This document shows, one piece after another, positions 1-64,000 of a DNA stretch of 64,000 nucleotides. The notes beneath the pieces were generated by a model, which did not search any database, was not told where the DNA came from, and saw only the letters and a list, made by a program, of their open reading frames with translations. Source of the stretch: Neoaquamicrobium microcysteis (GTDB lineage: Bacteria > Pseudomonadota > Alphaproteobacteria > Rhizobiales > Rhizobiaceae); NCBI RefSeq assembly GCF_008180155.1, contig NZ_VSZS01000066.1, positions 248,001 to 312,000 on the forward strand, written 5' to 3'. Within the stretch, counting starts at the first letter, position 1. Each line of letters starts with the position of its first letter. The position numbers were made by a program, and so were the translations under genes.

Positions 1-1
1 C

Positions 2-301
2 TATGTGCTGGTGCTGACCCGCACGATGCTGATCCCGCGTGACGCGCCGGATACCGAGCTCGCGCGAGCCTTCGTCGACTACGCGCTTTCGCCTCAGGGC
101 CAGAGCGTGGCGGCGGGCGAGGTGGCGCTGGGTTCCATAGTGCCGGGGTCGTTCGGTCGGTTCACCTCCGAAGCGATCTCTGCGCGGGGCAGGGGCGCGA
201 TACAGCCGCTCGCACTGGGGCCGTCGCTGCTCGTCTTTCTCGACCAGCAGCGTCGAAGCCGGTTTCTGGCGACATGGCGGGAGATCGTCTCGCCCCGATA
301 G
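2..301 (+). CDS. Solute-binding protein of ABC type, C-terminal fragment
   Basis: Only the last 99 codons are in the window; the gene begins upstream. The fragment carries a stretch like the C-terminal lobe of periplasmic binding proteins (ARAFVDYALSPQGQ, then a conserved-looking helix ending LATWREIV), where the phrase 'lysed from the end of the mature protein: residues removed, subsequent positions unavailable to the SBP' is typical of iron or anion binding proteins. It lies 90 bp upstream of tctC on the same strand. Binding proteins of this type sometimes sit with TctDE-like two-component systems that control tct operons, so a sensing role for this transporter is possible, but that is inference because the upstream genes are not visible. 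Substrate cannot be told. Confidence 0.55.
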   Translation, partial: YVLVLTRTMLIPRDAPDTELARAFVDYALSPQGQSVAAGEVALGSIVPGSFGRFTSEAISARGRGAIQPLALGPSLLVFLDQQRRSRFLATWREIVSPR

Positions 302-390
302 CCGATGACAGGCGGATGACAGGTTGACCTGTTAAGGTGCCGGCAACCGGGAGGAACCGGCCACATATCATACCTGTCTGGGAGGACATC

Positions 391-1341
391 ATGAAGACTT
401 TCGCGCTCGCCGCCGCAGCGGCGCTGCTTTCCGCATCCACCGCATTCGCGCAGATGGCGGAGCTCAAGATCATGGCGCCGGCGGCCCCTGGCGGCGGCTG
501 GGACCAGACCGCCCGCACGATCCAGTCGACGCTTCAGGCCGAAGGTCTGGCAAGCAACATCCAGGTCGAGAACGTCGGCGGCGCCGGCGGCACCATCGGC
601 CTCCAGCAATTCGTGAACAATTCCAGTGGTGACGGCTCGGCAACCATCGTCGGCGGCTACGTCATGGTCGGCGCGATCATCGCAAACGACTCGCCGGTGT
701 CCCTCGCCGACGTGACGCCGATCGCGCGCCTTACGGGCGAGTATGTCGTCGTCGTCGCCCCCGCCAGCAGCGAAATCGACAATGCCGAACAGCTCGCTGA
801 AAAGCTGCGCGCCGATCCCGGGTCGGTCACTTGGGCCGGCGGCTCGGCAGGCGGCGTGGATCACATCGCGGCCGGCATGTTCGCCAAGGCCGCGGGCGCC
901 GATCCGGCAGAGATCAACTACATCCCGTATGCGGGCGGCGGCGAGGCACTGGCGGCACTGCTCGGCAATCAGGTGAGCGTCGGCGTTTCGGGCTATAGCG
1001 AGTTCTCGGCGCAGATCGAGGCAGGGGCGCTCAAGGTCATCGGCATCACCGCGCCGGAGCGTCAGTCCTACCTAGACGCCCCTACCTTCGCAGAGCAAGG
1101 CTTCGACGTTGACGTTCAGAACTGGCGAATGATCGCCGGTGCGCCCGGCATTTCCGACGAACAGCGCGAAGAACTCCTTACCACCATCCGCACAATGGCG
1201 GAGTCGGATACCTGGAACGGCGAGCTGGAAACAAAGGGCTGGGTGAACACCTATCTCGACGGTGACGAGTTTGCCGCCTACCTCGAAGGCGAAACGGAGC
1301 AGACCGCCGCCATCCTTTCCGAACTCGGGATCACCCAGTAA
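391..1341 (+). CDS. tctC: Tripartite tricarboxylate transporter substrate-binding protein TctC
   Basis: Periplasmic receptor of a TTT (tripartite tricarboxylate transporter) system, 316 residues. The start at 391 is preferred over an in-frame ATG at 337 because GGAGG lies at 381-385 and translation then opens with a signal peptide (MKTFALAAAAALLSAS, cleavage near residue 20). The mature part shows the family pattern: an early APAAPGGGWDQTAR segment, then GGAGGTIGLQQF, and GGVDHIAAGMFAKAAG in the second lobe. It is followed 14 bp later by tctB and then tctA, the standard order for this transporter. The ligand is probably a carboxylate, but TctC family specificities are broad and cannot be read from sequence. 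Confidence 0.93.
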   Translation: MKTFALAAAAALLSASTAFAQMAELKIMAPAAPGGGWDQTARTIQSTLQAEGLASNIQVENVGGAGGTIGLQQFVNNSSGDGSATIVGGYVMVGAIIANDSPVSLADVTPIARLTGEYVVVVAPASSEIDNAEQLAEKLRADPGSVTWAGGSAGGVDHIAAGMFAKAAGADPAEINYIPYAGGGEALAALLGNQVSVGVSGYSEFSAQIEAGALKVIGITAPERQSYLDAPTFAEQGFDVDVQNWRMIAGAPGISDEQREELLTTIRTMAESDTWNGELETKGWVNTYLDGDEFAAYLEGETEQTAAILSELGITQ

Positions 1342-1355
1342 GCGGGACGACGAAC

Positions 1356-1889
1356 ATGTCTTCGGATGAAGAAGGAGCCGGCGGCAGCCGGCTCCATTCG
1401 GATGATGGGACGACTGGTAGGGACCTCGCGGGGCTTGGCATAGCGCTGGCGTTGTTCGCTCTGGCAGCCCTGATCTGGTGGGACGCGTCTGGCTACCCCG
1501 TCAGGCGCAGCTACGCGCAATTCGGCCCGGAAATCTTTCCCTACATCGTCGCGGCGGGCCTCGCCGTGTTCGGTCTTCTTACGGTTCGACTGGCACTGTT
1601 GTCCGAGTTTCCTCCGCGAGAGGAAATGAGCTGGCCGCCGGTGCTATGGATCGTGAGCGCCATCGCCGCAGAGATCTTGCTGCTTCGCATTGGAGCGGGC
1701 TTCATTCTCGCCTCGGGCACGCTGTTCGGCTTTGCCGCGCGCGGTATGGGACGGCGGCCCGTATGGTTGACCATACTGGTCGGGATCGTCGTTTCAGCGC
1801 TTCTCTATACCCTGTTCCGCCACGGGCTCGGCCTTTCGCTGCGCGCCGGTCCGCCAGAACGGCTGATCGACGGCCTGTTCCGACGCTGA
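1356..1889 (+). CDS. tctB: Tripartite tricarboxylate transporter small membrane subunit TctB
   Basis: Small integral membrane subunit, 177 residues. After a hydrophilic N-terminus of about 25 residues there are four hydrophobic segments (around residues 26-46, 63-83, 95-118 and 128-148), with the family pattern of a YPVRRSYAQFGPEIFPYIVAAGL stretch split between the first two segments. It partners TctA and the TctC receptor to drive secondary uptake. The gene starts 14 bp after tctC and ends 15 bp before tctA, so the three are surely one transcription unit. Sequence conservation in TctB is poor; the call rests on size, topology and position. Confidence 0.88.
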   Translation: MSSDEEGAGGSRLHSDDGTTGRDLAGLGIALALFALAALIWWDASGYPVRRSYAQFGPEIFPYIVAAGLAVFGLLTVRLALLSEFPPREEMSWPPVLWIVSAIAAEILLLRIGAGFILASGTLFGFAARGMGRRPVWLTILVGIVVSALLYTLFRHGLGLSLRAGPPERLIDGLFRR

Positions 1890-1904
1890 GGAAAGCAACG
1901 CGCA

Positions 1905-3434
1905 ATGGATACCTTTTCGCTTCTGCTCAACGGCCTTTCGGTCGCGTTCGAGCCGATGAACCTGATGTTCGCCTTCATCGGCGTCGTCCTTGGAACGGCC
2001 GTGGGCGTAATGCCGGGCATCGGCCCGGCGCTGACCGTCGCGCTCCTTCTGCCCGTCAGCCTTTCGTTCGGGGCCACGGGCTCGCTCATCATGTTTGCCG
2101 GCATCTACTACGGTGGGATGTACGGTGGCGCGATCTCTTCGATCCTGCTCAATACCCCCGGCGAGACCGCGTCGATCATGACGGCTGTGGAGGGCAACAA
2201 GATGGCCCGGGACGGACGCGGCGGCAAAGCGCTCGGCGCGGCCGCTATCGGCTCGTTCTTTGGCGGCTCTTTCGCTACGCTCGGGCTCGCGGTCGTCGCG
2301 CCCTTCATGGTCATGGTGGCGCTATCCTTCGGGCCTGCCGAATATTTCGCGCTGATGGTCCTGTCGTTCATGACGGTTTCGGCAGCCTTCGGAGGCTCGA
2401 TCATCCGAGGGCTGACGGCACTGTTCCTCGGTCTGGCAATCGGTCTCGTCGGCATCGACAAGCTGACCGGGCAGGCGCGCATGGCCTTCGGCGTGGCCGA
2501 ACTTCGCGACAACATCTCGATCGCCATCGTCGCCGTCGGGCTCTTTGCGGTAGGCGAGACGCTCTACATCGCCTCGCAGAAACACAACGTCATCGACAAG
2601 GTCGAGGCCATCAAGGGTTCGGTCTGGCTGACCTGGCAGGATCTCAAGCGCTGCATCAGACCATATATCCGCGGCACGCTGCTCGGGTTCAGCTTCGGCC
2701 CGCTACCGACCGGTGGTGCCGAAATCCCGACCTTTCTTTCCTACTCGACCGAGCGAAAGACTGCCAAGGGAGTCGCCAAGGAAGAGTTCGAGGGGCCGAA
2801 GGGCGCAATCGAGGGTGTGGCCGGTCCTGAAGCGGCCAACAATGCTTCGGCTGCCGGCACGCTCATTCCGCTCCTGACGCTCGGCCTGCCGACATCGGCG
2901 ACTGCTGCGATCATGCTCGCGGGTTTCCAGCAGTACGGGCTTCAGCCCGGTCCGCTGCTTTTCACCAACAATCCGGACATCGTCTGGGGTCTCGTGGCCA
3001 GCCTGTTCATCGCCAACCTGATGCTGGTGGTGCTCAACCTGCCTTTCGTTGGCATCTGGGTGAAGCTTCTGATGATACCTAGGCCGTGGCTCTATGCCGG
3101 CATCCTGACCTTCGCGACGCTCGGCATCGTGGGTGCGGAAGGGTCGGTGTTCGCGCTGGTGCTGCTGCTCGCCTTTGGCGTGATCGGCTTCGTCATGCGC
3201 CGGTTCGGCTATCCGCTTGCTCCTGTGCTGGTAGGTACCATCCTCGGGCCGCTAGCCGAAGAGCAGCTTCGTCGTGGCCTGATGATTAATCGAGGAGACT
3301 GGACGTTCCTGTTCACGTCGCCGATTGCGCTGACGATTTATGCAATTGCGATCGCAGCCGTGCTTGGGCCCGTGATCTGGCGGGCGATGCAGCCAAAGGG
3401 CAAGAACACGGTTTTCGCGATGGACGGCGATTGA
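1905..3434 (+). CDS. tctA: Tripartite tricarboxylate transporter large permease TctA
   Basis: Large membrane subunit, 509 residues, the usual length. It carries the TctA signature repeats: [17 protein letters not shown] near residue 30, [14 protein letters not shown] near residue 75, and in the second half [16 protein letters not shown] near residue 330. About twelve hydrophobic segments are present. It forms the cation-coupled translocation pore served by TctC and TctB just upstream. An AGGAAAG-like ribosome site precedes the ATG. The 104 bp after the stop, before moeA, contain no convincing terminator. Confidence 0.95.
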
Positions 3435-3538
3435 TGATCCCCGGCGCGGCCGATGGACCCGCGCCGGATGGCCATGTATCAGGGGGGCTACGCAACGCTG
3501 CGTAGACCTTTTTGCTTCGCCGCGCTGCGAGGGTATTG

Positions 3539-4810
3539 ATGGCCGAACCTGCTGCATCGCGAGATATAGACTGCCTGAGCGAAGCACAGAAAGCGATCGC
3601 GCCTGAAGTGGCGGCCGCGCGGGCGGTGGCAATTGCAAACAGTCTCGTCGAGACCGAAAAGCTGCTGCTGGCTGAAGCAACCGGACGCGTTGTCGCGGCG
3701 GCGATCGACACTCCTATTGCCATACCGCCCTTTGACAACTCGGCCATGGATGGCTACGCGGTGCGCAGGGCTGAGCTTGCGGGGGAAGGCCCATGGACGC
3801 TTCGCGTAGCCGGGCGTATTGCCGCAGGCGGTCCGGGTGTGGGGTCTCCCGGCGAAGGCGCGCTCCGCATCTTTACGGGCGCGCCGGTGCCGCCGGGTTT
3901 CGATGCAGTGGTGATGCAGGAGCGTGCCCGGCCAGAGGACGACACCGTCGTCATTTCCGGCAGGCGGCCGGCTGCCGGTGAAAACATCCGCCGTGCCGGA
4001 GAGGATGTAAGTCTCGGCGCGCGGCTGCTGGAACCTAGCATGACGCTTTCGCCTCAGCATCTGGCACTGCTCGCCGGTGCCGGCGTGGCAACCGTCGAGG
4101 TTTTTCGCAAGGTGCGCATCGGCATCATATCAACCGGGTCCGAACTGCGCGACCCGGGCGAAGAACTCCTCCACGGCCAAATCTACAATTCCAACCGGGT
4201 GATGCTGCGTGCCACGCTGGCCGGGCTCGCCTGGGCCGATCTGCGCGACTTCGGCATAGTGCCGGACGACCGGCGGCTTGTGGAGGCAGCATTGAGCAGG
4301 GCTGCGGCCTCGTGCGACGTCGTCGTTACCACGGGTGGCGTTTCGGCCGGAGACGAAGATCATGTAGCCGCGATCCTGCGTGACGGCGGGGCCTCGGTCG
4401 AGGTGGTCAACGTCGCAATGCGACCGGGCAAGCCCGTCAAGATCGGTCAGATCGGCCACGCGCTGTTTGCAGGGTTGCCGGGCAATCCCAACGCGGCGCT
4501 GGTGACTTTTCGCCAGATTGCGCTGCCCGCAATCCGCGCGATTGCCGGGCTGGGCGACATCTATCCCGCCTGGCAGCCGGCGATTTCCGGTTTCGCCTAC
4601 GCCAAGCGGCCCGGGCGGACGGAATTCGTTCCGGTGAGAATGTCGGGCAGGAACGATCGCGGACTGCCGGTCCTGGAGATGCTTGGTCGAGGCTCGTCAG
4701 CCAGCCTGTCCGCAATGGCGCTAGCGGATGGCATTGCCCTGCTGCCGCCACACGACGAGGCGATAGAGACTGGAATGACCCTGCGATACGAGCCCTTCCG
4801 CGCCGGCTGA
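3539..4810 (+). CDS. moeA: Molybdopterin molybdotransferase MoeA
   Basis: Inserts molybdate into adenylylated molybdopterin, the last common step of molybdenum cofactor synthesis; cytoplasmic. With the ATG at 3539 (GAGGG at 3529-3533) the protein has 423 residues, close to the family norm; an in-frame start at 3512 lacks a ribosome site. Visible family motifs are NSAMDGYAVR near residue 67, TTGGVSAGDED near 263 and LPGNPNAALVTF near 314, with the C-terminal MoeA domain IV after that. It stands alone, not with moaABC or mobA. The molybdenum enzyme in this window that needs this cofactor is the formate dehydrogenase at 52.9 kb. Confidence 0.93.
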   Translation: MAEPAASRDIDCLSEAQKAIAPEVAAARAVAIANSLVETEKLLLAEATGRVVAAAIDTPIAIPPFDNSAMDGYAVRRAELAGEGPWTLRVAGRIAAGGPGVGSPGEGALRIFTGAPVPPGFDAVVMQERARPEDDTVVISGRRPAAGENIRRAGEDVSLGARLLEPSMTLSPQHLALLAGAGVATVEVFRKVRIGIISTGSELRDPGEELLHGQIYNSNRVMLRATLAGLAWADLRDFGIVPDDRRLVEAALSRAAASCDVVVTTGGVSAGDEDHVAAILRDGGASVEVVNVAMRPGKPVKIGQIGHALFAGLPGNPNAALVTFRQIALPAIRAIAGLGDIYPAWQPAISGFAYAKRPGRTEFVPVRMSGRNDRGLPVLEMLGRGSSASLSAMALADGIALLPPHDEAIETGMTLRYEPFRAG

Positions 4811-4962
4811 GGTGCTGGGAAATAATCCCTTGGTCGGAGACGACAAAAAAGCGCGGGGGCGCAGGGTTGACCGTTGTCGAGGGCGGATGCGACACAATCA
4901 CTATCGCATGCCAGTCACGAGGCACGGGCATCAACCGGGGCAGCCTGCAACGAGTGTCAAGC

Positions 4963-6132
4963 ATGAAACCGACTGAACATCCGCAGGAACAGCGCTGGCT
5001 GGGCGCTACGGCGCCCTCGCGCATCGCGCTGATACCTCCGCTTTCGGCAGCGCGGTGGTTGCTGGTGCTTGTAATCGCGGCGGGCATCTATTTCTTCCAC
5101 GGCTTCCTCGTGCCGGTACTTGCCGCGCTGGTGATAGGCTTTGCAAGCTGGCCGATCTATCGCGACATCCTGCGGCGGTGCGGCGGCAACCGCGCACTTG
5201 CCGCGAGCGTTGCCATCATCCTCATCCTGACGTTCCTGATCGTGCCGATCGTGCTCGCCGTCAGCTATACGATCGGCGAGATCGGGCAATGGTTCACATG
5301 GGCGGTCGAAACCAACAGAACGGGGTCGCCGACGCCCGAGTGGATGGCCGCGCTTCCCGGCATCGGCGAATGGGTCGACGAGCAGTGGTATCGCTACATC
5401 GGCCACCCAGGCGCCATCGGCGAGCTGGTGCAGATCGTCAGCGGTGCAAATATCGGCAGCATCTATCGTGGTGTGCTGGCGGCGGGCACGGGTCTGTTCG
5501 ACCTGTTCCTGACGCTTCTCTTCATGATGATCGCGCTGTTCTTCGTCTACAAGGATGGCGAGAATTTCGTGGCTCAGCTCGACACGCTGGGCGAGCGCAT
5601 CCTGCCGATGCGGTGGAGCCGTATCTCGCGCGTGGTGCCTGCCACGATAAGCTCCACGGTTATGGGCATGACGCTCATCGCCATTGGCGAAGGCATCGTG
5701 CTGGGCATCGCCTACTGGATCGCCGGCGTTCCTTCGCCGGTGACGCTGGGCGTGATCACGGGCGTCATGGCGCTCATTCCCGGCGGTGCGCCGCTGTCGT
5801 TCACTCTCGTCTCCATCTACCTCGTGGCGTCAGGTTCGCCGGTCGAGGGTATCGCGCTGTTCGTCTGGGGGTCCACCGAACTCTTCATCGTCGACAAGAC
5901 GTTGCGTCCAAAGCTGGTGGGAGGGCCGATCAAGCTGCCGTTCCTGCCGACGTTTTTCGGACTTATCGGCGGTGTGAAGACGATGGGCTTTCTGGGCCTC
6001 TTCATCGGCCCGGTTCTGATGGCGCTGCTCGTTGCGATCTGGCGCGAATGGCTGCACGAGATGAAGACGCCGGAGCCTGCCATCCTGCCGCCACCCGGTG
6101 AAGCGGAACCCATGCCTCCGCCTCGGGGGTGA
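4963..6132 (+). CDS. AI-2E family (PerM-like) membrane transporter
   Basis: Integral membrane protein of 389 residues. The ATG at 4963 is chosen because the upstream in-frame extension to 4867 is hydrophilic and unlike the family. The pattern is typical of the AI-2 exporter/PerM family: two hydrophobic segments near residues 27-65, a third at about 85-105, a long soluble loop, then a cluster of C-terminal membrane segments containing the conserved GxPxxxTLGVITGVMALIPGG and KLPFLPTFFGLIGGV regions. Members export small molecules or act in sodium or proton linked homeostasis; which applies here cannot be said. The gene precedes the Mrp antiporter operon by 145 bp and could share its physiological context. 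Confidence 0.85.
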   Translation: MKPTEHPQEQRWLGATAPSRIALIPPLSAARWLLVLVIAAGIYFFHGFLVPVLAALVIGFASWPIYRDILRRCGGNRALAASVAIILILTFLIVPIVLAVSYTIGEIGQWFTWAVETNRTGSPTPEWMAALPGIGEWVDEQWYRYIGHPGAIGELVQIVSGANIGSIYRGVLAAGTGLFDLFLTLLFMMIALFFVYKDGENFVAQLDTLGERILPMRWSRISRVVPATISSTVMGMTLIAIGEGIVLGIAYWIAGVPSPVTLGVITGVMALIPGGAPLSFTLVSIYLVASGSPVEGIALFVWGSTELFIVDKTLRPKLVGGPIKLPFLPTFFGLIGGVKTMGFLGLFIGPVLMALLVAIWREWLHEMKTPEPAILPPPGEAEPMPPPRG

Positions 6133-6172
6133 AGTGACGTCCGGGCTGAGTTTTCAGTTGATGCATATTGCC

Positions 6173-6227
6173 GCTTTCTGAAAATATCGACTTGACGCAT
6201 GCGGTTTCAATATCGCTTTTCAGAAGC
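6173..6227 (+). promoter_or_regulatory. Inverted repeat upstream of the Mrp operon
   Basis: TTCTGAAAA at 6176-6184 is repeated as its reverse complement TTTTCAGAA at 6217-6225; outer GC pairs extend it with one bulged T. The element lies 51-105 bp before the mrpA start codon, in the only sizeable gap before the operon. It could be a leader hairpin or a regulator binding site. A TTGACG sequence lies inside it at 6192-6197, but no good -10 partner was found. Confidence 0.35.
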
Positions 6228-6277
6228 AGGTCGCTGGCAACCCCGGTCGGGCCGATTCGAACTATTTCCCGGACAGT

Positions 6278-9193
6278 ATGACAGAACCAAACCTGCTCCT
6301 GCTTCTCATTCTATTGCCTTTCATGGGCAGCGTGCTTGCGGCGATGCTGCCTGGCAACGCGCGCAACGCGGAAGCATGGTTGTCTGGTGCGGTGACGATC
6401 GTCGCCTTTGCGATCGCGATAAGGCTTTTTCCATCGGTCGCCGATGGCGGGGTCGTGCGTCGGCAGGTCGACTGGCTACCCGAGTTAGGGCTGAACTTCA
6501 CACTGCGTATGGACGGCTTTGCGTGGCTGTTCACGATACTGATCATGGGTATCGGCTTCCTCGTCGTGCTCTACGCCCGCTACTACATGTCGCCGAAGGA
6601 TCCCGTACCCCGGTTCTTCTCGTTCCTGCTCGCCTTCATGGGTGCGATGCAGGGCATGGTGATTTCGGGCAACCTGATCGTTCTGGCCATCTTCTGGGAA
6701 CTGACCAGCATCTTCTCGTTCCTGCTGATCGGCTACTGGCATCACAACGCCGCTGCACGCGACGGCGCGCGCATGGCATTGACCATCACCGGTATCGGCG
6801 GGCTGTGCCTGCTGGTCGGCCTCATCATCATCGGGCACATCGTAGGCAGCTACGAACTTGACGATGTGCTGGCCTCGGGCAATCTCATTCGCGAGCACGA
6901 CCTCTACGTGCCGGCGCTTCTTCTGGTGCTGATGGGGGCGCTGACGAAGAGCGCGCAGTTTCCGTTCCATTTCTGGCTGCCCAACGCGATGGCGGCCCCC
7001 ACGCCCGTCTCGGCCTACCTGCATTCGGCTACAATGGTGAAGGCTGGCGTTTTTCTGCTGGTGAGACTGTGGCCGGTGATGTCCGGCACCGATGAATGGT
7101 TCTTCATCGTCGGCATAGCAGGCATGACCACCCTGGTGCTGGGCGCGTTCTTCGCCATCTTCCAGCAGGATCTCAAAGGCCTGCTCGCCTATTCGACCAT
7201 CAGCCATCTGGGGCTCATAACGACGCTTCTGAGCTTCGGTAGCCCATTGTCGGCGGTCGCGGCGATTTTCCATATGATGAACCACGCCACCTTCAAGGCG
7301 TCGCTTTTCATGGCTGCGGGCATCATCGACCACGAGGCGGGCACGCGCGACATGCGCAAGCTCTCGGGGCTGTTCATCTTCCTGCCCATCACGGCGACGC
7401 TGGCGATGGTGGCCAGCGCTGCAATGGCGGGCGTGCCGTTGTTGAACGGCTTCCTCTCCAAAGAGATGTTCTTTGCGGAAACGCTCGAGCAGCACTCCGG
7501 CGTGTGGCTCGATCGCATCTCCCCTTATGTGGCGACGCTCGCAGGCGCGTTTGCCGTGGCCTATTCGCTACGCTTCATCCATACCGTCTTCTTTGGGCCC
7601 AAGCCGGTCGGCCTGCCGCGCGAGCCGCATGAGCCGCCGCACTGGATGCGCCGCCCCATCGAACTGCTGGTGCTGATCTGCCTCATCGTCGGCGTCGTTC
7701 CCGGCATGACGGTGGGCCCCTACCTGCACGCGGCGGTCGTTTCAGTGCTCGGCGACCGGACACCCGAATACAGCCTTTCGATCTGGCACGGCATAAACCT
7801 GCCGCTCATCATGAGCGTGGTGGCGCTGGTAGCGGGCGTCGCACTCTATTTCCTGCTGCGCGGCTATCTCGCAACATGCGAGGACGGAACTCCGTTCCTG
7901 CGCAATCTCAAGGGCCAGCGCATCTTCGAGCGTATCCTCGTCACCATCTCGTGGCGCATGGCGCGCTGGATGGAAGCCAATTTCGGGACAAGGCGCCTTC
8001 AGCCGCAACTGCGCCTCGTCGTGTTTCTCGCCTTTATCGCCGGGCTTTGGCCGCTCTTCAGGGCGGGCTTCACGCCGAAGGTGCCGACGCTTGCTGGCGT
8101 AGACCCCGTCTTCGCGGCAATCTGGGTCGTGGGCGGGGTATGCGCGATCGGCGCTGCGCATCAGGCCAAGTATCACCGGTTGGCGGCGCTCGTGCTGATG
8201 GGCGGCGCGGGCATCGCGACATGCCTCACCTTCGTGTGGCTGTCCGCGCCCGATCTCGCGATCACCCAGTTGATGGTCGAGATCGTCACAACGGTTCTTA
8301 TCCTGTTGGGACTGCGCTGGCTGCCCAAGCGCATCGAAGAGGTGGACAACTCGATATCGGCCACTTCCCGCATGCGCAGGCATCGCGATTTCGCGCTCGC
8401 GGTCCTTTGCGGCGCGGGCATGAGCGTCATCGCCTATGCGATGATGACCAACCCGCTGCCCTACACGATTTCCGACTTCTTCCTTTTGCGCGCCTATACT
8501 GAAGGCGGGGGCACGAACGTCGTCAACGTCATCCTCGTCGACTTCCGTGGCTTCGACACGTTCGGCGAGATCGTTGTGCTGGGCATCGTGGCACTCACGG
8601 TGTTCGCATTGTTGCGCCGCTTCCGCCCGGCCTCTGACAGCGTCGGCGTGCCGGAACAGCAGCGCAGGCAGAACGAATATGACGACGCGGCCGAAGACCG
8701 CGAGGTTGGAACGACCGTGCATGACTACCTGATGGTGCCGTCGGTCATCATGCAATGGATGTTCCCGGTCACCATCCTCATCGCCGCCTATCTGTTCCTG
8801 CGCGGCCACGACCTTCCCGGTGGTGGGTTTGCGGCGGGCATAGCGATGGCGATCGGCTTCCTGCTTCAATATCTCGCTGGCGGTACCCGGTGGGTGGAAG
8901 ATCGATTGCGCATCCTGCCAGTGCGCTGGATCGGCTTTGGCCTCTTGATGGCGGCATTCACCGGTATGGGGGCCTGGCTGTTCGGCTATCCGTTCCTAAC
9001 GTCCTACTTCCAGTATCTGGACATACCCTTCATTGGAAAGGCGCCGGTCGCGTCGGCGCTGCTGTTCGATCTGGGTGTGTTCGCGCTGGTGGTCGGCGCT
9101 ACGGTGCTCATCCTCATCGCGCTCGCACATCAGTCGGTGCGCAGCCATCGCGTGCGCGCCGTCGAGGCCGCCAAGGTCGAGGAGCAGGCCTGA
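6278..9193 (+). CDS. mrpA: Mrp/Pha cation:proton antiporter subunit A with fused MnhB domain
   Basis: Largest subunit of the multisubunit Na+ or K+/H+ antiporter, 971 residues. The N-terminal two thirds resemble the NuoL proton pump, with the conserved membrane Glu in WELTSIFSFLLIG near residue 140 and Lys residues in GALTKSAQFPFHFWLPNA and VKAGVFLL. After a domain near 630-780 like MnhA C-terminus, the last 160 residues (from about VPSVIMQWMFPVTIL) match subunit B, so no separate mrpB is present: this is the A'B-fused, six-gene group of Mrp operons. It begins the operon; its TGA overlaps the ATG of mrpC. Such systems give tolerance to sodium, potassium or alkaline pH. Confidence 0.95.
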   Translation: MTEPNLLLLLILLPFMGSVLAAMLPGNARNAEAWLSGAVTIVAFAIAIRLFPSVADGGVVRRQVDWLPELGLNFTLRMDGFAWLFTILIMGIGFLVVLYARYYMSPKDPVPRFFSFLLAFMGAMQGMVISGNLIVLAIFWELTSIFSFLLIGYWHHNAAARDGARMALTITGIGGLCLLVGLIIIGHIVGSYELDDVLASGNLIREHDLYVPALLLVLMGALTKSAQFPFHFWLPNAMAAPTPVSAYLHSATMVKAGVFLLVRLWPVMSGTDEWFFIVGIAGMTTLVLGAFFAIFQQDLKGLLAYSTISHLGLITTLLSFGSPLSAVAAIFHMMNHATFKASLFMAAGIIDHEAGTRDMRKLSGLFIFLPITATLAMVASAAMAGVPLLNGFLSKEMFFAETLEQHSGVWLDRISPYVATLAGAFAVAYSLRFIHTVFFGPKPVGLPREPHEPPHWMRRPIELLVLICLIVGVVPGMTVGPYLHAAVVSVLGDRTPEYSLSIWHGINLPLIMSVVALVAGVALYFLLRGYLATCEDGTPFLRNLKGQRIFERILVTISWRMARWMEANFGTRRLQPQLRLVVFLAFIAGLWPLFRAGFTPKVPTLAGVDPVFAAIWVVGGVCAIGAAHQAKYHRLAALVLMGGAGIATCLTFVWLSAPDLAITQLMVEIVTTVLILLGLRWLPKRIEEVDNSISATSRMRRHRDFALAVLCGAGMSVIAYAMMTNPLPYTISDFFLLRAYTEGGGTNVVNVILVDFRGFDTFGEIVVLGIVALTVFALLRRFRPASDSVGVPEQQRRQNEYDDAAEDREVGTTVHDYLMVPSVIMQWMFPVTILIAAYLFLRGHDLPGGGFAAGIAMAIGFLLQYLAGGTRWVEDRLRILPVRWIGFGLLMAAFTGMGAWLFGYPFLTSYFQYLDIPFIGKAPVASALLFDLGVFALVVGATVLILIALAHQSVRSHRVRAVEAAKVEEQA

Positions 9194-9540
9194 TGGAACT
9201 CGTCCTGTCGCTGGCAATCGGTGTGCTCGTCAGTTCCGGCGTCTGGCTGCTGCTGCGCCCGCGCACCTATCAGGTCATCATCGGGCTGGCGCTGCTGGGC
9301 TATGCCGTCAACCTGTTCATCTTCTCGATGGGGCGGCACCTTATCATCAACGCCCCGCCGGTGCTGGAGGGTGGCGATCCCATAGATCCGATGACTTTCA
9401 CCGACCCGCTGCCGCAGGCGCTGGTGTTGACGGCTATCGTCATCGGGTTCGCCACCACGGCGCTCTTCCTCGTGGTGCTGCTCGCCGCGCGCGGCCTGAG
9501 CGGGACCGACCACGTCGACGGGAGGGAGCCTGAAAGATGA
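9193..9540 (+). CDS. mrpC: Mrp/Pha antiporter subunit C
   Basis: NuoK-like subunit of 115 residues with three membrane segments (about 3-21, 28-47 and 75-98). The family sequence TYQVIIGLALLGYAVNLFIF and the DPLPQALVLTAIVIGFA segment are both present. The ATG at 9193 overlaps the mrpA stop by one base and the gene overlaps mrpD by four bases, indicating translational coupling. The longer open frame running upstream inside mrpA is not part of it. Confidence 0.94.
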   Translation: MELVLSLAIGVLVSSGVWLLLRPRTYQVIIGLALLGYAVNLFIFSMGRHLIINAPPVLEGGDPIDPMTFTDPLPQALVLTAIVIGFATTALFLVVLLAARGLSGTDHVDGREPER

Positions 9541-11189
9541 GCGTTTCTCCCGAACACCTTGTTATCGCACCGATCCTGCTGCCGTTGGTGGCCGGTGCGC
9601 TGCTGCTCTTCTTCGACGATCGTGAGCGCCTGCTGAAGGCGACGATCTCCATCCTTTCCGCCGTCGCGCTGCTCGGTATCTCCATCATGCTGCTGCGCAT
9701 CGCGCATGCCGATGGCGCGGTGGATGACGGGCGCGTCATCGTCTACCTGCTTGGCAACTGGCCGCCGCCATTCTCCATCGTGCTGGTGCTCGACCGCCTG
9801 TCGGCGATGATGCTGGCACTGACCGCGACGCTGGCCATACCGTCGCTGATCTTCTCCATCGGGCGATGGCAAAAGGCGGGGCCGCATTTCCACACGCTGT
9901 TCCTGCTTCTACTGGTGGGGCTCAACGGTGCGTTCCTGACCGGCGACCTTTTCAACCTCTTCGTCTTCTTCGAGGTGATGCTTGCGGCCTCCTATGGCCT
10001 GATGCTGCACAGCTCGGGCTCCCAGCGCGTCAAGGCAGGCCTGCACTACATCGCGATCAATCTGGCTGCGGCCCTGCTGTTTCTCATCGGCGTGGCGCTG
10101 ATCTACGGCGTTGCGGGCACGCTCAACATGGCCGAGTTGGCCACGCGCTTTCCGGACGTTCCGGTGGAGCGCCGGATATTCCTCGAGTCGGGTGCGGCCA
10201 TCCTCGGCGTAGCGTTTCTCATCAAGGCCGGTATGTGGCCGCTGTCGTTCTGGCTGCCCACCACATATACGGCTGCGCCGGCGCCGACCGCCGCCATCTT
10301 CGCGATCATGAGCAAGGTGGGCGTCTACGTCATCCTGCGCCTGTCGCTGCTGTTCTTCGAGGAAACCCCCGACGGCGTGTCCGGCTTCGGCTCACAGCTT
10401 CTGTTCGTGGGTGGAATGGCCACCATCGTCTTCGGCACAATAGGCGTGCTGGCATCGCAGGCGCTGGGACGTCTTGCCGGCTTTTCCGTGCTGGTATCGT
10501 CCGGCACGCTGCTGGCCACTCTGGGCCTGCTGCAGGTCGAGATCACGGCGGGCGCGCTGTTCTACCTGATAAGCTCCACACTCGCGATCAGCGCATTCTT
10601 CCTGCTGATTGAACTGGTGGAGCGCGGGCAGGACGCCGTCGCCAACGTTCTCGCGGTGACGCAGGAAGCCTTCGGCGATGAGGAAGAAGAAGAGGAAGAG
10701 GAGGTCGGCGTCACGATTCCCGGTACGCTTGCAATCCTCGGGATCAGCTTTGCTGCCTGCGCCATCATGCTGGCTGGCCTGCCGCCGCTCTCTGGCTTCA
10801 TCGCCAAGTTCGCCATTCTGACCGCAATGCTCAATCCCGAAGGTTTCGGGCAGGGCGGGGCCATCGCCGCTTCGGCTTGGTGGCTTGCCGCGATGCTGAT
10901 CATCTCGGGTCTCGCGGCGCTGATCGCGATGAGCCGTGCCGGCATCCGCGCTTTCTGGGCTCCGGTCGAGCTCAACGTGCCACGCGTGCTGCTGGTCGAG
11001 ATCGTTCCGGTGGCCGCGCTGCTGATGCTCACCCTTGCAATGACCGTACAGGCGGGGCCGATCATGCGTTTCATGCACGCTACGGCCGAAAGCCTCCACG
11101 CCCCGCGCTCCTACATTGACGGCGTGCTGGACGCGCCCAGGCCTCCGATGAGCCGGGACGCGCCGCTCCCACCGGAGGTGCAGCGATGA
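9537..11189 (+). CDS. mrpD: Mrp/Pha antiporter subunit D
   Basis: NuoM/N-like antiporter-type subunit of 550 residues with about fourteen membrane segments. The key charged membrane residues are visible: Glu in FNLFVFFEVMLAASYGLM near residue 150, Lys in FLIKAGMWPLSFWLP near 230, and a second Lys in AIMSKVGVYVIL. Unusual is an uninterrupted acidic run of one Asp and eight Glu at about residues 381-389 in a loop after a helix near residue 360; most of this run is GAA/GAG repeats. It overlaps mrpC and mrpE by four bases each. Confidence 0.95.
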   Translation: MSVSPEHLVIAPILLPLVAGALLLFFDDRERLLKATISILSAVALLGISIMLLRIAHADGAVDDGRVIVYLLGNWPPPFSIVLVLDRLSAMMLALTATLAIPSLIFSIGRWQKAGPHFHTLFLLLLVGLNGAFLTGDLFNLFVFFEVMLAASYGLMLHSSGSQRVKAGLHYIAINLAAALLFLIGVALIYGVAGTLNMAELATRFPDVPVERRIFLESGAAILGVAFLIKAGMWPLSFWLPTTYTAAPAPTAAIFAIMSKVGVYVILRLSLLFFEETPDGVSGFGSQLLFVGGMATIVFGTIGVLASQALGRLAGFSVLVSSGTLLATLGLLQVEITAGALFYLISSTLAISAFFLLIELVERGQDAVANVLAVTQEAFGDEEEEEEEEVGVTIPGTLAILGISFAACAIMLAGLPPLSGFIAKFAILTAMLNPEGFGQGGAIAASAWWLAAMLIISGLAALIAMSRAGIRAFWAPVELNVPRVLLVEIVPVAALLMLTLAMTVQAGPIMRFMHATAESLHAPRSYIDGVLDAPRPPMSRDAPLPPEVQR

Positions 11190-11674
11190 TAAGTCGGATA
11201 TTCCCCTATCCGCTGCTGATCGCATCTCTTGTGGTGATGTGGATGCTGCTTGCCGGCTTCACGCCCGGCCAGCTTCTGGTCGGCATCGGCGTGGCGCTGG
11301 TGGCTGCTCAAGGACTTGCCGCGCTCCAACCGGCCAAGCCTCGCCTGCGGCGATGGGATCTTCTGCCCAAGCTTGTAATCATCGTGCTTTACGACATCGT
11401 GCGATCGAACATCGCGGTGGCGAGGATCATTCTCGAAGGTTCGAAACGGGAGCGCAAATCCGGCTTCCTGACCATTCCGCTGGACCTGCGTGATCCGACC
11501 GCACTGGCGATCCTTGCCGTCATTCTGACCAGCACGCCGGGCACGGCGTGGCTGGACTACAATTCGGCGCGCGGCACGCTGCTGCTTCACGTCTTCGATC
11601 TCGTCGACGAGGCGGAGTGGTTCGACCTCATCAAGAACCGCTATGAACATATGCTGCTGGAGATCTTCGAATGA
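11186..11674 (+). CDS. mrpE: Mrp/Pha antiporter subunit E
   Basis: Small membrane subunit of 162 residues. Two N-terminal hydrophobic segments (about 7-24 and 27-42) are followed by a cytoplasmic domain with the MnhE family stretches LVIIVLYDIVRSNIAVARIIL and LAVILTSTPGTAWLD, and a C-terminal LFDLVDEAEW-like helix. It is needed for assembly of the antiporter complex rather than for ion transport itself, as known for the family. ATGA overlaps join it to mrpD and mrpF. Confidence 0.93.
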   Translation: MISRIFPYPLLIASLVVMWMLLAGFTPGQLLVGIGVALVAAQGLAALQPAKPRLRRWDLLPKLVIIVLYDIVRSNIAVARIILEGSKRERKSGFLTIPLDLRDPTALAILAVILTSTPGTAWLDYNSARGTLLLHVFDLVDEAEWFDLIKNRYEHMLLEIFE

Positions 11675-11952
11675 GCGCGATCATCCTGCTTTGGGCCCTG
11701 ACCGCAGCGCAGGCGATGCTTGCCATAGCCATGGGTTTCGCCACTTTCCGCATGATGAAGGGGCCGCGCGCGCAGGACCGCGTGCTCGGGCTCGATACGC
11801 TCTACGTCAATTCGATGCTCCTGCTGCTGGTGTTCGGCATCCGCACCGGCAACGTCCTCTATTTCGAGGTGGCCCTTATCATTGGCATGCTCGGCTTCGT
11901 GGCTACCGTTGCGCTCGCCAAGTTCCTGATGCGCGGCGAGGTGATCGAATGA
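11671..11952 (+). CDS. mrpF: Mrp/Pha antiporter subunit F
   Basis: Subunit of 93 residues with three membrane segments. The family pattern GFATFRMMKGPRAQDRVLGLDTL follows the first segment, then RTGNVLYFEVALIIGMLGF in the last. Position between mrpE and mrpG, with four-base overlaps on both sides, confirms the assignment. Confidence 0.93.
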   Translation: MSAIILLWALTAAQAMLAIAMGFATFRMMKGPRAQDRVLGLDTLYVNSMLLLLVFGIRTGNVLYFEVALIIGMLGFVATVALAKFLMRGEVIE

Positions 11953-12335
11953 GCCACGCTGCCGATCTTCCTGTCTGGGCTGCGATAGTCGTTGCCGTGT
12001 TCCTGCTGATCGGGGCAGGGCTGGCGCTCATCGGTTCGTTCGGTTTCTACAGGCTGCGCTCGTTCTACGACCGCATCCATGCACCAACCCTGGGTACGAG
12101 CTGGGGCACGGCCGCCATCGTCATGGCTTCCATGTTCTGCTTTACGGTGCTTCAGTCGCGACCAGTGATCCATGAGATATTGATCGGCATCTTCGTCACG
12201 ATCACGACACCGGTTACCCTCATGCTGCTGGGACGCGCCGCCCTCTACCGCGATCGCTCGGAAGGCAGCCCCGAGGTGCCCGCGATGGACCCGGCAGACG
12301 GCGTGCTTGAGGAAGGCGTGCAAGTCGAGGAGTAA
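11949..12335 (+). CDS. mrpG: Mrp/Pha antiporter subunit G
   Basis: Last subunit of the operon, 128 residues with three membrane segments. The start at 11949 (ATGA overlap with mrpF) is preferred over a longer frame. Conserved G-family stretches GSFGFYRLRSFYDRIHAP and LGTSWGTAAIVMAS are present. The hydrophilic acidic C-terminus after residue 98 is a common variable tail. The gap to the next gene is 41 bp, so co-transcription with the DUF502 gene is possible. Confidence 0.93.
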   Translation: MSHAADLPVWAAIVVAVFLLIGAGLALIGSFGFYRLRSFYDRIHAPTLGTSWGTAAIVMASMFCFTVLQSRPVIHEILIGIFVTITTPVTLMLLGRAALYRDRSEGSPEVPAMDPADGVLEEGVQVEE

Positions 12336-12376
12336 GGCAGCCTGCCCGAAAGTAGGCTGGCCAACGGGACAGGAAG

Positions 12377-13096
12377 ATGCAGTCGATCACGCGTCATATC
12401 ATTACCGGGGTGCTCACGGTCATACCGCTTTTGGTGACGGTGTGGATCGTGTGGTTCGTGGTCGACATGTTGATCTGGCTCGGGCGCCCCGCAACCTTCG
12501 CGCTCTCCGGCGTGCTGCGGCCCACCTTGCCGGATGTGGCGGATCTGCTGCTTGCAGGCTGGTTCCAGTCGAGCCTCGCGCTGGTGCTGGTGCTGATATT
12601 CCTCTTCATTCTTGGCAAGGTCGCCAACGCCGTCGTCGGCCGCAGGCTGCTCAACACGGTCGATCGCGTGGTCGAGGCCGTGCCTCTGGCGCGCACCATC
12701 TACAGCGCGACGCAGACGCTCATCCGTTCGCTGGGTGGCGACGGTTCGCCGACCGGCCAACGGGTGGTGCTCATAGAATTTCCATCCGAAAACATGCGTG
12801 CGGTGGGCATCGTCACGCGCATCTTTCCCGCCAGTGAAACCCAGCCGGAGCTTGCGGCGGTCTATGTGCCGACGACACCCAACCCGACATCGGGTTTTGT
12901 CGAGATCGTGCCGACCTCGCGGCTGGTGTGGCTCGACTGGACCAAGAACGACGCGATGGCCTTCATCGTTTCCGGCGGATCGATGACGCCGGAGAACCTG
13001 CCGATCAACTGGATAACGGATGTGGGCCCGCGCATCACTCCTTCTGATGCGCGAGTTGCGTCCGCTCGAAGCCCAGAACCACAAACAGAGCGATGA
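12377..13096 (+). CDS. DUF502 family membrane protein
   Basis: Conserved membrane protein of 239 residues, function unknown in the family. Two hydrophobic segments (about 7-31 and 63-83) are followed by the DUF502 core: a conserved PLARTIYSATQTLI helix, FPSENMRAVGIVTRIF, and a PTTPNPTSGFVEIVP stretch, which is the clearest family mark. The C-terminus after residue 215 is hydrophilic and variable. Its last 62 bp overlap the 3' end of the convergent UPF0104 gene, so both coding tails share the same DNA. Confidence 0.88.
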   Translation: MQSITRHIITGVLTVIPLLVTVWIVWFVVDMLIWLGRPATFALSGVLRPTLPDVADLLLAGWFQSSLALVLVLIFLFILGKVANAVVGRRLLNTVDRVVEAVPLARTIYSATQTLIRSLGGDGSPTGQRVVLIEFPSENMRAVGIVTRIFPASETQPELAAVYVPTTPNPTSGFVEIVPTSRLVWLDWTKNDAMAFIVSGGSMTPENLPINWITDVGPRITPSDARVASARSPEPQTER

Positions 13097-13967
13097 TGAA
13101 CGGTATGATCAGGTAGAGCAGCCTGAATACCAGAAGCGCGGCCAGAACGTCGGCCGGGTCCATCTCCGACAGGCCGGTGATGAATACCAGTTCCAGCACG
13201 CCCAGCCCGCCCGGTGCATGGGAAAGGAGGGCGGCGGAAAATGAAATCAGAAAGATCCCCAGCACGATCATGAAGCCCGGGTTGCCCGCCTCCGGCAGCG
13301 CGAAATAGATGATCGCCGCCGCGCCGATGAGCTCGAGCGGCGCGATGACGAGCTGGCGTCCGACGATGTGCAATTGCGGATAGTGAATCTCGAACGAGCC
13401 GATCTTGAGCGGGCGCAACCGCAATGCGCTTCCCAGAACGTACAGCCCGACGAGAGCCAGCAGCAGCGCGCCCGTTGCCGCCGATGCCTCAACCGGCAGC
13501 ACATCGACGAACCGTTCGGAAAGCTGCGGCTGCAGGATCAGGACGAGGCCGGTCAGCATGATGGTGCCGAGCGCGAAGGTGAAGGAGCAGAAGGCGACCA
13601 GCACGCCCACTTCTGCGCCCGAAAGCCCCTTGGCGGTGTAGGCGCGGTATCGCACGACCGAGCCTGAGAAGACCGATGCGCCGATATTGTGCGACAGCGC
13701 ATAGGTCGTGAACGAGCAGATGGTCATATACAGCCATCCGACGTGTCGCCTCAGGTGGAGCAGCGCCAGATGGTCGTAGCCGGCAAGGGCGGCGTAGGCC
13801 AGGAAGGTGGCCGCAACGGCAAGCGTCCAGTCGCGTGCGGAGATCGCCATGAGGCTGTCCCAAAGCTCGTCGAGCGAGAGGCCCCGCAGTTCGTGATAGA
13901 GCAGCCAGACCGAAAAACCCACGGCTGCCAGCCCGATGACGGGCCAGATGTATTTCTTCACCTTCAC
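13035..13967 (-). CDS. UPF0104 / lysylphosphatidylglycerol synthase-like flippase-domain membrane protein
   Basis: Polytopic membrane protein of about 310 residues, similar to the membrane half of MprF (UPF0104, YbhN type). The GTG at 13967 is chosen because AAGGGAG precedes it by six bases and the first helix follows at once; the longer upstream frame is unlike the family. Family marks are SLDELWDSLMAISARDW after the first helix, HNIGASVFSGSVVRYRAYTAKGLS with its conserved Arg-Tyr-Arg-Tyr-like core, and a late SHAPGGLGVLELVFI. No synthetase domain is present, so aminoacylation is not expected. It overlaps the DUF502 gene tail to tail by 62 bp. Confidence 0.85.
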   Translation of the reverse strand: MKVKKYIWPVIGLAAVGFSVWLLYHELRGLSLDELWDSLMAISARDWTLAVAATFLAYAALAGYDHLALLHLRRHVGWLYMTICSFTTYALSHNIGASVFSGSVVRYRAYTAKGLSGAEVGVLVAFCSFTFALGTIMLTGLVLILQPQLSERFVDVLPVEASAATGALLLALVGLYVLGSALRLRPLKIGSFEIHYPQLHIVGRQLVIAPLELIGAAAIIYFALPEAGNPGFMIVLGIFLISFSAALLSHAPGGLGVLELVFITGLSEMDPADVLAALLVFRLLYLIIPFIIALFVVLGFERTQLAHQKE

Positions 13968-14530
13968 GGTGCACTCCCTTTGCGGATGAGACCGCTGGGA
14001 CAGCCTCTCCTGTTTGTCGTTTTCGAGGGATCTGTGCTCGGTATGCGTTCGCTCCCCACCTCGTTCGGCACAATAGCCAAAAAAGTGGTAACGGAAATGA
14101 AAACGACTGACATGAACACGTGATCGATACTTATGTCTATGGCCGATACGGGCGCAAACCGCATCGCTTGCGACCGCTGGCTGCGCTATTTCGCCCGCAC
14201 TCATCGCCAGATTGAAATCCCGGCTCTCGCTCGGCTGTAGCTCTGCGCTGCTTCGACCAACGGGCGGTGGCGCGGTGAGGTTCCAGCGCCCGGCGAATCC
14301 GTCCCGGCGGGCCCGAGGCAACTCCGTCCTGTCCAATCAACCGCCGTTTGCAGGCGATTTTTTGGCGAACCCGGCAGTTCGTCGGTGGATTGAGAATGAC
14401 GTTGCGTTGGTGGTATGGTTTGCGGAAAAACAATCTGCGAATTCACTGATCGACGGTATCGAAGTGCGTTACGCGCGATTGTTCAACGAATATAGCTTGC
14501 AATGGAAATCGAGGGCGACGGGAGGATTGT
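13968..14530. other. Gap without a supportable gene
   Basis: About 560 bases between the UPF0104 gene and the cytochrome gene. Open frames on both strands are short, lack ribosome sites and read as low-complexity Arg/Ser-rich or Pro-rich shadows. The region presumably holds the promoters of both divergent units, but no clear -35/-10 pair, repeat or RNA structure was recognised. Confidence 0.5.
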
Positions 14531-14911
14531 GTGCGGGGAAGGTCCAGCCATTGGTTGAGGCGCGTTGCCTTGGTGGCATCGCTTGCGGCGATGACGGCCG
14601 TGGCGTCCGGCACCGAGGAAGATAGCCTGCGCGCCGAAGCTGACGAACGCGTTGCGGCGATCCTCAAACTGTCTCCAGATCCTGCCTACGGCGCCTATCT
14701 GGCGGGTGACTGCGCGACCTGCCACCGCGCGTCTGGCGGCTCCGACGGCATCCCGCCGATCGCCGGTCTGCCAGCGGACTACACCGTCAACGCGCTGATC
14801 GAATACAAGCTCGGCATTCGCGAAAACGAGGTGATGGTCGTACGTGTCGCCAGGTTGGGCGATGCGGAAATTGCCGCGCTCGCCGCACACTTCGCCGATC
14901 AGAAACCATGA
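14531..14911 (+). CDS. Monohaem c-type cytochrome, flavocytochrome c sulfide dehydrogenase subunit
   Basis: Periplasmic cytochrome of 126 residues with one haem site, CATCH at residues 61-65, and a candidate axial Met near residue 100. An N-terminal signal sequence of about 26 residues precedes it. The GTG at 14531 follows GGAGG (14521-14525) at a good distance. The flavoprotein subunit lies 32 bp downstream, so it most likely accepts electrons from sulfide oxidation, as SoxE/FccA does, although this version has a single haem rather than two. Alternative: a generic class I cytochrome. Confidence 0.82.
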   Translation: MRGRSSHWLRRVALVASLAAMTAVASGTEEDSLRAEADERVAAILKLSPDPAYGAYLAGDCATCHRASGGSDGIPPIAGLPADYTVNALIEYKLGIRENEVMVVRVARLGDAEIAALAAHFADQKP

Positions 14912-14943
14912 AACTCAGGACAACGGGCAAACAGGAGAGAACG

Positions 14944-16218
14944 ATGAACGGATTGACCAGAAGACAATTCGGGCTGTTGCTGGGGGCGGGCGCATCGACG
15001 CTTGCGATGCCTGCCTATCTGCGCGCGCAGGACAAGCCGCGCGTCGTCGTCATTGGCGGCGGCCCCGGCGGCGCGACCGTGGCGAAGTATGTCGCCAAGG
15101 ATTCGGCCGGCGCAATCGACGTCACGCTGATAAACGACGGCGAGACCTTCACCACCTGCTTCTTCTCGAACCTCTATCTCGGCGATTTCCGCACCTTTGA
15201 GTCGATCACGCACAGCTACGACCAGCTGGCGTCCGCCTATGGCATCAACAAGGTGACTGGCAGGGCGGTTTCGGTGGACCGCGAGGCAAAGACCGTCACG
15301 CTCGCCGACGGTTCGACCGTGCCCTACGACCGGCTGGTTCTGGCCCCCGGCATCGACGTGATCTACGATTCGGTGCCCGGCTATTCGGAGGAGGCGGCAG
15401 AGATAGCGCCCCATGCGTGGAAGGCCGGCGCGCAGACGCAGCTTCTCAAGGAAAAGCTGGATGCAGTCGAGGATGGCCAGAACATCGTGATGGTCGCGCC
15501 GCCGAACCCCTACCGCTGCCCGCCCGGACCGTACGAGCGCGTCTCGATGTTCGCGCATGTGCTCAAGAAGAAGGGCTTCACCCAGTCGAAGATTTTCGTC
15601 ATCGACCCCAAGGAGACCTTCTCCAAGCAGGCCCTGTTCACAGAGGGCTGGGAGAAGCACTATCCCGGCATGGTCGAGTGGTACGGCCCGGATGTCCATG
15701 GCGGGTTGAAGAGCGTTGATGTTGCCGCCGGCACGGTCGAAACCGACCTCGATACGTTCGAAGGCGCGCTGCTGAACATCATTCCTGCGCAGCGGGCCGG
15801 CGCGATCGCAATCGATGCAGGCGTCACCAACGAGGCCGGCTGGGCGCCGATCGACGCGGGCTCGATGCGCTCGACGATAGACGAGGCGATCTACGTCATC
15901 GGCGATGCATCGATCGCGGGCGACATGCCGAAGTCCGGCTTCTCGGCCAACAGCCAGGCCAAGGTGGCCGCGCTCAACATCCGTGCCGACCTGACGGATG
16001 CGCAGGCCTTCCCGGCCCGCTATTCCAACACCTGCTGGTCGCTGATCGAGACCGACGACGGCGTGAAGGTTGGTGCGCAGTATGAGCCGCAGGACGGCAA
16101 GATCACGGCGCTTGACGCGTTCGTCAGCCAGCCGGGCGAGAGCGCCGAACTGCGCAAGGAAACCTATGAAGAGTCGATTGGCTGGTATTCCGGCATCATC
16201 GAGGACACCTTCGCCTAA
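14944..16218 (+). CDS. soxF: Flavocytochrome c sulfide dehydrogenase flavoprotein (FccB/SoxF)
   Basis: FAD-dependent sulfide dehydrogenase, 424 residues. It opens with a twin-arginine signal (TRRQF followed by a Gly/Ala-rich hydrophobic stretch), then the FAD dinucleotide fold VVVIGGGPGGATVAKYV near residue 35. Redox-active Cys candidates lie in TTCFFSNLYLGD and in YRCPPGPYERV, both conserved in the family, and the C-terminal part has the FCSD domain (NTCWSLIETDDGVKVGAQY). The ATG at 14944 has AGGAGAG upstream; an ATG at 14908 overlapping the cytochrome stop is less likely. Acts in the periplasm with the cytochrome upstream and probably SoxYZ downstream. Confidence 0.92.
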   Translation: MNGLTRRQFGLLLGAGASTLAMPAYLRAQDKPRVVVIGGGPGGATVAKYVAKDSAGAIDVTLINDGETFTTCFFSNLYLGDFRTFESITHSYDQLASAYGINKVTGRAVSVDREAKTVTLADGSTVPYDRLVLAPGIDVIYDSVPGYSEEAAEIAPHAWKAGAQTQLLKEKLDAVEDGQNIVMVAPPNPYRCPPGPYERVSMFAHVLKKKGFTQSKIFVIDPKETFSKQALFTEGWEKHYPGMVEWYGPDVHGGLKSVDVAAGTVETDLDTFEGALLNIIPAQRAGAIAIDAGVTNEAGWAPIDAGSMRSTIDEAIYVIGDASIAGDMPKSGFSANSQAKVAALNIRADLTDAQAFPARYSNTCWSLIETDDGVKVGAQYEPQDGKITALDAFVSQPGESAELRKETYEESIGWYSGIIEDTFA

Positions 16219-16239
16219 ACATTCGTTATCCGACACCGG

Positions 16240-16262
16240 AGGCGGCGGAGATACCGCCGCCT
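16240..16262 (+). terminator. Hairpin between soxF and soxY
   Basis: A perfect 9-bp GC-rich stem (AGGCGGCGG at 16240-16248 and its complement at 16254-16262) with a five-base loop. No long T run follows, so it is more likely an attenuator or mRNA-stabilising hairpin than a full terminator. It sits 22 bases after the soxF stop and 72 before soxY. Confidence 0.5.
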
Positions 16263-16333
16263 TCGCGCGTTTGTGACTGGTCGCAGAGGCGTTTCCTGCC
16301 TATCTGGGACGAGATGGAAAAGGGACAACTGGA

Positions 16334-16786
16334 ATGACAATGACGATGACCAGACGACAGGCGCTCGTTGTCACGCTCGGCATTTCGGCTGCGGCGATGG
16401 CGAGGATGCCTGCCTATGCGTCGACCGAGGAAGCCGAGGCCGTCGTTTCCGCATTTACCGGCGGGGCGGAGCCGCAGGCGGGCCGGATCGTGCTTACCGT
16501 TCCGGACGTTGCCGACAACGGCAATGCCGTGCCGGTTTCCTTCGAGGTCGAGAGCGCCATGGAAGGAGATGACCTCGTCGAGAGCGTAATCATCGTCGCG
16601 GACGGCAACCCGCGTCCGGAAGTCGCGACCTTCCATTTCACGGGGCTGAGTGCGGCCGCCGCCGCCACGACCCGCATCAGGCTGGCGCAGTCGCAGACGC
16701 TGACGGCGGTAGCGAAGATGGCCGACGGCTCGTTCATCGTCGATCGGCGCGACATCAGCGTTACTGTCGGCGGTTGCACCGGCTGA
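16334..16786 (+). CDS. soxY: Thiosulfate oxidation carrier protein SoxY
   Basis: Carries sulfur intermediates covalently on a C-terminal Cys in the periplasm. The 150-residue protein has a Tat-type signal (MTRRQAL followed by a hydrophobic run) and the SoxY core (GRIVLTVPDVADNGNAVPV). The C-terminus is GGCTG, with the carrier Cys at residue 148; the canonical motif is GGCGG, so the swinging arm has Thr in place of Gly. It is followed by soxZ 18 bp downstream, and an AGGAGAT site precedes soxZ. No soxX, A, B, C or D is in the window. Confidence 0.92.
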   Translation: MTMTMTRRQALVVTLGISAAAMARMPAYASTEEAEAVVSAFTGGAEPQAGRIVLTVPDVADNGNAVPVSFEVESAMEGDDLVESVIIVADGNPRPEVATFHFTGLSAAAAATTRIRLAQSQTLTAVAKMADGSFIVDRRDISVTVGGCTG

Positions 16787-16804
16787 GGCCTTCAGGAGAT
16801 CACC

Positions 16805-17128
16805 ATGTCTGCAAGACCACGTGTCCGGGTTCCGGAAACCGCAACCAAAGGCGAGGCGGTTCTCATCCGCGCGCTCATCAGTCATCAGATGGAATCCGGC
16901 CAGCGGCGCGACAACGCCGGTAACCTAATCCCGCGCCGCATCATCAACACGTTTACTTGTGCGTTCAACGGCCATCCGGTGTTCTCTTGCGACCTTGCCC
17001 CTGCGATTTCGGCCAACCCGTATTTCGAGTTCTCGGTGAAGGCGACGGAAAGCGGCACCTTCACGTTCACCTGGGCCGACGATGACGGCTCGGTCTATAT
17101 GGACGAGCAGCGCATCGAGGTCAGCTGA
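16805..17128 (+). CDS. soxZ: Thiosulfate oxidation carrier complex protein SoxZ
   Basis: Partner of SoxY, 107 residues, with the usual features: RVRVPETATKGEAVLIRALISHQMESGQR split over the first 40 residues, NTFTCAFNGHPVFSCDL, and a C-terminal FTWADDDGSVY. No signal peptide, consistent with export as a SoxYZ heterodimer. It ends three bases before the stop of the convergent dehydrogenase gene. Confidence 0.95.
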   Translation: MSARPRVRVPETATKGEAVLIRALISHQMESGQRRDNAGNLIPRRIINTFTCAFNGHPVFSCDLAPAISANPYFEFSVKATESGTFTFTWADDDGSVYMDEQRIEVS

Positions 17129-17131
17129 AGG

Positions 17132-18004
17132 TCACGACCGGCGCATTGGCGCAAGCACGCGAACCAACGTCCCAAGGTCTAGGTCTTCTGCAGGGGCCTG
17201 TGACTTCAACGCACCCATCCTGTCCTGAGTGTCGGCGATGGCGTCTGCGAGAGCGTCGTTGAGGCCAAGCGTGCGCATGGTGACGGCACTCTCGCGCATT
17301 TCAGCGGCGCGCCGTTTGCCGTGGGTCAGCGTGCGCTCGAACTGATAGCGGGCGAAATCTGGCCAGCCCAGGCCCGGAAATGAGCCGCCGAGAGAGTTCA
17401 TCACATAGTCGAGGCAACCTGACGCTTCCGCCGCAAGCAGCGTTTCGACGGTGATCGCCTCCATGCCCTTCACGAACAGGCTGCGCACCATCTTGATCGC
17501 GGTGGCCCGTCCTGGCTCCGTTCCGACGACCTCGAAGTTGAAATCGAGTGCGCCCAGCGCTTCCGTCACTCCATTCGGTGCCGAGCCGGCAATCAGGGTC
17601 GGGGTGCGGTGACCTCTGGGGTGAACCGGTGCCATCACCGCCATATCCAGATAGGTCGCGCCGGCGGATGCCACCAGTGCCGCGCTGTCGCGCTTTCGCT
17701 GCGGCGAGACGGAGTTGATGTCGAAATAGATCTGGCCCGCGCGCAGCCACGCGCTGGCTGCCTCAGCCGCTTCGAGGCTCTGGTCTGCCGTCACCGCGCT
17801 GATGATCCAGTCGCATCCCGACAAATCCTGCGAGTGAACGATCTCCACATCTTGGTCGCGCGCGGCAGCGGCACATGCACCCTCGATGCCCTGGGCGTCG
17901 AACAGCAGGTCATAGGCGCCGAAGGTCAGGTCATGCCTTACAGAAACAAGGCTTTGCTGAAACGCCCGCGCGGCCTCGCCGAAGCCGATGAAGCCGATCT
18001 TCAT
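17132..18004 (-). CDS. NAD(P)-binding dehydrogenase with DUF1932 domain
   Basis: Protein of 290 residues in the 6-phosphogluconate/3-hydroxyisobutyrate dehydrogenase-like superfamily. The N-terminus has the Rossmann motif GFIGFGEAARAF, the middle has DMAVMAPVHPRGHRTPTLIAG, and the DUF1932 helical domain begins near residue 185 (IKMVRSLFVKGMEAI). The gene follows the VOC dioxygenase gene after seven bases, so both likely serve one catabolic route, perhaps of an aromatic compound or its ring-cleavage product. The substrate is unknown. Confidence 0.78.
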   Translation of the reverse strand: MKIGFIGFGEAARAFQQSLVSVRHDLTFGAYDLLFDAQGIEGACAAAARDQDVEIVHSQDLSGCDWIISAVTADQSLEAAEAASAWLRAGQIYFDINSVSPQRKRDSAALVASAGATYLDMAVMAPVHPRGHRTPTLIAGSAPNGVTEALGALDFNFEVVGTEPGRATAIKMVRSLFVKGMEAITVETLLAAEASGCLDYVMNSLGGSFPGLGWPDFARYQFERTLTHGKRRAAEMRESAVTMRTLGLNDALADAIADTQDRMGALKSQAPAEDLDLGTLVRVLAPMRRS

Positions 18005-18011
18005 GGCCGGC

Positions 18012-18980
18012 CTACTCCTTCTTCGCGCCGATGGGCGGCGTGCCGTGGGTGTGGAAGCTCTCGATGGTTTTCAGGCCCCAGGCCTGGCCCTTCTTTCGCT
18101 CGGCTTCCGTCCAGGTGACGGTCGGCCAGTCGGGGCGCAAGATCAGCCTCGCGCCGGCATTGGCCACCTCCACCCGGTTTCCGGCCGGTTCATAGACGTA
18201 GAGGAAGAACGTGCCCTGAATGGCGTGCTTGTGCGGCCCCGTCTCGATAAAGACGCCGTTCTCGAGGAATATGTCCGCCGCCCGCAGCACGTCCTCGCGC
18301 TGGTCGACGGCGTAGGTGATATGGTGAAAGCGTCCGCTCTCGCCGGAATGATCTTCCGTGTAGGCGATGTCGTAGCTTTTGTTGTTGACCGTGAACCAGC
18401 AGCCGCCGAGCCTTCCGTTGTCGAGCTGGATTTGCTCTGTCACGCGGCTGCCGAGCGCCTTGGTCATGAAGTCGCGGATGACCTGTACATCTCTGGCCAG
18501 CAGGTTGAGGTGGTCGATCCGGCGTACGCCGACGCCACGGCCGTGGTATCGCTGGGCGATGTTCTTGAGTGCGGGTCGCTCTTCCGCCGGCGCCTCATAG
18601 ATGCGTGTTTCGTAGTAGAGCTCGAATATGTGGCCGTCCGGGTCGTTGAACCGGTAGGCGCGGCCATGGCCGAGGTCGCCCTCCGTCCAGCCGATGCCGC
18701 AGCCCATTTGCTCGATCACCTTCACCCGGCGTTCCAGTGCCGCCTGTGAGGATGTGCGATAGGCGATATGGCCCACGCCGGTCGTCTTTGCAGTAGTGAG
18801 CTTTAGCGTATGGAACTCGTAGTCGTCGAAAGCGCGCAGATAGACGGAATTGCCGTCGCGTCCGCTTTCCGTCAGCCCGTAGACGTTGACGAAGAAATTC
18901 AGGCTCTCTTCCGGCTTGTCGGTGAAAAGCTCGACATGGCCCAGATGCGCGACATCGAAACAGGGTTCATTCTCGTTCAT
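18012..18980 (-). CDS. VOC-family extradiol dioxygenase (catechol 2,3-dioxygenase-like)
   Basis: Protein of 322 residues with two vicinal-oxygen-chelate modules. The second module carries the probable Fe(II) ligands: His in RIDHLNLLARDV, His in RFHHITYAVD and Glu in GNRVEVAN, matching the His-His-Glu triad of XylE-type enzymes, so ring-cleaving activity is plausible. The ATG at 18980 has GGGAGG upstream; an in-frame ATG at 18998 does not. Directly followed by the DUF1932 dehydrogenase. Ring substrate cannot be told; other meta-pathway enzymes are absent here. Confidence 0.83.
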   Translation of the reverse strand: MNENEPCFDVAHLGHVELFTDKPEESLNFFVNVYGLTESGRDGNSVYLRAFDDYEFHTLKLTTAKTTGVGHIAYRTSSQAALERRVKVIEQMGCGIGWTEGDLGHGRAYRFNDPDGHIFELYYETRIYEAPAEERPALKNIAQRYHGRGVGVRRIDHLNLLARDVQVIRDFMTKALGSRVTEQIQLDNGRLGGCWFTVNNKSYDIAYTEDHSGESGRFHHITYAVDQREDVLRAADIFLENGVFIETGPHKHAIQGTFFLYVYEPAGNRVEVANAGARLILRPDWPTVTWTEAERKKGQAWGLKTIESFHTHGTPPIGAKKE

Positions 18981-19136
18981 GCGTTCCTCCCGCCGCATCG
19001 TGGGTCAGTTGCGGCACGCCGTTTTTGTAGAGGGTGGCGCGGCCGATTGTCGATGAATTTCCTTTGCTTTCGGGAGGCGCGGAACCAATCTGCAGTTGCC
19101 GCGTTCGCGTAGTGCAGGAAAGAGGGCGATAACTGC

Positions 19137-19865
19137 ATGATCGAAGCCTATTGCGGACCGGCCCCGACGCCGGCCTCGTTGTTCTGGGCCTGGAATCCGG
19201 ACCCGGTGGCACTTGGCCTGTGCGTTGTGCTGGGTGCGTTGCATATGCATGTGACGCGGAAGGGGGGCCTGCCGCTTTGGACCGCCGTCGGTCTCATATT
19301 CCTGCTTTTTGTTTCGCCTCTGTGCGCGCTTACGACTGCGCTGTTTTCGGCCCGCGTGGCTCATCACATTCTTCTGGTCGCCGTGGCCGCGCCGCTTCTG
19401 GCACTTGCCTTCGCGGACAGGGAGCTTGAAGTTCGCATTCCGCTGTCATGGCTTGCCGGCCTCCACGCGGCGACGGTGTGGTTCTGGCATGTGCCCGACA
19501 TCTATTCCGCCGCGATCTATTCGGCGGTGCTCTACTGGCTGATGCAGGCGAGCCTGCTTGGGACTGGCGTGTTGCTGTGGCGCGGCATCTTCGCGGAGCG
19601 CGCCAACATAGGCGCAGCAATGCTGGCGCTGCTGGCGACCGTCATCCAGATGGGCATGCTGGGAGCGCTGCTGACATTCGCGCAGAAGCCGCTCTACCAA
19701 CCGCATTTCCTGACCACCGGGCCGTTCGGGCTTTCGCCGCTCGAAGACCAGCAGCTCGCCGGGCTTATCATGTGGGTGCCGGCGGCGCTCCCGTATCTTC
19801 TTGCCGCGCTTCTCCTTTTCGCCGCGCGGCTCACGCCGCGGCGGCTGGAGACTGTGGCACGATGA
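19137..19865 (+). CDS. ctaG: Cytochrome c oxidase assembly protein, CtaG (caa3) type
   Basis: Polytopic membrane protein of 242 residues with about seven hydrophobic segments, of the caa3_CtaG family that is unrelated to the periplasmic CtaG/Cox11. Conserved His-rich sites suited to copper handling are visible: HMHVTRKG, ARVAHHILLVAVAAPLLAL and WFWHVPDIYS. It heads the cluster containing the oxidase genes at 20.9-24.1 kb and overlaps the next gene by four bases. The role in delivering copper to the oxidase is known from Bacillus and inferred here. Confidence 0.88.
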   Translation: MIEAYCGPAPTPASLFWAWNPDPVALGLCVVLGALHMHVTRKGGLPLWTAVGLIFLLFVSPLCALTTALFSARVAHHILLVAVAAPLLALAFADRELEVRIPLSWLAGLHAATVWFWHVPDIYSAAIYSAVLYWLMQASLLGTGVLLWRGIFAERANIGAAMLALLATVIQMGMLGALLTFAQKPLYQPHFLTTGPFGLSPLEDQQLAGLIMWVPAALPYLLAALLLFAARLTPRRLETVAR

Positions 19866-20356
19866 TATGGGTGAAGACCCTTCACATCGCCGCAATCGCC
19901 ATCTGGAGCGCCGGTCTGATCTGCCTGCCGGGCCTTTATGTCCAGCGTGCGCACCTGCCGGACGATGCGTCGCTTCACCGGCTGCAGGGGATGGTGCGCT
20001 TCATGTACGTGGCGCTGGTCTCCCCGGCGGCGTTCCTGGCGGTGGGCAGCGGCACGGCGCTGATCTTCATGCAGGAGAGTTTCGAGCCGTGGTTCTCCGT
20101 CAAGCTGGTTTTCGTCGGCGTCATGGTGACGGTGCATATCCTGACGGGGCTGGTCATCATCCGTCTTTTCGAGAAGGGCAATGTCTATCCGGTCTGGCGG
20201 TTCGTGGCTGTGACGGTCGTGACGCTGCTGATCGTCGGGGCGATCCTCGTCGTTGTGCTCGCCAAGCCGGCGATACCCAACCTCCTTCCCGAGGCGATGT
20301 CGGAGCCGGGCGCGCTCCGCCGCATCGTCGAAGGCCTCAATCCTTTTCAGAGATGA
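19862..20356 (+). CDS. CopD/HemJ-like small membrane protein
   Basis: Membrane protein of 164 residues with four hydrophobic segments (about 4-22, 47-70, 79-100 and 112-135). Paired His and Arg residues in the helices (KTLHIAAIAIWSAGL, VTVHILTGLVI) resemble the UPF0093/CopD group, where they coordinate haem or copper. It starts inside the ctaG stop (ATGA) and so is translationally coupled with it, pointing to a part in oxidase metallation or assembly. Its last 20 bp overlap the convergent DUF2231 gene. Confidence 0.72.
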   Translation: MIWVKTLHIAAIAIWSAGLICLPGLYVQRAHLPDDASLHRLQGMVRFMYVALVSPAAFLAVGSGTALIFMQESFEPWFSVKLVFVGVMVTVHILTGLVIIRLFEKGNVYPVWRFVAVTVVTLLIVGAILVVVLAKPAIPNLLPEAMSEPGALRRIVEGLNPFQR

Positions 20357-20837
20357 TGAGGCCGATGCCGTGATCGAACACAAGCTTGCCGCCATGCCAG
20401 CCCGCCAGTCCTGTGAAGATGCTGGCCAGAACCGACAGCATGAGGCCATGCGGCAGGACGGCGTTCTCGTCGACCAGACGGACACCCCAGTTCATGCCGG
20501 CGATTGCGATCAAGGTCATGGCCGCTATTGCGTGGGTCCAGCTTGCCACCCGGATGCGGATGCCTGGAACGAGAAGCAGTTCGGCCGTGCCGACAATGCC
20601 CGCGCCGATGCCGGCCGCGAAGGCGAAACCGGCCGACCACAGGCCGGCGCGCAGCCAGAACGGATCGGCTGTCCACCAGTAGAACACGTCGCAGCCCAAA
20701 GTCGCGATGACCAGCGCGATGGGAAAATGCACGCTCATCGCATGGATCGGGTGGCCCGCGACAGCGACTGCGGAGGCCACGGCCTCGTCGGCCACTTCCT
20801 CGATCACCGGATTGCTGCGGTCGCGGGTTTCGTTCAT
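20337..20837 (-). CDS. DUF2231 family membrane protein
   Basis: Protein of 166 residues with four hydrophobic segments. The DUF2231 signature GHPIHAMSVHFPIALVIATL lies near residue 28, with conserved His residues, followed by WTHAIAAMTLIAIAG. Such proteins often accompany respiratory or metal-related membrane genes, but no function is established. It is on the strand opposite to the surrounding oxidase cluster and shares its promoter region with coxB, 15 bp away. Confidence 0.85.
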   Translation of the reverse strand: MNETRDRSNPVIEEVADEAVASAVAVAGHPIHAMSVHFPIALVIATLGCDVFYWWTADPFWLRAGLWSAGFAFAAGIGAGIVGTAELLLVPGIRIRVASWTHAIAAMTLIAIAGMNWGVRLVDENAVLPHGLMLSVLASIFTGLAGWHGGKLVFDHGIGLIISEKD

Positions 20838-20852
20838 CAGGCGTCTCCTTCG

Positions 20853-21578
20853 ATGCAGAAAAGCGCGGCAGCAGGCGCCGGGTTCCCGCCAAAAGGTATT
20901 TTTGCAGGTGCGGCGGTGGCTTGCACGCTGTTTCTCGCCGGCTGCAGCGGGCCCTTGTCGGCGCTGGAGCCCGAAGGGCCTTCGGCACGGGGGGCGGCGA
21001 CGCTGTGGTGGGTGATGTTCTACGGGAGTGCGGCCATCTTCGTCGCGGTCAGCGCGGTGCTTGCCATGGCGCTTTTTCGGCCCGCTCCGCTTCGCAGATT
21101 GGGGCCCGAGGGTATGATCCGATGGGGCGGAATTTTCTTTCCGCTATCCAACCTCGTATTGCTGGTCATCGCGGCGTTCGTTCTCGGCGAGCGATTGCTG
21201 GCCACGCCGCGTGATCCGGCCCCCCTGCGCATCGAGGCAGTGGCGCGCCAGTGGCAGTGGGAATTCCGCTATCCGGACGGCGAAACCTCCTTCGACCGGC
21301 TGCACATGCCGGCCGGCCGGGACGTCGATTTCGCGGTGACGAGCGAGGACGTGATCCACTCCTTCTGGATACCCCGGCTGGGCGGCAAGATCGACGCGAT
21401 ACCCGGACATGAGAATGTGGTGAGGCTGCGCGCCGACCGGCCGGGGACATTCGGCGGCGTCTGCGCCGAGTTCTGCGGGCCGGGCCACACGGTGATGACC
21501 TTCACCGTCGAGGCCCATGAGGAAGAGGATTTCTTGGCGAGCGTCGATGAACTCGGCAATGGGGAGGGCGGGCAATGA
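20853..21578 (+). CDS. coxB: Cytochrome c oxidase subunit II
   Basis: Subunit carrying the CuA electron-entry site, 241 residues. The ATG at 20853 is chosen over the long upstream frame because it gives a lipoprotein signal with lipobox LAGC at about residues 31-34. Two membrane segments follow (near 53-75 and 95-115), then a periplasmic cupredoxin domain with QWQWEFRYPDG and the complete CuA ligand set: His in DVIHSFW, then CAEFCGPGHTVM. No cytochrome c domain is fused at the C-terminus. It overlaps subunit I by four bases. Confidence 0.95.
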   Translation: MQKSAAAGAGFPPKGIFAGAAVACTLFLAGCSGPLSALEPEGPSARGAATLWWVMFYGSAAIFVAVSAVLAMALFRPAPLRRLGPEGMIRWGGIFFPLSNLVLLVIAAFVLGERLLATPRDPAPLRIEAVARQWQWEFRYPDGETSFDRLHMPAGRDVDFAVTSEDVIHSFWIPRLGGKIDAIPGHENVVRLRADRPGTFGGVCAEFCGPGHTVMTFTVEAHEEEDFLASVDELGNGEGGQ

Positions 21579-24088
21579 GCATCGAGCAGGCAAGCCCGAA
21601 CCCTATCCGCCTGCACAAGGAGCTAGCCGCGCTGTGGGATACGCCTGCCGGCTGGGGCAGGCTTTCGGCCGTCAACCATACCGTGCTGGGCAAGCGCTTC
21701 ATCGTGGCGGCCTTCGTGTTCTTCGCCATCGGTGGGCTGCTGGCGATGCTCATCCGCGTGCAGATCGCCACATCGCAGACGGCCTTCGTCGGTCCTGAAA
21801 TCTACGGCCAGATATTCACCATGCACGGCACGGTGATGATGTTCCTGTTCGCGATCCCGATGTTCGAGGGGTTCGCGATCTATCTCCTGCCGAAGCTGCT
21901 GGGCGCGCGCGACCTCGCATTCCCGCGCCTCACCGCATACGGTTTCTGGTGTTATATCTTCGGCGGGTCGATCCTGATCTGCGCGATGCTGGCCGGCGTC
22001 GCGCCCGATAGCGGCTGGTTCATGTACACGCCGCTCTCATCGTCCACCTACACGCCGGGCATCAATGCCGATGTCTGGCTGCTGGGCATCACCTTCGTCG
22101 AAATCTCGGCGCTGGCTGCTGCGGTGGAGATCGTCGTCACGGTTCTGAAGGTGCGCGCGCCGGGCATGTCGATCGACCGGATGCCGATCATGGCGTGGTA
22201 TCTGCTGATTACCGCGCTGATGATGCTGTTCGGCTTCCCGCCGCTCATCCTCGGGTCGATCCTGCTGGAGCTCGAGCGCGCATTCGGACTGCCGTTCTTC
22301 GACCCGACACGGGGCGGGGACTCGCTGCTGTGGCAGCACCTGTTCTGGCTGTTCGGCCACCCCGAGGTCTACATCATCTTCCTGCCGGCAGCGGGCGCGG
22401 TGTCGATGATGATCCCGACATTCGCAAGGCACGAACTGGTCGGCTACCGCGCGATCATCGTTGCGGTCATCGCCGTCGCCTTCCTGTCCTTCGGGCTGTG
22501 GGTGCATCACATGTTCACCGTGGGGATACCGCATCTGGCGCTGGCATTCTTTTCAGCCGCGAGCGGGCTGGTGGCCGTGCCGACAGCTGTGCAGATCTTC
22601 GCGTGGATCGCGACGCTGGCGCAGGGGCGACCACGCTACGACGTGCCGATGCTCTATCTCGGCGGTTTCTTCTTCGTCTTCGTGCTGGGTGGATTGACGG
22701 GCGTCATGCTGGCGATGGTGCCGTTCAACTGGCAGGCACACGACACCCATTTCGTGGTGGCGCACCTGCACTACGTGCTGGTGGGCGGTTTCGTGTTTCC
22801 GATGATGGCGGCCGCCTACTACTGGCTGCCGCATTTCACGGGCAGGGTTTCGGACCACCGGCTTTCGGTTCCAGCCTTCTGGCTGATCTTCGGCGGGTTC
22901 AATCTCACCTTCTTCCTGATGCACCTGACCGGGCTTCTCGGCATGCCGCGCCGCGTCGCGTTCTATCCGGTAGAAGCGGGCTGGGACTGGTTGAACCTGA
23001 TCTCGTCCGTCGGCAGCTTCCTGATGACCATCGGCTTCGCGCTGTTCGTGGTCGATCTGGTGGTGCAGGTACGCTTCGGAAAGGCTTTCCGGCGCAATCC
23101 GTGGAACGCACGCACACCTGAATGGGCCATGCCCACGCCGCCCACTTCCTATGCTTTCGGCTCGCTGCCGCATATCGAGGACCGTGCCGACCGGCTGGAT
23201 GCCGACAAGCTCGGGGCGGAACTGGCAGGCGGCAGCGGCTATCTGGGCTTTACGCGCAATGGCTGGCTGGAGACCCTTACCGTCGACATGACCAGCGGGC
23301 GGCCGGACCAGCTTCTCGTGCTGCCGAACCAGACCTTCAAGCCGCTGTGGAGCGGGCTTGCCACCGGCGCGTTCGTGCTGTGCCTGCTGTTCAAGTTCTA
23401 CTGGCTGTCGCTGGCGGCGCTGGCGCTTGCGGTTGCTTCGCTGCTGGCGTGGACGCAGGGCATGGGCGCGCGGGAAGATGTGGGCGCGCTTCCGATCGGG
23501 CGAGGAGAGGTTGCCGCACCCCACTGGGAAACCGAGCGGCCACCTTCATGGTGGGCGATGGTGTTCTGCATCGCGGCCGAGGGCACGCTGTTCGCCTCGC
23601 TGCTGTTTGGCGCGCTGTTTCTCTGGCTGGTCGCGCCGGGGTGGCCGCCGCCGGATGCGGTTTCTCCGGGCACGATCCTGCCGGTCTTGTGCCTGGTTGC
23701 GCTGGGCAGCGCGGCCCTTGGCGGCAGAGGGGCGCTGGCCGCGTTGACAGCAGGCAACTCTCCTTCGGTCTGGCTGATGCTGGCATGTGCGTCGCATCTT
23801 GCCGCGATCGTGCTCCTGGCTTCCATGGCGGCGGGCATCGACGATCCGACCGCGCATGCGCACTACGCCACCGCCTTCGTGACGCTGATCTATGCCGCCG
23901 TGCGCTCGGGACTGGGGCTGATATTCGCGGGCCACGGGCTGTGGCGGGAGAGGGGCGGCTACCTTTCGCAAGCCCGCAGCCTCGACCTGAGGATCGGCAA
24001 GCTGTGGCACGACTATTCGGCCGTTACCGGCGCGATCGCCGTTCTGGCGGTGTTCGCCACCGCCTGGCTGGTGGGGAGTGCGCGATGA
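21575..24088 (+). CDS. Fused cytochrome c oxidase subunits I and III
   Basis: Haem-copper oxidase of 837 residues. Residues 1 to about 560 are subunit I: haem a ligand His in TMHGTVMMFLFAIPMFEG, the CuB and cross-linked Tyr site GHPEVYIIFLP near residue 265, HHMF for CuB, and HDTHFVVAHLHYVLVGG for the two haems. After a linker, residues about 600-837 form a subunit III-like domain (PSWWAMVFCIAAEGTLFASLLFGALF, then AHAHYATAFVTLIYAA). The fusion is known from caa3-type oxidases and replaces a separate coxC. It is coupled to coxB and the next gene by ATGA overlaps. Confidence 0.94.
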   Translation: MSIEQASPNPIRLHKELAALWDTPAGWGRLSAVNHTVLGKRFIVAAFVFFAIGGLLAMLIRVQIATSQTAFVGPEIYGQIFTMHGTVMMFLFAIPMFEGFAIYLLPKLLGARDLAFPRLTAYGFWCYIFGGSILICAMLAGVAPDSGWFMYTPLSSSTYTPGINADVWLLGITFVEISALAAAVEIVVTVLKVRAPGMSIDRMPIMAWYLLITALMMLFGFPPLILGSILLELERAFGLPFFDPTRGGDSLLWQHLFWLFGHPEVYIIFLPAAGAVSMMIPTFARHELVGYRAIIVAVIAVAFLSFGLWVHHMFTVGIPHLALAFFSAASGLVAVPTAVQIFAWIATLAQGRPRYDVPMLYLGGFFFVFVLGGLTGVMLAMVPFNWQAHDTHFVVAHLHYVLVGGFVFPMMAAAYYWLPHFTGRVSDHRLSVPAFWLIFGGFNLTFFLMHLTGLLGMPRRVAFYPVEAGWDWLNLISSVGSFLMTIGFALFVVDLVVQVRFGKAFRRNPWNARTPEWAMPTPPTSYAFGSLPHIEDRADRLDADKLGAELAGGSGYLGFTRNGWLETLTVDMTSGRPDQLLVLPNQTFKPLWSGLATGAFVLCLLFKFYWLSLAALALAVASLLAWTQGMGAREDVGALPIGRGEVAAPHWETERPPSWWAMVFCIAAEGTLFASLLFGALFLWLVAPGWPPPDAVSPGTILPVLCLVALGSAALGGRGALAALTAGNSPSVWLMLACASHLAAIVLLASMAAGIDDPTAHAHYATAFVTLIYAAVRSGLGLIFAGHGLWRERGGYLSQARSLDLRIGKLWHDYSAVTGAIAVLAVFATAWLVGSAR

Positions 24089-24453
24089 GCAGCCCCGCGG
24101 CGAAGATGGCGCACGGGCGCAATGCGAGACTGCTGCTGATGGCGGCAGGTTTCACCATCTGGGCGGTCGCGTTCATCGCGCTCTATGGAATGCTTTCCGT
24201 GGGGTGCCGCTTTGGGTGGGACCGCATCGACGCGGTCGCCGGGATATCGGTTCAGCGCCTTCAGCTTCTGGTGCTGTTTGCCGTGCATGTTGCGGCAGGG
24301 GTGGCTCTGGCCGTCGGCCTGCGCCCGCCCTTTCCGCGCGAGGGCGCGGGCGGCCACTTCGTCCGGTGGGTCGGATACTGGGCGGCTGTCGCCGCCCTCG
24401 GCTCTACGGTGTTTTCGTTCGCAGGCGTGTTTGCACTGACTGCCTGCTACTGA
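24085..24453 (+). CDS. Small membrane protein of the oxidase cluster
   Basis: Protein of 122 residues with three hydrophobic segments (about 16-36, 56-75 and 92-115). It starts within the stop codon of the fused oxidase gene, so it is probably an accessory or subunit IV-like piece of the same complex. No family was recognised with confidence. Conserved-looking Cys residues at about 39 and 120 are notable in so small a membrane protein. Confidence 0.72.
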   Translation: MSSPAAKMAHGRNARLLLMAAGFTIWAVAFIALYGMLSVGCRFGWDRIDAVAGISVQRLQLLVLFAVHVAAGVALAVGLRPPFPREGAGGHFVRWVGYWAAVAALGSTVFSFAGVFALTACY

Positions 24454-24460
24454 CGGTGGA

Positions 24461-24784
24461 TCAGCTTCGCGCGGTGGCGGTGATCTGTGCCGCGACCTTG
24501 TTGAGCGCATCGAGCCTGGCTTCGGCCGTACCGGCGGCCCAGCCCGCGTCCAGCGCCGAGACGAACGAGCTGAACTGCTCCATCTCCTCGCCTGCTGCTT
24601 CGACCGTCAGCGGCTGATCGTCGTAGGCGTCGACGAAACGCTGCGCGGCGAAGGCGATGAGGAAGAGGGCGGCCGCGTTTTCCGGCTCGGCAGCGATGCG
24701 GCCGCGCGCGGCGCGTGCGCACGCTTCGTAAGCGCGCACGCTTCCGCCCTGTTCGTTCAACCCCTTCACAAGCGTATCAAACAT
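24461..24784 (-). CDS. Hypothetical protein downstream of pyrE
   Basis: Soluble, mostly helical, Ala- and acid-rich protein of 107 residues, not recognised. It is the last gene of the minus-strand run from the TRAP transporter, 18 bp after pyrE, which suggests co-transcription. It ends seven bases from the stop of the convergent oxidase cluster. Codon use looks like that of neighbouring genes. Confidence 0.7.
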   Translation of the reverse strand: MFDTLVKGLNEQGGSVRAYEACARAARGRIAAEPENAAALFLIAFAAQRFVDAYDDQPLTVEAAGEEMEQFSSFVSALDAGWAAGTAEARLDALNKVAAQITATARS

Positions 24785-24802
24785 GATGCGATTCCCTGGT
24801 TG

Positions 24803-25498
24803 CTAGCGCGGCAATTCCGATATGCCGCCATGGTTGGCCGACCACTGCACCGGCCCGTTCAGGAACTTCTCCACTTCGGCAATGGTGTCGTCGGAGAAGC
24901 GCTTCTGCTCCTTGCAGACCCGCAGGATGTCCCACCACGTCGCGAGATAGTGCAGGCGCATGCCGGCCGCCTCCAGCTTCTGAGGCGTGTCGGGGAAGAT
25001 GTCGTAGTAGAAGACGGCGAAGGTGTCGGTGACGCGCGCCCCGGTCCTGGCGATCGCCTCGGCGAACTTGATCTTGCTGCCGCCGTCGGTCGTCAGATCC
25101 TCGACCAGAAGGACGCGCGCGCCTTCTGCCAGCGTACCCTCGATCTGCGCGTCACGGCCGAAGCCCTTGGGCTTCTTGCGCACATACTGCATCGGCAGGC
25201 CCATCCGGTCGGAGAGCCATGCCGCAAAAGGGATGCCTGCAGTCTCGCCGCCAGCAACCGCGTCGAACTGCTCGAAGCCGACATTGCGGAAGATGACCGA
25301 GGCGGCGAAATCCATGATCGCGGAGCGGATGCGCGGATAGGAAATCAGCTTGCGGCAGTCGATATAGACCGGGCTCGCGAGACCGGAGGTGAAGGTATAG
25401 GGCTGGTCGGCGCGGAAATGGACGGCGTTGATCTCCAGCAGCATCTTGGCCACCGTCTCTGAAATCACCGCACGATCTGGAAATGTGTTGGAGAACAT
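24803..25498 (-). CDS. pyrE: Orotate phosphoribosyltransferase
   Basis: Converts orotate and PRPP to orotidine monophosphate in UMP synthesis; cytoplasmic, 231 residues. The PRPP-binding loop is at about 129-141 ([13 protein letters not shown]) and the orotate-side segments are [15 protein letters not shown] near residue 36 and [13 protein letters not shown] near 82. It lies 52 bp after pyrC in the TRAP-pyr operon. With imported orotate this enzyme would be the salvage branch. Confidence 0.95.
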
Positions 25499-25550
25499 GG
25501 CTTCACCCCAAAAGTTGACCGGGAACTCTCGCTATCAACTTCACTCCGCT

Positions 25551-26600
25551 CTAGCCAGCCTCGGAAGCCAGATTCCAGTGGATCGGGAACATCGGATCGA
25601 AGACGGTGACAGCGCCTTCGCCAGTGTCGATCCTGGCGGGGAATTTCTGCGGCTCTTCGTGCTTCTTCAGCGTTACGCGCACTTCGTTCGCCGGCAGGCT
25701 GTAGAAGGCCGGTCCATTAAGCGAAACGAAGGCCTCAAGCCGGTCGAGCGCGCCTTCCTCTTCGAACACATGTGCAAGGCATCCCATCGTGTTGATGGAT
25801 GAGAAAATGCCGGCGCAACCGCACGCGCATTCCTTGAGCGGATCGATGTGGGGCGCGGAATCGGTGCCGAGAAAGAAGCGGCGGTCGCCGGAAGTGGCGG
25901 CCTTGCGCAATGCCTGACGGTGAAGCTCGCGCTTGGCGACGGGCAGGCAGTAGTAGTGAGGGCGGATGCCGCCGGCCAGGATCGCGTTGCGGTTGATGAT
26001 GAGGTGATGGGTGGTGATGGTCGCGCCGAGATTTTCGGCCTGCGAGAGGGCGTAATCGACCCCGTCCTTCGTGGTCACGTGCTCCATGACCACGCGCAGG
26101 CCGGGAACGGCGCGGCGCATCGGGTCCAGGACGCGGTCTATGAAGACGGCTTCCCGGTCGAAGATGTCGATGGAGGCATCGGTGACCTCGCCGTGCACGC
26201 ACAGCGGCACGCCGGCCTTGGCCATACGCTCCAGCACCGGGTAGACGTTCTCGATGTTGCGGACGCCGCTCTGCGAGTTGGTGGTGGCGCCGGCGGGGTA
26301 GAGCTTCACTGCCGTGATCTCGCCGGCCTCGAACGCGCCGACGAGATCGGCAGCGTCGGTTTCCTCGGTGAGGTAGAGCGTCATCAGCGGCTGGAAGTCG
26401 GACCCCGCGGGCAGGGCGGCCATGATGCGCTTGCGGTAGGCGGCGGCATCCGCCCGGGTGACCACGGGCGGAACCAGATTGGGCATGATGATGGCGCGGG
26501 CGAAATGATCGGCCGTATGGCGGGCGACCGCCTGCAGCATCGCGCCGTCACGCAGGTGGACATGCCAGTCGTCGGGCTTGCGGATGGTGAGGGTGGTCAT
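25551..26600 (-). CDS. pyrC: Dihydroorotase
   Basis: Zinc amidohydrolase interconverting N-carbamoyl-L-aspartate and L-dihydroorotate, 349 residues and clearly of the E. coli-like homodimeric class. Metal sites are visible: HVH in [13 protein letters not shown] at residues 14-16, the carboxylated Lys in [11 protein letters not shown] near residue 98, His in [11 protein letters not shown], and the catalytic Asp in FLGTDSAPH near 250. It overlaps the amidohydrolase gene upstream by four bases and precedes pyrE. No aspartate transcarbamoylase gene is in this operon. Confidence 0.96.
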
Positions 26601-27880
26601 CGGTGCCTCGCGAGAAATTCGTAGACGATGTCGGTGGCGTCCGCGAAGTCGGGCAGCTCCATCGCCTCGTGCGGGTTGTGCGATCCGTTGCGGTTGCGCA
26701 CGAACACCATCGCCGAAGGGATGCCTGCCGCCGAAAACACGGCCGCGTCATGGCCACCGCCGCTTGGCATGACGAAGGGTTCCTGTCCAGTGCGCTCCAT
26801 CGCCGCCTTGAGGCCCTCGACCAGATCGGAGTCGCACATTGCGGGCTCTACGCGCATCTCCTCGTCGAGCTCGAAGCGCACCTTGCGCTCCTTCTCCACC
26901 TGCCGCATCTCGGCCTTGAGCAGGCGGCGCATATCGTCCAACGTGCGTGCGCTCTGGCTGCGGATGTCGAGGCTGAAGCAGACTTCCTCGGGAATCTTGG
27001 ACATGGCATGGATTTGCGGGTCGGTGCCGACCATGCCGCTGGTTAGCACCAGATCGTCGCCCATGTTGAGGATGGTGGACCAGCTTTCGTCCATGCGCAC
27101 CAAAAGGTCCGCCATTGCCAGCACGGCGTCGCGCCGATACGCCTTGGGCACCGCGCCGGAATGGCCCGCCTCGCCGATGCAGCGCACCTTGCGATGACGG
27201 AAATTGCCGCGAATGCCGGAGACTACGGCGGCGGGAATGTCCTTGCCGACCAGCAGGGGGCCCTGCTCGATATGCAGTTCGAGATAGGCCTCGATGGCGG
27301 ACACGTCGATGAGGGGCGTGCCGGCGCGTACCTTGTCCATCGGCAGGCCGATATCGGCCATGTGATCGTCGAGCGTGCGGCCGTCGCCCTTGTGTGACGC
27401 CTTGAGCTCCGATTCGCCGAGTGTGCCTGTGAGCGCCTTGGAGCCGATGTAGCAGGGGCCGAACCAGGCGCTTTCCTCGCCGCGCATGGCAAGCACGTGG
27501 ACGGGCCGTGCGAAGCGCTCACCGCGCCGGTGCGCGCGCACGAGGCAGACGAGGCCTGCGACAACGCCCGCCAGCCCGTCGAAATTGCCGCCATACGGCA
27601 CGCTGTCGACATGTGAACCGACGACGACGAAACGTTCGGCGCCGCGATCGGCGGGCAGGCTGAAATTGGCGTTCGCGCCCGCGTCGTACCAGACCTCGAG
27701 GCCGTGACCGCGGGCGAAATCCTCGAGGAAGCGCAGCGTCTCGGTCTCGACCTGCGAGAAAGCCGGACGGCTGACGCCCTGCGTGTCGGGGGTGAGGGCC
27801 GCGATTTCCTCGAACAGGTAGCGCGCCGTCTCGATGTCGAGCTCGCGGTCGTTGCTGTCGGCGGCGGCCAGCGCGCTCAT
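26597..27880 (-). CDS. M20 Zn-dependent N-carbamoyl amino acid / allantoate-type amidohydrolase
   Basis: Protein of 427 residues of the M20/hydantoinase (HyuC, AllC) group that removes the carbamoyl group from ureido acids. Di-metal ligands are present: HVD in [15 protein letters not shown] near residue 90, Glu in RGEESAWFG near 135, His in [11 protein letters not shown] near 200 and His in GSHNPHEAM near 400. It overlaps pyrD upstream and pyrC downstream by four bases each, which strongly suggests that its substrate is N-carbamoyl-L-aspartate, the product of PyrC run in reverse (ureidosuccinase). That function is inferred from context. Allantoate or N-carbamoyl-beta-alanine are the alternatives. 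Confidence 0.85.
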
Positions 27881-28821
27881 GGGGCCGTTTCCATGAAGAC
27901 GACGCCCTCATTCTGCTCGCCGTCGATGACGGTGCCGACGAGATCGCGGACAGAGGCGATGCCTTCGCTTTCAAGGCGGGCCTGAAGATCGGCGATGATG
28001 GACGGCATGATCGTGGGGTTGATGAAGGTGGCGGTGCCGACCTGCACGGCGCTGGCGCCCGCGATCAGGAACTCCAGCACGTCCTCGGCATTCGAGATGC
28101 CGCCGCAGCCGATGACGGGGATGTTCGCGGCCTTGGCGCATTGATACGCCATGCGCAGCGCGATCGGCTTCAGCGAAGGACCGGAAAGGCCGCCCATGAG
28201 GTTGCCGAGCTTCGGACGGCGCGTGCGCACGTCGATGGCCATGGCCAGCAGCGTGTTGGCGACCACGAGCGCATCGGCCCCGCCTTCTTCGGCGGCACGC
28301 GCGACTTCCGGCGTCTCGCCGGTGTTGGGCGTCAGCTTGGCCCACAGCGGCAGGTGCGTCGCCCTGCGCAGCTTGCACATCACGTCGTAGGTCGAGGACG
28401 GACGGATGGCGAAGGCCTTGCCGTCTTCCTCGATGTTGGGGCACGAGATGTTGACCTCAATGGCGTCGACGCCTTCGACGGTGACCTCAGAGCAGAGGGC
28501 CGCGAACTCGTCGGCGGTGTTGCCCGAAATGCTGACGACGAGGGGGGCCTTGTAGGCGCGGTAAAAAGGTATCGTCTTCTCGATGAAGGCGCCGACGCCC
28601 TTGCTGGGGATGCCGATCGAATTGAGCATCGAGCCGGAGACTTCGCAGACGCGCGGGGTCGGGTTGCCGTCGCGCCAGCCGCGCGTGATCGTCTTGGTGA
28701 CGTGCGCGCCGAGGGTGTCGAGGTCGAATACGTCGGCCAGGTCTTCCGAAAACGTGCCCGAGGCAGGCATGATCGGGTTTTTCAGACGAAGGGAGCCGAT
28801 GTCTACGGACAGGTCTACCAC
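27877..28821 (-). CDS. pyrD: Dihydroorotate dehydrogenase class 1B, catalytic subunit
   Basis: FMN enzyme catalysing dihydroorotate-orotate interconversion, 314 residues. The GTG at 28821 is chosen because translation then opens with the family N-terminus (VDLSVDIGSLRLKNPIMPAS); it overlaps the pyrK stop by seven bases. The class 1 active-site Cys lies in VNISCPNIEEDGK near residue 135, and the FMN site is IPVIGCGGISNAEDVLEFLIAGASAVQVG split around residue 250-278. Class 1B enzymes need PyrK and use NAD, unlike the quinone-linked class 2 enzyme that is usual in Proteobacteria, so this may be a second, catabolic dehydrogenase. Confidence 0.94.
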   Translation of the reverse strand: MVDLSVDIGSLRLKNPIMPASGTFSEDLADVFDLDTLGAHVTKTITRGWRDGNPTPRVCEVSGSMLNSIGIPSKGVGAFIEKTIPFYRAYKAPLVVSISGNTADEFAALCSEVTVEGVDAIEVNISCPNIEEDGKAFAIRPSSTYDVMCKLRRATHLPLWAKLTPNTGETPEVARAAEEGGADALVVANTLLAMAIDVRTRRPKLGNLMGGLSGPSLKPIALRMAYQCAKAANIPVIGCGGISNAEDVLEFLIAGASAVQVGTATFINPTIMPSIIADLQARLESEGIASVRDLVGTVIDGEQNEGVVFMETAP

Positions 28822-29672
28822 GGCATGGCCTCCTGCATGTCGAAGACCGGGCCTTCGCGGCAGACGCGCAGATTGACCTGCCTGCCGTCCTTGCGGAAAG
28901 GTCTGACACAGCAGTGGCACATGCCCAGCCCGCAGGCCATCTGCTGTTCCAGCGCGATCTCTCCGGGGATGTCGTGGCGCTCGCCCAGATTCTGAAGCAG
29001 GCGCAGCAAGCGGTTGGAACCACAGGTGTAGAAGGCGTCCACGCCCTTGTCTGCGATCAGTTCCTCGATGATGCGCTCGAGATTGTCGACGCCGGCGGTG
29101 TTTTCAGCATCGGTGACGGTGACTATGTCCGCGCCGAGATCGCGGAAGTAGTCGATGGACATCAAGACGTCCGGGCTGCGGGCGCTGCAGATCGCGGTGA
29201 GCTTTCGTCCGAGGCGCTTCGCTTCCAGCGCCAGCGGAGCGAGCGTGGCGAGGCCGACGCCGCGCGCGACGAGGACGAGGTGGTTCCAGTCGTCCTCTAT
29301 GCTGAAGCCCTGACCCAAGGGTCCAAGCACGTTGAGCCTGTCATCGGGGCCTAGATGAAACAGCGCGCGGGTGCCTTCACCCGTGACCTTGTAGAGGAAA
29401 TGCAGCTCTTCCCTCTCAGGGTAGAAACCGTAGATGCTCATCGGCCGGCGCAGATAGGGCCGCTCGCCGCCGACCACCGGGCAGAGCAGGTGAAAGAACT
29501 GGCCCGCGCGGCATTGTTGCAGCAGGGCGGCGGGTGCACGCAGCACCAGCCGCATGTACTCGCCATTCACCGGCTCGTTCGACAAAACCTCCAGATCGCG
29601 TTCGAAAACGGCGGGCGCGTTCGCCGGCGAGATCGCGGCGGCTGTTGTTGCATGAAGTGCCATGATCGTCAC
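28815..29672 (-). CDS. pyrK: Dihydroorotate dehydrogenase electron transfer subunit
   Basis: FAD and [2Fe-2S] subunit linking PyrD to NAD, 285 residues. The FAD-binding barrel is at about 25-120 (RRPMSIYGFYPEREEL), the NAD-binding domain near 125-240 (LVLVARGVGLATLAPL), and the cluster Cys residues are in QQMACGLGMCHCCVRPF followed by a fourth Cys in NLRVCREGPVFD. The start is uncertain between GTG at 29672 and ATG at 29663; neither has a strong ribosome site. It begins directly after the dctM stop codon (29675-29677), coupling transport and metabolism genes. Confidence 0.94.
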   Translation of the reverse strand: MTIMALHATTAAAISPANAPAVFERDLEVLSNEPVNGEYMRLVLRAPAALLQQCRAGQFFHLLCPVVGGERPYLRRPMSIYGFYPEREELHFLYKVTGEGTRALFHLGPDDRLNVLGPLGQGFSIEDDWNHLVLVARGVGLATLAPLALEAKRLGRKLTAICSARSPDVLMSIDYFRDLGADIVTVTDAENTAGVDNLERIIEELIADKGVDAFYTCGSNRLLRLLQNLGERHDIPGEIALEQQMACGLGMCHCCVRPFRKDGRQVNLRVCREGPVFDMQEAMPW

Positions 29673-29674
29673 CG

Positions 29675-30958
29675 CTATCCGAGCAACAGATTGGGCAGGA
29701 AGGTGGAGACGGGCGGAACGTAGGTGATGACCATCAGGGTTGCGAGGTTGGCTACGATGAAGGGGCCGATCCCCGAGATGATGACCATCACCGGTTTCGA
29801 CAGCGTCGAGGCGGCGACGAAGAGATCGAGGCCGAAGGGCGGCGTTATCATGCCGATGGTGATGTTGAGCGTGACGATGACGCCGAAGTGTACGGGGTCG
29901 ATGCCCAGCGCCATGGCGACCGGGTAGAGCGGCGGAACGAGGATCAGCAGCGCCGAGTTGGGATCGACGAACATGCCGACGACGAGAAACACGACGTTGA
30001 CGATGATGAGAAAGACGATCGGACCGGCGTTGACGGTGTCGATGAACGACAGGATGTGGCTCGGCACCTGCGCCAGCGTGACGAAGTATGAGAGCAGGCC
30101 ACCCAGCGCCAGCAGGATGAAGATGATGGCGGTGGAGAGGGCCGCACGCTCGGTTATCTCGAAGAGCTTGCGCAGGTTGAGGCTGCGGAAGATGACCGTC
30201 TCGACGAAGATCGCATAGACGACGCTGACGGCGGCCGCTTCAGTAGGCGTGAAGTAGCCTGTATAGATGCCGCCGAGGATGATGACGGGCATGCCGAGCG
30301 CCCACGCGGCGCGCGATACCGCAGTCAACCTCTCGCGCCAGCTCGTGCGCTCGCCGCCTTCGATGCCGTTCCTGCGCGCCTCGATGGCGACAAGGATGGC
30401 AAAGGAGAGCGCCAGCACCAGCCCCGGCACGATGCCGGCGATGAACAGCTTGGCGACCGAGGTTCCCGTCATCCAGCCGTAGATGATGAGGGTAATGGAG
30501 GGTGGCAGCAGCAGGGACGTTTCGGCTGCGGAGGCGATGAGCCCGAGGCTGAACTTGTCGCTGAAACCCTTCGCGCGCAGGTCGGGATAGACCATGCGGC
30601 CCATGGCGGCCACAGTGGCCGGCGCGGAGCCGGAAACGGAACCGAATGCCAGTGAGCCGCCGATGGTGGTGTAACCCGGGCCGCCGCGGAAATGGCCGAG
30701 GAACGCGCTGGCCATACCGGTGAGGCGGGCGGATATCTGGCCGCCGCCCATCAGTTCGGCGGCGAGGATGAAGAAGGGGATCGCCAGCAGAGTAGAGTGG
30801 TTGATGCCACCCACGATCTTCTGCACGGCGACGGGATCCGGCAGGGTTCCGTAGAAGAACTCCTTGACCATCAGCGCGGGGACACCCAGCACCAGCAACA
30901 TCTCGAAGCCCAGGACGAGAAGGGCTATGGCGGTGGCTACGACAACAGCGAGCAACAT
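29675..30958 (-). CDS. dctM: TRAP transporter large permease DctM
   Basis: Large membrane subunit of a TRAP (tripartite ATP-independent periplasmic) transporter, 427 residues and about twelve membrane segments. The ATG at 30958 is chosen over a longer frame since it starts at a hydrophobic helix and lies five bases after the dctQ stop. Family marks are INHSTLLAIPFFILAAELMGGG near residue 55, FGSVSGSAPATVAAMG near residue 100 and ETSLLLPPSITLIIYGW near 145. It is co-transcribed with dctQ and dctP upstream and pyrK immediately downstream. Confidence 0.94.
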   Translation of the reverse strand: MLLAVVVATAIALLVLGFEMLLVLGVPALMVKEFFYGTLPDPVAVQKIVGGINHSTLLAIPFFILAAELMGGGQISARLTGMASAFLGHFRGGPGYTTIGGSLAFGSVSGSAPATVAAMGRMVYPDLRAKGFSDKFSLGLIASAAETSLLLPPSITLIIYGWMTGTSVAKLFIAGIVPGLVLALSFAILVAIEARRNGIEGGERTSWRERLTAVSRAAWALGMPVIILGGIYTGYFTPTEAAAVSVVYAIFVETVIFRSLNLRKLFEITERAALSTAIIFILLALGGLLSYFVTLAQVPSHILSFIDTVNAGPIVFLIIVNVVFLVVGMFVDPNSALLILVPPLYPVAMALGIDPVHFGVIVTLNITIGMITPPFGLDLFVAASTLSKPVMVIISGIGPFIVANLATLMVITYVPPVSTFLPNLLLG

Positions 30959-30963
30959 GCGCC

Positions 30964-31458
30964 TTACTCCTTGTCCTGCGCGGAATAGCGGTCGATCACC
31001 CCGAAAAAGCTGAGCCCGTAGCGCAGGGCCAGCAGGATGAAGCCGATGGTGGGCGCGAGATACATCCAGAAGATCGGCATATTCAGGGTCGGGCTGGTCT
31101 GGCCCATCGAGTGTACAAAGACGGTCATCTGATAGCCGAGCCAGGCGAGGTAGAGGCTGAAGATAACGCCGACTGCGTCGATGATCCTGCGCACGGGCAG
31201 GCGGGTTGCCGCGGCAATGCCGTCGCGCCATGTGTGGACGCCGACATGGCGACCCTTCTCAAGCGCCAGCCCCAGCGCGAGGAACACAAGGAACAGGCTC
31301 ATCAAGCGGACGGCCTCCTCGATCCATGCGAGGTTGGTGGCCAGCGTGCCCCCGAACTGTCGGCCCACGACATTGAGGAAGTACAGCGCGACCATGATGA
31401 GGAAGATCGCGACGATGGCGATCCGCTCGGCGGTCCGCAAAATGGAAAGCGCCTTCAT
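30964..31458 (-). CDS. dctQ: TRAP transporter small permease DctQ
   Basis: Small membrane subunit, 164 residues with four hydrophobic segments. It shows the DctQ pattern: FLNVVGRQFGGTLATNLAWIEEAVRLMSLFLVFL in segments 1-2 (here split by one charged loop) and GRHVGVHTWRD after it. It lies between dctP and dctM and completes the tripartite system. Confidence 0.9.
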   Translation of the reverse strand: MKALSILRTAERIAIVAIFLIMVALYFLNVVGRQFGGTLATNLAWIEEAVRLMSLFLVFLALGLALEKGRHVGVHTWRDGIAAATRLPVRRIIDAVGVIFSLYLAWLGYQMTVFVHSMGQTSPTLNMPIFWMYLAPTIGFILLALRYGLSFFGVIDRYSAQDKE

Positions 31459-31515
31459 GGCCCGCTCCTCGGAAGGTGAACAGCGGCGTCCCGCATGCAG
31501 AACGCCGCAGTGGTT

Positions 31516-32538
31516 TTACTGGGCGAGGGCTTCGTATTCGCGCTCGTACACTTCGATCAGCGCCTTGCCCTCATCGCCGGTGCGGCTGAGGAACGCTTCA
31601 CGCGTGGCGGGATACATCTTCTCGCGGAAGGCTTCCTTTTCCTCGGCGGTCATCTCGCGGATGTCGATGCCGGACGCGGTGATCTCTTCCAGAGCGGCCT
31701 TCACGGCCTCGTCCTTGTGGGCGATGAGTTCGGGGATGACTTCCTCGAACGCCTCGACGATCACCGTCTGGTGCTCTTCGGGGAGGCTGTTCCAGAAGGC
31801 GGGGTTGAACAGCACGACATCTTCCATCGCGCCGTGGTCGGAGATGACCAGGTGCTTCTGGACTTCGTAGTACTTCATGCGCTGGATGGTATCGAGCGGG
31901 TTCTCCTGTGCATCGACGACGCCGGTCTGGAGCGCGGTGTAGAGCTCGCCGAAGGGCAGTGCGATGGCGGATGCGCCCAGCGCGTTGAACTGCTCGATCA
32001 GGATGTTGGAATCCATCACGCGGAACTTCTGGCCGGCGAAATCATCGACGCTTGCAAGCGGCCTGCTCGACGTGAAGTGCTTCTTGCCGTTGGGCCACAG
32101 GGTGAGGCAGACGACGCCGCGCGTCGAGAAGGAATCGCACAGCGCATCGCCGAACGCGCCGCCGCGGATGGCCTGCGCTGCTTCCGCGTCTTCCGGCAGC
32201 AGGAAGGGAATGTCGAGGATGGAAACGAGCGGGTTGAAGCCGCCGAGGAAGGCCGCGGGCGCGACGGTGGCTTCGAGCGTGCCGAGCTGCACGCCTTCCG
32301 TCATCTCACGCTGCTGGCCGAGCTGGCCCTGCGGAAAAAGCTGGAACTCGACAGCGCCGTTGGTACGCTCTGCCACCAGGGCGGCGACCTTTTCCAGATG
32401 TATGTGGCGCGACTGCTGCGCGGACTCGAGATGACCGATCTTGGCGACGAAATCCGCCGACCATGCCGCGGAGGCGGCGGTCAGGCTGATGACGGTCGAA
32501 AGAGCGAGCGATCTGAAGTTGCGGACTACCCTGTTCAT
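31516..32538 (-). CDS. dctP: TRAP transporter substrate-binding protein DctP
   Basis: Periplasmic receptor of 340 residues. The ATG at 32538 has AAGAGGTGG just upstream and gives a signal peptide ending near residue 30 (TAASAAWSA). The DctP family marks are AKIGHLESAQQSRHIHLEKVA near the mature N-terminus, FPQGQLGQQREMTEGVQLGT, the conserved Arg in FAGQKFRVMDSNILI that normally binds a ligand carboxylate, and ALQTGVVDAQENPLDTI. From its operon the ligand may be orotate, dihydroorotate or a ureido acid, all carboxylates; this is inference. Confidence 0.93.
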   Translation of the reverse strand: MNRVVRNFRSLALSTVISLTAASAAWSADFVAKIGHLESAQQSRHIHLEKVAALVAERTNGAVEFQLFPQGQLGQQREMTEGVQLGTLEATVAPAAFLGGFNPLVSILDIPFLLPEDAEAAQAIRGGAFGDALCDSFSTRGVVCLTLWPNGKKHFTSSRPLASVDDFAGQKFRVMDSNILIEQFNALGASAIALPFGELYTALQTGVVDAQENPLDTIQRMKYYEVQKHLVISDHGAMEDVVLFNPAFWNSLPEEHQTVIVEAFEEVIPELIAHKDEAVKAALEEITASGIDIREMTAEEKEAFREKMYPATREAFLSRTGDEGKALIEVYEREYEALAQ

Positions 32539-32610
32539 GTTCCACCTCTTGTTGTTGGGGCTACGAAGGAGGTGACGGTATGGAGGGCTCAGGCGCCTGT
32601 CAATCGCAAT

Positions 32611-32635
32611 TCTCAAAAATGAGACGAAAATGAGA
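32611..32635. promoter_or_regulatory. Candidate operator between dctP and the XRE regulator
   Basis: A 5-bp inverted repeat TCTCA/TGAGA with an AAAA spacer at 32611-32624 is followed by a second copy of the half site; the 9-mer AAAATGAGA occurs at 32616-32624 and 32627-32635, eleven bases apart, about one helical turn. It lies in the divergent promoter region of the TRAP-pyr operon and the XRE gene, where such a regulator would bind. Low-GC relative to surroundings. Confidence 0.5.
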
Positions 32636-32679
32636 TTAGTCCAATAATTGATCCGACAGCACGGATGTGAGAGGATTCG

Positions 32680-32709
32680 TTGACAATGATGCGTGGCTGA
32701 ACCGATAAC
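32680..32709 (+). promoter_or_regulatory. Sigma-70-like promoter for the XRE regulator gene
   Basis: TTGACA at 32680-32685 and GATAAC at 32704-32709 are separated by 18 bases and end 33 bases before the regulator start. The -35 is a consensus match, the -10 matches four of six positions. Confidence 0.5.
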
Positions 32710-32742
32710 GAATGACAGCCTGAACCGGTCGTGGGAGAGAAT

Positions 32743-33648
32743 GTGAGCGATTCTGACGATGCCGCGATAAGGTTCAGCGACATAGGGGCGCGCCTGCGCG
32801 CCTATCGAATGGGCAAGGGCCTTACGCCCGACGCGCTGGCGGAAAATCTGGGCATCTCGCGCGCCGCGCTCTATCGCGCCGAAAAGGGCGAAATCCGCAA
32901 GATCGACACGCTGACCAACATCGCCAGCGAACTGGGCGTATCGCTGCCCAGCCTGATGGGCGTGGGCGTCGAGTATGTCAGCACGGCTACGGCCTTCTTC
33001 GAGCGCATGCGCCAGCTTGAGGAAGAGTGCCAGCAGATCATCGGTCTGTTCAGCCCGGTCTCCTACCTGCTGACGTCAGACGAGTACGATGCCGTGCTGG
33101 GCGAGGTGCTGAAGGAATCGATACCCGATGGGGTCGATCCCAACGGCACATCGGCGCGCGCAGTGGATGGGCTGGTCGAAATCCTGCGGGCCAGAAAGAA
33201 CGCCTTCAGGCTGCGCAGGCCGCTGATCGTGAGCCTGATATCGTCAGCCGATCTGGAACGGTTTCTGGTGCACGGGTTGATCGGCCGGCAGGATTTGCCG
33301 CCGGCAACGATCGAAAAGCGCAGGCTGGCCGCCCGCCACGAGGCCGAATACATCCTCTCGATGCTGACGGAACAGCCGATCGGCATCCAGATCGGCATCA
33401 TCCGCGAGCCGGTGCCTGCCACGAGCTTCCAGATATTCCGGCAGGCCGACCGCTCGGTGCTGGCGATCAGCCCCTTCCGGCTGGGCGAGCAGCCCAATGT
33501 GAGACTGGGCGTGGCGCTCATTACATCTGCGCCCGAAGCGATGTCGCTGCACGAGGAGATCGCCGCGCGGCTGTGGGGCGATGCGCTCAAGGGCGCCGAT
33601 GCCGCGTCCTACCTGCGGACGATGATCGACAAATATGCGATCCGCTGA
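32743..33648 (+). CDS. XRE-family transcriptional regulator
   Basis: Protein of about 301 residues with an N-terminal helix-turn-helix (LRAYRMGKGLTPDALAENLG, then ISRAALYRAEKGE) at about residues 15-60 and a C-terminal domain of some 230 residues that was not recognised and may sense a ligand. The GTG at 32743 follows GGGAGAG; an in-frame GTG at 32731 is an alternative start. Divergent from the TRAP-pyr operon, so it is the natural candidate for its regulator. Confidence 0.82.
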   Translation: MSDSDDAAIRFSDIGARLRAYRMGKGLTPDALAENLGISRAALYRAEKGEIRKIDTLTNIASELGVSLPSLMGVGVEYVSTATAFFERMRQLEEECQQIIGLFSPVSYLLTSDEYDAVLGEVLKESIPDGVDPNGTSARAVDGLVEILRARKNAFRLRRPLIVSLISSADLERFLVHGLIGRQDLPPATIEKRRLAARHEAEYILSMLTEQPIGIQIGIIREPVPATSFQIFRQADRSVLAISPFRLGEQPNVRLGVALITSAPEAMSLHEEIAARLWGDALKGADAASYLRTMIDKYAIR

Positions 33649-33705
33649 GGCCTGACGCCGTACACGCCGCGTGACAAGGACGGCGGGGTAGGGCTAAGCA
33701 TCTTC

Positions 33706-34617
33706 ATGGCCTTCACGCTTCGCCAGTTGCTGTATTTCGTCGCCGTGGCCGAGCAGGGAACGGTCAGCCGCGCGGCGCAGAACCTGTCAATCTCGCAGTC
33801 TTCGGTGACGGAAGCGATCAAGGAGTTGGAAAGCGACCTCGGGGTGGAGCTGTTCGAGCGCCATTCGCGCGGGCTGTCGATCACCCACAAGGGCCATCAG
33901 TTCCTGCGGCACGCGACCAAGATACTGGCCGACGTCTCGGATGCACGGCGCACCTTTACCGAAGAGGCCGCGGCGGCGGGCGGGGCGCTTCATCTCGGCG
34001 TGACATCGCTGGTGGCGGGCTATGTGCTTTCCGACCTTCTGGCGCGCTACAGGCGCGCGTGGCCATCGGTGGACGTGACCGCGATCGAGGACAATGGCGA
34101 CTATCTCGAGCATCTGCTGGTCGGCGGCGAGCTCGACGTGGCGGTGATGGTGATATCCAACCTGCGCGACCGCATGGCGCTGCAGGCCGAAATCCTCGAA
34201 GTCTCCCCCTACCGCCTGTGGCTGCCGCTGGGCCATCCGCTGGCGGGTGCGGACATCATCTCGATCGAGGACGTGGCGCGCGAACCGCTTATCATGCTCA
34301 CCATCGACGAGATCGAAGAGAACACCGGCAAGCTTCTGACGGCGCTGGGCGCGCGCCCGCACGTGGCGTTTCGCACCCGCTCGGTCGAGGCGGTACGCAG
34401 CCTCGTGGCAACGGGCGCGGGGGTGGCACTTCTGCCCGACCTCGTCTACCGGCCCTGGTCGCTGGAAGGCGACCGGATCGAATCTCGCGACGTGGCTGGT
34501 TCGCTTCCGGCGGTTCAGGTCGGCATGGTGTGGCGGCGCGGATCGGCGCTGCAGCAGGCCGCCCGAGACTTCATCGGCGTCGCCCAGGGACAGCGCACGA
34601 CACGCCAGCGGTTATGA
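33706..34617 (+). CDS. LysR-family transcriptional regulator
   Basis: Protein of 303 residues with the LysR N-terminal winged helix (TLRQLLYFVAVAEQGTVSRAAQ, then SISQSSVTEAIKELE) and a substrate-binding C-terminal domain from about residue 90. It is transcribed toward the ABC transporter operon that begins 133 bp downstream, with a LysR-box palindrome between them. A role in polyamine or related amine use is therefore likely. The effector is unknown. Confidence 0.9.
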   Translation: MAFTLRQLLYFVAVAEQGTVSRAAQNLSISQSSVTEAIKELESDLGVELFERHSRGLSITHKGHQFLRHATKILADVSDARRTFTEEAAAAGGALHLGVTSLVAGYVLSDLLARYRRAWPSVDVTAIEDNGDYLEHLLVGGELDVAVMVISNLRDRMALQAEILEVSPYRLWLPLGHPLAGADIISIEDVAREPLIMLTIDEIEENTGKLLTALGARPHVAFRTRSVEAVRSLVATGAGVALLPDLVYRPWSLEGDRIESRDVAGSLPAVQVGMVWRRGSALQQAARDFIGVAQGQRTTRQRL

Positions 34618-34625
34618 TCCCGATG

Positions 34626-34642
34626 TATCGGATTTTCCGATA
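34626..34642. promoter_or_regulatory. LysR box (ATC-N9-GAT) upstream of the ABC transporter
   Basis: A perfect 7-bp palindrome, TATCGGA at 34626-34632 and TCCGATA at 34636-34642, contains ATC-N9-GAT and T-N11-A, the classical LysR-family binding pattern. It lies directly after the LysR stop codon and 108 bases before the binding-protein start. Confidence 0.6.
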
Positions 34643-34749
34643 TCGCCTTTCTGTTAAATGAATTTGCGAACGCGAAAAATTCGGATCACGTTTCGTTACA
34701 GGGGCTGAACCGCCGATGGAGAGCGGTCCCTTCAATGGGAGACGTTGTG

Positions 34750-35910
34750 ATGAAATCATTCCTGAAATCGTGCACCGCGCTGACCGTGGCGGCCGCCTTC
34801 ACGGGGCAGGCGTTGGCACAGGAAATGAAGACCGAACTCGGCGCGGCCGAGGGCCAGGTGAACATCGTTGCATGGCCCGGCTATATCGAACGGGGCGAGA
34901 CCGATCCGAAATTCGACTGGGTGACCAAGTTCGAGGAGCAGAGCGGCTGCAAGGTCAACGTCAAGACCGCCAACACGTCCGACGAGATGGTGGCGCTGAT
35001 GAACGAAGGCGGGTTCGACCTCGTGACGGCTTCGGGTGACGCCTCGCTGCGCCTCGTCGCGGGCAAACGCGTCCAGCCGATCAATCCCGAACTGATCCCG
35101 TCGTGGAAGGATATCGACCCCCGGCTGGAGAGCGCGCCTTGGCACACGGTCGACGGCGTGCATTACGGCACGCCCTACATGTGGGGGCCCAACGTGCTGA
35201 TGTACAATACGGAGGTCTTCAAGGAGGCGCCGACTTCGTGGAACGTCGTGTTCGAGGAGATGGACCTGCCGGACGGCAAGCCCAACAAGGGCCGCATCCA
35301 GGCCTATGACGGGCCGATCCACATCGCCGACGCGGCGCTCTACCTGATGACCCACAAGCCGGACCTGGGCATCAAGACGCCGTACGAGCTCAACGAGGAT
35401 CAGTACAAGGCGGCGCTCGACCTGCTGCGCGTGCAGCGCACGCTGGCCGGCCGCTACTGGCACGACGCGTTCATCCAGATCGACGACTTCAAGAACGAGG
35501 GCGTGGTGGCGTCGGGCTCCTGGCCTTTCCAGGTAAACCTCCTGCAGGCGGACGGCGCGCCGGTGGCGTCGGTGATCCCGCAGGAAGGCGTGACGGGTTG
35601 GGCCGACACGACCATGATGCACGCCGATTCCGCCAATCCCAACTGCGCCTATATGTGGATGGAGCACACGCTGTCGTCCAACCTGCCGTCGGACCTGTCG
35701 GTGTGGTTCGGTGCCAACCCGCCGGTTCTGGCCGCCTGCACGGACGGGCGGGGCATGCAGACGGCGGAAGGCTGCACAAAGAACGGCCTCGACGATTTCG
35801 AGAAGGTCCGGTTCTGGACGACGCCCGTCACCAACTGCGCAAGCCAGGGCGAATGCGTGCCCTACTATCGATGGGTGTCGGACTATATCGGCGTGATCGG
35901 CGGGCGCTGA
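34750..35910 (+). CDS. ABC transporter substrate-binding protein, polyamine (PotD/PotF) type
   Basis: Periplasmic receptor of 386 residues. The ATG at 34750 follows GGGAGA and gives a signal peptide with cleavage near AQA-LA-QE, residue 24. The mature protein shows the PotD/PotF pattern: VNIVAWPGYIERG early, FEEQSGCKVNVKTANTSDEM, FDLVTASGDASLRL and PYMWGPNVLMYNTEVF. Cys pairs near the C-terminus may form disulfides. Followed by potA-like and two permease genes, it probably binds a polyamine or similar amine such as an aminoaldehyde precursor. Confidence 0.88.
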   Translation: MKSFLKSCTALTVAAAFTGQALAQEMKTELGAAEGQVNIVAWPGYIERGETDPKFDWVTKFEEQSGCKVNVKTANTSDEMVALMNEGGFDLVTASGDASLRLVAGKRVQPINPELIPSWKDIDPRLESAPWHTVDGVHYGTPYMWGPNVLMYNTEVFKEAPTSWNVVFEEMDLPDGKPNKGRIQAYDGPIHIADAALYLMTHKPDLGIKTPYELNEDQYKAALDLLRVQRTLAGRYWHDAFIQIDDFKNEGVVASGSWPFQVNLLQADGAPVASVIPQEGVTGWADTTMMHADSANPNCAYMWMEHTLSSNLPSDLSVWFGANPPVLAACTDGRGMQTAEGCTKNGLDDFEKVRFWTTPVTNCASQGECVPYYRWVSDYIGVIGGR

Positions 35911-35952
35911 GCGAGCGCCTGATCCGGGTCCGTATTTCTTCGCGACACGCCT

Positions 35953-35981
35953 ATCCTCTCCCCCGCAGCAGGGGAGAGGAT
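35953..35981 (+). repeat. Long intergenic hairpin, rhizobial-type repeat
   Basis: An 11-bp perfect stem (ATCCTCTCCCC at 35953-35963, its complement at 35971-35981) with a seven-base loop lies between the binding-protein gene and the ATPase gene. It is like the small palindromic repeats common between genes in Rhizobiales. By analogy with other ABC operons it could protect the upstream mRNA and raise the level of the binding protein over the membrane parts. Confidence 0.6.
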
Positions 35982-36028
35982 GCCCGCGGGCGGGCGAGGA
36001 TGAGCGCGCCCGCTTCATTCGGAAAAAC

Positions 36029-37027
36029 ATGACGCACCACATGACAGCCGTTTCTTTCCAGAAAGTCTCGCGCCATTTCGGTGCGGTTCGCGCGGTCGAC
36101 GAGGTCGATCTCGAAATCCGCCCCGGTGAGTTCTTCGCCATGCTGGGGCCGTCCGGTTCGGGCAAGACCACCTGCCTGAGGCTGATCGCGGGCTTCGACC
36201 AGCCGACGGCGGGCCACATCGAAATCTTCGGCGAGACGGCGGAGGGCGTGCCGCCCTACCGGCGCAACGTGAACACCGTGTTTCAGGACTACGCGCTGTT
36301 TCCGCATCTGAATGTGGCGGACAATGTCGCCTACGGGCTGATGGTGCGCGGCGTGCCGAGGGCCGAACGGATGCGCGAGGCCGCGTCTGCGCTGGAACTG
36401 GTGAAACTGCCGGGCTACGGCGCGCGCAAGCCGAGCCAGCTTTCGGGCGGACAGCGCCAGCGCGTCGCGCTGGCACGCGCGCTGGTCAACCGGCCGAAGG
36501 TGCTGCTGCTCGACGAGCCGCTGGGGGCGCTCGATCTGAAACTGCGCGAGCAGATGCAGGAAGAGCTGAAATCGCTGCAAAAGGCGCTGGGCGTCACCTT
36601 CGTCTTCGTCACCCACGACCAGGGCGAGGCGCTGTCGATGGCCGACCGGATCGCCGTCTTCAGCGAGGGCAGGGTGATGCAGGTCGGCACGCCCGAGGAA
36701 ATCTACAAGCGGCCGCGCTCGCGCTTCGTGGCCGATTTCGTCGGCTCCTCCAACGTGCTGCCCCCGGATTTCGTGGCGCGGCACGGCGGGGCCGTGGGGT
36801 GGGCCAGCCTGCGGCCCGAAGCGGTGCGGTTGAGCGAGCATGAGGGCATCGGCGCCACCATCGTATCGCGCAGCTTCCTCGGCGCCTCGACCCGCCTTTC
36901 GCTGATGGTGGGCGGCCAGCGGCTTCACGCGACGGTGCCTGCCGGCACATCGCTTCCCGACGACGGCAGCCCGGTGCGGCTCGCCTTCGACCGGGCCGAT
37001 CTTCACCTGCTGGACGATCAGCCATGA
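36029..37027 (+). CDS. potA: ABC transporter ATP-binding protein, PotA type
   Basis: ATPase of 332 residues. Walker A GPSGSGKTT near residue 40, Q-loop in NTVFQDYALFPHL, signature LSGGQRQRVALARAL near 140, Walker B LLLDEPLGALD near 160 and switch His in FVTHDQGEAL near 190 are all intact. A C-terminal TOBE-type domain from about residue 245 is typical of polyamine and iron importers. An in-frame ATG at 36041 is an alternative start. It overlaps the permease by four bases. Confidence 0.93.
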   Translation: MTHHMTAVSFQKVSRHFGAVRAVDEVDLEIRPGEFFAMLGPSGSGKTTCLRLIAGFDQPTAGHIEIFGETAEGVPPYRRNVNTVFQDYALFPHLNVADNVAYGLMVRGVPRAERMREAASALELVKLPGYGARKPSQLSGGQRQRVALARALVNRPKVLLLDEPLGALDLKLREQMQEELKSLQKALGVTFVFVTHDQGEALSMADRIAVFSEGRVMQVGTPEEIYKRPRSRFVADFVGSSNVLPPDFVARHGGAVGWASLRPEAVRLSEHEGIGATIVSRSFLGASTRLSLMVGGQRLHATVPAGTSLPDDGSPVRLAFDRADLHLLDDQP

Positions 37028-37977
37028 CGATGGCCGCGACCACCGTTACGATGCGGCCCTCTCGCGGCGGCGTGTTCGGCCACCTTTCGGACGTGCTGTG
37101 GCGCAACCCGCGCCTGACGCTTTTCCTGATGCTCACGCCTCCGCTTCTATGGCTAGGCATCATCTATCTGGGCTCGCTGTTCGCGCTGCTGCTCCAGAGC
37201 TTCTTTTCGATCGACGAGTATTCCGGCCTCATCAACCGCGAGTTCACGCTCAAGACCTACGCCGAACTGCTGCATCCCTCCAACCTCGACATTATCCTGC
37301 GCACGCTGGTGATGTCGGCGACGGTGACGGTGGGGGCGGCCGTCGTCGCATTTCCGATCGCCTACTACGCAGCGCGCTACGCGCGCGGCAAATGGAAGGC
37401 GTTGTTCTATCTCGGCATCATGCTGCCCCTATGGTCGAGCTATCTCGTCAAGGTCTATGCCTGGAAGCTGATCCTCGCGCGCGAGGGCATCCTCAACTGG
37501 CTGTTCGCCAAGGCGCATCTGACGTGGCTCCTTGATGCGTGGCTCGCGCTGCCGATCGTTGGCGGCAACTCGCTTTCCGTCAGCCATACAGGCACGTTTC
37601 TCGTCTTCCTCTATGTGTGGCTGCCTTACATGATCCTGCCGATACAGGCCGCGCTGGAGCGCGTACCGGCCAATCTGGTCGAGGCGTCGGCCGATCTTGG
37701 CGCATCGCCGCGCCAGACCTTTACGAAGGTGTTGCTGCCGCTGGCTCTGCCGGGCGTGATCGCCGGCTCGATCTTCACCTTCTCGCTCACAATGGGCGAT
37801 TACATCATCCCGCAGATCGTCGGCACGTCCCGCCGCTTCATCGGGCAAGCGGTCTACGCGCATCAGGGAACGGCCGGCAACATCCCGCTGGCGGCCGCCT
37901 TCACCGTGGTGCCCATCGTCGTCATGGGCTTCTACCTGTGGTTCGCCAAGCGCAGGGGAGCGTTCGATGCGGTCTGA
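37024..37977 (+). CDS. potB: ABC transporter permease, PotB type
   Basis: Membrane subunit of 317 residues with six to seven hydrophobic segments. The EAA motif that contacts the ATPase is present as [25 protein letters not shown] near residue 218. It overlaps potA by four and the second permease by eleven bases. The first cytoplasmic 30 residues are longer than usual. Forms the pore with the PotC-type protein. Confidence 0.9.
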
Positions 37978-38782
37978 TCGCAACCAGAGCGCCCCGGTGG
38001 GGCTGAAGATCGCAGCAGCGGCGGGGCTCCTGTTCCTGCACCTGCCGATCCTGCTGATTTTCGTCTACGCGTTCACCACGGAGGAGCGCACCTATCAGTG
38101 GCCGCCGCCCGGCTTTACACTCAAATGGTTCGCGGTGACGTGGAACCGGCCCGACGTGTGGGAAGCGCTTATCCTGTCAGTCAAGGTCGCCTCGATCTCG
38201 ACCGTGATCGCGCTGGTGCTGGGAACGCTTTGCGCGGCGGCGGTCTCGGGCTCGCGCTTCTTCGGCCGCGAGGCGATATCGCTGCTGGTGATACTGCCCA
38301 TCGCGCTGCCCGGCATCATCACCGGCATCGCGCTGCGCTCCGCCTTCAGCCTTGCCGAAATCCCGTTCTCGTTCTGGACGATCATATTGGGGCACGCGAC
38401 GTTCTGCGTGGTGATCGTCTACAACAACGCCATCGCTCGCTTCAGGCGCACGTCCGGTTCGTTGATGGAGGCGTCGATGGACCTTGGCGCCGACGGGTTC
38501 CAGACCTTCCGCTATGTGATACTGCCCAATATCGGCACGGCTCTTCTGGCCGGGGGGATGCTCGCCTTCGCGCTGTCGTTCGACGAGGTCATCGTCACGA
38601 CGTTTACCGCGGGCCAGCAGCAGACGCTGCCGATCTGGATGCTGGAGGAACTCGTTCGCCCGCGCCAACGGCCGGTCACCAACGTCGTCGCGATGGTGGT
38701 GGTGATCGTGACCTTCCTGCCCATCCTCGTGGCCTACTACCTCACCCGTGACGGCGATCAGGTCGCCGGTGGCGGCAAATGA
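37967..38782 (+). CDS. potC: ABC transporter permease, PotC type
   Basis: Second membrane subunit, 271 residues with six hydrophobic segments. The EAA loop reads [23 protein letters not shown] near residue 165, and the downstream [16 protein letters not shown] stretch is typical of PotC. It ends 17 bp before the aldehyde dehydrogenase start, with the AGGAGG of the next gene close to its stop. Confidence 0.9.
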
Positions 38783-38799
38783 ATCTTCAGGAGGAAACC

Positions 38800-40227
38800 A
38801 TGCATACCGACATGCTGATCGGCTCGAAATTCGACAGGGGAACGGAAGCCGAAGAGGCGATCCTCAATCCGAGGACGGGTAAAAAAATCCTCGACCTGCC
38901 CGAGGCCTCCCATGGCCAGATCGAGGCGGCCGTGAATGCGGCGAGCACCGCCTTCGGTTCGTGGTCGAGAACGACGCCCGGCGAGCGTTCCGGCTACCTG
39001 CTGAAGATCGCCGAGCGCATCGAGGCCGAAGCGGAAGAATTCGCCCGGCTGGAGGCTCTGAACTGCGGCAAGCCGATCAACGCCGTGTTGAACGACGAAA
39101 TCCCCGCCATCGTCGATTGCTACCGATTCTTCGCCGGTGCGGTGCGCACCATGCCGGGCGCCATCGCCGGCGAATATCTGGCGGGCCACACGTCGATGAT
39201 CCGCCGCGACCCCATCGGCGTGGTGGCCTCGATCGCGCCCTGGAACTATCCGCTGATGATGATGGCGTGGAAGCTCGCGCCGGCCATCGCCGGCGGCAAT
39301 ACGGTCGTGTTCAAGCCCTCCGAACAGACGCCGTTGACCGCGCTGAAGCTGGCGCGCATTCTTGCCGACGTGCTGCCTGAAGGTGTGGTGAACGTCGTGC
39401 TCGGTCGTGGCGAGACGGTGGGCAATGCGCTCATCAACCATCCCGCCGTCAACATGATCTCGATCACAGGCGACGTGGCGACCGGCAAGAAGGTGTTGCA
39501 GGCGGCCGCCAAGTCGGTGAAGCGCACGCATCTCGAACTTGGCGGCAAGGCTCCCGTTGTGGTTTTCGACGACGCCGACCTGGACGCCGTGGTCAACGGG
39601 CTTCGCGCTTTCGGCTACTACAACGCAGGACAGGATTGCACTGCTGCGTGCCGCATCTATGCCGGGCCCAAAATCTACGAGAAGCTGGTGGCCGACCTGA
39701 CCTCGGCCGTCTCGACCATCAAATATGCGCAGGCCGACGACACCGAGAACGAGATCGGCCCGCTGATCTCGCGCCGTCAGCAGGAACGTGTCGCAAGTTT
39801 CGTGGAACGCGCGGCCGAGCAGAAGCACATCGAGATTACCACCGGCGGCAAGCCGGGGGAGGGCGGCGGTTTCTACTATCAGCCAACGGTCGTGGCCGGG
39901 GCCTTGCAGGAAGACGAGATCGTACGGCGCGAAGTGTTCGGCCCGGTCGTCTCCGTCACGCGATTCTCCGATGTCGACGAAGCCGTCAGCTGGGCCAACG
40001 ACAGCGACTACGGCCTCGCCTCTTCAGTGTGGACCAAAGACGTCGGCCGGGCGATGGCGACGGCAGCGCGGCTTCAATATGGCTGCACGTGGATCAATAC
40101 CCATTTCATGCTGGTCAACGAGATGCCGCATGGCGGGCTCAAGCAGTCGGGCTATGGCAAGGACATGTCGCTCTACGCGCTGGAGGATTACACGGCCGTA
40201 CGCCATGTGATGATCGCGCACGGATAG
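38800..40227 (+). CDS. Aminoaldehyde dehydrogenase (PatD/betaine aldehyde dehydrogenase-like)
   Basis: NAD-dependent aldehyde dehydrogenase of 475 residues, close in length to 4-aminobutyraldehyde dehydrogenase PatD. The ATG at 38800 has AGGAGG at 38788-38793. The catalytic Cys is in [11 protein letters not shown] near residue 285, the general base Glu in [13 protein letters not shown] near 250 and the family asparagine in APWNYPL near 150. In the ABC transporter operon it would oxidise an aminoaldehyde formed from imported polyamine to the corresponding amino acid. Betaine aldehyde is an alternative substrate given the GMC gene next door. Confidence 0.85.
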
Positions 40228-40298
40228 GCAATGGGCCGCTTTGCTTTCGGTGAGGCATCGGGCAAAGTCCCCCGGCTTGCCGGGAGGAATCGAGAACT

Positions 40299-41909
40299 TT
40301 GCCGATGCCGGAGGAAATCGAGGAATTCGACCACATCGTGATCGGTGCGGGGTCGGCCGGCTGCGTGCTGGCCAACCGTCTCTCCGCCGATCCTCGGGTG
40401 CGGGTTCTGTTGATCGAAGCGGGCGGATCGGACCGCTATCACTGGATCCACATTCCCGTCGGCTACCTCTATTGCATCGGAAATCCGCGCACCGACTGGA
40501 TGTACCGCACGATCGAGGAAAAGGGTCTGGGCGGCCGCTCCATCGCCTATCCCCGCGGCAAGGTGATGGGCGGGTGCTCATCCATCAACGGCATGATCTA
40601 CATGCGAGGCCAGGCGGCAGACTATGACGGCTGGGCGCAGATGGGTGCGACCGGCTGGAGCTGGGACGAGGTGCTGCCCGTCTTCATGCGCTCCGAACGC
40701 TACCACACCGAGGCCGACGCCCACGGGCGCGACGGCGAGATGCTGGTGGAGCGCCAGCGCCTGCACTGGCCCATCCTCGACGCGGTGCGCGAGGCGGCCG
40801 AAGAGATAGGCATTCCCAAGACGGACGACTTCAACCGGGGCGACAATGAGGGTTCAGGCTATTTCGAGGTGACGCAGAAGGGCGGCCTGCGCTGGAGCGC
40901 CGCGCGCGCGTTCCTGCCCGCTGCGGTAAGACGACGGCCCAACCTGCGCATCCTGACCCACGCGCAGGTGACGCGACTGGCTATCGACGGTGCGCGGGTC
41001 GGCCAGGTCGAGATCGAGCAGCAAGGGCGGCGGATACTCGCCAGCGCGCTAGGCGAGGTCGTGCTGGCAGCCGGCGCGATCGGCACACCGCAGATCATGA
41101 TGCTGTCTGGCCTCGGGCCGGGGCAGCATCTGCGCGACATGGGCATCAAGGTCGAACGCGACCTGCCGGGCGTCGGCGGCAATTTGCAGGACCATCTCCA
41201 GATACGCACGTCGTTTCGCATCACCGGCGCGCGCACGCTCAACGACATGCAGGCCAGCATGTTGGGCAAGCTGCGGATCGGGGCGGAGTATGCCCTGCGC
41301 CGCTCGGGGCCGATGGCCATGGCGCCCAGCCAACTCGGCATCTTCACGCGGTCTCATTCGCGCTACGAGACGCCCAATATCGAGTTCCACGTCCAGCCGC
41401 TTTCGCTGGACGCTTTCGGGCAGCCGCTGCATGCCTATCCGGCCGTTACCGTGTCGGTGTGCAATCTGCGGCCCAACAGCCGAGGGACGATAAGGCTCGC
41501 CTCGCGCAACCATCGCGATGCGCCGCTGATCGCGCCAAACTACCTTTCGGACACGGAGGACCGCGACGTGGCTGTGGCATCCATAAGGCTGGCGCGCAGG
41601 CTGATGGCGAGCCGGCGCATGGCGGGCTACGGGCCGAGCGAGGTTGCGCCCGGCACGCATATCGACAGCGATCAGGAGTTGGAGAACGCGGCAGGGCGCA
41701 TCGCCACGACGATCTTCCATCCCGTGGGGACCGCGCGGATGGGGCGTGCCGACGACCGCGCCGCCGTCGTCGATGCGCGGCTGAAGGTGCGCGGCTTCGA
41801 CAACCTCACGATTGCAGACGCGTCGGTGATGCCGAAGATCGTTTCGGGAAATACCCACGCGCCGGTGGTGATGATCGCGGAGCGCGCCGTGGGGTTCATA
41901 CGCTCCTGA
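40299..41909 (+). CDS. GMC-family flavin oxidoreductase (choline dehydrogenase-like)
   Basis: FAD-dependent alcohol oxidase or dehydrogenase of 536 residues. The ADP-binding motif [16 protein letters not shown] is near residue 15, the GMC signature [20 protein letters not shown] near 85, and the catalytic His region in HPVGTARMG near 470 with a second His/Asn site [15 protein letters not shown] at the end. The start is not certain: a TTG at 40299 fits the GGGAGG at 40282-40287 better than the ATG at 40305, which is 17 bases away. It closes the transporter operon; its substrate is probably an amino alcohol or similar. Confidence 0.85.
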
Positions 41910-41912
41910 TCG

Positions 41913-42899
41913 TCAGACGTTCGCCCAGCCGTCCTGTTCGCCGGCGCGGAAGACGGCGTCGATTGCGCGCTGGTTCAGCACCGAATCCTCGAGCGTGAAG
42001 ACGCGGTCGTCGCCCCCGCGCGCAGCCCGCACGAAGGCCTCGGCTTCGAGCCTGTATTGCTGGGTGCCGGGAAAGCGGAACGACGTCACCTCGCTGTGGG
42101 CTGCATTGTGCAGGTCGATGCGGTGATCGTCGTAGAGGCCTGCATTGAACGGTGCGCGCACCTCGATGAAGCCCTTGTCGCCGTGAAAGACCATCGACTG
42201 GCGGTTGGCCAGTTGGGTGGAGACGTAGAAAGTGAGGTCGAACGCACCGAAATCGGCATGGATGGTGGAGTATGTGTCCGTGCCGAAAGTCGGGTCACGC
42301 TGCACGTTCGCCTGGATGCGCTGCGGCTCCATACCGCTAACGAAGCGCGTGGCCACGGTGGGATAGACGCCGATGTCGGGCAGGGCACCGCCGCCGAGCT
42401 CGGGGATGTTGCGCATGTTGGCCGGATCGACATTGTAATAGGAAAACGCGCCCTGCACGTGGCGCAGCGTGCCGATCGCGCCCGCCTGGACAAGCTCGCG
42501 CACCTTGATCCACTGCGGATGATAGACGACCATGAACGCTTCGCAGACCAGCACGCCATTGCGGTCGCGCGCTGCAATCACGGGGTGGATATCCTCGGCC
42601 TTCAGCGCCAGCGGCTTTTCCACCAAAACGTGCTTGCCGGCGTCGGCGGCAGCGATCGCCCATTCCACGTGCTGCGAGGTGGGCAGCGGGATGTAGACGC
42701 CGTCGATGGCGTCGCTCGCGAGCATCGCTTCGTACGATCCGAAAGCCAGCGGTGCGCCGCAGCGCTCGGCCAGATCGCGCGCCCTGGCCTCGTCGCGGCT
42801 TGCGATCGCGTGAACCAGGCCGTTGTCGGACTGCTGGATCGCGGGGATCATCTGCTCGCGTGCGATCTTGGCGGTAGAGAGGATTCCCCAACGAAACAT
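41913..42899 (-). CDS. Gfo/Idh/MocA-family oxidoreductase
   Basis: NAD(P)-dependent sugar or cyclitol oxidoreductase of 328 residues. The Rossmann start is [20 protein letters not shown], the EKPLALK motif with the catalytic Lys is near residue 95, and the C-terminal alpha/beta domain with [14 protein letters not shown] follows. Ends three bases from the GMC gene stop on the other strand. It lies 280 bp downstream of a polyol dehydrogenase in the same direction. Substrate unknown. Confidence 0.86.
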
Positions 42900-43179
42900 G
42901 CTCTGCTTCTCCTACAAAATTCCCGTGGTAACCGGGTCAGTGGCCTATCGAAGCGACCATAGCTTGCGCGGCAGGGAAAAGTGAAGCTGGGACGCCAATG
43001 CTGCGATCTGAGCGGGCCACGTGTCGAGCGTAGGCATGACGAAACCACGACATGTCACCGCGCTTGCCAAGGCCGTGTGGTTGTCGTGTGGTTGCTAAAA
43101 TCGGCTTGGACCGGTCTTTGCTCATCGAATGGCGTGAAATTTTCAGATAGGTCTAAGTCAGTGCCGCTCGAAGTCCAAG

Positions 43180-44247
43180 CTATGCCAGCGCAATCTGAAT
43201 CTTGACCTCGCCTTTTGGCGCTTGGCTGGCCAGTTCGAAGGCCTCTACGCTCTGCGCGAACGGGAAGGTGCGGGTTATCAATGGCTTGACGTCGATCGTG
43301 CCCGAACTCATCAGCCGCAGGCACGCCGGGAAGACGTGGGCGTAGCGGAAGACGTGTTCGATGCGCGCTTCGCGCATCTGGGCGAGAGCCACGTCGTAGC
43401 GGATCGGCGCGCCGGGGATGCCGACCATGACGATAGTGCCGCCCGGGCATACCAGCGAGAAGACTCCCTCGGCCGCACGGTCGTTGCCTGAGCATTCGTA
43501 GACCACATCCGCGCCCCATCCGCCGGTCTCTGCCGCGATTGCCGTCGGTAAATCGATGGAGCGGACATTGACCGTTGCAATGGGGCCGAGACGCACTGCG
43601 AGGGCGAGCTTGGCGTCATCGACATCCGCGACGATCACCTTGCCTGCGCCGACCGCAATCGCGGCAAGGGCGGTGACCAGACCGATCGGCCCGGCGCCGA
43701 TGATGACGGCGACGTGGCCGGCGGCGGCTCTGGCCTTGTTGACCGCATGGACGCCGACCGCCAGCGGTTCGACCATCGAGGCCTCGGCAAAGCTGACATT
43801 GTCGGGCACTTTGAAGGTGAAGGCTGCGGGATGCACCACGGTGCGGCGCAGCACGCCGTGCACCGGGGGCGTCGCCCAGAAGCGCACTGCCGGATCGAGA
43901 TTGTACAGTCCGAGACGGGTGGCGTGCGAATCGGCACGCGGTATGCCGGGTTCCATGCAGACGCGGTCGCCGACGGCGAGGTCATCGACTTCACTGCCCG
44001 TTTCAATGACGACGCCGGACGCCTCGTGACCAAGGATCATCGGTTGCCTCACCACGAACTGGCCGATGGCGCCATGGGTGAAGTAGTGAACATCCGAGCC
44101 ACAGATGCCCACGGTATGGATCGCCACGCGAACGTCGCGCGGGCCGAGCGGCTCGGTCACGTCTAAATCGCGCAGCGAGAGCCGGCCCTTCTCCTCAAGT
44201 ACAAGCGCACGGCGGTCGAGCATGAGATCCTTGGCTGCGGCGTTCAA
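43180..44247 (-). CDS. Zinc-dependent polyol dehydrogenase (sorbitol/xylitol dehydrogenase-like)
   Basis: Medium-chain alcohol dehydrogenase of 355 residues. Catalytic zinc ligands appear as [11 protein letters not shown] near residue 48 and GHEASGVV near 75; the NAD-binding motif is [17 protein letters not shown] near 180. The structural-zinc four-Cys cluster of classical alcohol dehydrogenases is not evident, which fits the sorbitol or xylitol dehydrogenase group. The same strand holds the PQQ dehydrogenase upstream and the Gfo/Idh gene downstream. Confidence 0.87.
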
Positions 44248-44317
44248 GGGTGCGGCTCCCGTTTGGCGGCCGGCCCAGCATATCCATTCCGGTCGCCGCT
44301 GGGGAGTGCCACAACGT

Positions 44318-46648
44318 TCACCGCGGCAGCCTGTAGGCGATTATGGCATCGCCCGCCTTGGTGCCGAGCGAGCCGTGCCCTCCGGCAACGACCACGACGT
44401 ACTGCGCACCGTCTTCTCCAAGATAGCTCATCGGCGTGGCCTGCCCGCCTGCCGGCAGGCGCGATTCCCAGAGCGTCGTGCCGCTGGTGAGATCATAGGC
44501 GCGGACGAAATAGTCGATGGTGCCGGACAGGAAGGCGACGCCACCTGCCGTCACAAGCGGACCGCCCAGATTGGGCACGCCCATGGTGAACGGCAGCGGC
44601 ACGGGGGCGCGATCGCGCACGGTGCCGTTCTTGTGCTGCCATGCGACTTCGCCGGTGCGCAGGTCGGCTCCCGCGACGTAGCCCCATGGCGGAGCGTTGC
44701 ACGGCATGCCAAGCGGCGATGTGAACGGTCCCATCTCGACCGCGTAGGGCGCGCCGAAATTTTCATTGAGGCCGATGGTGTCGGGCTCCGAGACAAGGTG
44801 GGTCTCGTCATCCTCACGCGGCACCATGGTGACGGTGAAGGCCATGTAGGTGGGCGTGGCGAAGACGGCCTGCCGGACCGGATCGACTGCGACACCGCCC
44901 CAGTTGAACACGCCGAAATTGCCGGGATGGATGAGCGTGCCTTCGACGGAAGGCGGCGTGTAGATGCCTTCATGTCGATAGGAGTGGAACGCGACGCGGC
45001 ACCAGAGCTGGTCGAATAGGGTTGCGCCCCACATGTCGGCTGGCCGCAGCCGGGGCGGTCGGAAGCTGAGGGCCGAGCGCGGCTGCGTTTCCGCCGTCCA
45101 GTCGCCCGGCACGGCGCCCTGCGGGGCGGGCACCTCGGCGACAGGCAGGACGGGCTCGCCGGTGCGACGATCCAGAACGAAGATGTCGCCCTGTTTGGTA
45201 GGCGCGACGAGAGCCGGAACACTGCCTTCCGGCATGTCGAGATCGATCAGGCTAGGCTGGGCAGGGACATCATAGTCCCACAGATCGTGATTGACCGTGC
45301 GAAACACCCAGGCGAGTTCGCCCGTCGCGATATCGAGCGCGATGACGGAAGCCGAGAACCGCTCGACGTTTTCGTCACGGTCGCCGCCGTACTGGTCGGG
45401 CGGCTGGTTGCCGATGGGCGCGTAGACGAGGCCGAGTTCCGGATCGGCCGACAGGATCGACCAGGCATTGGGCGAGTTGGGCGTGTAGGTTTCGTCCGGC
45501 CCGATCGGCTCGGTGCGGTCGGGATTGCCGGTGTCGAAGTTCCACAGGAGGTTGCCGGTGTTGACATCATATCCACGGATGACGCCGGACGGGTCCTGCG
45601 TCGAGACATTGTCGTTCACAGCGCCGCCCACGACGATGACGTCGTTGGCAATCACCACAGGGGATGTGGAATAGTAGAAACCTTCCTGCACGTTGGGCAT
45701 GTTGCGCCACAGGCTGATCGCCCCGTTGTCAGCGAAGTCGGTGCAAATCTGGCCGCTTTCGGCATCGAGCGCGATGAGGCGTGCATCGGCGGTGGGGATG
45801 AATATGCGACGCGCGCAAGTGTCGCCTGCCTGCGCGTTCGGGTTTTCATGGAATGAGACCCCGCGGCACGTCTGGTGCTGCCTGCTCTGGCTCAGCGGTA
45901 TTTCGGGGTCGAAGACCCAGCGTTCCTCCCCGGTGGTAGCGTCGAGCGCGATGACCCAGTGATGCGGGGTGCACAGGTAGAGCGTGTCATCGATCTTCAG
46001 CGGCGTGACCTGATAGGTCGTCTCTTCAGGATCGCCCTCGCGGCGCATGTCGCCCGTGTTGTACTGCCAGGCGACTTCGAGGTTGGCGACGTTCTGCGGG
46101 GTGATCTGGTCGAGAGGTGAATAGCGCTGGCCGGCCAGCGAATTGCCGTAATGATGCCACTCGCCCTCCGGCACTCCGAAGTCAGGGGCTGCCACCTCGG
46201 CGACATCGGCGTTGAGGCTTCCGTTTCGATAATGCGGGTCGTTGAAAACGGCGTAGAGCGCCACGCCACCAGCCAGCACTAGCGTCAGCGCGAGAGGGCC
46301 GGCCGTAGCAAGCCATCGAGGCCTTATGCCGCCTCGGTCCAGCGTCAGCGCGACCCAGGGAACGAGCAGCCATGCACCGGCGGCGACGATGATCCAGCCG
46401 CGAGGGGCGAGTTGCCACCAGTCAAACCCGACTTCCCACCACGCCCATCCCATCGCAGCCACAACGAGAACGGCATAGGCCCAGAGTGCTGCAGGGTTTC
46501 GCAAGAGCAGGAGGGCTGCGACAAGCCCGTAGGCGAGCCCGATCAGCGCATAGGCCCATGTGTCGCCCTCCACGATCAGCCAGACGCCGCCGAAGACCAA
46601 CACTGTTGCGAAAAGCAGAAACACTGCAGCCGTGATGACGCGAGCCAT
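44318..46648 (-). CDS. Membrane-bound PQQ-dependent sugar/polyol dehydrogenase
   Basis: Quinoprotein of about 776 residues. The ATG at 46648 has GGAGGGG just upstream; an ATG at 46669 is an alternative. The N-terminal 120 residues hold about four to five membrane segments, then a PQQ eight-bladed propeller follows, with [21 protein letters not shown] at its start, WVFDPEIP-type tryptophan docking motifs, and the Ca/PQQ site around [12 protein letters not shown] near residue 480. It resembles glucose, quinate or glycerol dehydrogenases (Gcd-like), oxidising substrates in the periplasm and passing electrons to quinone. No pqq synthesis genes are in the window. Confidence 0.92.
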
Positions 46649-46773
46649 GACCCCTCCGGAATGTTGCATCGAGGGCGCAACGGGAGAGCGGCGCGAAGGT
46701 TCCTGTATGCGCGGCTCGCTTCGGAACGATCAGTTGCGCGGCACGTTGCTGCTGTTTCAACGGACGACTACAG

Positions 46774-47595
46774 ATGGCGCCCCGCAGTTTCTGGAAAGGC
46801 TATCTTCGGCTTTCGCTTGTCACCTGCCGGGTGGCGATGATGCCGGCCACTTCCACACGCAAGAAGGTGCGGTTTCACACGATCAATCGTGCGACCGGAA
46901 ACCGTATCGAAAGCCGCTACGTCGACGAGACGACCGGAAAGCCGGTGCGTGAACAGGACCAGCGAAAAGGCTACCCGATCGCCGAAGACAGGCTGATCGT
47001 GCTGGAAGACGAGGAACTGGACGCGGTGGCGCTGGAAAGCACCCGTACGATCGACATCGACATGTTCGTGCCGCGCGACGACATCGCGTGGATATGGCTC
47101 GACAAGCCTCACTACCTGACGCCCGACGACAAGATCGCGGAGGAAGCGTTTTCGGTAATCCGCGATGCGATGGCTGCGACCGGCACGGTTGGGATCGCGC
47201 GGCTCGTGCTCTACCGTCGTGAGCGGGCAGTGATGCTGGAGCCGCGTGGCAACGGTATAGTCGTCTGGACGCTGCGCTACGGCGACGAAGTGCGGGAAGC
47301 GGAGGACTATTTCGGTGGCATCGACGATGCCAGGCCGGACAGCAAGGCGCTGTCGCTCGTCGGCAAGCTCATCGATGAGCGCACGACCGACTGGAAACCT
47401 TCCATGGTGGAAGATCCGGTGCAGAAGCGGCTCAAGGCGATCATCGCCGCCAAGAAGCGCAAGCAGAAGCCCGCGCAGTCGCGCGCCAAGGCGAAGGACG
47501 AGGGGCCGAGCGACACGCCGGACAATGTGGTTTCGATCATGGATGCGCTGCGCAAGAGCGTCGAGGCTGAAAAGAAGGGCGGCAAGTCGCGATAG
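46774..47595 (+). CDS. ku: Non-homologous end joining protein Ku
   Basis: Bacterial Ku of 273 residues that binds double-strand break ends and recruits LigD. The family core begins FWKGYLRLSLVTCRVAMMPA, then HTINRATGNRIESRYVDETTG and IDMFVPRDDIAWIWLDKPHYL; the last 50 residues are Lys/Arg-rich, as expected for the DNA-bridging tail. Its stop faces that of ligD, six bases away on the opposite strand. A second Ku lies beyond ligD. Confidence 0.94.
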   Translation: MAPRSFWKGYLRLSLVTCRVAMMPATSTRKKVRFHTINRATGNRIESRYVDETTGKPVREQDQRKGYPIAEDRLIVLEDEELDAVALESTRTIDIDMFVPRDDIAWIWLDKPHYLTPDDKIAEEAFSVIRDAMAATGTVGIARLVLYRRERAVMLEPRGNGIVVWTLRYGDEVREAEDYFGGIDDARPDSKALSLVGKLIDERTTDWKPSMVEDPVQKRLKAIIAAKKRKQKPAQSRAKAKDEGPSDTPDNVVSIMDALRKSVEAEKKGGKSR

Positions 47596-47601
47596 CGAGG
47601 C

Positions 47602-50112
47602 CTAGCGCTTCTTGCGGCCGTTGTTCGCCGTCGCGACTTTCAGCGGTGCCTCGGCCTTGCGAAAATCTCCCCACGGATCGGCCTTGAGATTGTCGAGCCG
47701 AGTCATCGCGTTTGCGACCGTGAAATGGCTGGACTCGATCGACGGGTCGAGCTCATCCCACGCAAGCGGCATGGCTACCGTCGCGCCCTTGCGAGCGCGG
47801 GTGGAGTAGGGGGCAATCGCAGTGTTGTTGCGCCCGTTGCGCAGGTAGTCGACGTATATCCGGCCTTTGCGCTCGGCCTTCGTCGCCTTGGCGATGAAGA
47901 GACCAGGGTCATCGCCCTCCATCGCATCGGCAATGGCGCGCGCGAATGCCTTCACCTCATCCCAGCCAGCTTTGGGCTTGAGTGGGGCCACGACGTGCAG
48001 GCCTTTGCCGCCCGTCGTCTTGACGAAAGGTTCGAGACCCGCGTCGGCGAGGCGCCGGCGAACCTCGCGCGCGGCCTCCAGCATCGTTGCCCACTTCACG
48101 CCATCGCCCGGGTCGAGGTCGATCACGACCTGATCGGGCTTCTCCAGATCATCGAGCGATGCCTGCCACGGGTGGATTTCGAGCGCCGCGCCCTGCACCA
48201 GCCCGATCAAGCCGTCGAGCGTGTCGATGGCTATCAGGGTGTTATCGTCCTCGTCCTGCGGATCGACGACCGTCAAAATTTCGTCGCTCATCCCCTTCCA
48301 CCCATGTTTCTGGAAGAAGCATTGCTGCGCGGTCCCGCCCGGGCAGCGCATCAACGCGAGCGGGCGAGACACGACATGTGGCGCCATTAAGCGCCAGACT
48401 TGCGTGTAGTAGTTGGCGAGGCCTTCCTTGGTGACCCCGGCATCCTTCCAGTAGACGCGGTCCGGGTGCGTCAGCTTGACCTTGCTCGCAGTCGTGCCCG
48501 CCATGGATTTCGGGGCCTTTGCAGCTTCGCCCGCGTCGCCTTCGCGCACCACCTCCCTGGCGGGCTTATCTTCTCGAAGGCCACGGAATGCAGCATGGCG
48601 CAACAGCCCCTCACCGGTCCAGGCGCGAAACTCGACCTCGGCGACCAGTTCTGGTTTGACGAAATGGACGCCGCGCCGCGCGGTGGCATCCAGCCTGCCG
48701 TCGAAAGGCGAGGTCTTGCGCTCAAGCTTTTGCAATCGCTCGAAAAGGTCTTCGGCAACCATGCGACTGAAACCAGTTCCGACACGACCGACGTGGCGGA
48801 GCTTGCCATCCTCGAACACGCCGAGAACGAGAGAGCCTATGGAATCACGAGCTGTAGACGACGGGACATATCCGCCAATGACGAATTCCTGCCGGTCCGC
48901 GCACTTGGATTTGATCCAGTCGCGGTTTCGCCCGGATTGGTATTTTGCGTTGGCTTTCTTCGAGATGACGCCTTCGAGGCTGAGCCGGCATGCGTGCCGC
49001 AGCACCATCTCGCCGTCTTCTTCGAAATGCTCGCTGTAGCGCAACGGGCCGCCGCCATCGCGCACCAGCGTCTCCAGCGCCGCCTTGCGCTCGAGCAGCC
49101 CAACGTTTCGCATGTCCTTGCCGTCGAGATGGAGGAGGTCGAATGCGAAGAAGACGAAGCGGTCCGAGCGGCCTTCGCTGAGATCGGCTTGCAGTGCGGA
49201 GAAGTCGGACGCGCCGCTCGATCCTTCGACAACCAGCTCGCCGTCGATAACGGCTTCCTTCGCGGGGAGTGCGGCGAGGGCCTTGGGCACCTCGGTGCCG
49301 AACTTATGGGTCCAGTCCAGCCCGCTGCGTGTCAGCAGTTTCACCTTGCCATCTGCAAGATGCGCCTGCAGGCGATAGCCGTCGAACTTGATTTCGTGGA
49401 TCCAGCCGGAGCCCGTCGGAGCCTGCGGCTTCAGGGTAGCCAGCTGAGGCGGGATGAAATCGGGCATCGCGGCCTTCTTTGCACCCTTGGGAGCGGAGAC
49501 GGACTTCTTCTCGATCTTGCCGGTTTTGGACGACCAGCCAGGCTCCTCTCCCGCCACGTCCTTTATATGTCGCCCTGTCTTTACGGATTCGGGCCGCTCT
49601 TCGAGGATGTCCGGGTCGTCTTCCTCGCGGGCGTGTTCGTCGTCACCCTTGATCAGGAGCCAGTTGTCCCGCTTTTCCCGGGCCCGCCTAGCCATGCGAA
49701 TGAGATGCCAGCGCCCCGACAGCTTCTCTCCGACCAGTTCGAACTCGAGGTGGCCTTTCGCAAGGCCCTTCTTTACGTCGCCTAACGGCGTCCACGTCCC
49801 GCGATCCCAAACGATGACGGTGCCGCCGCCATACTCGCCCTTGGGGATGGTGCCCTCGAAGTCGCCGTAGTCGAGGGGATGATCCTCGACATGGACCGCC
49901 AGCCGCTTTTCCGACGGCACGAGGCTCGGCCCGCGGGTGACGGCCCAGCTTTTCAGTAGGCCATCCATCTCCAGCCGGAAGTCGTAGTGCAGCCGGGTGG
50001 CATCGTGCTTCTGGATAACGAAGCTGTTGCCGGAGGCCTTTTTTCGAGTCGTTCCCTTGGGTTCGGGCGTCTTCTTGAAGTCTCGCTTGCGGTGATATGT
50101 CTCGAGTGCCAT
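47602..50112 (-). CDS. ligD: ATP-dependent DNA ligase LigD
   Basis: Multifunctional end-joining ligase of 836 residues. Domain order is phosphoesterase (RLHYDFRLEMDGLLKSWAVTR near residue 45), adenylating ligase with the nucleotidyl Lys in EIKFDGYR near 240, OB fold to about 500, then the LigD polymerase/primase domain (ALMRCPGGTAQQCFFQKHG and the catalytic DLDPGDG near 685). The Pseudomonas-like phosphoesterase-ligase-polymerase order is thus present. The ATG at 50112 lies four bases after the upstream ku stop, so both are one operon. Confidence 0.95.
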   Translation of the reverse strand: MALETYHRKRDFKKTPEPKGTTRKKASGNSFVIQKHDATRLHYDFRLEMDGLLKSWAVTRGPSLVPSEKRLAVHVEDHPLDYGDFEGTIPKGEYGGGTVIVWDRGTWTPLGDVKKGLAKGHLEFELVGEKLSGRWHLIRMARRAREKRDNWLLIKGDDEHAREEDDPDILEERPESVKTGRHIKDVAGEEPGWSSKTGKIEKKSVSAPKGAKKAAMPDFIPPQLATLKPQAPTGSGWIHEIKFDGYRLQAHLADGKVKLLTRSGLDWTHKFGTEVPKALAALPAKEAVIDGELVVEGSSGASDFSALQADLSEGRSDRFVFFAFDLLHLDGKDMRNVGLLERKAALETLVRDGGGPLRYSEHFEEDGEMVLRHACRLSLEGVISKKANAKYQSGRNRDWIKSKCADRQEFVIGGYVPSSTARDSIGSLVLGVFEDGKLRHVGRVGTGFSRMVAEDLFERLQKLERKTSPFDGRLDATARRGVHFVKPELVAEVEFRAWTGEGLLRHAAFRGLREDKPAREVVREGDAGEAAKAPKSMAGTTASKVKLTHPDRVYWKDAGVTKEGLANYYTQVWRLMAPHVVSRPLALMRCPGGTAQQCFFQKHGWKGMSDEILTVVDPQDEDDNTLIAIDTLDGLIGLVQGAALEIHPWQASLDDLEKPDQVVIDLDPGDGVKWATMLEAAREVRRRLADAGLEPFVKTTGGKGLHVVAPLKPKAGWDEVKAFARAIADAMEGDDPGLFIAKATKAERKGRIYVDYLRNGRNNTAIAPYSTRARKGATVAMPLAWDELDPSIESSHFTVANAMTRLDNLKADPWGDFRKAEAPLKVATANNGRKKR

Positions 50113-50116
50113 CGCG

Positions 50117-50959
50117 TCAGCCCGCCTCGCGTTTTGGCGAACCTGAGGAGGACGGCTTCTTTGCCTTGCCGCGCCTCGACTTCGCTTCGGCGGCCGCACT
50201 CTCGCGCAGCGCCTCCATGAGGTCGATCACCTTGCCGGTGCGCTGCTTCTTCGGCTTTTCGATCTCGCGGCCCTCGGCCTTGGCCTTGACCAGTTCTGCC
50301 AGAGCGGCGTCGTAGCGGTCGTCGAAGGCTGCCGGATCGAAATCGCCCTTCTTGGTGTCGATGATGTGCTTGGCTAGATCGAGCATCTCGCCCTTGATCT
50401 TCATCTTCGGCACGTTGGCGAACGCATCCTCGGCGGAGCGAACCTCGTAGTCGAAGTTCAGCGTGTTCGCCAGGAGACCACAGCCGCGTGGGCGGATGAG
50501 CACGCTGCGCACCCGACGAAACAGAACTGCTCGCGCCAGTGCGGCCACCTTCTTCTTGCGCATCCCCTCGCGGATCACCGCGAACGCGGCCTCGGCGGCC
50601 TCGTCGGCCGGCGTCAGGAAATAGGGTTTGTCGAAATAGGCGGTGTCGATCTCGTTGCAGGGGACGAAATTCTCGATCGACAGCGTCTTGTCGCCCTCCG
50701 GCACGGCGGCGGCGATCTCGTCCGGCTCGAGGATCACATAGCTGTTCTTCGCCGTTTCGTAACCCTTCACCTGATCGTCGCGATCGACGGGCTTGCCCGT
50801 CTGCTCATCGACATATTCGCGCCGGACGCGGTTTCCCGTCTTTCGGTTGACGATGTGGAAGGAGACACGCTCGGACGTGGTAGCCGCCGAATATAGCGCT
50901 ACCGCACATGACAGTTCCCCCACGCTGAGGTGACCCTTCCAGATTGCACGTGTCGCCAC
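50117..50959 (-). CDS. ku: Non-homologous end joining protein Ku (second copy)
   Basis: Ku of 280 residues in an operon with ligD. The core opens IWKGHLSVGELSCAVALYSA, then FHIVNRKTGNRVRREYVDEQTG and VPCNEIDTAYFDKPYFL. A Lys/Arg-rich tail of 35-40 residues follows a LIDLMEALRESAAA helix. It is clearly diverged from the other Ku gene at 46.8 kb, so the two probably form a heterodimer or have separate roles, as known in Sinorhizobium. Confidence 0.94.
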   Translation of the reverse strand: MATRAIWKGHLSVGELSCAVALYSAATTSERVSFHIVNRKTGNRVRREYVDEQTGKPVDRDDQVKGYETAKNSYVILEPDEIAAAVPEGDKTLSIENFVPCNEIDTAYFDKPYFLTPADEAAEAAFAVIREGMRKKKVAALARAVLFRRVRSVLIRPRGCGLLANTLNFDYEVRSAEDAFANVPKMKIKGEMLDLAKHIIDTKKGDFDPAAFDDRYDAALAELVKAKAEGREIEKPKKQRTGKVIDLMEALRESAAAEAKSRRGKAKKPSSSGSPKREAG

Positions 50960-50983
50960 CGATGGCTCCTACATCCGATCGCT

Positions 50984-51553
50984 TCAGCAGTCGGTTCCGT
51001 CCTGCTCGTCTTCTTCAGGCGCGGTCGCCACGGTTGCGGCATCTTCGTCCGGCTCGGCCGCCGGGGCCTGCGGACCTTCGATGGCGGTCTCACCGCTGAT
51101 CGGGTCGAGGCCCGAAGCGACTTGCGGATGGTCATGCTGCGGCGATGAATCAAGCTCCTCGGACTGGCTGGTGCCGATGTTCGAGCCGCCGAGGCCTCCG
51201 GTGAAGCCGGTCGATCCAGATCCGCCGGGAGCCGTGCCGGCATCCGGGCCTGCAACAGGCTGGGTCTCGGACGTCGATTGCGACGCGGATTCTCCTGCGC
51301 CGGCATTTTGCGCAGCGTTGGCATCGTCGGCGTCCTCGCCGGACAGCGCGGCCTGCATATCGTCGGTATCGCCGGAAGGGGCTACGCCCGACAAGTCCAC
51401 ACAGTCGCCTCGCTCGGGCTGCACCTCGTCCTGTTGGGTCGGGGCCGCCTGTGCAGGCTGCTCCGTCGCTACTGGGGGTGGCGTCTGGGCGTAGACGAGT
51501 GGCGCCGTCATCATCGCTCCCGCCAGCGGGAGCGCAAACAGAATGCGTTTCAT
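50984..51553 (-). CDS. Secreted acidic low-complexity protein
   Basis: Protein of 189 residues, not recognised. The ATG at 51553 follows GGAGGATG and starts a signal peptide with cleavage near AYAQT, residue 23. The mature part is poor in hydrophobic residues, rich in Ala, Gly, Ser, Asp and Glu and probably disordered, with two Cys residues: one at about 51 and one as the last residue. An intramolecular or partner disulfide is possible. It lies 24 bp upstream of ku on the minus strand and 50 bp downstream of selD. Confidence 0.65.
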   Translation of the reverse strand: MKRILFALPLAGAMMTAPLVYAQTPPPVATEQPAQAAPTQQDEVQPERGDCVDLSGVAPSGDTDDMQAALSGEDADDANAAQNAGAGESASQSTSETQPVAGPDAGTAPGGSGSTGFTGGLGGSNIGTSQSEELDSSPQHDHPQVASGLDPISGETAIEGPQAPAAEPDEDAATVATAPEEDEQDGTDC

Positions 51554-51603
51554 GTCATCCTCCGGTCGGTGGAGGCTAGAACACCTGAGACGCGGATTCG
51601 TTG

Positions 51604-52656
51604 CTAGACAACCTCGACCCGTGCGGCGCCAGCCTCGACCGAACCGACGATGGACGCCCGCGGATAGCCCGCCTGCCGGATGCGCGCCAGGAGAGTTTCG
51701 GCGTTGGCGGCATCGACCGACACAAGCAGCCCGCCCGAGGTCTGCGGGTCGGTGAGCAGGTGACGCTGCCACTCGGGCATATCAGCGGGCTGCTTGACGC
51801 CGTCCCCGTAGCTCTTCCAGTTGCGATGAGACGCGCCGGTGACAAAACCCGCCTGCGACAGGCTGGCCGCTTCGGTCAACAACGGCAGGGCGTCGAGTTG
51901 AAGCCGGATGGTCGCGCCAGCACCACGCGCCATCTCAAGCGAGTGCCCGAGAATGCCAAATCCGGTGACGTCCGTGAGCGCGCCGACGCTGGCATCCGCG
52001 CCGAGGTCCGAGCCGATGCGGTTGAGCTGCGTCGTCGAAGCGATCATTTCGTCATAGGCGGCTTCGGAAAGCTGGCCCTTCTTGATCGCAGCCGAATATA
52101 TGCCGATACCGATGCCCTTCGTCAGAATGAGCCGGTCGCCGGGGCGGGCCACCGAGTTGCGCTTCACTTGGTTGGTCGGGCAGGTGCCTATGACGGCGAG
52201 GCCGTAGACCGGCTCGGGGCAGTCTATCGAATGGCCGCCGGCAACCGGTATCCCCGCCTGCGCGCAAATTGCAGCGCCACCGGCCAAAATTTGCCTTATG
52301 TCGGCCGGGTCCATCTTGTCGATGGGCATGCCCACGATGGCGAGCGCGAAAATGGGCGTTCCACCCATGGCATATACATCCGAGATCGCATTGGTCGCCG
52401 CGATGCGCCCGAAGGTTTCCGGGTCGTCCACCATGGGCATGAAGAAGTCGGTGGTGGCGATGATGGAGGTCTTGCCGTCGAGGTCCCATACGGCCGCATC
52501 GTCGGCCGTTTCCGTGCCGACGAGCAGGTTGGCGAACGGACCGGCCTTGGGCATCTCGCTCAAAAGATCGTGAAGGACGGCCGGCGCAAGCTTGCAGCCG
52601 CAGCCTCCGCCATGGGCAAGACTCGTCAGACGAGGCTTTTCAACGGGCGCGTGCAT
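51604..52656 (-). CDS. selD: Selenide, water dikinase
   Basis: Makes selenophosphate from selenide and ATP, the selenium donor for selenocysteine. With the ATG at 52656 (AAGGGAG upstream) it has 350 residues; an ATG at 52689 is less likely. The N-terminal active site is GGGCGCK with Cys19, Cys21 and Lys22; it uses Cys, not selenocysteine, at the catalytic position. Other marks are [29 protein letters not shown] near residue 80 (split here by family variation) and [11 protein letters not shown] near 220. Divergent from fdnG. Confidence 0.96.
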
Positions 52657-52778
52657 TGGAATCTCCCTTGTCAGGTCCGGCTTTGGCAATAGTTACCCGC
52701 ATCAGCAACAACGTACAGTCGAATGCGGCGTTTCTTAAACTTGATTATGAGCGTCATCTTTTTGATCTTGTTTAATAT

Positions 52779-52801
52779 AACATGAAATAAAGACTCATGT
52801 T
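52779..52801. promoter_or_regulatory. Inverted repeat between selD and fdnG
   Basis: AACATGA at 52779-52785 and TCATGTT at 52795-52801, nine bases apart, in the AT-rich divergent promoter region. The centre lies just upstream of the -35 element of fdnG, so it could bind an activator or repressor of formate dehydrogenase synthesis. No FNR-type full site was seen. Confidence 0.45.
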
Positions 52802-52809
52802 TTACTTCT

Positions 52810-52838
52810 TTGACAGCGTATGGGTGCAACTGTAGCAT
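52810..52838 (+). promoter_or_regulatory. Sigma-70-like promoter of the fdn-sel operon
   Basis: TTGACA at 52810-52815 and TAGCAT at 52833-52838 with a 17-base spacer; the transcript would begin near 52845, about 50 bases before the fdnG start. Confidence 0.55.
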
Positions 52839-52894
52839 TGCCTGCGAGTCCGATCAGGCGTGAGCGGGCAAGATGGTCAGAGGGAGGTCTCTGG

Positions 52895-55800
52895 ATGAAT
52901 ATGGAAATCTCTCGGCGAAGCTTCCTGAAAGGAGCGGGCGCGGGCGTCGCAGTGACGACGATCGGCGCTTTCGGCTTCGGGGAAGCGGAAGCCGCTTTCG
53001 TGGAAGGGCTCAGGCCCTACAAGCTTGCCGGCACAACCGAGACGCGCAACACCTGCCCTTACTGCTCGGTGGCCTGCGGCGTCGTGATCTATTCGAAGGG
53101 CGACATCGAGCAGGGGACGGCCGAGGCCATCCACCTCGAAGGCGATGTCGATCATCCGACGAATCGCGGCACGCTTTGCCCGAAGGGTTCGGCGTTGCTC
53201 GACTTCATCAAGGCCGATACCCGCCTGATGAAGCCCAAAGTTCGCCGCGCCGGCTCCAACACCTTCGAGGAAATCTCCTGGGATGAGGCGCTGGACGGCA
53301 TCGTGCGTCACATGAAGGACGATCGCGACGCCAACTTCATCGAGCGCAACATGGATGGCGTTCCGGTGAATCGCTGGACGACGACGGGCTTCCTGGCCGC
53401 GTCGGCCACGACCAACGAAACCGCGTTTCTGACTTACAAGGCCGTTCGTTCGGCCGGCATGGTGGCTTTCGACAACCAAGCGAGAGTCTGACACGGCCCC
53501 ACGGTGTCCAGTCTGGGCCCAACATTCGGTCGTGGTGCAATGACAAATTCGTGGACCGACATTCGGAACACGGACCTGGTCGTAATCATGGGCGGCAATG
53601 CCGCCGAAGCGCATCCTTGCGGCTTCAAATGGGTCACGGAGGCGAAAGCCAATCGTGGCGCAAAGCTCATCGTCGTCGATCCGCGCTATACGCGCTCGGC
53701 CTCGGTGGCGGATTATTACGCGCCGATCCGGCAGGGCTCGGACATCGCGTTCCTTCTGGGCGTCATCAAATACTGCATCGACAACGACAAGGTGCAGTGG
53801 GACTACGTCAACGCGTTCACCAATGCCGCCTACCTCGTGAAGGAAGGCTTCACCTATCAGGACGGCCTGTTTACCGGTTACGACGCCGAAAAGCGTGAGT
53901 ACGACCGCGCCACCTGGGACTACCAGATCGGCGAGGACGGCTACGTCCTCATGGACGAGACGCTTCAGGACCCGCGTTGCGTCTGGAACCTGCTGAAAGA
54001 GCATATCGCCATCTACACGCCTGAGATGGTGGAGCGAATCTGTGGCACCCCCAAGGACAAGTTCCTGAAGGTCGCCGAGATGATCTCGGAATGCTCGACG
54101 CCGACGAAGACGATGACGTCGATGTATGCGCTAGGCTGGACCCAACACTCCAAGGGCTCGCAGAACATCCGCTCCATGGCGATGCTGCAGCTCATTCTGG
54201 GCAACATCGGCGTGCGCGGCGGCGGCATGAATGCGCTGCGTGGGCACTCCAATATCCAGGGCCTGACCGACATCGGACTGATGTCGAACCTGATTCCCGG
54301 ATATCTCAACATCCCGACGGAGCGTGAGGTCGATTATGCGACCTACATAGGCTCGCGCGGCTTCAAGCCGCTCCGGCCCAATCAGGTGAGCTACTGGCAG
54401 AACTATCCGAAGTTCTTCATCTCCTTCATGAAAGCGATGTGGGGCTCGGCGGCGACGCCGCAAAACGAGTTCGCCTACCACTACCTGCCGAAACTCGACC
54501 TGCCGGCCTATGACGTGCTGCGGGCTTTCGAGATGATGGATCAGGGGCAGATGCACGGTTATTTCTGCCAGGGCTTCAACCCGCTCCTGTCCTTCCCCGA
54601 TCGCGGCAAGATCACCCGGTCGCTGTCGAAGCTGAAGTATCTGGTGGTCATGGACCCGCTGGAGACGGAGACGGCACGGTTCTGGGAGAACCACGGCGAG
54701 TTCAACGACGTGGATTCGGCATCGATCCAGACAGAGGTGTATCAGCTGCCGACGAGCTGCTTTGCAGAGGATGAAGGCGCGCTCGTCAACTCGGGCCGCT
54801 GGCTGCAATGGCACTGGCCGGCGCAGAACCTGCCGGGCGAGGCCAAGCACGACACCTGGATCATGGCGCAAATTCACCTGCGTCTGAAGAAGCTCTACCA
54901 GGAGGAGGGTGGCAAGTTCGCCGACCCGATCCTGAACCTGCACTGGCCCTATGCCGATCCAGGTGAGCCGACGGCGGACGAGATCGCACGCGAACTCAAC
55001 GGTTACGCCGTGGAGACGCTGCGTGATCCCAACGACCCGACCAAGGTGCTCGTGGAAGCGGGGCAGCAGGTTCCGGGCTTTGCCGCCCTGCGTGACGACG
55101 GATCTACGGCTGCCGGCTGCTGGATTTATTCCGGCTGCTACAACCAGAATGGCAACAACATGGCGCGGCGGGACAATTCCGACCCCGACGCGACCGGCGC
55201 CTATCTCAACTGGGCGTTCTCTTGGCCGGCAAACAGGCGCATCCTGTACAACCGCGCGTCCGCCGATCTGGATGGCAAGGCGTGGGATCCCGAGCGCAAG
55301 CTGATCGAGTGGGACGGAGAGAAGTGGGCTGGCTATGACGTGCCGGATATCCCGCCGACCTCCAACCCACGCGAGGTAGGGCCGTTCATCATGAACCCGG
55401 AGGGGCAGTCGCGGCTGTTCAGCCGAGGCATGATGCGGGACGGGCCATTCCCTGCGCACTACGAGCCGTTCGAGTCGCCGGTCGTGAACGTTGTCGCGCC
55501 GGCGATCCGGGGCAATCCCGTTGCCCGCGTGTTCGAAAGCGACCGGGAGAGCTTCGGCGACGCAGACGAATTCCCCTATGCGGCGACCTCCTACCGGCTG
55601 ACCGAGCACTTCCACTACTGGACGAAGCACGTCTGGGTGAACGCCGTTCTCCAGCCGGAATTCTTCGTCGAGATCTCGGAAGCGCTCGCAGAAGAGAAGG
55701 GCATCGAGAAGGGAGGCTGGTGCCGGGTCTGGAACAAGCGCGGCTCGGTCCATGCCAAGGCGGTGGTGACCAAGCGTATCCAAACGCTGATGTGCGACGG

Positions 55801-55975
55801 CAAGCCGGTGCATATCGTCGGCATTCCACTGCACTGGGGCTTCACGGGCGCGGCCAAGAACGGCATGGGCCCTAACTCGCTGACCCCGTTCGTGGGTGAC
55901 GCAAACATCGAGACGCCCGAGTTCAAGGCGTTTCTCGTCAACATCGAGCCGTCCAACGGTCCGGCAACGGCATAA
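52895..55975 (+). CDS. fdnG: Formate dehydrogenase alpha subunit, selenoprotein
   Basis: Molybdenum/bis-MGD formate dehydrogenase of the membrane-bound FdnG/FdoG type, 1026 residues including selenocysteine 199, encoded by the in-frame UGA at 53489-53491. The ATG at 52895 has AGGGAGGT upstream and opens with a twin-arginine signal (SRRSFLKGAG). The [4Fe-4S] ligands are Cys54, Cys57, Cys61 and Cys95. After Sec comes the family HGPTV-LxxTFGRGAMTNSW stretch, with RGGGMNALRGHSNIQG later. Without recoding it would look like two genes. Acts in the periplasm with FdnH and FdnI, oxidising formate. Confidence 0.96.
53489..53520 (+). promoter_or_regulatory. Selenocysteine UGA codon and SECIS-like hairpin
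   Basis: The UGA is followed by a hairpin: stem strands 53503-53509 and 53515-53520 with an AGTCT loop at 53510-53514. The GT in the loop lies 20-21 bases after the UGA, exactly as in E. coli fdhF, and the first three codons after UGA have the same CAC GGC CC start. SelB, in this window, is the expected binder. Confidence 0.82.
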
Positions 55976-55989
55976 GGGAGGATTGAAAG

Positions 55990-56967
55990 ATGACCATCAA
56001 CGTCAATCCGCCCGTCGCTGCCGACACCACGATGCAGATGGGACCGCAGGACTACATTCGGCGGTCCGCATCCTCGGTGCCGGCCCCTGCGCGACAGCTC
56101 GAGCCGGTAGCCAAGCTCATCGACGTGTCGAAATGCATCGGCTGCAAGGCCTGCCAGTCGGCGTGTCTCGAATGGAACGATCTGCGCGAGGAGGTGGGCG
56201 TCAATACGGGGGTTTACGACAACCCGCACGACCTGACGCCCAACACCTTCACGCTGATGCGTTTCACCGAGTGGGTGAACCCGGAGACCGACAATCTCGA
56301 ATGGCTGATCCGCAAGGACGGCTGCATGCATTGCGCCGATCCGGGTTGCCTCAAGGCATGTCCGGCCCCCGGCGCGATCGTGCAGTATTCCAACGGCGTC
56401 GTCGACTTCGTGAAGGAGAACTGCATCGGCTGCGGCTATTGCGTGAAGGGGTGCCCGTTCGACATTCCGCGCATCTCCAAGGTCGATAACCGCTCCTACA
56501 AGTGTACGCTTTGCTCCGACCGTATCGCGGTGGGCCAGGGGCCGGCCTGTGCCAAGGCATGCCCGACCAAGGCCATCGTGTTCGGCACCAAGGAGGAGAT
56601 GAAGGCGCATGCGGCGGAGCGCATCGAGGATCTGAAGTCGCGCGGCTACAGCAATGCCGGACTCTACGACCCGCCGGGCGTTGGCGGAACGCATGTGATG
56701 TACGTGCTGCATCATGCCGACAAGCCGTCGATCTATGCCGGTCTGCCCGACGATCCGCGCATCTCGCCGCTGGTCGAGGCGTGGAAGGGCGTGACCAAAT
56801 ATGCCGGCCTCGCCCTTATGGGCTTTGCGGCCGCCGCCGGCTTCGTGCATATGGCGGTATCGGGGCGCAACCGCGTCACGGTGGAGGACGACGAGGAGGC
56901 GCGCCGGCTGGCGGAGCGGGCTCCGGGTGCAGCTCCGCTTGACCCGAGCAAGGAGCCCTCGGCATGA
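55990..56967 (+). CDS. fdnH: Formate dehydrogenase beta subunit, iron-sulfur
   Basis: Electron-transfer subunit of 325 residues. Four [4Fe-4S] cluster Cys groups are visible: [11 protein letters not shown] near residue 47, [14 protein letters not shown] near 112, [12 protein letters not shown] near 145, and CTLCSDR with CAKACP near 170-190. A C-terminal membrane segment (about 277-297) anchors it from the periplasmic side. The N-terminus has no signal, consistent with co-export with the Tat-signalled alpha subunit. It lies 14 bp after fdnG and overlaps fdnI by four bases. Confidence 0.96.
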
Positions 56968-57707
56968 CCGACGGTACCATGCATGGCCACAACCGGCCCG
57001 CACCGCACGTGACCAAGGCCGATATCGACCGAGGCGACCGGCTTCATGTCGGTCGCGAGGTTATCGTCGACCGCTATACGAAATGGGCACGCCTCAACCA
57101 CTGGGTCACGGCGATCAGCCTGATCCTGCTGGCTCTTTCCGGGCTGGCGCTGTTTCACCCATCGCTGTTCTGGCTGACAAACCTGTTCGGCGGCGGGCAA
57201 ATGACGCGGATGCTTCATCCGTGGTTCGGCGTGGTGCTGTTCTTCTCGTTTGCAGGATTGTTCATCCGGTTCTTCCGTCTCAACCTGCCCGCACGCGAGG
57301 ATGCACAGTGGGCGGCGCGCATCGGCGACGTGCTCAAGGGCAATGAAGAAAAGCTTCCCGAAGTCGGCAAATACAATGCCGGCCAGAAGTTCGTCTTCTG
57401 GGCGATGTCGGTGCTGATCATGATACTGATCGCCTCCGGCCTCGGCATCTGGGAAGAATACTTCACCCAGTACCTCACGATCGAGCAGTTGCGCATCGCC
57501 GTGCTGGTTCATTCGATCGCAGCTGTCGCCATCATCTGCGTGTGGATTATCCACGTCTATGCAGCCTTCTGGGTGCAGGGCACGCTCAGCGCGATGACCC
57601 GCGGCACCGTCAGCGGCGGCTGGGCATGGCGACATCACCGCAAGTGGCTGCGTGCGCTGGCGGCATACGGCAAGCGGGACGACCGTCCGGACGAACCCAA
57701 GAGCTGA
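56964..57707 (+). CDS. fdnI: Formate dehydrogenase gamma subunit, cytochrome b556
   Basis: Di-haem membrane cytochrome of 247 residues that passes electrons from FdnH to quinone. Four hydrophobic segments and haem-type His residues appear in [52 protein letters not shown]. It is longer at the N-terminus than E. coli FdnI by about 30 polar residues. It is the last fdn structural gene; a strong hairpin lies in the 124 bp before fdhE. Confidence 0.93.
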
Positions 57708-57753
57708 CCTCAACCCGGGTAGCCTTGCGGCGAGGTCACCCCGAAATTCCCAC

Positions 57754-57785
57754 TTGCGGTGGGCCGGCTTTCCGGCTCACCGCAA
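57754..57785 (+). terminator. Strong hairpin between fdnI and fdhE
   Basis: A 14-bp stem (57754-57767 with 57772-57785), fully paired except one G-T wobble at 62/77, closed by a CTTT loop. It lies 46 bases after the fdnI stop. No T run follows, so partial termination or 3' end protection of the fdnGHI message, lowering expression of fdhE-selAB, is likely. Confidence 0.6.
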
Positions 57786-57831
57786 AACTGTCTAGAATGC
57801 CGCGTGGCCCGTGCGGCTCGTGGAGGAGCGA

Positions 57832-58749
57832 ATGCCCCGCAAAATTCCCGTACCGGGAGATATCACGGCGATCGGCGAAGTCCGCACGCCGCCTTTCGCC
57901 CGCGTGCCGGACCCGGTGCGCCTTTTCGAACGGCGGTCAAATCGCTTTCGCCAGCTTTCCGGCCCTGACGGCATCGGACCCTATCTCGGCTTTCTCGCCG
58001 GGATCGCAGAGGCGCAGAAGCAGCTTGCCGAGACGTTGCCGGCTCCTGCGACGCTTGACGAAGCCAGGATGGAACGAGCCGCCGAGCACGCGATGCCGCC
58101 GCTCGATCGCAATGCCTTCCGGCCAGACGCCGCTTTCGGCTCGCTGAGCGATGAGCTTTTCGGCGCGCTGCAAAAGGTCGGCAAACCGGCCGCCGCGCAG
58201 GCTGCACTCTCGGCGGTGAACACTGCTTCGGAAGACCGCATCGCCGCCATGGTCGCCGACCTGATGGCGGATTCCGTGCCTGCCGAGGCGATGGCGGAAT
58301 ATGCGTACGTCGCCGCCGCGCTGCAGCTTCACTTCGTTCGCGCGGCCTCGACGCTGGCGGAACGGCAACTCAAGCCGGTGGGCGACGGAGCCTGCCCGGC
58401 ATGCGGCGGGCCGCCGGTCAGTTCGCTCATTGTCGGCTGGCCGCAGGCTGGCGGGTCCAGGTTCTGCTCCTGCGCCCTATGCGGCACGCTATGGCATCAT
58501 GTGCGCATCAAATGCGCCATCTGCTCTTCCACCAAGGGTATCCGCTACAAGGAGATCGAGGACGGGCCGGGCACGATCAAGGCCGAAACATGCGACGAGT
58601 GCGGGTGCTACGTCAAAATCATGAACCAGCAAAAGGATGTTTCGCTGGACCCGTTCGCCGACGATGTCGGCAGTCTCGGCATCGACCTTTTGATGCGCGA
58701 CACCAAATACCGTCGCGGAGCGTTCAACCCGTTCCTCTTGGGATATTGA
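57832..58749 (+). CDS. fdhE: Formate dehydrogenase accessory protein FdhE
   Basis: Maturation factor for formate dehydrogenase, 305 residues. The ATG at 57832 follows GGAGGAG at 57822-57828; an upstream GTG at 57811 is an alternative. Its rubredoxin-like metal sites are visible in the C-terminal half: CPACGG, CSCALCG, CAIC and CDECGC, the CxxC pairs that bind iron in the family. It lies between the fdn structural genes and the selenium genes, linking the two processes. Confidence 0.93.
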   Translation: MPRKIPVPGDITAIGEVRTPPFARVPDPVRLFERRSNRFRQLSGPDGIGPYLGFLAGIAEAQKQLAETLPAPATLDEARMERAAEHAMPPLDRNAFRPDAAFGSLSDELFGALQKVGKPAAAQAALSAVNTASEDRIAAMVADLMADSVPAEAMAEYAYVAAALQLHFVRAASTLAERQLKPVGDGACPACGGPPVSSLIVGWPQAGGSRFCSCALCGTLWHHVRIKCAICSSTKGIRYKEIEDGPGTIKAETCDECGCYVKIMNQQKDVSLDPFADDVGSLGIDLLMRDTKYRRGAFNPFLLGY

Positions 58750-58761
58750 GGCCGCGACCCC

Positions 58762-60148
<1,387 letters not shown>

Positions 60149-60162
<14 letters not shown>

Positions 60163-60919
60163 TCGGCTCAAACGTGGCGCCGCGCCGGGCGATCCGATGG
60201 CGGCGGCGTTGGCCGCTGCGCGTGCCGGCGATTATGCGACCGCGCTGTCGATATGGGAGCCGATGGCGCGGGCCGGCAATGCCCGGGCACAAAACAACAT
60301 AGCGGCATGTTTTTCGGGCGGGCACGGCGTGAACGAAAATGCCGAACTGGCGGCCCAGTGGCTTGCGCTATCGGCGGCATCCGGCGATCCGGTCGGGCAG
60401 CGCAATCTGGCCACCCTGCATTTTCGTGGCGAGGGTGTCGCCCAGGACGATGACGAGGCCATACGGCTCTACAGGCTGGCTGCCGGCCAGGGCGATGCTA
60501 CCGCGCAGGACATGCTTTCCTGGATGCTGGCGGAGCAGGGGGCATACGAGGAGGCCCGCGCCTTTGCCGAGAAAGCTGCTGCGCAGGGAATAGCTGCGTC
60601 GATGACGCGGCTGGGCAATCTCTACTACAATGCCCTCGGTGTGGGCCGGGATGCCGTGCTGGCGGTGCAATGGTGGGAGAAGGCGGCCCCGCTCGGCGAT
60701 GCCGACGCTCAGGCCATGCTGGGCGCAGCCTACCTGACGAGCGGTGGTGTCGCCGCCGATCCGCTGACGGCGATGACGTGGCTGCTGCGGGCGCGCAAGG
60801 GCGGCTCCGTTCTTGCGCACAAGTTCATAGCGGCGGCCACCGCGCAGCTTTCACCGGAGCAGCGCGAAGAGGCGGAAAGGCAAGCTGCCCAGCCGCTGCA
60901 GCACGCCGGTCTGCCATGA
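60149..60919 (+). CDS. Sel1-repeat (TPR-like) protein
   Basis: Protein of 256 residues made of about five 36-residue Sel1-like repeats (GNARAQNNIAACFSGGHGV, GDPVGQRNLATLHFRGEGV, and so on), an alpha-solenoid that binds proteins. The name Sel1 comes from a nematode gene and does not mean a selenium protein. It is nested between selA (14-bp overlap) and selB (four-base overlap), so it is made with the selenocysteine factors; whether it acts in that process is unknown. No signal peptide is visible. Confidence 0.85.
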
Positions 60920-62967
60920 TCGTCGGCACCGCAGGACATATCGATCACGGCAAGAGCGCGCTTGTGCGGGCGCTGACCGGCGTGGAGACCGATCGCCTCA
61001 AGGAAGAGAAGGCGCGGGGTATCTCCATCGACCTCGGCTTTGCCTATCGGACGCTGGCCAATGGGGCTCGGGTCGGGTTCATCGACGTGCCTGGCCACGA
61101 GCGTTTCATTCACACGATGCTCGCGGGAGCTGGCGGCATCGACTTTGCGCTGCTGGTCGTGGCGGCTGACGATGGGGTGATGCCGCAGACGCGCGAGCAT
61201 CTGGCAATCCTGGACCTGCTGGGCGTGACGCGTGGTGTCGTCGGCATCACCAAGGCGGACCTGGCAAGCGAAGAAAGACTGCTCGCGGTCGAGATTGAGG
61301 TCGAAACGCTGGTGGCCGGCACGTCGCTGGCGGGGGCCGATGTGTTGTGCGTGTCGAGCCTCACCGGAGCGGGCATCGCGGCGCTGGAGGAGAGGCTGGC
61401 GGACGAGGCGCTTGCCGTGGGCAGGCATAACGCCGACGGACGGTTCAGGCTGGCGGTCGATCGATCCTTCATCCTGCAGGGTGCCGGCACGGTGGTGACG
61501 GGAACGGTGCTGTCGGGCAAGATCGGCATCGGTGATGTAGTGACGATCAGCCCCAGCGGTCTTTCGGCGCGCGTGCGCTCGATCCATGCGCAGAACGAAA
61601 AAGCCGAGCGCGGACGGGCGGGCGACCGGTGCGCGCTCAACCTTGCCGGCGAGGCTATCGGCCGTGACGTCATCTCGCGGGGCGACATGGTGGTCGATCC
61701 GGCGCTGCATGCACCCACGCAGCGGATCGATGCCGAGCTCGACGTACTGGCGGGTGAGCCGCGCCCTGTCGGGCAATGGTTTCCGGTGCACCTGCATCAC
61801 GCCGCGGCAGAAGTACCGGCCCGGATCGTGTTGCTTGGCGACCAGCCGTTGCAGCCTGGGGACAAGGCTCTCGTCCAACTTGTGCTCGACCGGCCGATAG
61901 CCGCTGCCGTGGGGGACCGGTTCGTAGTGCGCGACACGTCCGCCCAGCGTACCATCGGCGGTGGCCGCTTCCTCGACCTGCGTGCACCGGCACGGCGCAG
62001 GCGCTCGCCCGAGCGGCAGGCGCAGTTGCGGGCGCTCGCAATGAGTGGCCCGGCGGATGCGCTTTCCGCCCTTCTTGAAACGCCGCCATTTCACGTCGAT
62101 CTTGACCGGTTCGCACGCGATCGGGGGCTGAGCGAGGAACAGACGGCGACGCTCGCGCAAAACGTCATACGCATTCCACCCGACACCGGAGCGGTCGCCA
62201 TGACGCCCGCGCGCTGGTTGCGGCTGCGCCAGCGCATTCTGGCAGACCTTCAGGCCTATCACGACCAAAACCCGGATCAGCCCGGCATCGGCCTCGAAAG
62301 GCTGCGCATGATGGGAGAGGTGAGGCCGCCCGCCCCGGTCTTCAAGCTGATGCTTCAGGGGCTGCAACGGCAAGGCGAAGTCTCTCTGGACGGTGCCTGG
62401 GTGCGACTGCCGGATCATGTCGTGCGCTTTGCGCCGGACGAGGAAACGATCTGGCAGGAGGTGCAACCGCACCTGACGGGTACGGAGCGGTTTCGCCCTC
62501 CGCGAACGCGCGATTTCGCGGTGATGTTCGATCTGGACGAGCAGAAGATGCGCGCGATCCTCAAACGGGCTAGCCGGATGGGGCTGGTTCACGAGGTGGC
62601 GCACGACGCGTTCTTTGCCCGGCGCGTGGTTGCCGAGATCGTGGAAATCCTTCGCGACGTGGCTACCCACAAGCCGAAGGGAGAGTTTGTCGCGGCCGAT
62701 CTGCGTGACCGGTTGGAAAACGGCCGCAAGGTCTCTATTGAGATACTGGAGTTCCTCGATCGCCATGGGGTCACACTGCGGCGGGGCGTCCTGCGGCGGT
62801 TGAACCCACACCGTCTGGACCTGTTCGGTGCGTCGGCGGCAACCGATATTGGAAGAGAAGCGTCCCCGGTGGGGCGTCCGGACTTCAAATCCGGGTGGGG
62901 CCGTGAGACGGTCCCAGGTGGGTTCGACTCCCACTCTCCTCCGCCAGCTTCACGGAAGAACGCATGA
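60916..62967 (+). CDS. selB: Selenocysteine-specific elongation factor SelB, reading through selC
   Basis: GTPase that brings selenocysteyl-tRNA to UGA codons on SECIS-bearing mRNA. GTP motifs are GTAGHIDHGKS near residue 5, DVPGHERF near 58 and TKADL near 113; the EF-Tu-like domains follow, then C-terminal winged helices that bind the SECIS. The open frame has 683 codons: 645 lie before selC, and codons 646 onward run through the entire tRNA-Sec gene to a TGA at 62965-62967. E. coli SelB has 614 residues. The encoded tail is rich in Gly, Pro and Ser and is unlike SelB, so it may be untranslated or removed by tRNA processing. Confidence 0.93.
   Translation: MIVGTAGHIDHGKSALVRALTGVETDRLKEEKARGISIDLGFAYRTLANGARVGFIDVPGHERFIHTMLAGAGGIDFALLVVAADDGVMPQTREHLAILDLLGVTRGVVGITKADLASEERLLAVEIEVETLVAGTSLAGADVLCVSSLTGAGIAALEERLADEALAVGRHNADGRFRLAVDRSFILQGAGTVVTGTVLSGKIGIGDVVTISPSGLSARVRSIHAQNEKAERGRAGDRCALNLAGEAIGRDVISRGDMVVDPALHAPTQRIDAELDVLAGEPRPVGQWFPVHLHHAAAEVPARIVLLGDQPLQPGDKALVQLVLDRPIAAAVGDRFVVRDTSAQRTIGGGRFLDLRAPARRRRSPERQAQLRALAMSGPADALSALLETPPFHVDLDRFARDRGLSEEQTATLAQNVIRIPPDTGAVAMTPARWLRLRQRILADLQAYHDQNPDQPGIGLERLRMMGEVRPPAPVFKLMLQGLQRQGEVSLDGAWVRLPDHVVRFAPDEETIWQEVQPHLTGTERFRPPRTRDFAVMFDLDEQKMRAILKRASRMGLVHEVAHDAFFARRVVAEIVEILRDVATHKPKGEFVAADLRDRLENGRKVSIEILEFLDRHGVTLRRGVLRRLNPHRLDLFGASAATDIGREASPVGRPDFKSGWGRETVPGGFDSHSPPPASRKNA
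62851..62946 (+). tRNA. selC: tRNA-Sec (UCA anticodon)
   Basis: A 96-base tRNA including encoded CCA. Anticodon TCA is at 62885-62887 with a 5-bp stem 62878-62882/62890-62894. It has the marks of tRNA-Sec: 8-bp acceptor stem with one A-C mismatch at pair 4, GTTCGA-type T loop (GGTTCGACTCC), and a long extra arm (TGGGGCCG, TGAGA loop, CGGTCCCA). It is similar in layout to E. coli selC. It lies inside the selB frame. Confidence 0.96.
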
Positions 62968-63431
62968 GCGAAGACCATCCCTTCATCGCCGGGCTGTGCG
63001 ACGACGCGCGCAAGTGCGAGGAAGCCGAGAGCGAGTTTCGCCGCACGATGAACACGCGGGTGGCCGAACTTGCCGAGGCGCGGGCGTTCGCCAACCGCCG
63101 CATGAACGTGATGCGGTCGCTGTTCGAGACCGTCTCGCGTGCCGGGGAGGAGGACGTCGCGGTCGCGGATGCCGTTTCTGCGCTCAGAAACCGGCTCGGC
63201 TGGCGCGACGACAGCGATGCCCGCACCGAAGTTCTTGCCGAATATTCCAAGGTCGCGCAGGCAGCCTTCGCTGCAACGCATGTGGACGCTGAGGGTGACG
63301 GAGAGGGAGAGCCGCGCGACGTCTCGGCAGCATTGGCGGATTTCGAGGCCTGGTATCTCGAAGCGCGTGCAAAGCCGTTCTGGGTGCTGTTCGAGCACTA
63401 CATGCCGGAGACCCAGCTTGTCGATTTCTGA
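62964..63431 (+). CDS. Hypothetical protein downstream of selC
   Basis: Protein of 155 residues, not recognised. It is soluble, charged and helical, with a region near residues 20-60 rich in Arg, Glu and Ala that could be a coiled coil. Its ATG at 62964 overlaps the selB stop by four bases, so it is coupled with selB translation. Shares a cotranslated, overlapping arrangement with the following gene. Link to selenium use is by position only. Confidence 0.75.
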   Translation: MSEDHPFIAGLCDDARKCEEAESEFRRTMNTRVAELAEARAFANRRMNVMRSLFETVSRAGEEDVAVADAVSALRNRLGWRDDSDARTEVLAEYSKVAQAAFAATHVDAEGDGEGEPRDVSAALADFEAWYLEARAKPFWVLFEHYMPETQLVDF

Positions 63432-63807
63432 CGCCCGCCCGAGCCGGTTCGATGGATGGTTGCCGGCCGAATATGCCGAACGCGGCGATTTCACGGTGCT
63501 GGTCGTGCTCGTCGCCATTCAAGGCGCATCGATCGAACTTCTGCGCTCCACCTTTATGAACGTCATTGGTAATGAAACCCGCTGGCGCGACGTACGCGAT
63601 CTTTTCGAAAGTGCGGGCGTGAAATGGGACGGGGCAGCCTTCTTCCCGGTCAGCGCGTTCTTTGCCGGGCCGGTTGAGAACGAGATCGCGCGTTCCGAAC
63701 TGCGCGATCTGGAAGCACGCCTTCGCGAGGATCGGCGCGTCCTCAACGAGGGTCATTTCTTCGACCGAAAGGGGAGGCGCATGAAGGTCGAGGAGATCGT
63801 TCACTAA
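63418..63807 (+). CDS. Hypothetical protein, second gene after selC
   Basis: Protein of about 129 residues, not recognised. The TTG at 63418, with GGAG at 63407-63410, fits best; it overlaps the upstream gene by 14 bp. The sequence is a plausible globular domain (FDGWLPAEYAERGDFTVLV, then VIGNETRWRDVRDLFESAGVKWDG). It closes the run of overlapping genes beginning with selA. The start remains uncertain. Confidence 0.65.
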   Translation: MSISDARPSRFDGWLPAEYAERGDFTVLVVLVAIQGASIELLRSTFMNVIGNETRWRDVRDLFESAGVKWDGAAFFPVSAFFAGPVENEIARSELRDLEARLREDRRVLNEGHFFDRKGRRMKVEEIVH

Positions 63808-63819
63808 CTGGAGCTGCGC

Positions 63820-64000
63820 CTAAGCGATGGTCGCCTCGATGCGCTCCTTGCCCTCCATGATGACCGCTACGACGGCCTTCGCCGCACCGTCCGGATCGTT
63901 ACTCTCGATCGCTTCGGCGATCATCAGATGCTTCGCGGCCGCGTTATCCTGCCGCGCACGCTCGCCATAGGGAGAGCTGATGCGGAAGCTGGTTACCAGC
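63820..64000 (-). CDS. GntR/FadR-type regulator, C-terminal fragment
   Basis: Only the last 60 codons are inside the window. They read as the end of an FCD-type ligand-binding domain (HLMIAEAIESNDPDGAAKAVVAVIMEG), which in GntR regulators binds a small acid or metal. The gene continues beyond the right edge, and its stop is a TAG at 63820-63822. Convergent with the selC-downstream genes. Regulated genes cannot be told. Confidence 0.6.
   Translation of the reverse strand, partial: LVTSFRISSPYGERARQDNAAAKHLMIAEAIESNDPDGAAKAVVAVIMEGKERIEATIA

Follow-up and report, generated by a model that had tools for sequence, protein, structure and literature searches.

The window analysed here, a 64,000-nucleotide stretch of the Neoaquamicrobium microcysteis genome (contig NZ_VSZS01000066.1, positions 248,001 to 312,000), carries an operon that, judged by sequence comparison, probably encodes a system that takes up orotate and degrades it reductively, yielding aspartate, CO2, and ammonia and so providing both nitrogen and carbon. 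Eight intact and collinear genes (dctPQM, pyrK, pyrD, an M20 hydrolase gene, pyrC, and pyrE) form a single minus-strand run from 32538 to 24803, and each family was matched in Pfam/NCBIfam profile searches, as the first-pass annotation had described (Table 1). The 4-base overlaps it gave for the pyrD/M20 and M20/pyrC junctions were both recovered. It had also placed pyrK directly behind dctM, which holds, though the gap is 2 bases instead of three, provided that GTG 29672 is the pyrK start. The eight-gene extent stood, whereas orfS, the divergent Xre-type regulator gene, and the palindrome at 32611-32624 had been overlooked. As claimed, pyrB has no place in the operon; one pyrB lies on another contig of the same genome. 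A search for the same operon elsewhere, which had been proposed as a check, revealed that the gene order recurs in both related and distant genomes, so the arrangement is not due to chance.

Table 1. Features of the predicted orotate operon and its upstream region (window coordinates)
Feature	Position	Strand or location	Prediction and support
dctP	31516..32538	-	TRAP solute receptor, predicted orotate-binding; PF03480 287 bits
dctQ	30964..31458	-	TRAP small permease; PF04290 85 bits
dctM	29675..30958	-	TRAP large permease; PF06808 358 bits; start is ATG 30958
pyrK	28815..29672	-	NAD-linked electron transfer subunit of class 1B dihydroorotate dehydrogenase; PF10418 iron-sulfur domain 46 bits
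pyrD	27877..28821	-	Class 1B catalytic subunit, predicted orotate reductase; NF005574 356 bits, cut-off 269
M20 amidohydrolase	26597..27880	-	Predicted ureidosuccinase (N-carbamoyl-L-aspartate hydrolase); TIGR01879 271 bits, cut-off 204
pyrC	25551..26600	-	Dimer-type dihydroorotase; TIGR00856 416 bits, cut-off 293
pyrE	24803..25498	-	Orotate phosphoribosyltransferase; NF001729 397 bits, cut-off 245
orfS	24461..24784	-	Small protein, ninth gene after pyrE; no family match in Pfam or NCBIfam
Xre-type regulator	32731..33648	+	Divergent from dctP; PF13560 38 bits
Palindrome TCTCAAAAATGAGA = TCTCAnnnnTGAGA	32611..32624	upstream of dctP	Predicted operator of the Xre-type regulator

In the proposed pathway, the TRAP transporter would import orotate, and PyrKD would reduce it with NADH to dihydroorotate. 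PyrC, running its biosynthetic reaction in reverse, would open the ring to give N-carbamoyl-L-aspartate, from which the M20 hydrolase would release aspartate, CO2, and ammonia. PyrE would channel part of the orotate to UMP, and conservation suggests TCTCAnnnnTGAGA as the site from which the Xre-type regulator governs transcription. The first-pass annotation had already put forward an orotate uptake and breakdown system, and the proposal is supported by an orotate-bound homologue of DctP, by a class 2 PyrD that makes PyrKD redundant, and by a conserved core around which transporters and dihydroorotase are exchanged.

The substrate assignment starts from DctP. Its best match in the PDB is the TRAP receptor 4NN3 (433 bits; the runner-up structure scores 176 bits), with 195 of 327 aligned residues identical (60%). 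4NN3 is the receptor of Maridesulfovibrio salexigens; according to PMC11668362, it had orotic acid bound and has Lys at a position where the other compared receptors have Arg; the orotic acid result is that of Vetting 2015, as cited in PMC5812351. The Lys/Arg/Phe/Asn pocket positions of 4NN3 are common to the window protein, and Lys153 occurs in all 19 aligned operon DctPs, namely the window protein and 18 of 20 relatives (L052 and L073 were left out). With its close homology and the Lys-for-Arg exchange, the window DctP is predicted to be an orotate receptor of the 4NN3 type. Such receptors are rare outside the host family: among 398 Pseudomonadota genomes, two (G482 and the own genome) encode one at E <= 1e-85.

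Relatives of these proteins also occur in other settings. A more distant DctP (51% identical to the window protein, 47% to 4NN3) adjoins genes for a maleate isomerase and a ring dioxygenase. On a Paroceanicella plasmid, a 69% identical DctP is located away from the pyrKD and M20 genes, and a PyrKD homologue lies within a dioxygenase/molybdo-hydroxylase cluster lacking M20. Related proteins may therefore serve other ring acids, and their presence in ring-cleavage clusters would suit an operon that degrades a different heterocyclic acid, with enzymes of the same kinds to reduce, open, and decarbamoylate its ring. We regard this as very unlikely, given the close DctP homologue with bound orotic acid, the dihydroorotases and PyrE that accompany PyrKD, and a PyrD that best matches class 1B and keeps what we take to be the active-site Cys and the NSxG loop.

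The features of PyrKD are those of a class 1B enzyme, as had been claimed. PyrD exceeds the cut-off of NF005574, a PyrK-domain protein adjoins it, and its best PDB matches are of the class 1B type (5ue9 and 1ep1, the latter named dihydroorotate dehydrogenase B), which together indicate an NAD-linked class 1B dehydrogenase. The Cys of SCPN and the NSIGIPSKG loop, to which we ascribe the presumed functional roles, are invariant in the 21-row PyrD alignment (L054, L063, and L073 left out of 23). The PyrD tree leaves out L063 and L073, and the program warned of long branches meeting between the two groups. The window pyrK did not reach the cut-off of any NCBIfam PyrK model, its highest score being 127 bits. 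Selenocysteine at an in-frame TGA was considered for four PyrK matches and rejected, the codons being, by coordinates, ordinary stops inside the alignment.

PyrK was found in 24 of the 297 genomes of the host's family, so the gene set is patchy. The check for a class 2 pyrD, suggested earlier, gave a positive result: the own genome encodes one on contig C47 (380 bits to TIGR01036), and a class 2 PyrD over the cut-off is present in all 24 family genomes with the gene set (own included) as well as in 10 of 10 non-carriers tested. PyrKD is thus redundant for synthesis in the carriers, and is not the sole dehydrogenase of the genome, as it would be in a de novo pyrimidine operon. Among background class 1 PyrDs, none of 29 had any operon partner within about 1.5 kb on each side (E 1e-6).

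The situation of pyrC and pyrE is different. The operon PyrC exceeds the TIGR00856 cut-off and was aligned to 4lfy, as expected of a dihydroorotase, and its gene is the only match to that family in the own genome. A separate pyrBC pair, also named earlier as a check, does exist, but the PyrC beside pyrB has lost in the alignment the positions that we take to be metal ligands, so the operon pyrC is probably the only working dihydroorotase gene. Likewise, pyrE is the sole own-genome match over the NF001729 cut-off (the next scores 21.5 bits), and no second pyrE over that cut-off was found in this genome. Both genes are therefore probably also housekeeping, serving UMP synthesis, and an operon with the apparently sole working copies cannot be purely catabolic; its dedicated part is TRAP-PyrKD-M20-OrfS. 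Of the 24 carriers, 8 encode two full PyrE proteins and 1 encodes two full PyrC proteins.

The sole likely working copies of PyrC and PyrE are what a de novo pyrimidine operon would hold, and thus favour a mainly biosynthetic operon in which pyrKD, pyrC, and pyrE make UMP and the transporter and hydrolase genes are unrelated neighbours. The first-pass annotation had named as decisive for it the lack of any other pyrD or dihydroorotase; the dihydroorotase half probably applies here, whereas the pyrD half does not, and class 2 PyrD is present in every carrier. Moreover, pyrKD remains accompanied by an uptake system and M20, whereas the presence of pyrC and pyrE varies, and a hydrolase of carbamoylaspartate would be wasteful in biosynthesis. 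We consider a mainly biosynthetic role highly improbable.

For the M20 protein, the best PDB match is 3n5f, an N-carbamoyl-L-amino acid hydrolase, and the family fits (TIGR01879 over its cut-off), making it a candidate ureidosuccinase by prediction. M20 proteins were compared in a 23-row alignment. In the NCBIfam search it reached no equivalog cut-off; against the ErtE N-carbamoyl-L-glutamate amidohydrolase model NF058540 it scored 263 bits (cut-off 520). Three relatives (L068, L070, and L143) have OrfS and the M20 hydrolase joined in one fusion protein, and OrfS therefore probably acts on or with this enzyme. It is predicted to be all-helical (AF2 pLDDT 89.8), and the predicted fold had no match in the PDB at E <= 0.001. 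A search for relatives in viral contigs returned 34 pattern matches, none of them a relative.

A survey of 52 distinct loci, selected by PyrK or OrfS, defined the conserved part of the system. The core pyrK-pyrD-M20 recurs, mostly together with orfS, across alpha-, beta-, and gammaproteobacteria, each of the three genes being present in 49 of the 52 loci; pyrC was found in 26 and pyrE in 29 of them, some loci being cut by contig ends. A dctP homologue is present at 41 loci; 9 of these were counted as having pyrC without pyrE and 7 as having neither (contig ends included). These counts bear on a system for salvage only, in which TRAP would import orotate or dihydroorotate for conversion to UMP by PyrE, with PyrKD working in its usual direction. 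E. coli and Salmonella are known to salvage orotate by way of DctA (PMC13328217), and the frequency of PyrE agrees with a salvage role; loci with dctP homologues and no pyrE, together with an M20 hydrolase that has no role in salvage, argue against this reading and leave it decidedly unlikely.

Uptake varies among the core-bearing loci, which carry TRAP, an aromatic-acid MFS, or an ABC transporter with a nucleoside phosphorylase. In Klebsiella, TRAP is replaced by an aromatic acid/H+ symport-type MFS protein (TIGR00895 345 bits, below the cut-off of 419), and on Pseudomonas, Variovorax, and Roseomonas plasmids by proteins 64-78% identical to it. On a P. putida plasmid, the pyrC slot is occupied by a dihydroorotase that belongs to a different family (NF006688, 701 bits). 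Near-identical copies of the module are carried by 53 Klebsiella plasmids, and a collection of 5,426 E. coli genomes contained no near match to it.

Cow's milk is rich in orotate. In two Klebsiella plasmids, both chosen for their milk source, the module adjoins lac genes. Milk or bovine mastitis is named for 9 of the 53 operon plasmids; for a neighbouring copper-receptor gene it is named for 4 among 60 matches listed of 199, one of the 4 being an operon plasmid. The difference is small and the sets overlap, and we do not claim enrichment in milk.

Homologues of the Xre-type regulator are present at 46 of the 52 loci. Some of these same loci had served to define the palindrome motif, which has 43 sites in 37 of the 52; 29 permuted dyads gave 0-2 sites apiece. 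The palindrome occurs once in the window (0.02 expected) and twice in the 4.84 Mb genome, the other copy being at C46:144427. From this conservation, TCTCAnnnnTGAGA is predicted to be the operator of the Xre-type regulator. A promoter-like TTGACA-17-TACCGT after the palindrome was read by eye and unreported by the promoter scan, and is not claimed.

At six distinct loci (L066, L067, L069, L072, L137, and L143), the same palindrome also lies upstream of an operon for an ABC transporter and a nucleoside phosphorylase. No dctP homologue was seen at four of the six, and 2 of these 4 carry a phosphopentomutase-like gene. A tentative extension, which we think rather less probable than not, is that the operon belongs, as one of its arms, to a mobile orotate/orotidine regulon. 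The ABC-phosphorylase arm would take up orotidine and cleave it into orotate and ribose-1-phosphate, and OrfS would be a new subunit gating the M20 ureidosuccinase, sparing the cell's carbamoylaspartate for pyrimidine synthesis. The phosphorylase in some neighbouring operons, like the beta-ureidopropionases within the M20 family, might instead point to a second reductive pathway for uracil. Its probability is close to nil: the presumed uracil route has its own genes elsewhere in the genome (a protein read here as PreA lies on contig C41, accompanied by an amidohydrolase-family gene and by a distinct M20 paralogue with 29% identity), uracil is not a TRAP-type acid, and the window PyrD presumably lacks the PreA-type loop.

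The biochemistry of orotate breakdown was worked out in the 1950s; in Clostridium (Zymobacterium) oroticum it proceeds through dihydroorotate dehydrogenase, dihydroorotase, and ureidosuccinase. To our knowledge, no gene has been assigned to ureidosuccinase. No paper on this enzyme was found in the open-licence literature, and none of the open-licence matches listed, judged by title or listing, describes a bacterial gene cluster for orotate breakdown; neither result is proof of absence. The available excerpts of PMC4016543 and PMC10041152 contain nothing on orotate breakdown. The operon thus provides candidates for the genes behind a pathway that early biochemistry described, including a testable ureidosuccinase gene, together with a transporter for which there is a structural homologue with bound orotate, a regulator and its probable site, and a hydrolase-linked family of small proteins, in a module that crosses classes of Proteobacteria on plasmids, among them the Klebsiella copies.

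DctA-dependent salvage in E. coli and Salmonella has in common with the predicted system the uptake of external orotate and the PyrE step, but it uses a dicarboxylate carrier, and the excerpt of PMC13328217 describes no breakdown step. Reductive uracil catabolism (PreTA, dihydropyrimidinase, and beta-ureidopropionase) comprises the same three reaction types and draws on M20 and cyclic amidohydrolase families, whereas its substrate is different and its genes are apparently separate in the same genome. The predicted steps are alike in C. oroticum, with a class 1B dehydrogenase (so classed in a table of PMC10395836), a dihydroorotase, and a ureido-acid hydrolase; in contrast, the window system is proteobacterial and gathered in a single operon with a dedicated transporter, a regulator, a predicted operator, and OrfS.

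The eight operon genes run on one strand, as the first-pass annotation had described, and are all intact; the four-base overlaps it had claimed are present at both junctions, pyrD/M20 and M20/pyrC. The M20 protein scores over the cut-off of a carbamoylase family and meets no equivalog. Close to its C-terminus, each of the 23 operon M20 proteins in the alignment has the sequence R-N-x-x-G-S-H-N-P, where the PDB relatives listed have one residue more. Elsewhere in the window, the tRNA-Sec gene sits within the 3' end of a listed ORF (60670-62967); the ORFs preceding it, named from sequence, are presumably FdhE, SelA and SelB.

Positions, strands and context of features in the window
Feature	Position	Strand	Remark
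dctP, dctQ, dctM, pyrK, pyrD, M20 amidohydrolase, pyrC, pyrE	32538-24803	-	Pfam and NCBIfam
orfS	24784-24461	-	18 bases after pyrE
Xre-type regulator	start 32731		divergent from operon
ABC transporter read as polyamine type, and aldehyde dehydrogenase-like gene (putative)	34735-40227	+	beyond Xre-type regulator and LysR-type gene
Selenocysteine set	57811-62946	+	
tRNA-Sec	62851-62946	+	within selenocysteine set

By far the best PDB match of DctP is 4NN3, the TRAP receptor of Maridesulfovibrio salexigens (433 bits; next match, 176), with 195 of 327 residues identical. 4NN3 is described as having bound orotic acid and as carrying a lysine in place of the Arg152 of the other receptors in the comparison (PMC11668362), and a review names orotic acid as one of the TRAP ligands newly identified by a 2015 screen (PMC5812351). 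The alignment matches this lysine to Lys153 of the window DctP, with a one-residue gap between it and Arg173. The window protein keeps Lys153 together with the Arg, aromatic and Asn positions, as do the 18 aligned relatives of the 20 having DctP. Among 398 sampled Pseudomonadota genomes, the own genome and just one other have a DctP at E ≤ 1e-85. On a plasmid of Paracoccus seriniphilus (L152), the gene for a DctP of 51% identity neighbours genes for maleate isomerase, an amidohydrolase and a ring dioxygenase; this DctP may be a TRAP receptor for a pyridine acid. The 69% identical DctP of Paroceanicella has neither pyrKD nor M20 beside it.

We surveyed the other pyrimidine genes of the own assembly (4.84 Mb, 99.99% complete; the window is C45:248001-312000). 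Pfam finds three DHO_dh proteins: the window PyrD, a class 2 PyrD on contig C47 (380 bits to TIGR01036) and a protein on C41, which is read as a putative PreA with a PreT-like gene upstream. A separate class 2 enzyme therefore exists, and PyrKD is redundant in this genome. An amidohydrolase-family gene near the putative PreA adjoins a second M20 gene, whose product is the sole further M20 match to the window hydrolase at E ≤ 1e-15 (29% identity), and together these C41 genes are read as a putative uracil route. The pyrB gene, correctly reported as missing from the operon, was found on C37, followed by a multi-type, dihydroorotase-like PyrC (L020, the C37 locus, 589-1875, minus strand). A separate pyrBC pair is thus present, but its PyrC seems, from its sequence, to lack metal ligand positions: in alignment with the Aquifex enzyme, Arg replaces the leading His of the HxH motif, and neither a His further on nor the Asp that precedes HAP is present. 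We take these positions to be metal ligands; the protein resembles PyrC' of Pseudomonas, which is non-catalytic. In this genome, TIGR00856 finds no protein but the window PyrC, and no PyrE but that of the window scores over cut-off (next match, 21.5 bits). Therefore, pyrC and pyrE probably also make UMP here and so have a part in biosynthesis, which counts against a purely catabolic operon; the competing biosynthetic reading would hold to that extent for these two genes, but not for the redundant PyrKD.

PyrK was detected at E ≤ 1e-20 in 24 of 297 family genomes, own genome included. The operon recurs: in most flanks taken from the other 23 carriers, the order xre / dctPQM-pyrK-pyrD-M20-(pyrC)-(pyrE)-orfS is retained. 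A class 2 PyrD scores over cut-off in all 34 family genomes tested (24 carriers and 10 others). Two full PyrE are encoded by eight carriers (G001, G007, G033, G040, G109, G136, G172 and G183); the operon contigs of G007 and G183 stop short of pyrE, so that either copy could be the operon one there. Only G109 has two full PyrC; its second pyrC and second pyrE are adjacent on C11, and the operon copies are therefore additional to a separate pair. In six carriers (G000, G098, G055, G043, G064 and G251), the operon-linked PyrE is the only one over cut-off, and in the remainder PyrE is located elsewhere, fragmented or not over cut-off.

In the PyrD tree, the operon proteins and the Paroceanicella PyrD are separated by a 100/100 branch from 29 background PyrDs, a split at which the program warned of long branches meeting. 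A match was found in 89 of 398 Pseudomonadota genomes; the background of 29 was drawn from the 88 that remain without the own genome. No pyrK, M20, pyrC, pyrE or orfS was found near them by tblastn (1e-6, flanks of about 1.5 kb), a search that diverged partners could escape.

A plasmid search with PyrK gave 75 records; nine of the 20 listed were examined, together with one further Klebsiella plasmid from a later search. The Cupriavidus record carries no annotation. The Klebsiella order is MFS, pyrK, pyrD, M20, pyrC, HTH, OrfS, adjoining lacYZ, and this form occurs with at least 99% identity in 53 records. In P. putida the order is HTH, MFS, pyrK, pyrD, M20, a multi-type dihydroorotase (NF006688, 701 bits), OrfS and a malic enzyme-like gene, and in Variovorax MFS, pyrKD, M20, pyrC, HTH, PRTase, OrfS. 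Roseomonas haemaphysalidis has MFS, pyrKD, M20 and pyrE with a LysR regulator; Roseomonas marmotae has LysR, pyrKD, M20, pyrE and a small gene. A Paracoccus plasmid carries the TRAP form. On an Agrobacterium plasmid, ABC and nucleoside phosphorylase genes diverge from pyrKD and a gene in which M20 and OrfS are fused. The MFS protein of Klebsiella belongs to the aromatic acid/H+ symport type, at 345 bits against a cut-off of 419, and the other three MFS proteins are 64-78% identical to it. Exchange thus affects uptake and even the dihydroorotase, but not the catalytic core. On the Paroceanicella plasmid (L153), pyrKD lacks M20 and lies among genes for a ring dioxygenase, a molybdenum hydroxylase, a cupin and an asparaginase; it may encode a reductase for another heterocyclic acid. 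This locus and the DctP relatives of L152 and Paroceanicella speak against the orotate reading: neither PyrK nor DctP alone proves the pathway. As a side observation, the MFS form of the module adjoins lac genes on Klebsiella plasmids from milk (L141, L156), and milk or mastitis is named as the source of 9 of 53 Klebsiella carrier plasmids versus 4 of 60 shown for a neighbouring gene.

OrfS has no match in Pfam or NCBIfam. It was found in 21 of 24 PyrK-chosen loci (window and 23 flanks), and the other three (L053, L054, L063) stop before its position. A model built from 16 of the 21 sequences gave weak matches in L069, L071 and L072 (E 1e-6 to 2e-7). The M20 protein ends in OrfS in L068 and L070, as it does on the Agrobacterium plasmid (E 2e-25). 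Scanning named genomes with OrfS returned 36 loci, several being records already found, and M20 is present in 33; the other three (L106, L107, L117) carry pyrE-orfS, two of them where a contig ends and L117 on a contig that also holds operon L111. Among plasmid records searched for OrfS (L141-L146), five of six have it, and the Roseomonas haemaphysalidis locus gave no match. The predicted fold has five helices (pLDDT 89.8) and no PDB match at E ≤ 0.001. We infer a role at the M20 hydrolase.

The palindrome TCTCAnnnnTGAGA emerged from aligned intergenic regions. One copy lies in the window (0.02 expected), and the whole own genome has two. Among 52 distinct loci, 43 sites lie in 37, versus 0-2 for each of 29 permuted dyads, a count that is not independent, as about half of the loci served to derive the motif. 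With duplicates included there were 57 sites, every one at most 350 bases upstream of dctP, pyrK, xre or the ABC ATPase gene. Sites before ABC operons and on the Agrobacterium plasmid took no part in the derivation; in L066, L067, L069, L072, L137 and L143, the palindrome stands before an ABC-nucleoside phosphorylase operon, which thus has it in common with the pyrKD operon. The phosphorylase is uridine phosphorylase-like (150 bits, cut-off 280), and we would guess orotidine as its substrate. Phosphopentomutase follows these genes in L066, and a gene in L067 begins with the same sequence. The exact pattern is absent from the Klebsiella, Pseudomonas, Variovorax, Roseomonas and Paracoccus loci, four of which have Xre-type regulators 41-48% identical to that of the window.

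Alongside the observed gene content, homology, conservation, second dehydrogenase and palindrome conservation, a route can be proposed. Orotate would be taken up by the TRAP system and reduced at the expense of NADH; the ring would then be opened and the product hydrolyzed to aspartate, CO2 and ammonia, with the Xre-type protein presumably controlling the operon. As far as the open-licence literature tells, this appears to be a known pathway with an undescribed genetic system.
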